A stretch of DNA of 64,000 nt from Limonium bicolor (Eukaryota > Streptophyta > Magnoliopsida > Caryophyllales > Plumbaginaceae), in contig CM041780.1 of the NCBI GenBank assembly GCA_023374045.1, positions 168,450,085 to 168,514,084 on the forward strand. The letters are read 5' to 3'. Positions within the stretch are counted from its first letter, which is position 1, and the number at the start of each line of letters is the position of its first letter. Both the position numbers and the translations under genes were made by a program. This document shows, one piece after another, positions 1 through 64,000 of the stretch. The notes beneath the pieces were generated by a model. The model was not told where the DNA came from, did not search any database, and saw only the letters and a list, made by a program, of their open reading frames with translations.

Positions 1-149
1 TCTATCTGACACTATTACTCCCGAACCCGATTTAACCTGAACCCGAATGATCCGAACCCAAAATAACCCAAAAATTTAATGATACAAACGAATATTGACC
101 CGAAAGATAGGCCCCAAAACCCAAACGGATAACCTTTTTGCCAGTCTAA
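1..149. repeat. Degenerate CCCGAACC-type repeat DNA
   Basis: The stretch is built from variants of 'cccgaaccc', 'gatccgaaccc' and 'aataaccc'. Similar text recurs near 16800-16960 and 19200-19320. It looks like the edge of a dispersed, degenerate repeat family. No gene is visible. Confidence 0.5.
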
Positions 150-158
150 TTTAAACAA

Positions 159-2088
159 GGGAAATTTCATGAAATGCCACTATATTCTTGGCTAATTCAT
201 GAAATGCCACTAAAATAAAGAAAGTCATAAAATGCTACTATTTTTTTACAAGTCCATGAAATGTCACTATGTCATTAACCAGAAGCAAAAAAAGAAAAAA
301 AATACCCCTATTAGTTAACAAGTACTTTTAAAGTTCACAATATGCCACTAAGTGTTAAAATTCACTAAAATTCATAAAATTTAAAATAAATAAATAAATA
401 AATAACTATAAAAATATTTAAAATAATATAAAACATTATAAAAAGAGAAAAATAGAATTAAAATATTAAAATATCTTAAAACAATGAAAAAATAATTATT
501 TCATAGATTTTTTTTGAAAAATACTTAGTACCATAAAAATATAGTATTTATAGACATAATTTGTATCAAATTTTCTAGTAATTTAGACCAATTAAGTACC
601 TTATTTACACTGATTAATTACAACAATTTTTACAATAGACTTTTAAAATTATTTTGTTCAATTAATTTAAATCATTTCTTATATTTTAACTAATATTATA
701 AAATGGATTTTTTAAAATTTATATTGTACTTTGCAGATGATTTTATAACATAATACTTTTTGTTATCTACAAAATTCTATGTCATAAAGTTATCTAGAAA
801 AATAAAATTTTAATAAAATAAAATTTCAATATTATTTAAAATATATAATATAAATTTTTTGTAAAATAATAATAAAAAAAATTATACTTTAAATTTTATT
901 TATTTATTCATTATAAAATTATTTTAAAAAACTAACTAATGTTTATAAATATTTTTTAATTATTCTATTATGTAGATATATTTATGACATAATATTATTG
1001 TCTAATTTGTTGATAAATTTTTTAAAAATATTTATTTTTTTATTTTTTCAATTTTTTATATTTTATAATGTTTAATATTTTAAATATTTTTATAGTAATT
1101 TATATATTTTTAATATTTTTAATTTTTTATGAATTTTAGTGAATTTTTTAATACTTTGTGATATATTGTGAATTTTAAAAGTACTTTGTTAACTAGTAAG
1201 GATATTTTTATCTTTTTTTTACTTCTAATTAATAACATAATGACAGTTCATGAACTTTTATAAAAATATAGTGATATTTATAACTTTTTTTGTGGCATTT
1301 CATGAACTATCTATAGTAGGGGTGGCAATTCGAGTTGATGGGTCGGGTTGAAGCTCACCCATACCCAACCCGATTAAAATTGTATTGACCCATACCCGAC
1401 CCAAAAATAATCGGGTTAAAACTTTCAACCCATACCCAACCCATATAAAATCATTGAACCCAAACCCGACCCTTTTAACCCGTTTAAATACAAATACTCT
1501 TGTTTTTTTGCAGAATGATCAGTCGTCCATAAAAGCGTGCACATGATGGTCATTTGTTTCGAATCATTTTGTACCGTTTTTCCAAATGTCAATATTCTGT
1601 TAAATGGATCAATAATCTTAACTCATGGCCGTTATTTGTGCGGATGAAATAGTGTGAACGGTGGAGTTTGTGCGACTAATGATTGACATAGTATTTAGGT
1701 TTTAAAACAAACAGCGAATGGTGGATATAGATGGCCTAGAGAATGTATTTGGATTTATAAAATAATTATTTTTGTGGGCCTAAAAAAGTGATAATAATTT
1801 TGTTTGCTATTATACTAATGGTTATAGAATTAATACATATACAAGTAAAATTTATACATATTTAGTTATTTATTGATTTTTAATTAAATTAAGTAAATGG
1901 GTCTGGTTGAATTCGAGTTAGGACCCTTAACCCATACCCAACCCATATATTTAATAGGTAACCCATACCCGACCAAAAATTAAATGGATCAATAATCTTA
2001 ACTTATACCCGTTATTTACGGGTTGGGTTTGGGTAGGTTATCGAGTTGGGTAAAAATTGCCACCCTTCAGTATTCTAGGAAATTTCCC
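159..2088. mobile_element. MULE-type long inverted-repeat element (non-autonomous)
   Basis: The left end reads GGGAAATTTCATGAAATG and the right end closes with GAAATTTCCC. The two arms (about 159-400 and 1130-1318 plus 2066-2088) are imperfect inverted copies made of repeats of 'tcatgaaatgccacta'. A perfect 9-bp duplication, TTTAAACAA, flanks the element at 150-158 and 2089-2097; 9 bp is the Mutator-superfamily hallmark. The core is very AT-rich and holds no ORF. The right arm is split by a later insertion at 1319-2065. Confidence 0.8.
1319..2065. mobile_element. hAT-like non-autonomous element nested in the MULE arm
   Basis: The ends are inverted: GGGGTGGCAATT on the left and AATTGCCACCC on the right. 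Subterminal blocks are rich in 'cccatacccaaccc' and its complement. It interrupts the right inverted repeat of the surrounding element, so it came later. The GGGGTGGCAA end resembles hAT MITEs. I could not find a clean 8-bp target duplication, so the superfamily is uncertain. Confidence 0.6.
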
Positions 2089-2104
2089 TTTAAACAATCA
2101 TATA

Positions 2105-2328
2105 CTCCCTCCGTCCTGAATTGACCGTCCTGTTTATTATTTGAACATGTCGCTTGACTTCAATTTTTAACATATAAAATAACTTAATTTTGAAAATTTA
2201 AGTTTTGCATATGAATTCTTACATGATAAACTATATGTTATAAAATTTAGTTTTACAAAATTATTTTATCTTATATGTTTAAAATTGGAGTGGAAAAACG
2301 TGCCATAAAACAATTAGGACGGAGGGAG
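2105..2328. mobile_element. Stowaway-like MITE (Tc1/mariner type)
   Basis: The 224-bp element has terminal inverted repeats CTCCCTCCGTCC and GGACGGAGGGAG and is flanked by TA (2103-2104 and 2329-2330). This end sequence and the TA duplication are diagnostic of Stowaway MITEs. It ends about ten bases before the CT-rich start of the DA1-like transcript, so it occupies the proximal promoter. Confidence 0.9.
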
Positions 2329-2339
2329 TATTCACATTC

Positions 2340-2651
2340 TACACACTCTCTCTCTCTCACTCGTTCTGTTCTGTGTACTAGACTCTGACTGAAACAAAAC
2401 AAAAGACCAACTGCTTTACTCGCTTCGCTTTCTTCTGATTCTCTCAGTTGTAGATTGGGTGTATTTCTTGCCGATTTTCCGGGGAAGAGGAAGCAGGGTT
2501 TGTGGGTTGTTTTCCCTCTCGACCCTTCCTCTCCCCCTCATGTCTTTTGTTTGCGCGTCTGTGCTGTGCTGTGGCAATTGATTCACTTTCCCTCGCATTA
2601 CTTTTACTTGGTGGAGGATCAGATTCTCCAGTTGTGCCTTCCGGCTCGTGG
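2340..2651 (+). promoter_or_regulatory. Probable 5' UTR exon of the DA1-like gene
   Basis: A CT-rich block (about 2340-2365), typical of plant transcript starts, is followed by a GC-richer leader ending in the donor GT at 2652-2653 (context GGTGAGTTG). The first in-frame ATG of the protein lies after an acceptor at 2906-2907, so this exon is inferred to be untranslated. No convincing TATA box is visible; transposons occupy everything upstream to position 159. Confidence 0.55.
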
Positions 2652-2795
2652 GTGAGTTGATCGATTACGGCTATAGTTCTTAATTAATTTGGTTGAAAAC
2701 TTTTTGCTTATGCGCGTGGGGAATTCGATGGACAATCCTCAGTTTAGCATCTCTGCGAACCCCGTCCGACCATCTATCTACCTCACGTTCTGTCC

Positions 2796-2799
<4 letters not shown>

Positions 2800-2837
<38 letters not shown>
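2800..2837. repeat. 38-bp poly(C) homopolymer in the 5' UTR intron
   Basis: There are 38 uninterrupted C residues inside the inferred first intron (2652-2907) of the DA1-like gene. The tract gives poly(C) in the nascent RNA and poly(G) in the template strand. Confidence 0.95.
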
Positions 2838-2948
2838 TATCTGCTGGGTATATTTAACAGCTCCCTTGCCCCAGAAACTGATTGGAATCATCTTTCTGTG
2901 TTCTCAGTTCAGATTATTGTGCTTATTTACCCAATTCTATTCAATCTC

Positions 2949-5595
2949 ATGTATAGATCATCAGGCTCTGCTGCTCCCAAACATAATCGTAGAATTGAAG
3001 AGGATCCTAAAACTATGGATTGGTGGAGTAAGTTTTTTGGAGGTCCAAGTCATACATGCTCTGGGGGCCAATATCATGGAAGATATGGTGATGATACACT
3101 TTGGAATTATGGCCCCAGGACTCATATGGTATATTTGTAGTTACTTTTACTTCAGTGTTATTTCCTCTATAATAAGTTTGATTCGTCGTTTTCATTTTCT
3201 GCCTGATATGCTACAAGAGATCAAGCTATATATGGAAACATTTTCGGTTGTTTTGATACAGGGGACTTGGTCAGATTCCACCAATGAAGACATTGATCGT
3301 GCTATAGCTCTCTCTCTGTCTGATCAGGATCCTAAAGGGAAAAGGGCAATTGGTAAGCTGTTCAATCAACATATGATCTTACTCAGACCACTGTCCAGTC
3401 ATCCTGTGCTCTAAGTTGGACGTGGAATTCCATTCCATGTAACCTCTTACTTCTCTGATTAGCGTTCCTATGGATGAATTGGCTTATACATCCAGGAAGT
3501 AATTCTAATTTAGCGGAAGATGAGCAACTAGCCAGAGCTCTCCAAGAAAGTTTGAACATGGAGTCCCCGCAGCAGCGTCATGGAACTATCTCTCAACCTC
3601 AACCCCATCCGCCCCACTCCATATTTGGTTACAGGTTTTTTTTTTTAATTTTTATTCTTCTTGTTCTTGTGGGGTTAAGAGATATTTTTTTGACTCTTCA
3701 ATTGTTACTGACTTCAAGTTCCAAAAGGAGATGTGCTGGCTGTCATAGTGAGATTGGCCATGGGAGCTACTTGAGCTGTATGGGCGGTGTGTGGCATCCG
3801 GCTTGCTTCCGCTGCCATTCTTGTAACCAGCTGATAACTGATAATGAGGTAAAAAGATACTGTTGGCTTATGACATGATGAAACATCTCCTTGAAATGAT
3901 AAGATGGATGAAGAATGATGAAAATTTCAATTGAATTGAGCCTTTTCTTGTCTTTTGTGGTTGGACAGTTTTCTGTGTCAAGGAATCACCCATATCACAA
4001 ATCCTGCTACAAGGCACAGAACTACCCTACATGTGATGTCTGCAAATGCTATGTGAGCATTCTTTATTAACCAATCATATTGAGTTGAGGTTTCCTCATC
4101 TTTTTTGTTTATACTACATAAATTGAATGTATAAAAGTTATGCTTTGGTTTCTTCTACACGTGTTCAGATCCCTAGAAATATGGCTGGGCTAGTTGAGTA
4201 CAGGGCTCATCCATTCTGGATGCAGAAGTATTGCCCTTCCCATGAACACGATCGAACACCAAGGTGTTGTAGCTGTGAAAGAATGGAGGTAAATCATTTA
4301 CATACATATTGATGAGAGAAATTCTGTTTGGTGCTACCTTCCCCCCTATCTCTTCTTGGGGAAATGAGAAATAACATGTCTCCCTTTGCAGCCAAGAGAT
4401 GTCCAGTACTTGGCGCTAGGTGATGGCAGAAAGCTCTGCTTGGAGTGCTTGGGCTCCTCAATTATGGATACTAGTGAATGCCAACCACTTTACCTTGAGA
4501 TCAGGGAGTTCTATGAAGGCTTGAACATGAAAATTGATCAGCAGATACCTCTGCTTCTGGTGGAGAGACAAGCATTAAACGAGGCTATGGAGGGTGAAAA
4601 GCATGTAAATCAAGTCTCACTATCAGAACTTTGCTTGTTATCATGAAAGTAGGATTTCATCTGGTGTTCTCACACCAAGTGATTCTACTGATTTCTGTTA
4701 TTTCCTTGTCAATTGATGTGGTCATTGCCTGGCAGGGTATCCATCATATGGCGGAAACCAGAGGCCTTTGCCTCTCAGAAGAGCAGATTGTCAGAACTGT
4801 AAGATCATCACTTTGGTGATTTGTAAATCTAGTAGAAAAAGATTAAGATTAATCTAATGAAAAGGAAACTATAATCTGCAGATTACAAGGCGACCGGGAA
4901 TAGGAGCTGGCTACAGTCTTATAGGGATGAGGACTCAACCATACAGTTTGATCCGTTGCTGTGATGTAACTGCTATACTTATTCTCTTCGGCTTACCTAG
5001 GTAAGCAGCTGTTGTTATGTTAACTCTTTCCAAATTGTTGTACAAGAAAGACAGAAAAACCATTGTACCTTTTCTTTCAGCAACAGTCATTCATGAGAAA
5101 TTGAATTTCTCTCTAACATGGTTTTTCTATGTCAGATTGTTGACAGGGTCAATCCTGGCTCATGAAATGATGCACGCTTGGCTTCGACTTAATGGTGACT
5201 CTTTTCTACTCAATTTGGTAATACCATTTACCAAACATTTGTATGCAGACTCTCATCAGAAATGGTTTTGGCTGATCATAGGAAATCCCAACTTAAGGCC
5301 TGAGGTTGAGGAAGGAATCTGCCAAGTACTGGGGCACATGTGGTTAGAGTCTGAAATCATGGGAGGATCTGCTTCATCTTCAACACAATCATCTTCAGGA
5401 GGCTCCTCGTCATCAAAGAAAGGCAGAAGGTCACAGTTCGATAAGAAGCTGGGCGAGTTTTTCAAGTACCAGATTGAATCGGATACTTCATCTGCCTATG
5501 GAATTGGGTTCAGAAAAGGCCATGCGGCTGTAACCAAGTATGGTTTGAGGAGTACAATTGACCATATCAAGATGACTGGGAGCTTTCCTATCTGA
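2949..5595 (+). CDS. DAR1: DA1/DAR1-like ubiquitin-activated peptidase
   Basis: Eleven exons give about 503 residues: 2949-3128, 3262-3352, 3496-3634, 3719-3848, 3969-4052, 4169-4288, 4392-4604, 4736-4798, 4882-5000, 5136-5194 and 5282-5595. All phases agree and no stop interrupts the frame. In order: two ubiquitin-interacting motifs (about residues 69-80, IDRAIALSL, and 98-110, LARALQESL), a LIM zinc domain from residue 142 (CAGC, then H/C pairs), a second cysteine-rich LIM-like block ([15 protein letters not shown]), and the DA1 C-terminal peptidase domain with the zinc motif HEMMH at about 389-393. In Arabidopsis, DA1-family proteins are ubiquitin-activated peptidases that cleave growth regulators and limit organ size. 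An in-frame ATG at 3015 ([10 protein letters not shown]) lines up better with the usual family N-terminus, so the first 22 residues may not be used. It could be DA1 or DAR1; the symbol is approximate. Confidence 0.9.
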
Positions 5596-6238
5596 ATGGT
5601 TGCAAACGAGGGAATTATTTGTACAACGTAATAGTCTATATCACTGATATGAAATCGTCTCACTATATTTTTCAGCATGGTGCTTGGAAGGACTAAAAGA
5701 AAATACAAGGCGGTATTTACTGAACATTGTAAATTATACATTGGATGAAAAACAATTCTATATGGAGTGAATTGAGGAATGAAGCAAGAAAGACCATGTT
5801 GCAGCTGCAGTTTCTGCATTTCGTTAGAACTTAAGTGCTTATTGTACTTATCAAAGGGACAGGTGATGTTGTCGCTCTGTTTGGGTCAACCTTTTTATGT
5901 CATAATTTTGTAGTTTTTTTGGTATGTAACAGTATATTATTAAAAAAGAATTTTAGAACCCACATAGGAAGGCTAATAAAGACATACAAAAATTGTCGAA
6001 AAGACCATAACGAATGCGGCATTGGTACTGTTGGTGTTGGTATATTTGTGGTACATGACATGATGGCATATTTAAGTTTTCTGTTCAAATTCCAAATGAC
6101 ATTTTAGAGGTGAATACAGATAGTTTTAGTACGAATCCAACTTTTTGAAAAACAAAATTTTTGTAAACAAAATGGAAGATAATATAATATGTCGTGAAAA
6201 CTTTTTCAATAGATATTTATTTATCAAAATTAATTGTA
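5596..6238. other. 3' UTR and short intergenic spacer
   Basis: The first 200-250 bases probably hold the 3' UTR of the DA1-like gene; no poly(A) signal could be fixed with confidence. The rest is AT-rich. A 90-codon ORF at 5835 has no recognisable features and looks accidental. Confidence 0.5.
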
Positions 6239-6247
6239 GTTATTATG

Positions 6248-6345
6248 CTGGGTTGCTATTCGCAGTACAAAATTACTAATCACCGCAGTACAAAATTTTT
6301 TTAATTCATACTGACGTTGTACACATGTAATGATGTCGTGTTGTA
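6248..6345 (+). repeat. Left terminal inverted repeat of element 1
   Basis: About 97 bp match the inverse complement of 16001-16096. The repeat contains two copies of CGCAGTACAAAATT (or CCGCAGTACAAAATT), 27 bp apart. The same end occurs at 52098-52195. Confidence 0.92.
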
Positions 6346-6914
6346 ACTTTTGTTTTTTTTAAAAAAATAATTGCTTGAGCGTAAACAGTAAAAAACACTC
6401 TGAATGTTACAAAACATTATAAAACATTAAAAACACTCTGAATGTTACAAAACATTATAAACCCGTATTAATTGCGTCAATTTGATTTTAATTGTGAATC
6501 CACATTGGTACATATTCAGAATGTCGTACTAAATTCATAGTTAAAACGCCAATTTCGGGTGAAAAACGCTCTAATTGTAATAAAAGACGTTAAGCCCGTT
6601 TTAATCGCATTTAAACGTTATAATTGTGACTCCACGTAAGTTAAAGACATTTTATGTTGTGCTTGACTAAATTACAAACATTGTTACACTTTCAGAACGT
6701 CGTACTGAAATCGCAGTTGAAAACGTCAATTTCGAGTAAAAAACGCTCGTACTATATATTGCCTAACCTTCCTTGGATTATTCATTTCTCTCTTACTCAC
6801 TCTCTCTCCTCTCTCTCTCTTCCTTAAGAACCTCTCTTCTGACTGCCGGAGCCGCCACCCGCCGCCGCCAACCACCGCCAACCACCGCGGGACCACCGCC
6901 GGAATATTTTTCCG
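6346..6914 (+). promoter_or_regulatory. Left subterminal repeats and promoter/leader of PMD gene 1
   Basis: Degenerate subterminal repeats carry variants of 'gccaatttcgggtaaaaaacgctc' (seen around 6548-6572 and 6725-6750). A TATA-like TATATATT lies at 6753-6760. A CT-rich leader (about 6780-6840) and a GCC/CCG-rich stretch end at the donor GT at 6915-6916 (TCCG|GTGAG). Element 2 has the same arrangement, ending with the donor at 52744. This suggests a non-coding first exon and the PMD promoter. Confidence 0.55.
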
Positions 6915-7063
6915 GTGAGTTTTTTGAATTTTTTTTTGCAACTTATAGATTTGGGTGTCCTGAGTATGAATTTGGTGTTAGTTTTTTGAAATTCAACATC
7001 ATTTGAGCTAGATCTAGCATGCAAGATTCGAAATTTTTCAAAAAAAAAAAGAGTTCAGGCGAG

Positions 7064-7395
7064 GAGCACCGCTGCTCTACTCGCGCTAGGGCGAGCTGCG
7101 CCGCGACTCTACCCTGCGACCCGCGAGTACCGCCAGTGCTCAGATTGAAGACAGGCGAGGAGCAGCGCCGCTCGTTTCGAAGACACGCGAGGAGTCCCGT
7201 GGCTCGCCCAGTTGTGCGCGCGCCGGACGCAGGAGACGAGGACCGCCGTTGCTCGACTCGGGTAGATGCGAGGAGTACCGCTGCTCGCCTGTGACGGAGA
7301 AGAGTACCTGCGCTACTCGATTTCGCCGGTAGAGAGGAGCTGGGCTACTCGATTTTGGCGGTACAGAGGAGCTGCGCTGCTCGATTCTGGGAGCA
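7064..7395. repeat. GC-rich island in intron 1 of PMD gene 1
   Basis: A sharply GC-rich block inside the inferred intron 6915-7650 is built from variants of 'gcgaggagcaccgctgctc' and 'ctcgattctggg'. The flanks are extremely AT-rich. A 91-codon ORF over it has arginine/alanine-rich composition, no family likeness and probably no meaning. Confidence 0.7.
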
Positions 7396-7652
7396 GGAAA
7401 ACTATTTTTTTTTGAATTTTAATATTTTGAATGATTTTTAAATGTTTTAATTTTTTTATTTTTTAATTCTAATATTGTGAATGATTTTTAAATGTTTTAA
7501 TTGGTTTTTTTTAATTCTAATAAATATTGTGAATGATTTATAAATGTTTGAATTTTTTTTTGAATTGTAATAATGTGAATGATATGATTATAAATGTTTG
7601 AATTTTTATGTTATGAATAAGGAATATAACTATGTGGTATTCGTATGCAGTG

Positions 7653-10138
7653 ATGGATCGTCTGAAAAAAGTAGTGAAAAATGTATACACGAAGAGGAAG
7701 AATAAAGACCGGGGTACGGAGCAGCCTATGACGGCCTCGTACCGTCGTGGTGTACGTGCTCCTGGTGAAGGGCCGAGTGATCCTGCCTCCCGCATGGAAG
7801 CAGCACGTCATTCATCGTTCCATCCGGGTCAATCTTTCAACGACCCGGCGTTTCAAGTACCTGCACCACCAATGGTAGCGGAGGATGACTCGGTGGTGTT
7901 CGATATACCGAGGAGACGCATGCCAGTGGTGTCATCATCCAGTAGTGCTTGGTCTGACAGATCACTGCACAGCGCTAGCTACAATATCTCGGGGGAAGCA
8001 AGCCACCAGACTGCTCCGTTAGAAGCTCGGACGTCAGGCGGTGGTAGTTCATCACGTCCACCATGCCCATCACCCGCCCGTGCTGATGAGGACCATGTGA
8101 TGACTGAGTGTTCGCCACATGCTGATGACGGTGGTCGTGGTGCTGATGATGAGGACTCACCCGACGTGGATGAGGAGCAGGATAATGAAGATGATGAAGT
8201 CATGGATAAGGAGGATGACACTGACGAGGAAGCAGCGCTAGCGATGGTTCCAGTCATTCCTAACTCTTGGAAGTTGACAGAGGTGCAAGTTCCTGGCGGC
8301 CCACTACTCACTAGTGTTATCACTAGCTTCGGGGGTCATGTAGCGCTTGACTTATGGACCTCGACTAAGGTATGTTCTCTATCTTCTCCTGTATTTGATC
8401 ATTTAAATCATACAACGTTTTGTAAGTGTTGAATATTGGTCATTATGTAGGATCGTGGGGTTTTGAGTTTCAAATCCTGTAGGGTGATGCTTACATGCTG
8501 GCCAAAAGATCAAGTTACCTGCAAAAGAGCAAGGAACATGCTTCAGTATTCTAATATAGAGCACCTACAGGATATTACGATGTCATACAACAATATGTCC
8601 CTCATCAGTGCTTTTGTGGAGAGGTGGCAGCCTGATACAAACTCATTCCATATGCCGTTCGGTGAGATGACGATTACCCTGCATGATATGTGGATGATAC
8701 TGCAAATCCCCATCGTCGGTCGTCCATTGATAGGGGATTCATCCAACCCTGGGTTGAAGGAGGCAATGGCTGCTTGTCTTGATTTTGGAGGAGATGTCGA
8801 GACTATGACAGAGACACTGTTTAATACCGGTGCTGTATCGATTGTGAGCTTGTTGGAGCACTGTAAGGATGAACCTGAAGACCCAATGAAGCAGGCATGT
8901 GGTTGGTTGTATCATTTGATCGGTACCACCATATTAGCTGGAAAATCAAATGGTCGTCTGAGTCCACAGCTGTTCTCGTTAGTAGCTCCCATGAAGAAAG
9001 CTACCAAGCTTCGTAAATATGCATGGGGAGCTGGTACTCTTGCATGGTTATATCGCCAGCTTGGGATAGCCTCTCGTGCCGGCTCCAGTGGGATAGCTGG
9101 TTCTATGACGTTACTTGAGGTATGTGTCCAAATGTGCATCTAGTATATGATAACTCACTGAGTATTAATAATTGGTATTGCTTAATCATTCTAGTGTTTT
9201 ATATGCACAGTGCTGGATTTATGCGTACTTTCCTACATTAAGACCAGCGATTAGCCCAGACTGGCACTCTAATGATGATAGACCTTGGGCTCTAAGATGG
9301 GTGAGATCTACCTCTCAAGTGCAGGATCATCGTTCACTGCAAGGCTATCGTGAGCATCTAGATGCTTTGACTGCTCTAAATGTAAGTGTTTGTAGTTGCT
9401 AACACATTGAACCATTATTATTTTTGTCTTTCGTTGTTGGTTACATCTTACTATTTATGTTCATTGTAGATTGATTGGTTGCCCTACGGTCGAGATAATG
9501 TTAATGTTCATGGAGGGCGCACATGGTATAGAGGTAACATACAGGTTATGGGGTTGAATGAGCCATACTTGCCTGGGCGTTGTCTGCGCCAATTTGGTTA
9601 CATTCAGGGTATCCCTGAACCTCCTATTAGACCCAACCCAAGGTCTGAAAAAAGAAAAAACCCCACCCTACACCTGTGTATACCCCCCCCCCCCCCATGT
9701 ATAGTTTGTGGGAAAACACTCCTAAATTGCTGGTTCCAAGGTATATGCCCACAAATGCGCGGTTGCATGCTTGCGACCCACTCTACCTAGATTGGTACAC
9801 CAAGCATACACACCCGAAGATCCTAAACCCTGAGAGTTATCAGACCACCCTGGTTCATCGTCCAGATCCCTGTCTAATAAGTCATATTTTCATACTACTT
9901 CATCACATATCACTTTTATTTTTTATGTGTACTTACCTGACCTAGTGTGTTACAGCTACTGTCTGAGGCAAGTGAGCTTGCACGCCCGTACTACCAAGAG
10001 AATAATGCATGGGACTGGTCATACTATCATCAGGGGATGCCAGAAGAAGAACAAAGGGCTGCAACTCATGGTCTTGAGGATGTGTTCAGCTCTTTATACA
10101 TATGGGATAGTTACCAGCGCCAGCATGGTGCACCCTAG
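7653..10138 (+). CDS. Plant mobile domain (PMD, MAIN/MAIL-like) protein, element 1
   Basis: Exons read as 7653-8369, 8451-9119, 9211-9381, 9470-9876 and 9956-10138; the first three are in phase and open. Exon 1 encodes a basic start (MDRLKKVVKNVYTKRKNK), a low-complexity Ser/Pro-rich region and a long Asp/Glu-rich run. Exons 2-3 encode the plant mobile domain: FVERWQPDTNSFHMPFGEMT, WMILQIPIVGRP, the QACGWLYHL block, WGAGTLAWLYRQLG and CWIYAYFPTLRP. Exon 5 ends with WDWSYY and IWDSYQRQHG. PMD proteins include MAIN/MAIL1, nuclear factors for silencing and gene expression; other family members ride on transposons. Breaks: a frameshift in exon 4 around the C-run near 9680, and the exon 4 donor reads ATAAGT at 9877 where element 2 has GTAAGT. 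It may be a damaged copy. Confidence 0.8.
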
Positions 10139-10256
10139 TGGTTGTCATCTTGGATTTGGATGTAATAAACTTTAGTATCATCTTGGAACTGTTTGTTGTC
10201 TTCCATTTTTACTTGGTGTGTTAGACGCTAGTACAATTTGTGTGGCTGTAGTTTTT

Positions 10257-10412
10257 TTCTGGTGGACTTGGTGATGGTGGAATTATTGCTGACAATGCTG
10301 GTGACCTTATTGATGATTTGTTGGTTGATTTTGTGGAGGTTCTTAGAACCGGTGGAGATAAGAAAAACAAGGGAGACTATGCCAATTTTTTTCTAGAAAT
10401 GCATCGTTTCTG
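10257..10412 (+). pseudogene. Short coding-like fragment shared by both PMD-MULEs
   Basis: Translation on the + strand contains FVEVLRTGGDKKNKGDYAN followed by FFLEMHRF. The partner at about 57184-57335 reads FVEVLRTGEEKKNRGDYAK and then IFLEMHRF. It lies after the PMD stop, has no start codon, and differs at the DNA level mostly by substitutions. It looks like a captured exon fragment of an unidentified gene, or an eroded PMD-element ORF. I do not recognise the source family. Confidence 0.4.
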
Positions 10413-10563
10413 CAATGCCAATCTGGGTGGTCTAAATTCTTTGTTGGTCGTTGAGTGTTCTCAGGAATGATAGTGTAGAAATGAAATATCTAACATGTAC
10501 CAAAGATTGAATATGTCACGAGAAATGAAATATATCAAAATGTAGAATCCTAAGAAAGAAAAG
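10413..10563. repeat. Direct repeat copy A (about 151 bp)
   Basis: It begins 'caatgccaatctgggtgg', ends 'cctaagaaagaaaag' and recurs nearly unchanged at 10755-10906. Between the copies (10564-10754) is AT-rich sequence with no gene. Confidence 0.85.
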
Positions 10564-10754
10564 ATGTGTGACCAGCTTCAATCTAAACTTCCCCGAATGC
10601 CTTTGTTTCTGTTGTGCTTGCTGCCTGAGAGAAAGAATTGTGATATTTATGGGCCTTGACAGAAGAAGAATTTGGTAGAATTTGGTGTCGTCACACAATG
10701 CATGGCTCCTTTCAAAGTTAACGATCAGTATTTGACAAATATGCTTCTTAAGAT

Positions 10755-10906
10755 CAATGCCAGTCTGGGTGGTCTAAATTCTTTGTTGGTCGTTGAGTGT
10801 TCTCAGGAATGATAGTGTTGAAATGAAATATCTAACATGTTTCAAAGATTGAATATGTCACGAGAAATGAAATATATCAAAATGTAAAATTCCTAAGAAA
10901 GAAAAG
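10755..10906. repeat. Direct repeat copy B (about 152 bp)
   Basis: Second copy of the 10413-10563 unit, with a few substitutions and one inserted base near its end. From 10907 to about 11058, AT-rich sequence is shared in part with element 2 (around 58000-58100); the two elements diverge after that. Confidence 0.85.
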
Positions 10907-11058
10907 TCCACGAATTCAAATCTGATGAATCACATAATTAAAAGTCAATAACTATAACAACACGTTTATTCCACATCCAAACATCTACTAAATGACCCGA
11001 ACCCGAAAAGTATGACAACACGAGAACTAACAAGATCAATTACGCAATAACCAATAAC

Positions 11059-11496
11059 CTAATTATTTCCTAACCTTTGTCTCTCTATTCCCTGTGCTAT
11101 TACATTACATCGCATCTCATAAATTGGTTCTTGGTGTTGAAAATCATCATCATCTGGCTCAATAGGATCATAAATAACAAGTAATGGAATATGAGCAATG
11201 AAATCATTATACTCCATGTAATTCTCCATCATCCGGTGAACTGATGTTTCATTTCGTACATGAATAAAAGTCCACTCGTAGTCGCCCTCCAGCCCCAAAT
11301 ACACCATAGTTGTTATGTTTATTTTGCCGAGGAGGGACTGTAGTGCTCGAATTACTCGTCGTTGTAGATCACGGAGATTACTAGGATATGGCATGGTAAC
11401 TTCTACGCGTCTGTGCCCCATTCTTCTATCAAATTGTGCTCCATAACGACCAAAAGTAGCTACATAATTAACGTGCAAACAGAAAGGAAACTCCAT
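11059..11496 (-). CDS. Small MULE accessory ORF, possible detached N-terminal (PB1-like) module
   Basis: A 145-residue ORF runs away from the transposase gene. It has a hydrophobic/basic first half (VNYVATFGRYGAQFDRRMGH, then VTMPYPSNLRDLQRRVIRAL), a middle with YEWTFIHVRNE, and an acidic stretch (DPIEPDDDDFQ) near residues 110-120. The YPSNL-DL-RR pattern resembles the N-terminal module that precedes the zinc finger in many plant MULE transposases, and the transposase next door lacks that module. A TATA-like TATTATAAAAG lies on the minus strand at about 11613-11623. Function is inferred only; it may be an accessory protein comparable in role to MURB. Element 2 lacks it. Confidence 0.55.
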   Translation of the reverse strand: MEFPFCLHVNYVATFGRYGAQFDRRMGHRRVEVTMPYPSNLRDLQRRVIRALQSLLGKINITTMVYLGLEGDYEWTFIHVRNETSVHRMMENYMEYNDFIAHIPLLVIYDPIEPDDDDFQHQEPIYEMRCNVIAQGIERQRLGNN

Positions 11497-11785
11497 TTTA
11501 TTTTGAGAGCGAAATGGGAATTAAGGTATGAAGAGTTCAAGCAAGATGTAATTAGACAGATTCTGAGAGCACAGGGTAAGGAATGAGTATGTTGGGACAC
11601 TAATACCCTCTTTTATAATATTTGAGTAACGGTCACTGACATGTCCAACGGTTAGTTCAACGGCTACTGAAAGAAAACAGGGTTATATCGTGAATTTTCC
11701 CTAAAAAGAATTCACCCCCACTATTCAAATTAGATTCTAGCCGAAGGAAGCGTACCAAACACACCATGGAGAAGTTGATGATCCG
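11497..11785 (-). promoter_or_regulatory. Divergent promoter region, left half
   Basis: Spacer between the reverse-strand ORF and the tandem array. The minus-strand TATA-like box at about 11613-11623 would start transcription some 30 bases nearer the ORF. With the array and the transposase TATA box it forms a bidirectional control region. Confidence 0.5.
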
Positions 11786-12448
11786 GTACAAAGTGAATTC
11801 AAAGTTACCATAGGTAATTACTTTTGTCAGGAAAGGTACACGTACCAGGTCACTGTGCACGTACCAGGTTACCGTTTGCAGTACAAAGTGAATTCAAAGT
11901 TACCATAGGTAATTACTTTTGTCAGGAAAGGTACACGTACCAGGTCACTGTGCACGTACCAGGTTACCGTTTGCAGTACAAAGTGAATTCAAAGTTACCA
12001 TAGGTAATTACTTTTGTCAGGAAAGGTACACGTACCAGGTCACTGTGCACGTACCAGGTTACCGTTTGCAGTACAAAGTGAATTCAAAGTTACCATAGGT
12101 AATTACTTTTGTCAGGAAAGGTACACGTACCAGGTCACTGTGCACGTACCAGGTTACCGTTTGCAGTACAAAGTGAATTCAAAGTTACCATAGGTAATTA
12201 CTTTTGTCAGGAAAGGTACACGTACCAGGTCACTGTGCACGTACCAGGTTACCGTTTGCAGTACAAAGTGAATTCAAAGTTACATAGGTAATTACTTTTG
12301 TCGGAAAGGTACACGTACCAGGTCACTGTGCACGTACCAGGTTACCGTTTGCAGTACAAAGTGAATTCAAAGTTACCATAGGTAATTACTTTTGTCAGGA
12401 AAGGTACACGTACCAGGTCACTGTGCACGTACCAGGTTACCGTTTGCA
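11786..12448. repeat. Seven-copy 95-bp tandem repeat upstream of the transposase
   Basis: Unit starts are at 11786, 11881, 11976, 12071, 12166, 12261 and 12354; the spacing is 95 bp except one 93-bp unit with two single-base losses. Copies are almost identical. Each unit starts GTACAAAGTGAATTC and includes GGTACACGTACC (palindromic core), GTGCAC and ACGTACCAGG. Unit junctions read GCAGTACAAA, the motif of the element's terminal repeats. Short ORFs over it are artefacts of the repeat. Confidence 0.95.
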
Positions 12449-12485
12449 GTACTTGTAACCTTGTGGCTAGTTCATGACCAACCTC

Positions 12486-12492
12486 TATATAA
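12486..12492 (+). promoter_or_regulatory. TATA box of the MULE transposase gene
   Basis: TATATAA in the context CTCTATATAAGGG, 38 bases after the tandem array and about 114 bases before the first ATG. A CT-rich leader follows (about 12510-12570). Confidence 0.7.
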
Positions 12493-12605
12493 GGGATGCC
12501 TCCTCTATTTCATCTTCACACACTCACTCTCCATATTCTCGAAGCTCTCTATCTCCTCACTCTCTTCCAAAAATAATTTCGTAAAACTGTGCAAGCTCTC
12601 TAAAC

Positions 12606-15526
12606 ATGAGTCAATCTCAGATTCCGATCATGAGTATGTTCCAGTTCAAGCCCGTAAGTATTTAGTTTATTGTCTTTGTAAATCATATTCGCACTAATAT
12701 TTCATATTTCAATATTCATCTAACATTCTCTCGACCCTTATTGCAGGAAAGTGACTCAACCACTGATTCAGATTGGGATGAATTTGATGAAGGCGTTCCA
12801 GATCATAATGCAGAGATGGATGACTACATGCAAGATGTATAATCGACCTCCGGTGGTGGACACAGGTTACTATTTCAAACAAACCAGGCCTTTAGGAGTA
12901 AAGAAGAAGCGAAAGCTTGGGTAGATAGTGTTAGCCATCCCAACCATATCTACACCATAATTCAAAGTTCTCGGTCGGGCCAAGATTTCCACATAACATG
13001 CGAGAGGTATTGGAAACCACGAAGGACATCACGACCTGGTGTCATCAACCGGCGCAGATCATCTGGTTCAAAGAAATGTGGTTGTCCTTTTCGAATTAAG
13101 GGGTATTACACAAGCTACGGGTGTTTCTTGCAAGTGGGTAACGGATGGCATAACCATGATCTCGCTGAGTGGGCAGAGGGTCATTTTGTGGGAAAATTCC
13201 TGACTGAGGCGGAGGAGATTATGATCGATCAGAGAAGCAAAGTCGGTGTGCCACCCTGTGCAATTTATTCAGAGCTCACAACAATTAACCCAGAAACGTC
13301 AGCAACAAGGAAAGACATATACAACCGGATACAAAAAACAAAACTAGTAAAGAGAGATGGTCGATCTATGGTGCAAACTCTGCTGAGTGAGCCAGACAAA
13401 AACAACTACTACTACTACGATTACACTACAGAACCAAGTAAGTCAACTCAGTATGTCTCAAATAACTCAATCATTTTGGTTTCATATTAATTTGATAGAT
13501 AACATGATTATATTTCACAATTTAGGGGATGAAACACGACTTGGGTCCATCTTCTTTGCACACCCTACCTCTAGATTACTGCTCCATGCTTTCCTGTATG
13601 TCATAGGCATTGATGCTACCTATAAAACAAACATAGCAAAAATGCCTTTGGTTCAGTTCATCGGGATGACGAGTATAGGCAAAAACTTCAGCATTGCCTT
13701 CGCCTTTCTTGTATCAGAATCAACAGACATGTATGTGTGGGCACTTCAACAATTAAGGGACCTCCTCGGGCGGACTACAACCTCTACATTTATCACCGAC
13801 AGATGTCTGGCCCTGATGAATGTCTTAGAAGAGGTATTTCCTGAATCTCATCATCTACTATGTCGGTGGCACATAAGTAGGAACGTTCAGGGGAAAGCAG
13901 AGACTTATATGGGTGATAGAGGAAGGGCGGCGGCTGCAGTCCGAATGTGGACTTCGGTTGTCTACTCGAGCACAGAGCAGGAGTACAACGAGAGGTATGA
14001 AAATTTCAAGAATACATACCGAAGCTACCCACGTTTCATTACGTATGTTGCATCAGTCTGGGAGAAATACAAGGAAAAATTTGTGGAGGCTTGGGTCAAG
14101 AATGTGTTGCACTTCGGCAACACAACGACAAATAGGTAAAATTGTTAATCTTGTAATGTTTAAGATAATACAATCATTGTTATAGATCTATAAAACTTAC
14201 TTAAACATTTGATAGGGTGGAGAGCGCACATTCTTCTCTAAAGGCGAGATTAAGGAGTGCTAGACACACTTTGGATGTAATCTTTCCAAAGATTAACGAT
14301 CATGTGAATACAAGCATCCGGGAGTTAAAAAAGGATTTTGAGGCAGCCAGGACAAAACACAGAAGAGAGCACATGAGGGTTCCAATTGCTGACCTGATTG
14401 GGAAGGTTAGTACCCTTTGCTTAGATGAACTAGTCAAGGAGCTTGGAAGGGCGAATTATGTGCAAATGGACAGCTCACTCTGTGGATGTGACAAGGTAAC
14501 CTCTCATGGATTACCTTGTGCTTGTAAATTAAACTACATGCTGGATAGTAGTATACTATGCTCGAAGAGGGATATACATCGTTTCTGGTATACCCTAAGC
14601 TAGGAGAAACATGAATCGACAATTGATATGGTATCCTACATGGAGGAAGAACAGAATAGATGGTGAGACATAGCTTCTGAGGTAGCACAGTTAGATGATC
14701 CTACTCTGATGGCGAAATGTTACAGTCAAATCCAAAACTTCCTTCACCCAGATATGGTGTGCCAATTAGAAGAGCCATTTGAACAGTTCTGGATTGGCAG
14801 ACCAAACCGACGGGAACCTTCGTCTTGGGAGCGTAACCGACCAAGGGCAGGCCAGTCAGAAGGAGCGCCATCAAATAGAAGATCACGTAATAGAGGATCA
14901 TCAAATCCAAGTCGATTCCTGCCCCTAGACAACTTCCCATACTACCAAAGTTTCAACCCCAACCTATATCAATATATGACTGGGTATATTGATGTTCGTG
15001 GAGATGGGAATTGTGGTTTCAGGGTCATTGCTGACTACCTATATTCAAACGAAGAGAGGTGGAAAGATGTCCGTAGAGCATTGTACAATCACATGAAGAA
15101 TCAAGCACCTGCGAATCAACTATACAAGGTCATTTTTAACGAAGGACCGTACAATGACATGTTAAGAGCGCTTCATTGGAATTTAGGAGGGCCAGCACCT
15201 CCAGAGAAATGGATGAACATGGAAATGGGGTTGGCGATCGCGACAAAGTACACTTCGATAGTAGTTTTCTACTCTACTGTCTTTGGGGGTATGGCAAGTG
15301 CCACATACCTTCCGCTCGATAATTATACCGATCGTGATAGCCCAAGAGGAGAGATCCACATAGGAATTTGCCCCCAGGGCATTTCGTAAGGTTCGGCATG
15401 GTTGATGACTCCCCACTCCCCCCTGTCTATCCGCAGTGGTTCTTTTATAGAGATCCAAACACTGTCGGACCTTGGATTCATCAAATACAATCTAGGTTAG
15501 ATAGTTGGATCAACGTTGTACCTTAG
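12606..15526 (+). pseudogene. MULE transposase fused to an OTU cysteine protease domain
   Basis: Exons: 12606-12653, 12747-13437, 13526-14135 and 14216-15526. In order: an acidic N-terminus; a WRKY-GCM1/FAR1-type zinc finger (TCERYW, KKCGCPF, WHNHDL); the MULE DDE-type core with GIDATYKTN, FITDRCLALMN and the LLCRWH motif; a SWIM finger (CGCDKV, HGLPCACK); a Ser/Arg-rich linker; then an OTU domain with DVRGDGNCGFRVIADYLY carrying the catalytic Asp and Cys. Breaks: in-frame stops TAA (12840), TAG (14601) and TGA (14664), plus a one-base frameshift near the C-run at 15371-15375. The expected His motif (HFV, codon His at 15380) is in the next frame, which runs on to TAG at 15524. The stops look like G-to-A or C-to-T changes. 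It would have cut and moved this element family. Confidence 0.85.
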
Positions 15527-15670
15527 TTTTTCTTTAACTTAGTTGTTGTAACTTAGTCTTTCTTTAACTTAGTTGTTGTAACTTAGTTTTTCTTTAACTT
15601 AGTTGTTGTAACTTAGTTTTCCTATAAATTAGTTGTTGTAACCTAGTTTTTCTTTAACTTAGTTGTTGTT
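15522..15670. repeat. 30-bp tandem repeat after the transposase stop
   Basis: Almost five copies of 'cttagttgttgtaacttagt' plus 'ttttctttaa' begin at the transposase stop codon. A degenerate two-copy version survives at about 58409-58490 in element 2, marking the right edge of that element's deletion. Confidence 0.85.
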
Positions 15671-15777
15671 TTAATCATATTGACTTAAATTTGGTCATTC
15701 AATTGTCTATTATTTCAAAAAAAAAGTGTCTCCCCGTAACATTCAAACTTATTCAACTAAGTTTGGTGAAAAAAAAA

Positions 15778-15822
15778 TTTGTACTGTAAATAGTAAAGTA
15801 TTTTGCTATTCGCAGTACAAAT
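15778..15822. repeat. Subterminal palindrome of the terminal-repeat motif
   Basis: A near-palindrome joins TTTGTACTG...AATAG and TTGCTATTCGCAGTACAAA, so the outermost terminal-repeat sequence occurs again inside the element. The same structure stands at about 58596-58639. It is a likely extra transposase binding site. Confidence 0.7.
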
Positions 15823-16000
15823 TAATTTAAGTCAAATTAATAATATAAACACATAAAAATGTAATCCAACACTTTTTTTTTTACAAAAAAAGGTTCCTGT
15901 ATTGATTCCAACAAAAAAGTAACTAGTAAAATTCGCTACTAATCAGCTACAAACTACTTTGGTAAATTTACTTTCAGATATCATTTTTGGAAAAAAAACA

Positions 16001-16096
16001 CAGCGACACATCATTACATGTGTACAACGTCAATATGAATTAAAAAAATTTTGTACTGCGGTGATTAGTAATTTTGTACTGCGAATAGCAACCCCC
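16001..16096 (-). repeat. Right terminal inverted repeat of element 1
   Basis: Inverse complement of 6248-6345. It ends GCGAATAGCAACCCCC and is followed by the target duplication GTTATTATG. Confidence 0.92.
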
Positions 16097-16105
16097 GTTA
16101 TTATG

Positions 16106-16993
16106 TTGTGCTTTTGTTTAATAAGTCGGTTCCTTTTCTTCTTTCATCAAACATTTCTGTTTGAATTAGAACTAACTCTAGGTGTGATAGTGTAGCAAAA
16201 TTAGTATAAATTTTTTATTGAATGGCTACAAAGTAAATACAACAATGTTTTCACACTCGAGTTAAACTGATAGACTCTGTTTATCACAAATACTCACTCA
16301 ACACTCAAATTAATAGATATAACTTAATGATGAAGGTACATGAACAACTTTCAATAACTAGATAAGGAAAAAAAAATGCCAAGCCCCTGTGACTTCGAAA
16401 CCTACCCACTACCGTAACTATAAAAAAAAGATAAGGAAAAAAAATCTCAATCTTAGACATGTCTCTCCCATCCTAATGAATAAGAAGTTTCAGAGTTTGG
16501 ACTAAACTATGAAAGAGCATCAATAACTCTGAAATACCTACATACAAGATTTTCGTATAAAAGCTTCCATGCATAATCCGTATCATCCACAAGACAAAAT
16601 CCCAACCCAACCCACCATTTGACAAAACCCTTGCCCATCTCTTGTGTATATCTGCAATGGAAGAAAATATGTACAACCACCGCTAATGCAACCTAAAGGA
16701 TCTTATCTTTCAATTTGAGTAAATTTTAACCCATTTACACTAAACACACCTTAAGTGCGGGTATATATAGAGTGACTGATAGAGTTGTCCAAATTTGACC
16801 TAAACTGAAAACCCGCCCATTTGACCCAAAACTCGAAATATTGAAATATAATAAACTTGAAACCGATAGGGTTAAACCTAAAGTGGCCCGAACCCGAATG
16901 ACCCCAAAAAAGTTATAACCTGAAACTGGCCCGAACCCGAAATGACCTAAAATAATAATATACTAAACCTCACATAATGTGATTAAAGTAAAA
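16106..16993. other. Intergenic, CCCGAACC-rich toward the right
   Basis: AT-rich DNA without a recognisable gene. From about 16790 to 16960 it has the degenerate 'ggcccgaacccgaatgacc' repeat also seen at 1-149 and 19200-19320. The 67-codon reverse ORF at 16473 shows no protein-like features. Confidence 0.5.
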
Positions 16994-17002
16994 AAGAATT
17001 AA

Positions 17003-18849
17003 GAGAAATTTCACGAGATACCCTTGGGTTTGAGCGAGTTGTATGGGATACCCATAAGGTTTCATCTTCATTACGAGATATCCCTAAGGTTTTATTTTTT
17101 TACGAGATAACCCTGGTGTTTCATTTTCATTACGAGATATCCCGAGGTTTTAATTTTATTATGAGATGCCTCTTCATTCAAATTCTGATATATTATATTT
17201 TTCATATCCCCATTTTACACTTGCACCCCCGCAATAACCTCGGGGGTTTATGATCATTTTTTAATTTAAAATACAAAACAAATTATACAAAAAATAATTA
17301 AAGATCATATAAATTTTGAATTCAATTTTAAAAAATAAAGGGAAAATTCACGATATACCCCTGTTTTCTTTTGTAATTCACAATATACCCCTGTTGGTTT
17401 TCGTAATTCAACTTTAAACATGCTTAAATGTTGTCCAAAATTGATGAAACTTTACATGGACGATGCTAAAGTGTTATATTTTGGTCCAATATCAAATTTG
17501 AAGTTTTTTAAGCTCACATGTGACCTGTGGGACCCAATAAAAATTGTGACATGTTTATTGGGTCCCACATGTCACATATGAGCTTAAAAAACTTCAAATT
17601 TGATATTGGACCAAAATATAACACTTTAGCATCATCCATGTAAAGTTTCATCAATTCTGGACAACATTTAAGCATGTTTAAAGTTGAATTACGAAAACCA
17701 ACAGGGGTATTTTGTGAATTACGAAAGAAAACAGGGGTATATCGTGAATTACCCCAAAAATAAATAAAAATTATAAAAACAAGAGAAAGTTCACAAGATA
17801 TCCCGAGGTTTGAGCAAATTTGACAGTATACCCCTGAGGTTTCATATTCACTACGAGATACTCCTGAGGTTTCATTTTCTTTACGAGATACCCCCAATGT
17901 TTTATCTTTATTACGAGATACCCCTGATATTTCAATTTTATTACAAGATGTCCATTCATTCAAATTATGATATATTATATTTCTCATATCCAAAATTTAC
18001 CATCACACCATATGCCCCTGCAATAACCTTAAGGATATATGAATATAATTAAATATACAGATAACAAACAAAATTAAATAAATGGAAATGACTAAACAAT
18101 AAAAAATTAAATTATTTTGAAAAATAAACATATTGTCAAAGTGTTATGTAGCCATGACTTAAAATCATAACAAAGTTATAACAACAACATGAAGAATATT
18201 AAAAGTAACAATTTCATATAGTACATAGAAAAACTCATTATTTAAAATTAGAAAAATAAAGTAAAACATTGAAATATGATTATTTTTCTTGTGATTATTG
18301 ATATCAAATAATATAATTGTTAAAAATACGTTATAATTTATGAAATTATTTAATAATTTTTTATATTTAATATAATTTTTATAAATTTTTTACGATTTTA
18401 AGTCACTGCCATAATAGTGTTTAAATAATGTAACAATATATATTTTAAATAAATTAATTTTTATTGTTTAGTTTTTTCTATCTATTTTAAAAATTTATGA
18501 TTTTAATTCTTTTTTAAAAAAATTATTAAATTTTTAAAATTGAATCCAAAATTTATATGATCTTTAATTTTTTTGTTTATATTTTAAATTAAAAAATTGA
18601 CTATAAACCCTTGAGGTATTGCGGGGGTGCGAGGGTAAAATGGGGATATGAAAAATATAATATATCAGAATTTGAACGGAGGGGCATCTTGTAATAAAAT
18701 TGAAACCTCAGGGTACCTCATATGAAAATGAAACCTCAGGGGTATCTGGTAAAGAATGAAACCTTAGGGGTATCTCATAATGAAAATGAAACCTAATGGG
18801 TATTTCATAATATTGGCTCAAACCTTAGGTGTATCTCGTAAAATTTCCT
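17003..18849. mobile_element. MULE-type long inverted-repeat element with subrepeats
   Basis: The left arm (17003-17330) and right arm (about 18530-18849) are inverted copies built from units like 'tacgagatacccctgaggtt'. A third arm-like block in direct orientation lies at about 17783-18060. A perfect 9-bp duplication, AAGAATTAA, flanks the element (16994-17002 and 18850-18858). It has no coding capacity; the 159-codon reverse ORF over 17514-17993 is a by-product of the repeats. Confidence 0.85.
17340..17755. mobile_element. Foldback MITE nested in the MULE-type element
   Basis: This 416-bp near-perfect inverted repeat starts GGGAAAATTCACGATATACC and ends GGTATATCGTGAATTACCCC. Its dyad centre is near 17547, around 'gacccaataaa' and 'tttattgggtc'. 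A perfect 9-bp duplication, AAAAATAAA, flanks it (17331-17339 and 17756-17764). The ends resemble those of the host element, so it is probably a related family. Confidence 0.88.
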
Positions 18850-18858
18850 AAGAATTAA

Positions 18859-19322
18859 ATATGAAAAGTGGAAATGGTGCCATGTGGTGGTGGGCTGAGA
18901 AATATTTTGAAATTGATGTTTCAAGAAAAGAATGAGACAGGAACTTGGGAAGACAAAAGTTATAAAAGACATTTTGTTTGTGAATAAAAAAATTGAGAGA
19001 AGTCAAATAAAACGTGTTCTCTTGTTGGTCGCAAACCATAATTGAATATACTAAAAAAAGAAAGATAAAAGAGTTTTCTCATCTAACATGTTAGATTTAG
19101 TCATAAGAGCTGAGACATATACCTTAGTATATATTGATTTAATACTGTAAAAAAATAGTATAAAAATTACTTTTGAGTATTAGTATAAAATGTTATTGAT
19201 TAACCCACAACAACAGAAACTCGATTTGATTTTAAAAATATTAGGATTCAAACCCGATTTGATCCGAACCCAATGACCCGAACTCGAAATAACCCGAACA
19301 AGCTATGACCCGAAATAGTTTA
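18859..19322. other. Intergenic DNA with a CCCGAACC-type repeat
   Basis: AT-rich and without a gene. About 19200-19315 repeats the 'aacccgatttgatccgaac' text seen at position 1. The last five bases (GTTTA, 19318-19322) may be the left target duplication of the solo LTR. Confidence 0.45.
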
Positions 19323-22300
19323 GGAAATACCCCTAACCTTAAAAACTTAATTAAATGATCTATTAATGATCTAATAAGATCAATAATCATCTTAATACCA
19401 TTGGGGAACAATCTAAGATCTCAACAAGGCAAAAACATGCCTTAAGATCGGTAAAGCCAAAAATGTGCTTCAAGACACCATAGAGATTGTATGACCTCAA
19501 TTAGGATCCAAAGTGGATTCCTAAGTATTATAATTAAGTAATGAACACTATAAAACTATTCTCAAAGGAAACCAAGCTCAAAAACACGTTCTAACACTGT
19601 GCTTTAAAACTCCTTAAAGCACGTTTTTGAGAAAATTAACTTTCTGAGTGGGTTTTGAGTGGTGTTAGGCGTTGGATTATACCTTGATATACTAATGTAC
19701 TATAATGTACCAAATTATAAGGTCTAATTTCAAGATTTTCAAAAAAATCACAAATATGGCATTCATTTGTGAATAGTAACCAAAATAGTGCATTTTTAAC
19801 TAATGTTGACCAAGCCAAGTCAATGGTCAAGACTTGACCCATCCTTATCTATATTGAGGCGGCAGCATTAAGGGAGGAGGATAGCACATTAAGCTTTAAC
19901 CAAAATATCTTGCCAATTTAGTGAATCATCACTTTACTATTCCATTTAATACTTTTCATTCCTTAAAACACAAAATGTTTCTTTCTCTTTCCCTTTGTCC
20001 CATTCCAGCCAAGTACCTAGCACATTCAGAACCTATCAAGCTTTGTTCTTGAGCAATCAAGGGAAATCTAACTCATTCCCACCTAAGGTAATGGTTTAAG
20101 TCATATTTTAGCTCATTTTCTTCATCTCTTCATTACCTACACATGGAGCTAATAATCTATCACTTTCCATGGCTCAATCTCAGTATTTTCAACCTTGATT
20201 AAAGGTTACTCTTGGCTGAAGCAACTATAGGGACCAAGGTGGTCAAAATTTCCATTATAAGGTAAAAACATACCTTACGGATTTCCTTTCTTTCTGGTTT
20301 TCTTTGCTTGATTTCCATGAGTTTATACACTCATTATCTTCCTATTATCATGCTGTTTCAGTGTGTTAACCCCTTGGAGCAAGAGTGGCCGAAAACAAGA
20401 GAAAAGTTCATACTTTAAGGCATTTTGCCAAGGTAAAATCTATTACCATAGCACCTTGCTGTCATCTTGGTATTCCCCATGTTTTTATGGTGATTTAAAC
20501 ACCCTTTGGTGTTCTGTATATAGGTCAAAAATACCTTGAGATAGCCTTTCCATTTTAAGGTAATATTTGCCTTAAATCTAACATTAATTTGTTCCTTATG
20601 GTTTACTCATGCTTGGAGTATAACCATACCTTATTTTAGTGTATTAAACATGTTAAAGTGCTGAGTTGATTTTTCCTCCAAGCTTCCGTGAGGGTTTTTG
20701 GACATTAGGCTCCTAAATCAAGGTATAAATACCTTAACCTTATGTTTATATGATTTCTAAGCTCATATAATATATGTGCCATGAGTAGAGTATTTTAAAT
20801 GGTTAATTTTAACCTAAGTGTGACCAGAAATGACTTAGATAAATTAAGCTGGTCATTTAAGTGATTTAATTAACATAATGGTCAAATTATGACATTATGT
20901 GGAAGAATTAGTAATATTGGAAGAATTGAAGTAAGGCCGAGAGTTTATAGTAATTTTTAAGCTATTTATGTGTAATTTTATGTTATAACAAAGATGTAAT
21001 AAGGCCGTGTCATTAGGCCATTTTAATTTAAGTTTAAAAGCTTATTTAATTTAATTTATGCTTATAGCATTAAAGTTGGGGTCAAGCGGTAATTACTAGT
21101 AATATATGAAGCCGTGGGCATAAATAAAAGGAATTTAGGGTTTTAAATGAATTTAAATAAAAATTATAACATTTTATAAAGTTTTGTGTCAAAATTGTAA
21201 AAATAAGAAAGTTTGGGGTATAGGTAGTAATTACCAAGAGTTTGGGCTCAAATGGGATTTAGAAGTCAAAGTTGACTATATAGGAAACTTTGACCAAGTT
21301 TGGAAAGTTTATGGAATTAAAATACTACCTTATATTAAGTTAGTTATTAAATTGTAAAAGATTTATAAGTATTGGGGTGAAATGGTGATTTCCGAAACTT
21401 AAGGGTACCAAATGGGGTTTAGAACAGACCTTGGGTTATTAGGAATTTTTAGGAATTTATTTGGTTAAATTTGGAGTTAGTATGAATTATATAAGTATAA
21501 TATATGATATTTTATATCATTGTTACATATGGGTAACATATGGGGTAAAAACCGTAAATACTGAAAGTATAAGGTTAGGAATGATGTTTATAACCTTTTG
21601 GTATAGTTTGGTAATTTTTGGAATTATATATGAGGTTTTATTAAGATATATGTATAATATATAGTTTTAATGACATTAGGAAACTATATGTTATAAAATG
21701 GGGTGGTTTGGTAAATATAGAAAGTTGAGTGGTAAGAATTAAATTGGAATAGACCCTAGGGTATGTTCGGCAATTATAAGGCATTATAACCATAGGTTAT
21801 AATTATATTAAGGTTTAAAGATTATAATATAAGGTATATATTATAAGTGTAACAAAGAAATATAATTTGGGGTTGTTTTGTAAATTCTGGAAGTATAGTG
21901 GAATTAAATAAAAACCGACAACCATATGGGCTATTTGGTATTTTGTAACATTTTATAACTATAGGTTATAAATATTTAATGACATAAATGTCATAATATA
22001 TGTTATATAACTATAATGTAACATTATATAAATAATGTGGTGGATTTTGTAAATATTAAAGAACATAAGTTCTGTTCAGAATTAATGGGTATTTTAGAAT
22101 GAGAATTTATAATATGGTTTTTAATGTTATAAAGGTTGTAACATTTATAATATAAGAAATATTCATTAAATGAGAATGAATATATTATAAAGACTTACCA
22201 TATAATAAATGATCCCATAATACATGATTAAAATGATATAAGATAAGAAGAAAAGAATTATAAACATTAGTTAAGGAAATTCTAATGTTGTGTTGTACAT

Positions 22301-24170
22301 GAAATAATAAGGAGTTATATAATTCAAAGTATTTTTAAATATGAATTATACAACATTACACTTGGAAAAACTAACCTTAGGAAAATAAATACTAAGGTGA
22401 GATGTATAATATATGATTAAGAATTATACATGCAGATAGTGACAAACTATATTATATACAAATGTATATTAAATTACATGCGATAACAAATGTTGAAAGT
22501 TTAGTATATTAATATACACGACGTAACCACGCATGAAATATAGCGTTTTTCCTAATCCCGAGTTAAACCGAAAACCCGACAATTGTTGTTAGTAAATAAC
22601 GGGAAATGAACCGGGAGGGATTAGTGACGGTACGGGGTACCGTAGAGTAATGTTGTTGTATGGGATGCTAATCTGTAGCGTTATGTATTATTAGACTGTT
22701 AGAGATATCACGGGGAGCATTGGATCTAGATGATTCATACTCCACAGTTTTATAATCCCGGTGCACGGTATGTTGTTATGTGTCTCTGATTGTCTCTGAG
22801 GGCTTCCTCAGTTCAGACTTCTGTGAATTCTGTGATAAGATTGATTGTCTGAATGTGTGAATAAATATGCATGAACTGTATATTTAAGCTGTTTATTATT
22901 TACTGTTTTTGCGATAACAGTATCGGTTCGTATATATGGACCTATATATAAAACGAACTAGCGGCTATGGTGCTATCTTATATGTAATATAAGGAACGTC
23001 AGAAAAATGTTGTAGCACTAGGATAATAAGATATATACTTTATCCGAGACTTAAATATGGAGTATTGGCCTTTTCTAAACGCCGCTCTCGTATCTAACAC
23101 TGGATCCCGAGTTTACATACTCCGGATTGGACTAACGACCTTAGTCTACTGTGTTAGAAAATTGGTAATGCGATGCGATGGTATAGATGAACAAAGCCAA
23201 GAGTATGTGGCTCTTGGTGCGCGCTGTGATCACAAAAATGATACTAGGATGTCCGCGTATGGGTCCGTAAGTATCAAGAAATTTCCCGCGAAATAGAACG
23301 GTTCGTTGGTCGGAGACTCTACCGTTGGAGTGGCTACTGCCGTGGGTGACCCGCCATAATATATGGGTAATTTAGAGACACGTCGTTTTAACGAGACGTT
23401 GTCACTAGGTATAACCGAACAATTATGACAGCTTATTAGCTCGTATATTGGCGAACAATATTGGACTTTTATGCCAAGGACGGGAATTAATACTTGTTTA
23501 TTATTCTCGTTGTTTCGCCTTGTTGTTCATTGGTTATGTTGTGTGGATTATATTATGTGTGTTAATGGTTGTGTTTGTTGTACGGTTATTACTGTTAATT
23601 GTTTTACAGTTTAAATATTAAAACGGTATTGCATGTAACGAATCTCATGCTCTCGACCAATTAATTGAGGGGTTTGAGGAGGCACGACGGGGCATGTGAT
23701 AACATACTCAGCAGGGACTGATTCCATACCACAACCATGTTTATTTTCAGGAGACTAGCTGGTTGTCGACGCGGGGTTCGACGGTGGTTAGCGAATTTTG
23801 GATAGCGTTGGTACGGACTGATACAGTGGTTGTTTTGGACTCGGGTTTTGTGAACCGAGGTGTATTTTGGTTAGACGCTCAGGTGTACGGATTTATGTAT
23901 AAGATGGATTTATGTATAAGACGGATTTATGTATAAGACGGATTTATGTTGTATATATTAGTTTTTTATTTAAGCACTACTATCTATCTCTTGTGGTCAC
24001 TGCGGGAATACGTTTCGTATGTTGATTATCATGTAACGCGTTATCACTCGTATGGGCGAGTGATGACGGTGACACCATTAGTACGACAGTCTGTTATTTA
24101 CCGCTACGATTTAATTATTAAGTACGACGTTTATACGATAATTAGGAGCTGAATTAGTAGGGGTGTTACA
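19323..24170 (+). mobile_element. Probable solo LTR of a Tekay-like Ty3/gypsy element
   Basis: It starts GGAAATACCCCTAACC (canonical TGAAATACCCC with one change) and ends GGGGTGTTACA, the same termini as the gypsy LTRs to the right but in the opposite orientation. Internal blocks such as 'ggcggcagcatta' and the 'aaagcac' motifs also match the older LTR family. Flanks are GTTTA and GTTTG, four of five bases alike. No primer-binding site, gag or pol adjoins either end, so a 4.85-kb solo LTR formed by LTR recombination fits best. Three copies of 'gacggatttatgtataa' lie near 23900-23950. None of the short ORFs inside looks real. Confidence 0.65.
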
Positions 24171-24175
24171 GTTTG

Positions 24176-24768
24176 ACAGTGTTTCGGAAACCGTTTGACT
24201 GACACACACAATGGGTGACCATAAGGGAGCATTTGTTTCAAGCGAGAGAAACAAAATATAATCAAGAAATGGAATGTAGAGGAATGAAAAATAATTCCAT
24301 TTGATTTTTTGGGTTGTTTGTTTGAGCTGAGGAAAATGAAATAAATAACTGGTCAATGGTCAACGACTATCAACTACCGGTCAACGACCATTAATTGCCG
24401 GTCAATATTCACCGGTCACCGGTCAATGGTCATTAGTTTTCGATCAATGATCATATGTCGTTCGTCAAAGTGAAATGGGGAAATAGAATCTCATTCTCCT
24501 AATAGGGGGAGGGGAGTCAAGATAGGGGCTTTAAATAATCCCATTTCATTTCCCTTTTCTGAAATAGAAAAACTAGTTAAACAAACAATAAGATAAAAAA
24601 TGATTACCTAACACAAACACCTAGGAAGTGATATCACCCCAACTCGAGAACGATCTATGGATATCCCTACGCATTTCACCATTCAGCAAGTCTTGGCTAA
24701 AGGTGAATGTAGCCAACTGGCTACATCCACGATGCACGTGCGTCGTTTTCTTTTTTTTTTGAAACACC
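24176..24768. other. Intergenic, repeat-like, no gene
   Basis: It contains short repeats of 'ccggtcaa' (24360-24430) and, near 24690-24760, text related to the 62160-62300 region (tagcc/ggctac motifs followed by a T-run). The outer LTR element appears to have inserted into a copy of that repeat. 'gggttgtttgtttg' and 'gttaaacaaacaata' around 24310-24590 hint at an old MITE. Confidence 0.4.
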
Positions 24769-25668
24769 CTGGCTGTAACACCCCATCTCCAAATAAAATG
24801 ATTGTCTCCCTAAGTCCATCTCATTTATTAACAACGCAGCGGAAAAGTTCTACTAAATTGGTGTTACCGCTGTTAGTCACCCACGTGACTAACTAGGCCT
24901 ATTCTCTTACAAGTCACGGTCTGACTAACCGGATAATTACCCGAGCATCTATACAATACAATCCATAAACCACAACTTATACCGAGTATCTCATATCCTA
25001 ATACATCATACTAACATCTCATCCGTTTACTAAACAAGTGTACATGCATAACTTGTGTAACAAATGTAAAAGCAACCCGAAGTACTCTACCCGTTCCTAC
25101 TCTCAGGATGGTCGTCTTCTGCTATTCACCTGCAAAATAAACAGTTGCCCCCGAGGGGGTCAGCACCTTTGCTGGTACGATTCTCTTATAGCCCCCAAGC
25201 TAACGGGGATACGACGACTAATTGTCGATAGCATGAAGTTGATTAGATACACAACATAAGTAAGAAGTGCAATAAACAACAAGCCACATATGAACAAACA
25301 TAGTTCACACACAATGAACGACTTAAAAGCGTTCCCTTAATAAGTGATTTACTCATTTAACTCCTTAAGATATGATTTCTCTTAATCTTAGTCCATTCTT
25401 ATCTTACCTCAATCTTAATCCTTATCTCAAATCTTATCTCAAATAAGACAACCGTTCTTTAATTAGAACTGATTGTACCATAGTTCGTTGTTTATTTTTG
25501 TCGGGTTGTTATTAACCCTAGCCAGTGAGTTATCAGCTCCACTAGTTTAAATAAACAATATTTCTTAAATTATGAGGGGTGTAGGCTTGACCCTCCTTCG
25601 CCAACTGAATTTGCCTCCCACCTCGAACTGTTCATCCATGGTGGTCGAGTCTATTTGTCGACTCTAGG

Positions 25669-27700
25669 TGTAACACCCCTATTTAACATATTTATAGCGG
25701 AAATAAAATACTAAAGGCGTACAGACCATCGGGTTCCAAACACCCGGTACCAAACCTCACTAAAATACAACTTAATGATTACAACTGTCACAGCCTGAAC
25801 CTCGAGAAAACTTAACAAAAGTAAAACAGTAATAAACCATATAAACTCTCAAAACCTAATCCCATCCCAATCACTCGTTCTCTTCGTGGCCACCTGTAAA
25901 ACAACTCGTACCTGCAAGATAAAACCAAGCAGCCCACCCCAAGAGGGGAGGTTCAGTTCCCTGGAATGGAACTGGTACGATCCTCCAAAAACAAACTTAT
26001 AATACAAATCTTAGATAATTAATAGCAGGAAAATAAACACTTAAACCACACAGAGGAACAAGGCATCTCACGAAATCACCAAATCAAGATGGCAAGATAA
26101 GAATAAAGGTTAATAACAGAAAAGAAAAGTTAGTGAAACAAAACCACGTCATGTGTTAGTGAACATCCATTGCTTTAGTTAAACCCAATACCCATCAGGA
26201 GTAGAAAGACTCAGATAATCACAAAGGACTAGGAATAATAAGATAGATCCAAGATTCAATAACTCAAGAGTGGAATAATTCAACTGGGAGAGATGGCCCC
26301 CACCGCCAAATATAAATGTCTGTATGGGCGAGGGATATACAGCCCCCTGCTGTCAGATTAAAAATGTTCTGGTGGACGAGGGATATACAGCCCCCTGCTG
26401 TCAAATATAAATGCCCCTATGGGCGAGGGATATACAGCCCCCTGCTGTTACCATTGAAGACGCGCGCACGTCGAAACCTCAAGAACCAGCTCATGGATGA
26501 AATGATATCCAGAGTCAAAAGAAGAATTTCCAAGACTGACCTTTTTCCAAATTCCCACTAGATCACTAACTACCCAGAGCAATACCAAAACACTTAGTCC
26601 TACAGAGTGCAGAAGCGTAAACCCTAAGCAGTCAATGTCTAACGGGGCACCAAATAGAAGAAACCAATACCCAAGTGAGTTTCACATTCAAGGCTTAGTT
26701 AGTCACACAAGCTGAGTTAGTTACACAACCATTTCCTTTTTAGAAATTCCTCTTAAAGTCAGTTACGTTTCCAAACACTCCACAAGTCAATCATCAAAAA
26801 TATTGGAGTACGAGAAATCATACCTGGTATGTGAAGAACAACAAATAACTCGAATAAGTGATTCCCCAATAGTAACCTATAATTAAGGTGTTCGAAGTGT
26901 CGATTAGTTAAGGGACTTATAAACTAAACAACCTTCTTTCCTTACTGACTAGTAGTTCCAAGTTTACCATTATTCTCAAAAAGATTTGGGCTTGACTTGT
27001 TAACTAAATCCTTTACTAGGCCCATTTCGTTTAGTTTAGAACGATTTAGAATTTATTCCTGAGAGTGGCCCAAACTCTCTTTGAATTGTTTAAGTGGGCT
27101 TTTGGAGTTCATAGACTTGGGCTTAGTAGGTTAGCCCAAGACCGTGTTACGATTATGTTATGTAATAAAACCCTTAAGTTAATAGTGACTATTAAATTAC
27201 ACACCGATTAGAATTTAAGGTTATCATATATATATATATATATATATATTCTACTAATTATAACTATCACAAGGAATACTATTTCCCTCATCTATTTTAA
27301 TATATTTATATGCATATATATTTATATATATCTATATGTATTAAGATTTACCCATAACATTTTTAGGAAATTTTATTGTATTTATTTATGTTTAATAACT
27401 TCTAGGCATAACTCAACCGACATATGGTTTAATAAATAAAATGTTTTCCTTTATTTATTTTATAAATATAAGTATACCTGTATTAGAATTTAACTAGGAC
27501 ATCCCTTATGTAACTTATCAAATTTAAACCATCTTATACTACAACTTTTAACTACATTCCATGTATGGTTCATTAAGTATTACTTTAACTATATCATAGG
27601 ATACTAGCTCCTATAATATTTAGTTATTATAAGTGTTAGTTTATTAGCTTCCTGTTTTACCCTAAGTTACTACTTACTCCCTTTTATATATATGTATATA

Positions 27701-27761
<61 letters not shown>

Positions 27762-29952
27762 TATTTTCCTTAGTTTTAATTAAAAATATTAACTCCATAT
27801 AATATAATAAATTAAATGTAAAATAATTAAATTCCCTGATTTACATAAGTTTCTACTTAAATAAGTATATATACATATATGTAAATAATTTCACGTCTCT
27901 TAAAAACCAATACCAAAACATTTATAAACTTACTGTTATAAGATGTTAATTTAGTTTCCCATACTTTCCCCAGCTTAAGAAGTTCATTACCAAACCATAC
28001 TTTAATTTTTGGTTACATTTAAAAACTATATATTATAAGTTATTCTTATGAAAAACTCATAAACACAATTTTTAAAACCTTTTACCATTGCCCAAAAATC
28101 CCCAAATTTAATATACAGTAACTATAACATTTTAGACATATATAAAAAATTTTATTTCGTAAAAATATCTTTTCAATTTAGCCAAATAATTCCAGAAAAC
28201 CCGTAACTTGCAAAAATCATAACTTACGTTTAAAACTCCAAAACCATATTAATTTACATCAAAATAAACTAGATTAAATAAGGAATCTATGGTTAAAATT
28301 TCAAGTCAAAACAAATCCAGGAAGGTATTTAAATTAACTCAACAAGTTAGGACTATTTACTGAAATTTATAGAAACTTTTATAAACTTATTCTGAGACGT
28401 TTTAATCTCGGCCGTCCAATCTTTTAAAACGAGATCGGACGGCCCCTGAACGCTGAGTTCATCAGCGAAAACAGAACCTAACCCGAGTACTAAATCACGT
28501 TTTTCTCACAATCTACAGAACGAAATCGAGTGATTCTTGTTCCTATGGTTTCGAAATCGAATTCCGGTTCTAATGACACCGATTTCCCCAATTATAATGC
28601 AGTATTCCGAAAGATAGGTTCTGGGTTCCATTCGACTAGGGTTCTAAGTTATTCGAATTCAATCTTGCAAAATTCTACACATACAGAGCATAATAAACTT
28701 AATTGGTGGTTGGGTTAGGTCGGAAACATGACTACGAACAGCAATATCGGAGCAATTTGATCGGAAACTCACCGGAGTTGCAAAAACGGGGAATTCGAAT
28801 CTGAAGTTCTGGAAAAATTTGAGTTTTCGAGCAGTTCACCAAGCCAACTTTGAGGATCTATAACTTGCAGTACAGATCGAGTTAGGCTATGAATAAGGGC
28901 TTAATCGAAAGAGAAAACTTACCTCTACATATTGATAACAAGAACTAATCCTAACTCGCAACACACAGAAAGAAATTAAGGTCGAAAGTCACGAGTTTAT
29001 ACCTTACAGTTTCGGTATGATTTTATGTGCTGGCGAAACCGAAACTTTAGACACCTTGTTCTTCCAAACGGTTGGGAATTGGCTTAGGTCATCAACATGA
29101 AAGTTTTAGAGGAATTAGAGCTCTTCAAAACGAGCTAAAGAACGTGAAATTTGGATGAGAAACGAAGAAGTTATGGCTAGAGGAAGTTACCTGATTCGAA
29201 GGGAGAAACTGAAACTGCAGTTACGGTTTTTGCAGGGTGGCTACTTTGGCTCAGATTTCCGGTTGATTTAGAACGAGTTAGGGTTTGTGTGAGTTATGGT
29301 TGTTTAGAGGGAATGTAGGAGAAGGCAACAACGAAGACGGCACTCAAAAATTCCTTAAGATGAGAAAGTTATGAAGGTCACAAGATAGGGCAAAACCTGA
29401 TTTCTGTTACCCGAAATTATAGGAGATAAACGACTAAGTATGTCGGGGCGCGATTCCCGAGACGCGCGCTGACTCAGATGGCCATGCCACGTCAGCCCTT
29501 TATCAAAATTTTGGCTCTAAACTTCATTTGATCATAACTTTGGCTAGGATGATCCGTTTTTGACGTTCTTTTTATTGATCTTCATGGTTTTCCATAACCT
29601 ATTTATGGTATAGGTTTCATGGCCTGGTTTGACCATTCTCAAAAAGTCAACCCTAGCAAGGCTTAATAAGCTTTAAGGTTTCTAGGATTTTATGTTGACT
29701 TTTAAGTTTCAAAACAATATTCCAACACTTCCTAAAATCTTTATAATATAGCTGGAGTGTTTAGAAATTTTCCCAAGATTTATTGACTTATAAATCTTAT
29801 TATTAAATTCATAATACTATATAATAATATATAATAATTAGGGTAAATAGGAGAAAACCCCTAAATAAATTTCACAATTCCATATAATAATTTAATATTG
29901 ATAATAATAATTTAATTAAAGAAATCCCCTAAATTAATTTAGGGGTATTTCA
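25669..29952 (-). repeat. 3' LTR of the 15-kb gypsy element
   Basis: Begins TGTAACACCCCTATT and ends GGGGTATTTCA on the + strand. It holds a three-copy 47-48-bp tandem repeat (about 26325-26455, 'gggcgagggatatacagccc') and AT microsatellites at 27226-27250 and 27690-27760. The 62-codon ORF at 28530 is duplicated in the other LTR and has no recognisable family. Confidence 0.93.
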
Positions 29953-29970
29953 GTATACCCCCTTAAAAGA
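29953..29970 (-). other. Polypurine tract of the 15-kb gypsy element
   Basis: On the minus strand the sequence before the 3' LTR reads TTTTAAGGGGGTATAC. This is the usual site of plus-strand priming. The outer element has the like sequence TTTTAAGGGGGTAGAT at 45037-45053. Confidence 0.7.
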
Positions 29971-30530
29971 AACTTCGCCTCGAAGTTTAAAATCAACTAT
30001 AGGCACTCACACCGCTTCGGGTGTTCTGAGACAATAATAATTCCAATGAAATTCCATACCGATCCAATCCTTATTTCCATTTCAACATTCCACTCGAGAG
30101 TACCGAAATCAATCAAATCAAGAATAACTGAAACAACCAATGATATAGAACATGAAACAAAACAAAAACACAATCCTCTTCCGTACTAACGACGTAAAAA
30201 CATACACCTCTCACTCTACTAATACCGTTCTCCCTCTACTAACAATACAACAAGGCATAATCCGGATGAGATAACGAAGGAGGAGTATGCCCAGTATATC
30301 CCCCTTAAAAGAGCTAAGTTACGCCCTCGTACCGCCACTAACGTGAATCACATCAGGATAGCAGAATCATATAAACAGATGTGGGTACTTTACTCTCATG
30401 GAGTCCTCAGTCTCCCAAGTAGCTTCCCTCAACTCCATGATGTTCCCAAAGAACCTTCACTAGTTTAACTGATCTGCCTCTCGTTTCTCGGACTTCGTGT
30501 CCAAGATCTGAATAGGAGTCTCCTCATACC
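29971..30530 (-). pseudogene. Spacer and eroded chromodomain-like tail of integrase
   Basis: Positions 30370-30530 on the minus strand give pieces reading VKLVKVLWEHHGVE and TWETEDSMRVKYPHLF in shifted frames, like the C-terminal chromodomain end of Tekay-type integrases. Positions 29971-30370 are non-coding leader to the polypurine tract. Confidence 0.55.
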
Positions 30531-31839
30531 TCAGTGTAGGCTCAATCTCCAACCTCTTTGGTTGCAGTACGTAGAAGGGTCAGACATATACTTCTTCAGC
30601 TGAGACACATGAAACACGTCGTGTACCTTCCCCAACTCCGCTGGTAGCTCGAGTCTATAAGCAACTGGGCCCACTCGCTCCGTAATCCTGTACGGGCCGA
30701 CATACTTAGGGATTAGCTTCCCCTCATCCCAAATCTGAAGATGCCCCTCATCGGAGACACTCGTAAGAAGACCATGTCTCCCAACTGAACTCGAGCTCTC
30801 TGGTACGCTGATCCCCGTAAAGATTTCTGTCTGGACTGCGCTGCCCCGCATGTGCTGCTGAATAACCCTGACGTCATCCTGCAGTGTCTGAATATACTCG
30901 GGCCCAATCAAGACTGCCTTAGCAGGTGTCACTCCATGATAAGGAGTCCGGCACGGCCTGCCATATAGAGCCTGGAATGGTGCCATGCCGATAGACGCTT
31001 GGTAAGAGTTATTGTAGGAGAACTCTACCAGGTGTAGACGCTCTACCCAACTCCCTGATAGTCTAGAGCGACTGCTCGCAACATATCCTCCAATGTCTGA
31101 ATAGTCCTCTCAGTCTGCCCATCAGTCTGCGGGTGAAAAGCTGTGCTAAGTCGTAGCTGAGTCCCAAATGCCTCCCTGCACCTGACGCCAAAATCTACTG
31201 AGGAAACGAGTGTCACGATCGAGACGATCGTCTTCGGTACCCCATGGTACCGGATATGCTCCGTGGTGGTGAACACCTCAGCTAGTTTGGGCACCTTCCA
31301 TGTGTCCTTGATAGGTATGAACCTAGCTGTCTTGGTCAACCTATCGACTATAACCCATATGGCGTTCAGTCCACCTCTAGCTGGAGGGAGACCGACCACA
31401 AATCCATGCTGATGTCGTCAAACTTCCAGCACGGTACTGGTAGTGGCTGAATCTGGCCTCCTGGTCGACGATGCTCAAACTTCACCTTCTGACAAGTGAG
31501 GCACCGAGAGACGAAATCAGCTACATCCCTCTTCATCCCGCTCCACCAGAATAATTGCTTCAAGTCCTTGTACATCTTGGTGGCTCCAGGGTGTACTGAT
31601 AATGTCGAGGAATGAGCCTCTGAAAGAATCCTGGTCTGAAGTTTCGTCGCATCCTGAGGAACGCAGAGTCTGCCTCTGACTCGAAGGTGTCCCTCGCTGT
31701 CCAGCTCGTAGTCATACTTCAAACCGTCAGTCAACCCGTCTGCTAACTTTTGTCTGATGCCCTGTAGATAAACGTCACTGTCCTGGGCTGCATACACTTC
31801 CTCAGCTATCGTGGTCGTCTCTATCAAGGCAAGAAGTGA
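30531..31839 (-). pseudogene. Ty3/gypsy integrase, frameshifted
   Basis: Reading right to left: an HHCC zinc-binding block ([20 protein letters not shown], then CLTCQKVK) in the upstream open stretch; the catalytic core with NAIWVIVDRLTKTARF, YHGVPKTIVS and FHPQTDGQTERTIQ; and a C-terminal region with ALYGRPCRTP, KYVGPYRITERVGPVAYRL and VHDVFHVSQLKKY. Frames change near 31399, 31215, 31185 and 31050. Two nearby indels (about 31230 and 31190) cancel out but destroy the second catalytic Asp context. It inserts retrotransposon cDNA into the genome; this copy would be inactive as read. Confidence 0.88.
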
Positions 31840-32375
31840 ATAAGCTCTTCTGCTCAGAGCATCTGCCACAACATTTCCTTTCCCTTCTGTGTACTGGAGG
31901 TTGAGGTCATAATCGGCCAGTAGCTCGACCCATCTTCGCTGTCTCAAATTCAACTCCTTCTGGGTCCAGATGTACTTCAGACTCTTATGGTCTGTCATAA
32001 TTTGGACCGTGGCTCCATACAAGTAATGTCGCCAGATCTTCAAGGCGAAGACTATGGCGAGGAGCTCAAGGTCGTGGGTGGGGTATTTTCCTCGTGCTTC
32101 TTCAGCTGTCTAGAAGCATACGCTACTACTCGACCATGCTGCATCAGTACTCCACCAATTCCTCTGCCTGAAGCATCGCAATACACCTCGTACCCCTCAT
32201 TCCCCTCTGGGATAATCAATACTGGAGCTGAGGTCAAGGCGTCCTTCAGCGCCTGAAAGGAGACCTCACAAGCCTCTGTCCATACAAATGGGCTATCCTT
32301 CTTCATCAGGGAGGTCAAGGGCTTGGCTAGCCTGGAGAAGTCCTTCAAAGCGTCTATAGTAGCCAGCCAACCCAA
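31840..32375 (-). pseudogene. Ty3/gypsy RNase H, frameshifted
   Basis: The first part covers 32375-32052 ([54 protein letters not shown]). After a one-base loss near 32080 the frame continues at 32043 with [31 protein letters not shown] and [13 protein letters not shown]. It degrades the RNA of the RNA/DNA hybrid. A YCDAS-type catalytic Asp and the DHKSL motif are visible. Confidence 0.88.
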
Positions 32376-32390
32376 GGAAACTCCTAACCT

Positions 32391-33051
32391 CTGTCACGTG
32401 TGAGGTCTATGCCAGCTCTTCACTGCCTCAATCTTAGCTGAGTCTACTGAAACTCCCTCAGCTGAGATCACGTGTCCAAGAATGACACCTTGTCCAGCCA
32501 GAATTCACACTTGCTGAATTTGGCATACAATTGTTTCTCCCTCAGTGTCTCCAAGACTGTCCTCAAATGCTGCTCATGTTCCTCTTTGCTCTTGGAGAAG
32601 ACTAGAATGTCGTCTATGAATACGACTACCGATTTACCTAGCTGAGCTTGGAAGACTCTCTCATCAAATCCTAAATCTCGCCGGTGCATTGGTCAGTCCA
32701 AACGACATCACTGTGAACTCGTAGTGGCCGTATCTGGTCCGGAAGGCTGTCTTCTCTATGTCTGGCTCAGCTACAGCTATCTGGTGATATCCGGAACGCA
32801 GATCAATCTTAGAGAACACCTTTGCTCCCCTCAGCTGGTCGAACAAGTCATCGATCCTGGGCAGTGGGTACTTTGTTTTTGATCGTGACATTGTTCAGCT
32901 CTCTGTAGTCTATACACAGTCTCACGCTTCCGTCCTTCTTCTTGACGAACAACACAGGAGCGCCCCAAGGTGAGACGCTGGGTCTGATGAAGCCCTTATC
33001 CAGTAGCTCCTGCAACTGCTTCTTCAACTCGGCCATCTCTGCAGGGCCCAT
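32391..33051 (-). pseudogene. Ty3/gypsy reverse transcriptase, frameshifted
   Basis: Three open pieces join in order. 33051-32848 has [20 protein letters not shown] and [14 protein letters not shown]; 32891-32664 has [17 protein letters not shown] and [13 protein letters not shown]; 32689-32468 has the catalytic FIDDILVFS box. Frame changes are an extra A in an A-run near 32870, a change near 32670, and a lost base near 32475. It copies the element's RNA into cDNA. Confidence 0.9.
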
Positions 33052-33334
33052 CCGGTAGGGAGCCTTAGCAATCGGTCACGTGCCAGATACGAGGCCGATG
33101 TTGAATTCAACCTCTCTCAGCGGGTGTCCAGGTAGCTCCCTCTGGAAAAACATTGGGGTACTCCGACACAATGGGAACGTCGCTCCTGAACTTCGGATCC
33201 GTCCTCAGATCCTGGGCATAACAGTAGTAGGCAGTCGCGCCCTTGGACACTTCCTTCATTAGGGATAATGCCGATACAACCCTTCACAGTCGGCTGTTTG
33301 GGTTGCATTCGGTATGACACGGTGATCCCTGTGG

Positions 33335-33905
33335 CTACTTCAGGAGGAGACGATGCTCTACACAGTGTAGTCTGCCTCGGTACCGTTGTAGCGTGTCCAT
33401 GCCCACAATTATGTCGAACCCCATGCCAGGAAAGACTATGGCATCAAGCAGGAAGTCTGCTCCCTTGATGTGTATGCTCAAATTCTTGCACTGCTTACTG
33501 CACTTGATCCGCTCTCTGGAAGGCCAGCAAGACTGAGCAGTCGTGGATATCCTCTGTGGAAGCATTGATCTTAGCATGGAACGCTTGTGATATAAACGAG
33601 TGGGAGGCACCAGAATCAAACAGGACTGTGGCCTACACTCCATTAACTAGGAACGTGCCTGAAATTATAGGATAGATTTTTTTTTAAGATTCTGGGTAAA
33701 CGTTCCAAGGCAATTACTCAGGGTTTATGTTTATACCTGTGATGACCATTCCATTGCTCTTTGCTTGAGCCTGGTCCAACACATTCAGCCTGACCTCTAC
33801 ATTTCCAGCTCCTACATGAAGAAGTAAGTTCTTAGAATTTCCATTCTTATTGAAAGCTTCATGAGCAGTTTAATGATTACAAAGCTGAAATTGTAAAGTA
33901 CATGG
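33335..33905 (-). pseudogene. Retropepsin-type protease region, with intron-like insert
   Basis: On the minus strand a pre-protease stretch (VRLNVLDQAQAKSNGMVITG, about 33815-33737) is followed by a GT...AG intron-like segment (about 33736-33665). Then comes TFLVNG, a TAG stop, ATVLFDSGASHSFISQAF with the active-site DSGA at 33607-33618, and after a frame change GFDIIVGMDTLQRY. It processes the polyprotein. The region between the AlkB stop (33906) and about 33815 ends in an acceptor-like TTCATGTAG. Confidence 0.75.
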
Positions 33906-34655
33906 CTAGATCTGTCTAAAGGTCAGGTTTAATCGGCCAGGTTTCAGGTGAGTCTGGTTAATAATGGGTGTGGGGGCTGTGTTGGGCTTGATTCTCTTCA
34001 CCCCATGGTAGATGAGTCTAGCTGCCCCACCAAAGATCAGTACATCACCTGACTTCAGGGGGATCCTGGTGGCAAGGTCCATCCTCTTCTGGTCACCGAA
34101 TAGGAACTTCGCGTCGTCTCCAAGTGATATGGAAACCACTGGAACTCCTTTGGTGATGGATTCTAGGGATTCATTCTTATCTTGATGCAACCCTAGCTTA
34201 CCTTCTTTCCCATAAAAATTGATGATGCAGACGTCTGAGGTTAGGTCTAGGACGGGCTCATCCTCCAATTCTTGTGCTGCCTTAACTGTAGCTCTAATGA
34301 TGGTCCGCAGTTCCTCCGGATTAGTGGGCACCTCCACCTCTTCATAGCTCTTGGTGGTGTGGTTCCACTTCTTACCTAGGCACATGATCTTCACCTTCAT
34401 GGTTGAACCATTCTTGAAGGTAGGGGTGTAAAAATTTCCTTCCTTCACACCTAACTCCCTGATCTTGAGGATCAATGCATACTGGACTGTCGGGGTCAGG
34501 TACTCTCGTAGTAAGATCATCCCGGGTCTCAAGACCTCACACTTCTCTGGTGGGTGTGGTTTGGCTTCAAAAGGGATGTTGGGTGTGGTACAGGGCAAAA
34601 TAGGAAAGCAAATATTGAAAGCTGAAGAACAATTGCCATTAAATAAATAAGTCAA
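33906..34655 (-). CDS. ALKBH1-like 2-oxoglutarate/Fe(II) dioxygenase inside a gypsy element
   Basis: The open stretch has 249 codons and no break. ALKBH1-type blocks appear in order: a conserved start FNICFP (residues 13-18), LRPGMILLREYL (42-53), VKIMCLGKKWN (88-98), DVCIINFYGKEGKLGLHQDK (141-160) with the iron ligands His157 and Asp159, VVSISLGDDAKFLFG (173-187), SGDVLIFGG (202-210), the distal iron ligand His217 in YHGVKRIKPNTAP, and RLNLTFRQ (241-248) with Arg241 and Arg247, the 2-oxoglutarate-binding pair. AlkB homologues oxidatively remove methyl groups from nucleic acids. It lies in the gag-pol direction between the gag zinc knuckles and the protease. The first codon of the open stretch is TTG; an acceptor-like TTCTTCAG at about 34622-34629 suggests a spliced exon, 34621-33906. 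Substrate is unknown. Confidence 0.92.
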   Translation of the reverse strand: MTYLFNGNCSSAFNICFPILPCTTPNIPFEAKPHPPEKCEVLRPGMILLREYLTPTVQYALILKIRELGVKEGNFYTPTFKNGSTMKVKIMCLGKKWNHTTKSYEEVEVPTNPEELRTIIRATVKAAQELEDEPVLDLTSDVCIINFYGKEGKLGLHQDKNESLESITKGVPVVSISLGDDAKFLFGDQKRMDLATRIPLKSGDVLIFGGAARLIYHGVKRIKPNTAPTPIINQTHLKPGRLNLTFRQI

Positions 34656-34768
34656 GGTTCACAACTGGACATGAAAGTTTCAAAACGAAACAAAATGAAG
34701 GGTTTATAGTTCATCCCTTTTACATTGACAACGAAAAACTAGACAACTGAATGTAAAGAAATAAGGGT
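34656..34768 (-). other. Intron-like gap between gag and the AlkB exon
   Basis: Stops in the sense frames, AT-rich text and an acceptor-like site at its downstream side (about 34622-34629) suggest an intron retained from the captured host gene. No clear donor could be fixed; the gag stop is at 34769. Confidence 0.45.
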
Positions 34769-35495
34769 CTAGGCCTCTTCATGAGGAAAATAGTCCTCAC
34801 CAGGTGAACTCGGGTCATCTTGCTGCCTCGACGCGGTCCACCATGTTAAGGACCGGTGCCTTGCCCGGCCTCTGGGGTAGTTCTGTCCCGGCCTCTGTGG
34901 ATGGCTCTGGGCAGGGCGGCTGGTAGATGGTCCACCCTCTTGTGCCACCTCGACCTCCTCCAGTAGTAGTAGCAGCTGGGGCTCTAGCAATGGTCCCGGT
35001 GGCGGGCTTGTAGTTCCAAGATTCGGGTTCTTATTGTGGCATTCGAATCTCCCTATGCCCTTTCTTAACCACAGTAGTTGCATTCCACCAGATTTCCTTT
35101 ACAATCCTGCCCGAGTGGTCCTTCTTGCACCACTTGCAGAAGTACCTTCTTACCGTCCGTTTCCTGTTTCTGCAAGGTTAGTGACGTGATAGCATAAATG
35201 TAACCATATTATAGATTCTAACTTTTCTCACCCCTGGGTGATTTATAGCGGAGAGGCTTAACATTAGCTTAGAAGGGACGATGGCCTTCTCGTTCCCTCC
35301 CTTGAAAAATTTTCCCCTCCTTTCCTGAGTCTGAGGGGGTCCTCTTCTATTTCCTATCCTCCTCCATTGTCATTCCTCCTCTTGCCTAGCACAGAGTCCT
35401 GATAGGCAATGGTGGTCTCGCAATCGTTCGCATCCTCAGCTAGTTCCTATCGTTACAAGATGTGTTAGTGGGGAAATCTTTGCGCACCAGAAATT
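34769..35495 (-). pseudogene. gag C-terminal part with two zinc knuckles, frameshifted
   Basis: Minus-strand pieces include YFCKWCKKDHSG (about 35153-35118), DCKGNLVECNYCG (about 35107-35069), KKGHRE and FECHNKNPNLGTT in changing frames. This is the double CCHC-type arrangement of Tekay gag. A Pro/Arg-rich tail runs to TAG at 34769. Upstream, ANDCETTIAYQDSVLGKRR (about 35430-35370) and an RG-rich stretch connect back to the gag core. Confidence 0.7.
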
Positions 35496-36152
35496 CTAAC
35501 TCATATTCCATACCTGTAGGGTCATCCCTCTGGTGGAACCGATCATAGTCATGATCTTGAAGTTCAAGCCGGTATGGAATTTGTCCACCAGATATCTTGG
35601 AGCGTAAGCTCCCTCTCCAATGACAGCAAGTAACTCCATAAATTTATTGTAGTACTCAGCAACAGAGGAATTCCCTTGCTTCAGCTGCTCGAACTTACTC
35701 CTCATCCTCTTCTGTAGATAGGATGGATAAAATTTAGCTCTCAGGGCCACTAGAAATGCCTGGAAGTCAAAGTTTGCCTGGGCCGTCAGCTCGGCTCTAG
35801 TAGTCTGCCACCATCGATGCGCGGGTCCCTGAAGAAAGTAGGCCGCTATGTCCACCTGGCGATTCACTGGAACATGCAGAGAGGTGAAGGCCTTCTGCAT
35901 CTCGTCTATGTATTTCTCTAAAGTCTTCGGTTCTGGTTGGCCTTCATAGATGGGAGGATGAAGGTTGTTAACCGCCTTCAGCCAGTTGAACTCCCGGGGA
36001 CCATTCGGTGGTGGCGGTGGTGGCTGTGGGATCTGAGCCTGCTGCTGGGCCAATGCAGCTGTCACAATCTGCGCCATGACCTCCGGGGTGACAACGTCGG
36101 GTCCATAGCCTCCTGAGGGACCAGCTCCTCCTCTTCCTCTTCTTCGAGACAT
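35496..36152 (-). CDS. Ty3/gypsy gag (capsid) core
   Basis: An open frame of 218 residues starts MSRRRGRGGAGPSGG with an Arg/Gly-rich then Pro-rich leader, followed by a retrotransposon gag domain: NLHPPIYEGQPEPKTLEKYI, YFLQGPAHRWWQT, FLVALRAKFYPSYLQKRMRS and EYYNKFMELL. Gag forms the virus-like particle that packages element RNA. The start lies about 245 bases after the primer-binding site. The frame is lost after 35496, where the normal core continues toward the zinc knuckles. Confidence 0.9.
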   Translation of the reverse strand: MSRRRGRGGAGPSGGYGPDVVTPEVMAQIVTAALAQQQAQIPQPPPPPPNGPREFNWLKAVNNLHPPIYEGQPEPKTLEKYIDEMQKAFTSLHVPVNRQVDIAAYFLQGPAHRWWQTTRAELTAQANFDFQAFLVALRAKFYPSYLQKRMRSKFEQLKQGNSSVAEYYNKFMELLAVIGEGAYAPRYLVDKFHTGLNFKIMTMIGSTRGMTLQVWNMS

Positions 36153-36399
36153 CTAGCTGGTATGACGGTTTTGTTACTCAGAAGGCGTATTGTAAAGTCT
36201 AACTATCTATGTAGTCATATATGAAATATTTATAACGTCCTAAGGACGGTTCGTATGTACATGAAGTAAATATGGGGTAAGGTCACGCGCCTTTCTGGAA
36301 TTCTCACTTCCCAATTCTACCCCAGTTCCCCAGTTTTAAGTGCACCTATAATCTAAGTATTTCACTCGGCTTGTTTTCTCGGGTTCAGAGCGTAACTAC

Positions 36400-36411
36400 G
36401 CTCTGATACCA
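36400..36411 (-). other. Primer-binding site (tRNA-iMet), 15-kb gypsy element
   Basis: The minus strand reads TGGTATCAGAGC, complementary to the 3' end of plant initiator tRNA-Met, five bases inside the 5' LTR. The site overlaps a short inverted repeat, GAGCGTAGTTACGCTC on the minus strand (36387-36402). Confidence 0.92.
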
Positions 36412-36416
36412 ATTTC

Positions 36417-38469
36417 TTTAACCCGCCATATTTAACATATTTATAGCGGAAATAAAATACTAAAGGCGTACAGACCATCGGGTTCCAAACACCCGGTACC
36501 AAACCTCACCAAAAATACAACTTAATGATTACAACTGTCACGGCCTGAACCTCGAGAAAACTTAACAAAAGTAAAACAGTAATAAACCATATAAACTCTC
36601 AAAACCTAATCCCATCCCAATCACTCGTTCTCTTTCGTGGCCACCTGTAAAACAACTCGTACCTGCAAGATAAAACCAAGCAGCCCACCCCAAGAGGGGT
36701 GGGTCGGTTCCCTGGAATGGAACTGGTACGATCCTCCAAAAACAAACTTATAATACAAATCTTAGATAATTGATAGCAGGAAAATAAACACTTAAACCAC
36801 ACAGAGGAACAAGGCATCTCACGAAATCACCAAATCAAGATGGCAAGATAAGAATAAAGGTTAATAACAGAAAAGAAAAGTTAGTGAAACAAAACCACGT
36901 CATGTGTTAGTGAACATCCATTGCTTTAGTTAAACCCAATACCCGTCAGGAGTAGAAAGACTCAGATAGTCACAAAGGACTAGGAATAATAAGATAGATC
37001 CAAGATTCAATAACTCAAGAGTGGAATAATTCAACTGGGAGAGATGGCCCCCACCGCTAAATATAAATGTCCGTATGGACGAGGGATATACAGCCCTCTG
37101 CTGTCAGATTAAAAATGTCCTGGTGGACGAGGGATATACAGCCCCCTGCTGTCAAATATAAATGCCCCTATGGGCGAGGGATATACAGCCCCCTGCTGTT
37201 ACCATTGAAGACGCGCGCACGTCGAAACCTCAAGAACCAGCTCATGGATGAAACGATATCCAGAGTCAAAAGAAGAATTTCCAAGACTGACCTTTTTCCA
37301 AATTCCCATTAGATCACTAACTACCCAGAGCAATACCAAAACACTCAGTCCTACAGAGTGCAGAAGCGTAAACCCTAAGCAGTCAATGTCTAACGGGGCA
37401 CCAAATAGAAGGAACCAATACCCAAGTGAGTTTCACATTCAAGGCTTAGTTAGTCACACAAGCTGAGTTAGTCACACAACCATTTCCTTTTTAGAAATTC
37501 CTCTTAAAGTCAGTTAGTGTTTTCCAAACAACTCCACAAGTCAATCATCAAAAATATCGGAGTACGAGAAATCGTACCTGGTATGTGAAGAACAACAAAT
37601 AACTCGAATAAGTGATTCCCCAATAGTAACCTATAATTAAGGTGTTTGAAGTGTCGATTAGTTAAGGGACTTATAAACTAACAACCTTCTTTCCTTACTG
37701 ACTAGTAGTTCCAGGTTTACCATTATTCTCTCACAAAGATTTGGGCTTGACTTGTTAACTAAATCCTTTACTAGGCCCATTTCGTTTAGTTTAGAACGAT
37801 TTAGAATTTATTCCTGAGAGTGGCCCAAACTCTCTTTGAATTGTTTAAGTGGGCTTTTGGAGTTCATAGACTTGGGCTTAGTAGGTTAGCCCAAGACTGT
37901 GTTACGATTATGTTGTGTAATAAAACCCTTAAGTTAATAGTGACTATTAAATTACACACCGATTAGAACTAAGGTTTATCATATATATATATATATATCT
38001 ATATATATATATCTATATATATATACTACTAATTATAACTATCACAAGGAATACTATTTCCCTCATCTATTTTAATATATTTATATGCATATATATTTAT
38101 ATATATATCTATATGTATTAAGATTTACCCATAACATTTTTAGGAAATTTTATTGTATTTATTTTGTTTAATAACTTCTAGGCATAACTCAACCGACATA
38201 TGGTTTAATAAATAAAATGTTTTCCTTTATTTATTTTATAAATATAAGTATACCTGTATTAGAATTTAACTAGGACATCCCTTATGTAACTTATCGAATT
38301 TAAACCATCTTATACTACAACTTTTAACTACATTCCATGTATGGTTCATTAAGTATTACTTTAACTATATCATAGGATACTAGCTCCTAAAATATTTAGT
38401 TATTATAAGTGTTAGTTTATTTGCTTCCTGTTTTACCCTAAGTTACTACTTACTCCCTTTATATATATG

Positions 38470-38500
<31 letters not shown>

Positions 38501-40700
38501 TTCATATTTCCCTTAGTTTTAATTAAAAATATTAACTCCTCCCATATAATATAATAAATTAAATGTAAAATAATTAAATTCCCTGATTTACATAAGTTTC
38601 TACTTAAATAAGTATATATACATATATGTAAATAATTTCACGTCTCTTAAAAACCAATACCAAAACATTTATAAACTTACTGTTATAAGATGTTAATTTG
38701 GTTTCCCATACTTTCCCCAGCTTAAAAAGTTCATTACCAAACCATACTTTAATTTTTGGTTACATTAAAACTAATATTATAAGTTATTCTTATGAAAAAC
38801 TCATAAACACAATTTTTAAAACCTTTTACCATTGCCCAAAAATCCCCAAATTTAATATACAGTAACTATAACATTTTAGACATATTATTAAAATTTTATT
38901 TCGTAAAATATCTTTTTAATTTAGCCAAATAATTCCAGAAAACCCGTAACTTGCAAAAATCATAACTTACGTTTAAAAACTCCAAAACCATATTAATTTA
39001 CATCAAAATAAACTAGATTAAATAAGGAATCTATGGTTAAAATTTCAAGTCAAAACACATCCGGGAAGGTATTTAAATTAACTCAACAAGTTAGGACTAT
39101 TTACTGAAATTTATAGAAACTTTTATAAACTTATTGAGACGTTTTAATCTCGGCCGTCCAATCTTTTAAAACGAGATCGGACGGCCCCTGAACGCTGAGT
39201 TCATCAGCGAAAACAGAACCTAACCCGAGTACTAAATCACGTTTTTCTCACAATCTACAGAACGAAATCGAGTGATTCTTGTTCCTATGGTTTCGAAATC
39301 GAATTCCGGTTCTAATGACACCGATTTCCCCAATTATAATGCAGTATTCCGAAAGATAGGTTCTGGGTTCCATTCGACTAGGGTTCTAAGTTATTCGAAT
39401 TCAATCTTGCAAAATTCTACACATATAGAGCATAATAAACTTAATTGGTGGTTGGGTTAGGTCGGAAACATGACTACGAACAGCAATATCGGAGCAATTT
39501 GATCGGAAACTCACCGGAGTTGCAAAAACGAGGGAATTCGAATCTGAAGTTCTAGAAAATTCGAGTTTTCGAGCAGTTCACCAGGCCGACTTTGAGGATC
39601 TATAACTTGCAGTACAGATCGAGTTAGGCTATGAATAAGGGCTTAATCGAAAGTGCAAACTTACCTCTACATATTGATAACAAGAAATAATCCTAACTCG
39701 CAACACACAAAAGAAATTAAGGTCGAAAGTCACGAGTTTATACCTTACAGTTTCGGTATGATTTTATGTGCTGGCGAAACCGAAACTTTAGACACCTTGT
39801 TCTTCCAAACGGTTGGGAATTGGCTTAGGTCATCAACATGAAAGTTTTATAGAAATTAGAGCTCTTCAAAACGAGCTAAAGAACGTGAAATTTGGATGAG
39901 AAACGAAGAAGTTATGGCTAGAGGAAGTTACCTGATTCGAAGGGAGAAACTGAAACTGCAGTTACGGTTTTTGCAGGGTGGCTACTTTGGCTCAGATTTC
40001 CGGTTGATTTAGAACGAGTTAGGGTTTGTGTGAGTTATGGTTGTTTAGAGGGAATGTAGGAGAAGGCAACAACGAAGACGGCACTCAAAAATTCCTTAAG
40101 ATGAGAAAGTTATGAAGGTCACAAGATAGGGCAAAACCTGATTTCTGTTACCCGAAATTATAGGAGATAAACGACTAAGTATGCCGGGGCGCGATTCCCG
40201 AGACGCGCGCTGACTCAGCTGGCCATGCTACGTCAGCCCTTTATCAAAATTTTGGCTCTAAACTTCATTTGATCATAACTTTGGCTAGGATGATCCGTTT
40301 TGACGTTCTTTTTATTGATCTTCATGGTTTTCCATAACCTATTTATTGGTATAGGTTTCATGGCCTGGTTTGACCATTCTCAAAAAGTCAACCCTAGCAA
40401 GGCTTAATAAGCTTTAAGGTTTCTAGGATTTTATGTTGACTTTTAAGTTTCAAAACAATATTCCAACACTTCCTAAAATCTTTATAATATAGCTGGAGTG
40501 TTTAGAAATTTTCCCAAGATTTATTGACTTATAAATCTTATTATTAAATTCATAATACTATATAATAATTAGGGTAAATAGGAGAAAACCCCTAAATAAA
40601 TTTCACAATTCCATATAATAATTTAATATTCATAATAATAATTTAATATTTAATTAAAGAAATCCCCTAAATTAATTTAAATTAATTTAGGGGTATTTCA
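36417..40700 (-). repeat. 5' LTR of the 15-kb gypsy element
   Basis: Same length as the partner (4284 bp) and nearly the same sequence. The edge next to the primer-binding site reads TTTAACCCGCCATATT where the partner has TGTAACACCCCTATT, so the terminal CA of the sense strand has mutated. The tandem 47-bp repeat (about 37065-37200) and AT microsatellites are conserved. Confidence 0.93.
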
Positions 40701-41372
40701 CTAGGCGACGAGTCCGAAGACAAGTCATATTTGGAAGTCAGGATCTGATAAGGATACCGACCTCCCTTAATACACATGTGCCGGTACCATTCCGGATTCC
40801 TCACTCCCCCATGTTCCAGTTAGTGGAAGTCCCAAAGTCAATGTTGTTAGTTAACCACTTTCGGTTACCAACAAAACAATATTTGGGAGTGTTCCTTATT
40901 CTCACACAATTCTTTACTAAATATTGTTAGTAAGTTCTCAAGGTAAGTTGTGTTAGTGCATCATAATCACACAATATAATATTCCGGTTGCATGCTTTAT
41001 CTTGTTTAGTCGAACATATAAACAATTAGCACACAAACCGAGGGACACCTCGTTAGCAAGCAGGCTATAAGAAAACCATACCACACCGGAGATTGGCTAG
41101 CTCTTAATACCACGTTCGCCTAGTCCGTCGAACGCCTCCGACTATCTAGATCTGTAACCAGAACTAGTATTAGTATCTTGTGTCTTAGAACTAGTTTGGT
41201 TCTCTTTTCAACTTAAACCTCTTTCTAGGTTACCCGGGTATAATAGTATACCGTTAAACGGGTTCGTTCATTTAAGAGCGTTTTCAAGCTCAATTCTAAT
41301 TCATTAACATACTAACGTCGTTAGCAGTTACTTAGTTGCACAATTAGCAACTTTAGACTTATTCGGACCTTA

Positions 41373-42243
41373 CAGGGGCGGCTATGAAGGGGTTTACCCT
41401 GTTCAATGGAACAGGGCCCCCAATTGTTAGGGCCCCCAAAATTTTGGGGCCTTCTTAAAAAAAAATTGTAATTGAATTTTGACATTATTAATTTTGTTAG
41501 AAGTCAGATAAATAAAACAATAAATGAAGTTGTTTTGTCTTCCCGTATTCATTGGCAACCCTTCGACTTCTCAGTTCTCAGTTCTCTATTCTTTTTCTAT
41601 AACAAAACGTTTTTTTTTCTCTGCTTCTCTCTCTGCTTGGTGTCTGGTCTTCTACTCCTTTGCTTCTCTTCACGACACCAGCTCATGGATTTTTGTTTTG
41701 TCTTCAATCGCCCCTGCTAATTGCACTCCACTTTTGATTGTAAACAAAAAAAGTTAATCGCCTACCTATTGTGTGTTGCTTGGTGTCTGGTCTTCTACCT
41801 ACTGTTGTCTTCAATCGCGTGGGTGTAGTGGTGACCTGCTGGTTGCTGTCGTCGTAGATAAGCACGAAAGAAACCAGGGGCGGCTATGAAGTTGCTGAAG
41901 TCATTTCTTCGTTCGACAATGTCTCAAGAAAGACTTAATGGGCTGGCAATGTTAGCTATCGAGCATGATGTTTTGGAGCAATTGACATATGAAGAACTGT
42001 TGATGATTTTGCTACAAAAATGCTAGACGAATGGCTATTTTTAGTGATTGCTCGATAATGAGTACATTTCATATACTTTGTACGTATTGTCATCTTTTGA
42101 CATTTTATCTCATCACATAGTTTAATATAAAATTATATTATGACACAGTTAAATAATTTTTTTATATTTTATTTAAAATTTAATTTATATAGGGCCCCAT
42201 TTAAATACTCTCACAGGGCCCGTATATTATTGAGCCGCCCCTG
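41373..42243 (+). mobile_element. hAT element relic with transposase C-terminal fragment
   Basis: The 871-bp element has ends CAGGGGCGGCTATG and GAGCCGCCCCTG and a perfect 8-bp duplication GGACCTTA (41365-41372 and 42244-42251). The matching LTR at about 51725 has no insertion, which proves the boundaries. A coding remnant at about 41890-42025 reads FLRSTMSQERLNGLAML and LEQLTYEELL, the hAT dimerisation C-terminus, ending in TAG. A second copy of the end sequence, 'caggggcggctatgaag', stands inside at about 41876. Confidence 0.9.
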
Positions 42244-45036
42244 GGACCTTATATTAGGTTTTCGTAGTTTTCACTATTCATCCGTATCTCACTATTCATT
42301 TATACGGTCTCGTATTCTACTATTCATTTATACGGCCTCGTATTTTACTATTCACCATATTTCACTATTCATGTATACGTCTCGTATTTTACTGTTCACA
42401 TATACGTATTTCCTATTCATGTATACGGATACTATTCAAGTATACGAGTACTATTCATGTATACCAAATTTCTCGTATACGTCCGTATGATACTCCGTAT
42501 CATACGTATTTATTTCTTTTTCCAATATAACTTGTATTTTCACTAAAAATCCTTTAATATTGATTTCTTCTATTTTTCTTAATTACGGGTATACCTCTCG
42601 TATACCCCAAGTTATATACGGGTCCCGTTTAACCCCGAGTTAACTCTGTTTTCTTACAATTTGTTTCTAAATTCTTTATTTAATATCCTTAACCTTCTAA
42701 ACACATAAAATGTGTTATTTACATTCCTTACCCATAGCTTTCTTTTAATTCCTATTTTACTCATAATAAGTTCTGTACTTGTTATTTTTATTTCTAATTT
42801 CTTCCAAAGTCTTTCTTAATCAATTTCTTTTATACTTTTGGTCAATTACCAAAATATACCCAAGTTTGACCAGTCTTTTGCCGTCAAACCCCCTGACTTT
42901 CCAAAATTTACAATTTTCCCCTAAACTTAATTTATCTTAACTTTTTATTCCTTAAACATTTTAATACCTAATCTTTTGGTATAAATTTTATTCTAACTCA
43001 TCCTAACATTTTATAAACTGTCATTGACCATGTTTGACCACGTTTGACTAGTAAAATTACCATTTTACCCTTGTGGTTTATTCTATCATTTATTAACCAA
43101 TTAACTCCAGTTAATTTCTAATTTTCGTAATTAATATACCTATAGATTTTTGAACATCAAAAATCATTTTAAACATCTCTAAATCACCAGATTTAATTAT
43201 CTAATGTTATAGTATATATATACCATCCTTTATTAACTTTTAAAATACCAAAAACCTTATAAATCCTTATAATTCTTATAATCCCTTTATAAATTGTAAA
43301 CTTAATTCTACAATTATTTTCTCATCACCTGAACTCTCAAAAATTCCATATTAACCTCATATATTTTGGCAATCACATTATGTTACCAAAACTTCTTAAA
43401 TTTTACATATTACTCTTAGTTACTCTAATTCTTTTAATTTAACTAAGTTAGATAATTTTTCTAACTCAATTATATGCCCATAATTTTCGGCCATAATATA
43501 TATCATAGTTTATGAATTTTTCTTGTATATTATGATAGCTTATATTGAAGCTTATATCATAAGGAGTATAAATCTATTCTTAGATTTAATAAACATTAAC
43601 TTTTAATAAGCTAAAAATTGAATATTAATCACTAAAATTTCGGCAATAAATAATAAGATGAAGAACATGTTAGATATTATATAGATCAACAATTAGAACC
43701 TTGAAATAGGTAGTTGTAGGATTTACCTTGTATATTAACCTTTAGCTTAATATTTAAGCTTGATTTCCTTAGAAATTTTGACAGCAATTTGCTAAAGAAA
43801 TTGGTTCCAAAATCATAGAATAAGATGAATAATAAGAAGGGTTAGTAACCCTAGGCACTCGGCCTTGATGAAAATCAAAGAACAAAGAGTTTCCAAGAAG
43901 GCAATTTTACCTCGAGAATCAAAGGCACTCCTTCGTGGTTTTTCCTCAGAGTTTGGACACCCATGAGATATGGATGTAAAGATCTTCGAAAGAGGATTCG
44001 AACGAGCTATCAAGCTTGGAATTTGGACTTAAGATGAGAAAGTTATGATTTGTACAAGACAAGATGTTCTTTAAGGTTCTAATCTAGCTAAATGGTGTTT
44101 TTCATGGAGTTTCTCCAAACGGAGGAGGAGCCACGAGTTCAGGAGCTCTAAGAAGGATGAATGAGTGTCTGATTGATGAATTATTCAGGGTACATTGTGA
44201 TAAGGCACTCATGGAAAGGCATAGTAAGTGAAAAGTAAGTAAAATAGCATTTTGACACCTTTAATGACTCACCCTTGGGCGGCAGCATTAGTCACCATTT
44301 TGTCTGATTTTTGTTTGTTTCTCCGTTTAGTTGTACTATGTAATATTAGATGTATTAATCTTGTACATAAGGACTTATACCATGTGTTAGGTATGTTACA
44401 TATAGCCGAAAATGCCTTAAAGCACCATTTTATGTGCTTCCGGGTTCACATTGATTATGTAATTTGTTTTGGCTAGTTTAAATGTGTCGTTAGTATATTT
44501 ACATCATTTAGAAACTTTTTTCATGAAATATCATGTTTCTCATTCCAATTTAAACCAAGTCGTTTAGTTGTTTCTCCTTGACTTTCGTCAGTTTTAATCC
44601 CTGGCTTACTGTGAGCTTGTATACTTATTTTGTGTGTATATGTAATGGTTCCTGTGACCATTTAATTGTTGTCTCATTGGTTCTTTATGGTATTTAGGAT
44701 CATTAGCCTTTTTGTTCCATGTATACATGCTTAAAGCACATTTTTCCTTAAAGCACATTTTTGTGCTCTAAGGTACGTTTTGGTTTAAACGCTAATTTCG
44801 CTTAATGCGTATTACTACTCTTAGGGATATTTCATAAATTAAATCTTTTGGGAACTCATTGGTAGTCCATAATTTATTTGTGCCCTTTAAAACACCTTTT
44901 TGCTCTAATTGTTCTTAAAGCATGTTTTGGTGTAAATTGTTATTTAACACTTCTTCTAAGGTTTCTAAGGCACGTTCTAGCCTTAGTATATCCTAATTAG
45001 ATAGTTCATTAATATATTAAGGTTTGGGGTATTTCA

Positions 45037-48000
45037 ATCTACCCCCTTAAAAGAACTTTGTCCCAAAGTTCCTATGTATCAATATCTCTTAGAATACACA
45101 GGTAACTTCACACTAAAAGATCATATAGATCACTCAATATCTGTATAGGCATTCTGACTCATAAGGTCTGCCATATATATATATATATTCACCGCACTTA
45201 CCACACAACATGTCTTTTGCATGTTTTAGTAATGAAATACTCTTTGTATATTCTTTGCTGCATACTCCTCATGTTAACCGGTCCGAAGACAAAGGTTTTC
45301 ATGTCCTCGAGTTCGTGAGCAAGTAATACAGAAAAATGTTACCCGCAAGTACCGATTGCGCTGGACTCTTACGCTCTCTAGTCCACGGTCCTTTGGAAGG
45401 TCAAAATGTCACATACTTTTGTTGTATCCCCCCCATGTCGTCGGTCAGAAGACAAAGGCTCGTACGTCCACGCCTTCATAGGTTGAGTGATACACAACCA
45501 TTTTGTTCTCCTCGTGTCACCGATCCGAAGACAAAGGCACATACGTCCTCGGTTCCATGAGCGAGACTTAGTAAAGAAAATACATGTCAACTCCAATTCC
45601 ACTTTATGCTACTGCATCTATTCTTAACGTGATTAATTGTGACCACTTCAGGAACTCTCAGGAATCATCCGACCCTGATGTGATCATCATCAGTGTTGAA
45701 CTATCCTTTCACCTCAATTTGTGTTCAGTTTCCCTTGATCTGTACCGGATCAAGTTCCACCTCCCACCTCCCACGTCAACTTCAAACAATCAAATAATTA
45801 TTCATATAGCAGTTTATCTTTTAGTCCTTCTAGTCATAATTATAAATCAATACATCTCCAAATTATGGAACTCAATCCATAAATCATTCTCAATTCACCT
45901 CTCAGCAGTTACCTAGAGAATTTTGTTCTTACTAGGTTCTACATCGGTTTCATACTGATTCATACCTCATAATATTACTATATTCGGTCTCATATCAATA
46001 TATATCGTAGGGATCTTAATTCCCCTGGAGTTTCTACTCCTCTTTACCTGAATTCTCGCACCGAAGTTTAACGAGGTAGTCCTTTAATACATCTGGTATT
46101 CGCATCTATTTGTGCGTAATAACCACAACCAAATAAGAATGAATACATATGTTTTTGTAACATACGTATCAAACATCACAACTAATTGTATTGTGCTATG
46201 CACAGTGTAGTTTACGTACTCAATACGTGAAACATACGCTAAGTGATTTTGTGCTCTACCCCCCTTAAAATGGATTACGCCCACGTAATCAACATTATAT
46301 CATCCTTGAATGTAGGTTCAAGATGTTTAGGTGTCATGGAGCAGTCTAGCTTCCATGTAGTATATCTCACATTATGATTGGATCAGAGGGTCTTCACCAT
46401 GGTAATGGCTTAGTCTCTGTATCAAGGATTCTTATTGGTGTTTATACCAATCTTACAAGTGGGTTCGAGTGTACCCTCTAAGGCTCCAAATTATTTGGTA
46501 GAGAAGTCGTATATTTTATTCGACTGGAAGATGTGAGACACATCATTCATTTTTCTCTTTTGTTAGGTATATTAAACCTTTAAGATATTCCACTAGCTTC
46601 TGCTGTGCGACTATGATAATCTTGGGGCTTAGTTTGCCCTTCCTATCCTCTTCAATATGTTTTACAGCTCCTTTGTATCCTTATAATTTAGGAATAAAGG
46701 TCTCTTAATGGACGTGTGGTATCTTTATCTATACACGGTCTCAATGAGTTATAACTTGTCTATCAAGTTCTCTGGAGATCTGATGTTCATGCTCTTATTA
46801 CGCCTTCCAGCATCTGAATTGTTTCCTGCTAACTGACCCTCAGTCTGAGATTCCTTTGTAATATGGACTTACTGTTTAGTGCTTATTGCTCTTCACAATT
46901 TCCGTGAAAATCTTGAGACATATTAAATGTTCGTACTTAGTAATCAGTGCTCCCCGCACTCATAACTTTTTATTATTTTCCTCCTAGAACGAGTTCTTTG
47001 ATTCCTTTAGACTCGTTGGTTTAACTGAGTTCTTCCTCTTCAATTGTCCGCGGTAAATTGTTGTTCTGGTGTGAGTTTGCATCGCTGACTGTCGTACGAA
47101 GTCGACTACTTCTCGCGTTCCTTACACTCCTCGTTTACATATATGGGGTACCTTACTGATACATTGCTACTTACCCGACTAACTTATAATTAAGTCTATC
47201 AGGCTCACAAGCTCCTTTGGAGTGCGGTCGTCCCACATCTCGTTTAAGTATACTCGTAGTGTTCGTCACACACTTAGTTACAGCTAATTTGTGAAGTATT
47301 CTGTTGTCGATCTCCTCTTTCATCATTCCATGATAACGCACATATCGTTTTTCTTGAACAACTTAATCAGAATATCCATCTCTGGTTCATAACTACATTA
47401 TCCTTCTGTATTTAGTACGGACTCGATCCTTTAGTAAATTTGAGGTCTCTTTCCTTAGAGCCTCTTATCTCATTTCTCATGTCGTTCCACTAGGAATGCA
47501 CTTCCAGTTCCTTACGAATGGACAATGTGCTTCCTGTGAAACCTTTCATCACATGGTCCAGACTACTGGCGTACTTCTGCACAGTCTGTCTCCAATTTCA
47601 TCACCCTACTTACATCTGATTTTAATTCATAAATTTGATTGCTTTCGTGTCAATACTTGATGGTTTACATATGTAATGGTCGCCTTGCTGCGCACCATAA
47701 CTTAATCCACTTACCAGGTATTATTCTCATGGCCTCCACTACCAAAGTAGCTTTAGCTTTCTTATATTGCCCATTGATGGCGTGATTCTTCAGTCGTTTT
47801 ACTTCAACGTCTTGTCTTATTTTCAATCCCTTTCTGGTGTAAACACACCGGGAGTTCCCCAGGTTTTGATGTAAGGCGGTTGTCGCATCATACTGTAAGA
47901 TTGTTATCATTCAGCTCGAAGATAATTGCTTCAAATTTCAGGTTTATTTCACTCAAAGTCTCATAACAAGGAGAGGTAACCCCACCCTCAAGGAGTGGTT

Positions 48001-50175
48001 CGTTCTCCGCCTCCGTCATTTATATCTCTCTCTATTCTCATTGGTGCCCTTTTCTGGTAATCGTCCTCAATTTAGTATAGGTTTTCATAACCACTCGTAT
48101 GTACGAGTTGTAGTTCATTCATGGCCTAGATAAGCCTTTTTATGCTTTCTTGCGCCTCGAGCTCTGATGTATCTAACATCCTTGGCTCGTAGGCCCTTAA
48201 TGCTTGATTAGTCTCAAGTGAGAGCCGGTGTTCGGTTCACTGTTGTATTTTTAATCATCTATAGGTTATCCACGTAATTCTCTTATTCTTTGAACTTTGT
48301 CAATGTTGGGTCACATCATTGGATGTACTATTGGGTTTCACAATAAGTTGCTGTATCTCGCTTCCTTTGTTTGGAAGTTCGCTTAGGTAATCCGATGTTA
48401 ATCAGTGTTTGTGACAATACCTTCGCTCTCATAGACTTGCGTCTTTTAGCAATTAAGGATTTGTTTTCATTAGGCACTGCCTTCCGGTGTCTAAGTCGGA
48501 TATTTACCCTAGCTATCATGTGTTTCCATGTCAATACTGTTCCACCACTTTCGTTGACTACGCCACCCGTTAATGACTAATCATACTTGGGTGTTAATGA
48601 GTTAGGCAGCAATACTAACCATCGTTTATGGGTCTTTTTCTGCTCAACTATACCAACTCTATGGTGTAGTCCTTTTGAGGTTCTCTCTTTCGGGATTGCA
48701 CTCTTTGATCCTTGGTAGGGTCATTGCTTAAATTTGTTTTCTCTGATTCTGTTTCTGGGGTTTATCAACATCCTCAATGAAGAGTGCTGTTAATAGTATT
48801 ATTCTGGGAGTTCATCCCGTTTTTATTGAAAGTTGTTATGTCATCCGTCTTCATTGTATGTCGTAAATACCTTCCTTGTAGGTTATTACTTACATCTGGT
48901 CTTCTCACATTTGTAGTAATCTCTTCGGTTCTTCTATTCAAGGTTAGCTTGGTTTTAGGTTGAAGTTCTTACCTGTAGTGTAGGTTGTCTGTTGTTATGC
49001 TCACGTCGTTTAGTTTCCTGACCAAGTCCAGCTCCCTGCTGACTGGTGTATGATTTAGTTGTCATGGTCAGGCCGTCAGACCCTCCTAATGTTTCGCTCT
49101 TCAGTCTTAAGGAATTGTATCCGGTGTTAATATGTATTATATTCGTGGTTTTTTACCATTTGTCTTCACGGCTTCTCGTATAGCTTCATTGCGGAGCACT
49201 TGCCAAGACAAGTGCACCATGCAAGATGGGCTATCGGTACTGTGTACGTCGGTAATCGTACATTCTCTTAACTCCACGTAATTAGTAGTCCAACTGGACT
49301 CCTTCTTTGCCCTTTTTGGCTTTGGTTAATTGATTATCTGGGCAGCTTCCTGATTGTTTTTGTTAGTATAGTTCTTATCAGGGTATTCCTCTTTCTGAGG
49401 GGACCCTCTTTCTTTCGCTTTCGCCTTGGTTCTCTCAATCTCATTTCCACACCTTCATCGTGGTTATCGTGTATTGACTCTCCTTAGGCACTACGTCGTA
49501 GTCCTATCTTGGAGTATGACTTGCATATGTTTTCGTAGTCATCTGAGCTATTGCAGTTAGGTCTTTGCAACCCCCTTTTTGTGTAAATTCGGAGTTACCC
49601 CACTGCATAATTGACTTTTAGGTAGTCCCTATGCTCTTGCACAGTATTATCCCGCTGTTATTGCTCCCTTGGATTGTTGTCCGGTGTTTTTTTCGCTTCT
49701 CTTTTCCTCTCATTGCACTCATAGTGCTTTTCTTCTTACTGTATGGCGGGGTTATATCGACTGCATAGCATGTCGACCCGAGTTGCCGGTAATTATTATT
49801 CTCTCATTGGTAAGATTCCGTTGGTAGTACCTATTTCAACGTTGCGCTCCAATTAGGACCTTCAAGTCTTGAAAGACTATTGCATAACGAGGTGTTTCTC
49901 GTATTTGCACAATGCTAATTAACTGGCAGATCGGGTTCTCCCGAGTAAGAGAAAGCTTTCATCTCTCTGGCGTTAGTTTCTAGTATCTTAGAACCAGGGG
50001 CGCAGAGGGCGGATCAGGTAGTATAGATATCCGATACACATCAGGAAATCCTAACTAACGCACCTCTCGCACTAAGACTCAACCCTTATCCAAAGTCTAC
50101 TATTCATAACTCGGTAATTCCTAAGCTAGGTAATTTCCAGTCATCAGAGCGTAGCTACGCTCTGATACCACTTTT
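45037..50175 (-). pseudogene. Decayed internal (gag-pol) region of the outer gypsy element
   Basis: No long ORF survives. On the minus strand, text near 46803-46855 aligns by eye with the integrase QTDGQTERTIQTLEDML codons of the younger element, and 47470-47540 with its integrase zinc-binding WW region. A possible trace of the RT DD box lies near 48766-48790. The order fits gag-pol on the minus strand. Short ORFs here (for example 47665-47910 and 48328-48534) are accidental. Changes are mainly transitions and indels, as expected for an old methylated copy. Confidence 0.6.
50159..50170 (-). other. Primer-binding site (tRNA-iMet), outer gypsy element
   Basis: The minus strand reads TGGTATCAGAGC, five bases from the LTR edge at 50176, as in the younger element. 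A perfect palindrome, GAGCGTAGCTACGCTC, spans 50147-50162 and overlaps it. Confidence 0.9.
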
Positions 50176-52097
50176 TGTAACACCCCATCTCCAAATACAA
50201 TGATTGTCACCCTAAGTCCATCTTGTTTATTAACAACGCAGCGGAAAAGTTCTACTAAATTGGTGTTACCACCGTTAGTCACCCACGTGACTAACTAGGC
50301 CTATTCTCTTACAAGTCACGGTCTGACTAACCGGATAATTACCCGAGCATCTATACAATACAATCCATAAACCATAACTTATACCGAGTATCTCATATCC
50401 TAATACATCATACTAACATCTCATTCGATTACTAAACGAGTGTACAAGTATAACTTGTGTAACAAATGTAAAAGCAACCCGAAGTACTCTACCCGTTCCT
50501 ACTCTCAGGACGGTCGTCTTCTGCTATTCACCTGCAAAATAAACAGTTGCCCCCGAGGGGTCAGCACCTTTGCTGGTACGATTCTCTTATAGCCCCCAGC
50601 TAACGGGGTTGCGACGACTAATTGTCGATAGCATGAAGTTGATTAGATACACAACATAAGTAAGAAGTGCAATAAACAACAAGCCACATATGAACAAACA
50701 TAGTTCACACACAATGAACGACTTAAAAGCGTTCCCTTAATAAGTGAGTTAATCATTTAACTCCTTAAGATATGATTTCTCTTAATCGTAGTCCATTCTT
50801 ATCTTACCTCAATCTTAATCCTTATCTCAAATATTATCGCAAATAAGACACCGTTCTTTAATTAGAACTGATTGTACCTTAGTTCGTTGTTTATTTTGTC
50901 GGGTTGTTATTAACCCTAGCCAGTGAGTTATCAACTCCACTAGTTTAAATAAACAATATTTCTTAAATTGAGGGGTGTAGGCTTGACCCTCCTGCGCCAA
51001 CTGAATTTGCCTACCACCTCGAACTGTTCATCCATGGTGGTCGAGTCTATTTGTCGACTCTAGGCGACGAGTCCAAAGACAAGTCATATTTGGAAGTCGG
51101 GATCTGATAAGGATACCGACCTCCCCCAATACACATGTGCCGGTACCATTCCGGATTCCTCACTCCCCCAAGTTCCAGTTAGTGGAAGTCCCAAAGTCAA
51201 TGTTGTTAGTTAACCACTTTCGGTTACCAACAAAACATATTTGGGAGTGTTCCTTATTCTCACACAATTATTTACTAAATATTGTTAATAAGTTCTCAAG
51301 GTAAGTTGTGTTAGTGCATCATAATCACACAACATAATATTCCGGTTGCATGCTTTATCTTGTTTAGTCGGACCATATAAACAATTAGCACACAAACCGA
51401 GGGACACCTCTTAGCAAGCAGGCTACAAGAAAACCATACCATACACCGGAGATTGGCTAGCTCTTAATACTACGTTCGCCTAGTCCGTCGAACGCCTCTA
51501 ACTATCTAGATCTGTAACCAGAACTAGTATTAGTATCTTGTGTCTTAGAACTAGTTTGGTTCTCTTTTCAACTTAAACCTCTTTCTAGGTTAACCCGGGT
51601 ATAATAGTTTACCGTTAAACGGGTTCATTCATTTAAGAGCGTTTTCAAGCTCAATTCTAATTCATTAACATACTAACGTCGTCAGCAGTTACTTAGTTAC
51701 ACAGTTAGCAACATTAGACTTATTCGGACCTTGTATTAGGTTTTCGTAGTTTTCACTATTCATCTGTATCTCACTATTCATTTATACGGTCTCGTATTCT
51801 ACTATTCATTTATACGGCCTCGTATTTTACTATTCACCGTATTTCACTATTCACGTATACGTCTCGTATTTTACTGTTCATGTATACGTACTTCCTATTC
51901 ATGTATACGGATACTATTCACGTATATGAGTACTATTCATGTATACCAAAATTTCTCGTATACGTCCGTATGATACTCCGTATCAGACGTATTTATTTCT
52001 TTTTCCAATATAACTTGTATTTTCACTAAAAATCCTTTAATATTGATTTCTTCTATTTTCTTAAATTACGGGTATACCTCTCGTATACCCCAAGTTA

Positions 52098-52195
52098 CTG
52101 GGTTGCTATTCGCAGTACAAAATTACTAATCACCGCAGTACAAAATTTTTTTAATTCATATTGACGTTGTACACATGTAGTGACATCGTGTCGTA
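52098..52195 (+). repeat. Left terminal inverted repeat of element 2
   Basis: Nearly identical to 6248-6345, with both CGCAGTACAAAATT-type motifs, and inverse to 58817-58910. Confidence 0.92.
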
Positions 52196-52743
52196 AATTT
52201 TGTTTTTCAAAATATGCATTTCGTCACCGTGAACCGTAAAAAAACGCTCTCATTGTATCGTTAAAGCCGTTTTTATTGTGTTCGAACGTTATAATCGGGA
52301 CTTGACATTGGTAAATGAAGTTTTACGTTATGTTTGATTAAATTACAGACATTGTCACAATTTCAGAAACGTCGTATTGAAAATGTAGTCGATAACGCCA
52401 ATTTCGGGTAAAAAAACGCTCTCGTTGTAGTAAAAGTCGTTAAACCCGTTTTTATTGTGTTTGGATGTTATAATTGTAATTTCATGCTAAGTTGTTGATG
52501 TTTTACTGTATTTAGTACGAAACGACGTTAATATCTTGAAAACGAGTCAAAACGAGCGTTTTTTGAAAAAACGCTCCAAAACGTGCACGTTTATAAACGT
52601 GTGTTCATCTTCAGATGTGTTCTGTTCTATCTCATTTCTCACGAACGCACCATCTCTCCCCAACTATCTCGCCGGAATCCTCTCTTCCTGATCGCGGAGC
52701 CACCGCCGGACCACCGCCGGACCACTGCCGGAAAAATTTTCCG
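52196..52743 (+). promoter_or_regulatory. Left subterminal repeats and leader of PMD gene 2
   Basis: Repeats of 'gccaatttcgggtaaaaaaa' with 'acgctct' (about 52396-52425), then 'catctctccccaactatctc' and a CCGGACCACCGCC-rich stretch ending at the donor GT at 52744. This parallels element 1. Confidence 0.5.
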
Positions 52744-52879
52744 GTGAGTTTTTCAATTTTTTTTTGCAAGTTATAGATCTTGATGTTGTGATTTCAAATA
52801 TGTTGTTAGAATTTAGAAACACATTAAATTAGCCTAGATCTACAAAATAAAAATCTGGAAAAAAAGCTTGAAACTCCAT

Positions 52880-53172
52880 TAATGGAGTTCAGTCACTCGC
52901 CTCAAAACGGGACACTACCTGCATCTCCTCGCCGCGCCGACAAAGGCGAGTTATCGCCGCTCGCCTCTTGCTTGGACACGACCCTGCTCTTCTCGCCGCG
53001 CCAACAAAGGCGTCTCCATGCTGCTCGCCTTCGCCATCGACACGACCTTCCTCAACTAGCCGCGCCGACAAAGGCGTTCCTGCGCTTCTCGCCCTCGACG
53101 CAAAGGCGTCCTCGCCTGCTTCGCCTCCGCTGCAAAGGCGACCGTAGAAGACTCGCCCCGTCTGTTGGGGCG
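52880..53172. repeat. GC-rich island in intron 1 of PMD gene 2
   Basis: Repeats of 'ctcgccgcgccgacaaaggc' and similar text in an otherwise AT-rich intron (52744-54525). It stands at the same place as the 7064-7395 island of element 1, but the sequence is different. The 103-codon ORF over it is composition-driven. Confidence 0.65.
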
Positions 53173-54527
53173 AGATGGGTTTTTTTTTTTTAATTTTTTT
53201 TATATTGGTTAATATAATTATAAATCATGAAAAATTTAATTTAAAAAGTGCTAATAAAACAACTAAAATATTAAACAAGAGAATGACAATTATAAAGTCA
53301 AGAGTTACAATTATATAGAACAATTATTATAAATCATGAAAATAAATTGAAAAAATGCTAATAAAACAAGTAAATATAAATAAGAGAATGACAATTATAA
53401 AGTCAAGAGTTACAATTATATAGAATAATTATTATAAATCATAAATTACCTAGTAATTTTACTAAGTTGTAGTTCTATTTTCTGAACTTTCTTTTTCCTT
53501 GTATTATGGCAGGAAATTGGAGCTTGAGAATCATTTGAAATTGCCAATAAAAACAAGCGAACAAGTCCATCTTTGTTAAAGGTAAAAACTCTAAACCTTG
53601 AAAGTAAAGAGTTGGCTAAGATTGAAATTTGTACCAATAATCTAAGTGAAATTCCTCTGTAATAGGGCCGAAGAGCAAGGAAAACTTCAAGCTACAAGCC
53701 TCTTGAAAAATCAACATTTGGGCATTAGGAGGTAACTTATTATGTTAGGGTTAAATGTCATTTTTATGATGTTTTGGTGTTGTAAGTATTAAGGCCGAAT
53801 ACCTAGTGTTTTATTTACTGTATTTTAAGTTTATAATGTGTTTAGAACAAAGCTACAGCATTAATATGCGTTAAAGGGCTTATAGGTACAAAGGATAAGT
53901 AAAAAGGGGCTAAAATGCAATTTTTGAAAACTAAAGAGTTAGTTATGTATAGGGCTGAATTGTTTTCTGTATGAATTGTTTATAATGATATATTTATGTT
54001 TATGAACTTATAGCATAAGTTTGAGTAAGTTAAATAAGGTTTAAGAACTTAAATGACAAGTTTATGAAATTTTCGGGTTAAAGAGTATTGTTTTGGTGTT
54101 GTAACAATTAAAGCCGAATGCCTACTGTTTTATTTATTGCATTTTAAGTTTACAATGCGTTTAGAACAAGGTTGAAGCATTAGAATGAGTTAAAAGACTT
54201 AAATGACAAGTTTATGAAATTTTGGGGTTAAAGTGTAAAATGAGGGTACTAGGGTGTAGTTGTTGTATAATTTATTATTCAGAATGACCTAAATATACTT
54301 ATAAACTTATTTTACAAGTGTTGGGTAATTTGAAATAAAGTTTAAGTGATTTAGAGATAATATTGACCTAATATGTTATATTATAAGTTTTGGCAAAGTT
54401 AGATAAGAGTTAAGGATTACAATGATGAATTTGGAAAGTTTTGGGGCTATACTATAGTTGTTCTGTTGATTTATTATTACTTACTTGTGTAACTAATCTT
54501 AACTGGGTTGCTTCAACTTGTGCAGTG
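53173..54527. other. AT-rich rest of intron 1, PMD gene 2
   Basis: No gene. A direct repeat, 'gaatgacaattataaagtca' with following text, occurs at about 53281 and 53385. A second repeat pair with 'gttttggtgttgtaa' and 'aggccgaatacct' text occurs at about 53770 and 54090. It ends at the acceptor TGTGCAG (54525) two bases before the PMD ATG. Confidence 0.5.
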
Positions 54528-57128
54528 ATGGATAAGCTAAAGAATATTATGATGAACGTCTACAGCAAAAAAAAAAAGAAGGACAGGAATTCGGAGCTGG
54601 CAATGACTGCTTCGTTCCGTCGTGAGCGGGCTGCCACAGTTGATCCTCCACGACACTCATCTTTCCAGCACACAGCAGGGTCATGCTGAGCCTGCACGAC
54701 ACTCATCTTTCCAGCCACAGGAGGGTCATGCTGAGCCGCCTCGTCACTCGTCATATCACCACCCACCGCAGCAGCCCATCATGGACCCATCCACCCAGTC
54801 ATTCCATGATTCCGACCCAGTCGCTTTCAACATACCTAGGAGAAGGATGCCTGAACCTTCATCCTCTGCAGGTGATTGGTCATCTGCTGATCGGGCCCAA
54901 CTCCATAGCTCCAGTTTCAATATATCGGGTCAGAGTAGCCACCAGGAGGGGATGTGGAGGCACAGACTTATGCTGGTGGTAGCTATCATGCTGGTGGTAG
55001 CGATCATGCTGGTGGTAGCTATCATGACCACCGTGTGGAGCATGCAGAGGCACAGACTTCTGGCTGTGTAGCTATCATGACCCCGGACCCCTCCGGATGC
55101 TGCAGCACCCGTTGACATGGACATAGATGAGGAGGGGGAGGAGGAGGAGGAGGCTGAGGAGACATCTGAGGATGAGGGCCTAGATGAGGATGACCCTGAT
55201 CAGGAGAGCGCGACTGATGAAGCTGCTCTCTCGCTATGGACCCCGTTATTCCCCCTTTCTGGAGGCTTACTGAAGTGCCAGTACCCGGTGGTCCACTGCT
55301 GACTAGTGTTATCACCAGCTTTGGTGGGCATGTCGCCATTGACCTTTGGTCAATGACTAAGGTATATACTATCTTATCTTTCAGTTTGGCATGTAGATTT
55401 AACTATTTCTTCATGCGTGTGTAAAATTTGTGTTAATTGTCTAGGACCGGGGTGTTTTGGGATGTAAACCCCGAAAACCTATAATCACGAACTGGCCGTT
55501 TAGCGGGGTTACTTGCAAAAGGGCAAGAAATATGATTAAGTACTCAGCGTTGGAGCATCTGCTAGATGTCACATGGGGCTTCAACAACATGTCTTTGATA
55601 TCGGCCTTTGTGGAGAGGTGGCAGCCGGACACCAATTCTTTCCACATGCCTTTTGGAGAGATGACGATCACACTTCATGATGTGTGGCAGATACTGAGGA
55701 TCCCAATCGTTGGTCATCCGATTCTGGGGAGTCCGACAAACAGTGAGCTTAAGGAGGCGATGGCTAAGTTGTTAGATTTTGAGGAGGGTGTTGACCAAAT
55801 GATGAAATTCATGTGGCATACTGGTGCTGTTCAGATATGTCCACTTATAGAGTGGTGTTCGACCGGCCAGAGGGTACCTATGAAGCAGGCGTGTGGTTGG
55901 CTATACTATGCTCTCGCTACTACCATCTTTGCTAACAAGGGCCATTCACGCATGAGTCCTCTACCGTTCTGGTTAGTTACTCCCATGGGTAAAAATACGA
56001 AGCTAAAGAGGTTCGCATGGGGAGCAGGTACTCTTGCGTGGTTGTATCGCCAGCTAGGGGTAGCATCTCGTGCTGACTGTAATAGCATTGCTGGCTCTTT
56101 GACCCTTCTCGAGGTAAGTGTTTTATTGTACACCATTTTGTAATAAATTTTCATGAAATCACATTAATAATTGGCATAATTTCTTTTTAAAATTTATGTA
56201 GTGCTGGATATATGCGTACTTCCCCCACTCTTAGACCAGCAGTTAGTGCTGACTGGTGTGATGGGGATGATAGACCGTGGGCTATGAGATGGGTCAGGCC
56301 CACCTCCCAGCAGAAAGATCAAAATTCACTAGAGAGCTACCACAAGCATATAGATGCTCTGACAGCAAGAAATGTAAGTTACAACAATTTCAATTTGTAT
56401 TATTTACTATATTGTTTATTACTGATGCTTACGTTTCCCTGTGATCCAATGTAGATTGATTGGTTGCCCTACGGTCGCGAGAAGGTGAATGAGAACAGGG
56501 CCGCTCTTGGTACAGGGGTACCTTGCAGTACATGACTGTGAATGAGCCATATATGCCAGAGCGTTGTCTTCGCCAATTCGGGTATGTTCAGTGTATCCCA
56601 CCTCCCCCTATTAGACCGAACAATAGATCCGAAAAAAGAGGGAGAAAAGGAAAGCCCTATAGATGTGTGTACCCCACCATGTATAGTGTGTGGGACACCA
56701 CACGCGAGTGTGGACCTACTCCGGGGTTGACTAAGACACGTGCGGCCGTACATGCATGTGACGAAGATTATCTGGATTGGTACGTCAAACACACCCATCC
56801 GAAGATCATGAATCCTGACATATACGAAAACACCTTCGTTCATCGGCCGGATCCCGCCTTAGTAAGTTGATCTCTTCCTTTGTATAATTTCAGTTGATTA
56901 TAGCATTTTATGAATGCTAGACTAACTTTATATATTATGTTACAGCTCATGCATGAGGCAACTGAGGCTGGTAGGCCTTTATTACCTGGGAATCGTAGCT
57001 GGGACTGGAGTTACTACCGTGAGCAGATGTCGCACGAGGAACAGAGGCAAACTGAACAGGGGTTAGAAGGGATTCTCAGTACCTTGACTATATGGGATTC
57101 GTACTATCAGCAGTATGGAGGGGCATAG
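54528..57128 (+). pseudogene. Plant mobile domain protein gene, element 2 (frameshifted)
   Basis: The exons parallel element 1: 54528-about 55361, 55445-56113, 56202-56373, 56455-56861 and 56946-57128. Exon 2 has the same 669-base length as in element 1 and is open, with FVERWQPDTNSFHMPFGEMT, WGAGTLAWLYRQLG and the QACGWLYYAL block. Exon 1 starts MDKLKNIMMNVYSKKKKK and is broken near 54670, 54950 and 55230. It also carries three copies of an 18-base unit (YHAGGS-like). Exon 3 has one extra C near 56220, and exon 4 a frameshift near 56500. The exon 4 donor is intact (GTAAGT at 56862). The end has WDWSYY and IWDSYYQQYG. Confidence 0.85.
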
Positions 57129-57880
57129 TTTAGGATTTTATGTTGTTGTTGTTTTAAGATACATTATGGATATAATTATTTTCTAGTGGACATGGTGATT
57201 GTTACCGTATTGCTGAAATTGCTGGTCATCACCTTCTGGTTCATTTTGTGGAGGTTCTTAGAACCGGGGAAGAGAAGAAAAACAGGGGAGACTATGCCAA
57301 AATTTTTCTAGAAATGCACCGTTTCTTTTGCTTTTCATTGCTCCTAAATGTTAATTCTCTGTCCAATGCCTCACACTTGAAGATACTGAGCTACAGCCAC
57401 CTATAATGATTGACTTCATCTTCATGAGCTTGGAAGTTAGGCTCACCTGATCGTGAACTCTTTATTTCCTCGATCTTCCTTAGTACCTTTGGAAGCTTTT
57501 TGAACATTTTTGATACCTAGTTTGTTAGGATAAGGATAAAAGTATCAGCAACGAGATTAAAATCACCATCCTTTTTCATAAAACTCCACTCACTGCCTTG
57601 TTTTTTCATCCTTCCAGGCATTCGAAGCTCCAAGGAGACTGCTCCATAATTGTTCTTGTTCTCTTTAACTATCACATTAGAGGCCTTCTACATTATTAAA
57701 AGGTAAACGTCATTTTTTTTGTCTTTTGTCCCTCAACATACAAACGAAAATTACATTCCAAGAAACTGAACATAAAATATTGAAACAAACTACTAGAGAA
57801 ATGTAGATGCATCTAACCCTTTCATATCAACCATACCAGCAGTCTTCGTAGGTGTCTGACCATAAATTCGAAATCAAGTT
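57129..57880. other. Post-PMD region of element 2 with shared gene fragment
   Basis: The first 210 bases include the FVEVLRTG-type fragment (57184-57335), a partner of 10257-10412. The rest is non-coding and lacks the long direct repeats of element 1. Confidence 0.45.
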
Positions 57881-57881
57881 A

Positions 57882-57997
57882 TAGGAATTGGCAACTCTAC
57901 GAAGCGGTTAGAATGTAATGTTTATGTCACATGTGAAGGATGAAATATAGGAATTGGCAACTCTACGAAGCGGTTAGAATGTAATGTTTATGTCACA
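57882..57997. repeat. Two-copy direct repeat, about 50 bp
   Basis: 'ataggaattggcaactctac' followed by 'gaagcggttagaatgtaatg' and 'tttatgtcac' occurs twice, at about 57881-57930 and 57947-57996. Confidence 0.8.
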
Positions 57998-58110
57998 ATA
58001 ACTGAAATATATCAAAATGTAAAAACTCCACGTCCAAACATCTACCAATGATTATAAATCCAGAAAAGTATAACAACACGTTTATTCCACGTCCAAACAT
58101 GTACCAAAAA

Positions 58111-58181
58111 ATGCTATATGAAACCGAAGAACGCTATATGAAACCGAAGAACGCTATATGAAACCGAAGAACGATATATGA
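58111..58181. repeat. 20-bp tandem repeat
   Basis: Three and a half copies of 'cgctatatgaaaccgaagaa', immediately left of the 32-bp tandem array. Confidence 0.85.
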
Positions 58182-58185
58182 GCCA

Positions 58186-58345
58186 TTAGTGTCTTAATCT
58201 GACACGAGTGAGCTCACTTAGTGTCTTAATTTGACACGAGTGAACTCACTTAGTGTCTTAATTTGACACGATTGAGCTCACTTAGTGTCTTAATTTGACA
58301 AGAGTGAGCTCACTTAGTGTCTTAATTTGACAAGAGTGAGCCAAC
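58186..58345. repeat. 32-bp tandem repeat, five copies
   Basis: The unit is 'ttagtgtcttaatttgacac' followed by 'gagtgagctcac', 32-bp period from 58186, with a few substitutions. It is not in element 1. Spacer-less copies rule out a CRISPR array. Confidence 0.9.
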
Positions 58346-58816
58346 CCATAATATTCCTTATAGGACTATACAAGGTACGAAATGACATTGTACACAGCTA
58401 CTGCATTCTAGTTGTTGTAACTTAGTTTTTCTTTACCTAGTTTTGTAACTTTGTTTTTCTTTAACTTAACTTGTTCTAACTCTGTTGTTTTACTCATTGT
58501 GACTGGATATTGGTCATTCAATTGTCTATTATTTCAAAAAAAAGTGTCTCCCCGTAACATTCAAACTTATTCAACTAAGTTTGGTGAACAAAAAATTTGT
58601 ACTGCAAATAGTAACGTATTTTGCTATTCGCAGTACAAATTAATTTAAGTCAAATAATAATATAAACACATAAAAATGTAATCCAACACTTTTTTTTTAC
58701 AAAAAAAGGCTCCTGTATTGATTCCAACAAAAAAGTAACTAGTAAATGCGCTACTAATCAACTACAAACGACTTCGAAAAATTTACTTTCAGATATCATT
58801 TTTGGAAAAAAAAAAC

Positions 58817-58910
58817 ACAGCGACACATCATTACATGTGTACAACGTTAATATGAATTAAAAAATTTTGTACTGCGGTGATTAGTAATTTTGTACTGCGA
58901 ATAGCAACCC
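58817..58910 (-). repeat. Right terminal inverted repeat of element 2
   Basis: Inverse of 52098-52195. The subterminal palindrome of the same motif lies at about 58596-58639, as in element 1. Confidence 0.92.
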
Positions 58911-61332
58911 CCCAAGTTATATACGGGTCTCGTTTAACCCCGAGTTAACTCTGTTTCTTTTACAATTTGTTTCTAAATTCTTTATTTAATTTCCTTAACC
59001 TTCTAAACACATAAAATATGTTATTTACATTCCTTACCCATATCTTTCTTTTAATTCCTATTTTACTTATAATAAGTTCTAAACTTGTTATTTTTATTTC
59101 TAATTTCTTCCAAAGTCTTTCTTAATCAATTTCTTTTATAATTTTGGTCAATTACCAAAATATACCCAAGTTTGACTAGTCTTTTACGGTCAAACCCCCT
59201 AACTTTCCAGAATTTACAATTTTTCCCCTAAACTTAATTTATCTTAACTTTTTATTCCTTAAACATTTTAATACCTAATCTTTTGGTATAAATTTTATTT
59301 TAACTCATCCTAACATTTTATAAATTGTCATTGACCATGTTTGACCACATTTGACCAGTAAATTTACCATTTACCCTTGTGGTTTATTCTTTCATTTATT
59401 AACCAATTTAACTCCAATTAATTTCTAATTTTCGTAATTAATTTACCTACAGATTTTTGAACATCAAAAATCATTTCAAACATCTCTAAATCACCAGATT
59501 TAATTATCTAATGTTATAGTACATATATACCATCCTTTATTAACTTTTAAATATACCAAAAACCTTATAAATTCTTATAATTCTTATAATCCCTTTATAA
59601 ATTGTAAACTTAATTCTACAATTATTTTCTCATCACCTGAACTCTCAAAAATTCCATATTAACCTCATATATTTTTGGCAATCACATTATGTTACCAAAA
59701 CTTCTTAAATTTTACATATTACTCTTAATTACTCTAATTCTTTTAATTTAACTAAGTTACTTTATTTTTCTAACTCAATTATATCCCCATAATTTCTGGC
59801 CATAATATATATCATAGTTTATGAATTTTTCTTGTATATTATGATAGCTTATATTGAAGCTTATATCATAAGGAGTATAAATCTATTCTTAGATTTAATA
59901 AACATTAAATTTAATAAGCTAAAAATTGAATATTAATCACTAAAATTCCGGCAATAAATAATAAGATGAAGAACATGTTAGATCTTATATAGATCAATAA
60001 TTAGAACCTTGAAATAGTTAGTTGTAGGATTTACCTTGTATATTAACCTTTAGCTTAATATTTAAGCTTGATTTCCTTAGAAATTTTGACAGCAATTTGC
60101 TAGAGAAATTAGTTCCAAAATCATAGAATAAGAAGGGTTAGTACCCCTAGGCACTCGGCCTTGATGAAAATTAAAGAACAAAGAGTTTCCAAGAAGGCAA
60201 TGTTTTACCTCGAGAATCAAAGGCACTCCTTCATGGTTTTCCCTCAGATTTTGGACACCCATGAGCTATGGATGTAAAGCTCTTCGAAAGTGGATTCCAA
60301 CGAGCTATCAATCTTGGAATTTGGACTTAAGATGAGAAAGTTATGATCTGTGCAAGACAAGGTGTTCTTTAAGGTTCTAATCTAGCTAAATGGTTTTTTC
60401 ATGGAGTTTCTCCAAAGGGAGGAGGAGCCACGAGTTCAGGAGCTCTAAGAAGGATGAATGAGTGTCTGATTGATGAATTATTCAGGGGACAATGTGATAA
60501 GGAACTCATGGAAAGGCATAGTACGTGAAAAGTAAGTAAAATGGCATTTTAACACCTTTAATGACTCACCCTTGGGCGGCAGCATTAGTCACCATTTTGT
60601 CTGATTTTTTTTGTTTCTCCATTCTACTTATGTAATATTAGATGTATTAATCTTGTACATAAGGACTTATACCATGTGTTAGGTATGTTACATAGCCGAA
60701 AATGCCTTAAAGCACCATTTTTTGTGCTTCCGGGTTCACATTGATTATGCAATTTGTTTTGGATAGTTTAAATGTGTCCTTAGTATATTTACATCATTTA
60801 GAAACTTTATTCATGAAATAGCATGTTGCTCATTCCAATTTAAACCGAGTCGTTTAGTGGTTTCTCCTTGACTTTCGTCAGTTTTAATCCCTGACTTACT
60901 GTGAGCTTGTATACTTATTTTGTGTGTATACGTAATGGTTCCTGTGACCATTTAATTGTTGTATCATTGGTTCTTTATGGTATTTAGGCTCATTAGCCTT
61001 TTCGTTCCATGTATACATGCTTAAAGCACATTTTTCCTTAAAGCACATTTTTGTGCTCTAAGGTACGTTTTTGGTTTAAACGCTAATTCCGATTAATGCG
61101 TATTACTACTCTTACGGATATTTCATAAATGAAATCTTTTGGGAACTCATTGGTAGTTCCCTAATTTATTTGTGCCCTTTAAAACACCTTTTTGCTCTGA
61201 TTGTTCTTAAAGCATGTTTTGGTGTAAATTGTTATTTAACACTTCTTCTAGGTTTCTAAGGCACGTTCTAGCCTTAGTATATCCTAATTAGATAGTTCAT
61301 TAATATATTAAGGTTTGGGGCATTTTACCGGC

Positions 61333-62130
61333 ACCCCTTTTGTTTTTTTAAACTTTTTTCTTTGTTATCATAAAAACTTTAAATTGTTGTAACTTTTAAT
61401 ATATAAGTCCAAAATGATAAAAAATTATATCATTGTTCACCTAAATTCAAGCTCTTCAAAACAAGTCTAGTCATGGATATATTTTGACAACTTTAAAAAA
61501 AAATTTTTACATGTATGGAGCATAGAACATAAAAGAAAACTTGTACAGATGGTCATACAAACCTGTACAAATGATCACTAAAACATGTACATCCTCGCAT
61601 CAAAAACATATAGATAGTCATATAAACATGTACGAATCATTAAATATGTACATCCTTAGATTAAAACGTGTACATATAAGGAAGAACACTTGTACAGACG
61701 GTCATACAAACATGTACAGATGGCCATACAAACATGTACAGATGTTCATTAAAGAACATGTACATTCTCACATTAGAACATGTACAATGTCACATTAAAA
61801 CATGTACATTCTCACATTAAAATATGTACATCATCACATTAAAGTATAAAAACATCGAATTCACCACTTATTACTTAATGAATCATAATATCAATTTTAA
61901 TGAATCATAATACAAAATTAATGAATCATATTATCATTTTAGTGTATCATCATATACATGTAAAATATTTTTTAAAAAAGCTGTCAAAACATATCCATGA
62001 CTGGTCTTATTTTGAAGAGCTTGAATTTATATGAACAATGATATAATTTTTTTTCTTCATTTTAGACCTATATATTAAAAGTTACAATAATTTAAAGGTT
62101 TTGTGATAAAAAAAGAAAAGAAAAAAAATC
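61333..62130. repeat. Foldback unit I with ACATGTAC motif array
   Basis: Arms at about 61370-61520 and 61960-62110 are inverted copies ('ttgtaacttttaatatataa', 'gagcttgaattta', 'catatccatgac'). The centre (61540-61860) repeats 'catacaaacatgtacagatg'-like units with many ACATGTAC. The 85-codon ORF over it is a repeat artefact. Confidence 0.75.
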
Positions 62131-62354
62131 AAATCCATCGGCGCCTCATTTCAAATTAAAAAAACCTCAAAAGCGTCAGGATGTATCCAAAGATGGCTAC
62201 ACCCAGCTGTAGCCGAGAATTCGCGTTCACCAGCCTGTCTTGGCTACAACTGGACGTAGCCAAAGATGGCTACCCCGCGCACTGCTTTTTTTTAAAGGCG
62301 CCCCCGTCGCCCCTACGTTTTGTTTTTCTTTTTTTTTTTCTCTTTTTTTAAGAT
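62131..62354. other. Spacer between foldback units
   Basis: Contains 'gatggctacacccagctgta', 'ggctacaactggacgtagcc' and a run of T with 'ggcgcccccgtcgcccc'. Related text lies at 24690-24768, left of the outer LTR element, implying that the outer element split a similar unit. Confidence 0.5.
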
Positions 62355-63045
62355 TTTTTTTTTCTTTTTTTATCACAAAACCTTTAAATTATTGTAACTT
62401 TTAATGTATAAGTCCAAAATGAAAAAAATATTATATCATTATTCATCTAAATTAAAGCTCTTCAAAACAAGACCAGTCATGGATATATTTTGAAAACTTT
62501 TAAAAAATTATTTTACATGTATGGAGCACAGAACGTAATAAAAAACTTGTACAGATGGTCATACAAACCTGTACAAATGTTCACTAAAACATGTACATCC
62601 TCACGTAAAAACATGTACATTAAAAACATATAGATAGTCATATAAACCTGTACGAATCATTAAATATATACATCCTTAGATTAAAACCTGTACATAGGAG
62701 AACACTTGTACAATAGTCATACAAACATGTACATATGACCATACAAACATGTACAGATCTTCATTAAAGAACATGTACATTCTCACATTTGAACATGTAC
62801 ATCGTCACATTAAAACATGTATATTCTCATATAAAAATATGCACATACATTCTCACATTAAAATATCATGGTATACATGTAAAAATAATTTTTTAAAAAG
62901 TTGTCAAAACATATCCATAACTGATCTTATTTTGAAGAGCTCGAATTTAGATGAACAATCATATAATTTTTTTTTTTCATTTTGGACTTATATATTAAAA
63001 GTTACAACAATTTAAAAATGTTGTGGTAAAGAAAAAAAAGTGGAC
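62355..63045. repeat. Foldback unit II with ACATGTAC motif array
   Basis: A second, diverged copy of unit I in the same orientation: arms at about 62370-62520 and 62880-63030, centre (62545-62870) of ACATGTACA-rich repeats. It points to a tandemly duplicated inverted-repeat element of unknown superfamily. Confidence 0.75.
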
Positions 63046-63295
63046 GCCGCACGCACAACACTCCTCCATTTTTGTTTGTTTCTTCTATTTTTGATTTTAT
63101 CCCACTATATTTCATTAATTACAAAATTATCCTACTATAAAGATTTTTTATTTTAATTTGACTAAAATCTTCTTATAGCTAAGAATTTGTGCGTTCACCA
63201 TTATTACCAACGTTATGTTTTTGAAAACCCGTTTGACTGACGCATACTATGGATAATGCAAAGCAGTATTAGCATTCTTTTGTTTCAGAAAAAAA
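63046..63295. other. AT-rich spacer, no gene seen
   Basis: Contains 'cccgtttgactgacgcat', resembling 'accgtttgactgacacac' at about 24191. Otherwise featureless. Confidence 0.4.
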
Positions 63296-63298
63296 GGG

Positions 63299-64000
63299 AA
63301 ATTTCATGTTATACTCCCGAGGTTTGAGCGAATTTCACGAGATACCCCCGAGGTTTCATTTTCATTATGAGATATCCCCGAAGTTTCATTTTTTTATGAT
63401 ATACCATGAGGTTTCATTTTCATTACGATATACCCCTGAAGTTTCAATTTATTACGAGATGCCCCTCAGTTCAGATTCGGATATATTATATTTATCATAT
63501 CCTCATTTTACCCTCGCACCATATGCCCCGTAACACGGGTTTATGGCCAATTTTTTAAAAAATTTAAAATATGAACAAATGCACATAAAAATCAAAGATC
63601 AATTAAATTTTATTTCAATTTTTAAAAAATGAATAAAAGTATAAAAACAAATAAAAAAATTAGAATCATAAAAGATTTAAAATAAATAGAAATGACTAAC
63701 CAACAAAAAATAATCTATTTTAAAAACTTCTATTGTTGCATAATTTAAAAACTATTATTGCAATTATATTTAAAGAACAAAAAAATGATTTTTATACTTT
63801 ATTTTTCTTATTTATAATAATGATTTTTTCTATGTACTATATGAAATTGTTGCTTTTAATATTCTTCATATTATTGTTATATTTTTTACAATTTTAATAT
63901 ATATATATATATATACTAGGTAACTCTTTAACAAGTTATGTTTATTTTTCAAAATAATTTTATTTTATTTTTTTAGTCATTTCTATTTATTATTTTTTTT
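63299..64000. mobile_element. MULE-type inverted-repeat element, truncated by window end
   Basis: It starts GGAAATTTCATG and has subrepeats like 'cacgagatacccccgaggtt', closely related to the arm at 17003-17330. Further right it follows the AT-rich core seen at about 18060-18500. The right arm and target duplication lie beyond the window. Confidence 0.7.

Follow-up and report, generated by a model that had tools for sequence, protein, structure and literature searches.

A Ty3/gypsy retrotransposon of Limonium bicolor contains, between gag and protease, an unbroken frame for an AlkB dioxygenase of ALKBH1 type, and we consider it probable that this lineage took up an ALKBH1-type gene long ago and has retained it at this site as an alternative exon, which would provide a demethylation activity borne by Gag. 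The enzyme family, the active-site residues, the predicted fold, the site within the element, the large number of copies, purifying selection in the past and the clade of its own in which the protein falls are directly supported by the analysis of the window, the whole 64,000-nt stretch of DNA under study, and of the host genome (2.92 Gb, eight large sequences), which was searched for the AlkB protein.

The whole element spans 15,032 bp on the minus strand (25669..40700), as delimited by its LTR pair and by a 5-bp target duplication, CTAGG, at both outer LTR ends (25664-25668 and 40701-40705). The 5′ LTR (36417..40700, minus strand, inner end approximate) and the 3′ LTR (25669..29952, minus strand) are ~4.28 kb each; aligned over 4308 columns, they show 63 mismatches, 24 gap openings and 96.3% identity. 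Plant substitution rates lie between 0.7 and 1.3e-8 per site per year, and the LTR substitution of ~1.5% (63 mismatches/4308 columns) would place the insertion roughly ~0.6 to 1.1 million years ago, which is to be read as a rough date only. The primer binding site TGGTATCAGAGC (36400..36411, minus strand), read from the sequence, is presumably of the initiator-Met tRNA type. The capsid part of gag (35496..36152, matching PF03732 and PF19259) lies upstream of the AlkB frame, and downstream follow the protease (33335..33658, with PF08284 on 33335-33643), which is broken in the window copy, and the RT, RNase H, integrase and C-terminal tail (30370..33116, assigned by Pfam and frames) with many frame breaks, all on the minus strand. 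The LTRs, the target duplication and the gag-PR-RT-RH-INT order identify a Ty3/gypsy element, and the placement of the AlkB frame inside it between gag and protease, proposed in an earlier sequence-only reading, held in the window and in other copies. In the window copy, gag up to the donor (34801) and the pol pieces have suffered many frame changes; the AlkB frame has remained open. As to a chromovirus (Tekay/Del) subgroup, Pfam Chromo had no match in the 697-aa open frame of copy L014 or in three short window pieces.

Each LTR also contains a 47-48-bp unit in triplicate (26307-26448 and 37059-37199), and the element is inserted in a repeat, its left flank (25001-25668) recurring 25 kb off at 50403-51064 with 96.6% identity. 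Elsewhere, the window contains a plant mobile domain (PF10536) at 8463-9143 with a frame similar by eye at 55457-56143, frames at 2866-5595 that by eye only resemble a LIM-domain (DA1-like) host gene, and frames at 13387-15389 that, again by eye only, resemble a MULE transposase with an OTU-type motif.

The AlkB frame (34655-33906, minus strand) runs without interruption through 249 codons from a first codon TTG to a terminal TAG, on the gag-pol strand as first described, and its product matched Pfam PF13532 (2OG-FeII_Oxy_2) at residues 45-247 with the whole profile covered (E 1.1e-43, 150 bits). This E-value and the at least 150 encoding places in the genome show that the frame did not arise by chance. 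Its first 11 residues are probably intron, and the likely exon comprises 34621-33906 on the minus strand, ending in its own stop TAG. The iron triad (His157, Asp159 and His217) and the pair Arg241 and Arg247 were found at the positions that the sequence-only reading had given them, together with Asn146 and Tyr148, and all seven active-site residues were identical in 51/51 sequences, comprising the window and 50 copies ranked by their AlkB protein. With HxD...H and RxxxxxR present, the iron and 2OG residues of the window protein are complete. Among solved relatives compared by sequence, rice ALKBH1 came first (E 7e-61), E. coli AlkB next and human ALKBH1 third. The predicted model (mean pLDDT 89.3, pTM 0.88) had its nearest fold in rice OsALKBH1 (PDB 5xoi/5xeg; TM 0.81 by query length, 45% identity) and was also close to DNA-bound bacterial AlkB, the first ALKBH5 chain appearing at rank 47 among the 50 folds listed and the 50 best viral folds listed being only 13-22% identical to the window protein. 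The protein is a 2OG-Fe(II) oxygenase of the AlkB/ALKBH1 type, much nearer to ALKBH1 than to ALKBH5, its nearest solved structure being an ALKBH1, so that the ALKBH1-like identity proposed at the outset is confirmed. Known members of the ALKBH1 family remove methyl groups from nucleic acids.

The host genome carries this protein in many copies: of 50,173 loose candidates, 150 were scored, and every one of these matched with 89-100% identity, with places on all eight large sequences, giving a copy number of at least 150 where a single copy would have spoken against a role in the element. By eye, 129/150 of these places lacked an internal stop, and the frame was intact in 37/38 copies, both counts coming from AlkB-ranked samples, which are biased to intact frames. 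In 20 AlkB-ranked copies read over 9.7 kb, gag lay upstream of AlkB in 18/20, and downstream of it lay the protease in 20/20, RT in 19/20 and integrase in 18/20. A second search of the host genome with an integrase piece scored 150 of 80,002 candidate places, 20 of which, besides the window, sit by eye 2.4-2.7 kb downstream of a listed AlkB place. From this search we chose four copies for their long open integrase frame and their absence from the AlkB list, a choice that favours broken or absent AlkB, and an intact AlkB frame was found in 0/4: L061 has one frame break and L063 one or more, L062 retains only the last 50 AlkB residues after an internal deletion and joins them directly to gag, and L064 has unrelated sequence at the AlkB site, though the integrase downstream of it is closely related (97%). 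Because the two samples err in opposite directions, the true share of intact AlkB frames lies between their values. Lesions in gag were seen in 33/38 copies, in part perhaps through misalignment, as the 3′ part of gag is 14-20% diverged. Many integrase places scored identically (509.8 bits) and some have open frames of >1000 residues, which points to a recent burst.

Around the AlkB exon, the GC content of the minus strand falls to 30-40% and the sequence becomes T-rich. A putative intron B (34622..34800, minus strand, GTGAGG...CTTCAG, T-rich, 32-40% GC) precedes the exon, and an AT-rich stretch (33812..33905, minus strand) follows it and ends in a second acceptor (ATGTAG), behind which lie a small exon ahead of the protease (33737..33811, minus strand, GAGNVEVRLNVLDQAQAKSNGMVITG) and a putative 78-bp intron C (33659..33736, minus strand, GTATAA...TTTCAG), whose excision would keep the protease start in frame. 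Across the window and 20 copies, the donor CTG|GTGAGG at 34800 has its GT in 19/21, the other two being without gag, the acceptor CAG before 34621 is present in 21/21, the second acceptor TAG before 33811 in 20/21, the intron C donor GT at 33736 in 20/21 and its acceptor CAG before 33658 in 21/21. A third candidate intron (35231-35170) was rejected, since other copies had no acceptor there. In copy L012, a single 415-codon frame extends from gag across a region weakly matching a zinc knuckle and closes shortly after the donor, which falls in phase 1 as both acceptors require; an alternative donor phase is open for >100 codons in 9/19 copies, and for this reason L012 carries most weight for the phase. 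If not spliced, the phase-1 frame ends ten codons past the donor in 16/19 copies.

The element falls into two subfamilies ~19% apart in DNA, with the same arrangement around AlkB in both, and base divergence between them is ~30% in the introns and 15% in the AlkB exon. The window kept 29/30 junction bases relative to L061 compared with 112/161 intron bases (p 6e-4), and over the five junctions 25-29/30 intron-side bases were kept compared with 63-70% in intron interiors, with p from 0.0006 to 0.032 in six junction comparisons that are not independent and of which two are weak (0.011 and 0.032). These conserved junctions support the predicted splicing around the AlkB exon. Downstream of the AlkB stop and ahead of the following exon, the stretch 33830-33905 is 17-18% diverged between subfamilies compared with ~30% in introns, and may hold a 3′-end or splicing signal.

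The phases of the predicted introns would allow Gag, Gag-AlkB and Gag-Pol to be made from one RNA. Judging from the phases and conserved splice signals, unspliced RNA would encode Gag, stopping about ten codons past the donor, splicing to the first acceptor would produce Gag-AlkB, and splicing to the second acceptor with excision of intron C would produce Gag-Pol. We infer that Gag would then bring the dioxygenase to the element RNA and into particles, that the enzyme would strip adenine methyl groups from RNA or single-stranded cDNA ahead of reverse transcription or in its course, and that this demethylation would relieve repression by the host or an obstacle to reverse transcription. Our first choice of substrate would be adenine methylation on element RNA in Gag assemblies, with single-stranded cDNA close behind. 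A wider reading, which we put forward tentatively, is that an old retrotransposon family present in several plants makes a Gag-ALKBH1 fusion by way of an alternative exon and packs the demethylase into its particles. Animal ALKBH1 removes m1A58 from initiator-Met tRNA and the primer site of the element looks to be of the initiator-Met type, so that in a bold version of the wider reading the tRNA primer of the element may be a substrate of the enzyme in addition to the genomic RNA.

The enzyme might instead work on the DNA side, repairing or demethylating single-stranded cDNA, or 6mA on integrated copies, rather than RNA. Rice ALKBH1 is the closest characterised relative, PMC10469495 describes 6mA as an ALKBH1 substrate, with a preference for unpaired or single-stranded DNA, and the predicted fold is close to that of DNA-bound bacterial AlkB, all of which would suit this alternative; a Gag fusion, on the other hand, would place the enzyme on RNA first, and we regard a purely DNA-side role as rather unlikely, if a real contender.

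Somewhat less probable still is that the same selected enzyme is made as a protein of its own from an in-frame start, at 34655 or Met46, with no spliced Gag fusion. An ATG replaces the TTG of the window in 7/21 sequences (16/51 in the larger set), two relatives from the same clade are predicted to start at a Met matching Met46, and the AlkB of an orchid element is a separate ORF (PMC9289625). Against such a start, the donor and acceptor phases suit a fusion and the junctions are conserved, the 11 residues ahead of the acceptor resemble T-rich intron, and a frame placed after gag would require re-initiation, so that Gag-AlkB made by splicing remains the reading that we prefer.

Whichever way it is made, the AlkB protein was under purifying selection in the past. 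L061 and L063, located via integrase and not via AlkB, were compared with the window, L012 and L018 of the other subfamily, giving dN/dS of 0.073-0.159 over the frame (dS 0.54-0.67, dN 0.047-0.086) and 0.063-0.149 over the exon only (dS up to 0.71). A dN/dS of 0.06-0.16 between subfamilies at dS 0.54-0.71 therefore indicates purifying selection on the protein. Among 51 AlkB-ranked sequences, mean dN/dS was 0.166 (inner branches 0.12, end branches 0.27), and a value near 1 across copies, which the sequence-only reading had named as unfavourable, was not found. Because ranking by protein similarity lowers dN/dS, we bounded the effect of picking the best copies by taking every 15 kb of the genome as a copy (194,710) and picking the best one; under this bound, 15/50 pairs of the window with a copy were non-neutral, and 11/50 with a lower bound on synonymous changes. 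On the branch of the window protein, 5/51 host-invariant columns changed compared with 36/98 variable ones (p 2.7e-4), with invariance set by 130 host proteins after exclusion of eleven distant rows from the host set, and the same test reached significance for the outside relatives P0002, P0003 and P0004, though P0007 fell short of it (p 0.067). A comparison of synonymous divergence in gag and AlkB (dS 0.278 vs 0.072 in the same 39 sequences) was dropped as evidence, as the gag alignment is seemingly misaligned in stretches; the gag part of the copy comparison excluded L016 and L022.

These results bear on whether AlkB is a passenger, a host gene copied and amplified without use whose open frames mark young copies only. 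The four integrase-found copies with broken or missing AlkB and yet long open integrase frames are what a passenger would give, as are the dN/dS values of the window relative to its near copies, 0.78 for L012 and 0.39 for L018, although these fit neutral decay after insertion, as expected. The low dN/dS between subfamilies at high dS, the preserved host-invariant columns and the shared surroundings of AlkB in both subfamilies oppose it, and we consider a passenger very improbable.

In a 146-row tree, made from 250 sequences above a length cut minus near-duplicates and short rows, the window protein grouped with P0002, P0003, P0004 and P0007 (SH-aLRT 100), and the same five-member grouping received 100/100 support in a 52-row tree of hand-picked rows, both trees containing ALKBH1-like rows only, without the host plant's own ALKBH1 genes and with P0122 and P0005 left out. 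The four relatives, ranks 1-3 and 6 among the best matches, come from unannotated sources (ena, lgn) and are known as sequences alone. A stem of 0.5-0.7 changes per site separates the clade from the host genes sampled among monocots and eudicots, and ten residues are specific to it, KRM at 190-192 among them; fast evolution could also drive the clade towards the base of the tree. Because the protein groups with four outside sequences and apart from the sampled host genes, the capture looks old, at least from the sequences compared. The sequence-only reading was right to speak of a capture. A protein from Artemisia, P0122, was rejected as a member of the clade, with two AlkB copies and none of the KRM residues by eye. 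IMG/VR scans with P0001, A2, P0003 and the integrase piece returned 0 relatives, as did a GTDB scan, and among the 59 matches of a padded search for long proteins none was listed with AlkB fused to gag or pol domains. Misassembly, or a host ALKBH1 pseudogene landed in one element, is refuted by the 150 or more places found over eight large sequences, the protease downstream in 20/20 copies and the separation of AlkB from host genes in the tree.

The closest known system is that of Alvarado-Marchena et al. 2022 (PMC9289625), who describe Phalaenopsis Ogre/Tat elements with a paALKBH5-like ORF2 (Gypsy_Pa_2799), whose enzyme was active on m6A RNA in vitro, and whose screen of 121 angiosperm genomes is given there as detecting the AlkB domain only in the two Phalaenopsis; a 2025 review (PMC12786077) gives this element as an example. 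Both are plant Ty3/gypsy elements with large LTRs, many copies and an AlkB dioxygenase with its cofactor residues. The orchid element, as described, belongs to the Tat lineage, has a tRNA-Arg PBS, measures 25.5 kb and encodes an ALKBH5/9B-type enzyme, active in vitro, in a 565-aa ORF2 apart from a single gag-pol ORF (PMC9289625), whereas the window element measures 15.0 kb and has a predicted enzyme of ALKBH1 type at a gag-to-protease site in a putative alternative exon. Among the open-licence PMC papers searched, PMC9289625 was the only report found of an AlkB gene in a retrotransposon, and no report was found of an ALKBH1-type gene in one. The window element is apparently a capture separate from the orchid one, differing in enzyme class and position, and its origin is probably distinct. 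In kind the finding has a precedent, a plant Ty3/gypsy element with a demethylase of the AlkB family having been published in 2022 for Phalaenopsis (PMC9289625).

Plant ALKBH1 genes, represented by rice ALKBH1, share with the window protein the predicted fold (TM 0.81, 45% identity) and the cofactor residues; the window protein differs in its own long-stem clade, its ten clade-specific residues and its location inside a retrotransposon. AlkB domains also occur in plant RNA viruses of the Alpha- and Betaflexiviridae and Closteroviridae (PMC9289625), likewise as mobile or viral dioxygenases, but in RNA viruses, and with 13-22% identity for the 50 best viral folds listed. According to PMC12786077, introns are generally absent from plant LTR elements, with exceptions such as Ogre and EVADE; splicing is described as setting the protein made from one RNA through the Ogre intron before RT and the short gag of EVADE and BARE (PMC12786077, PMC6317226), whereas the intron of the window element, whose splicing is predicted only, lies between gag and protease and contains an enzyme exon. 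An enzyme exon at this site would, if true, be a new way to deliver an accessory enzyme with Gag. The element would likewise be the second AlkB-type capture by a plant retrotransposon, of another enzyme class, at another site and long kept. If plant elements captured such enzymes twice independently, this would speak for methylation of RNA or DNA as a genuine defence against transposons in plants, an idea that a high-copy family makes testable.
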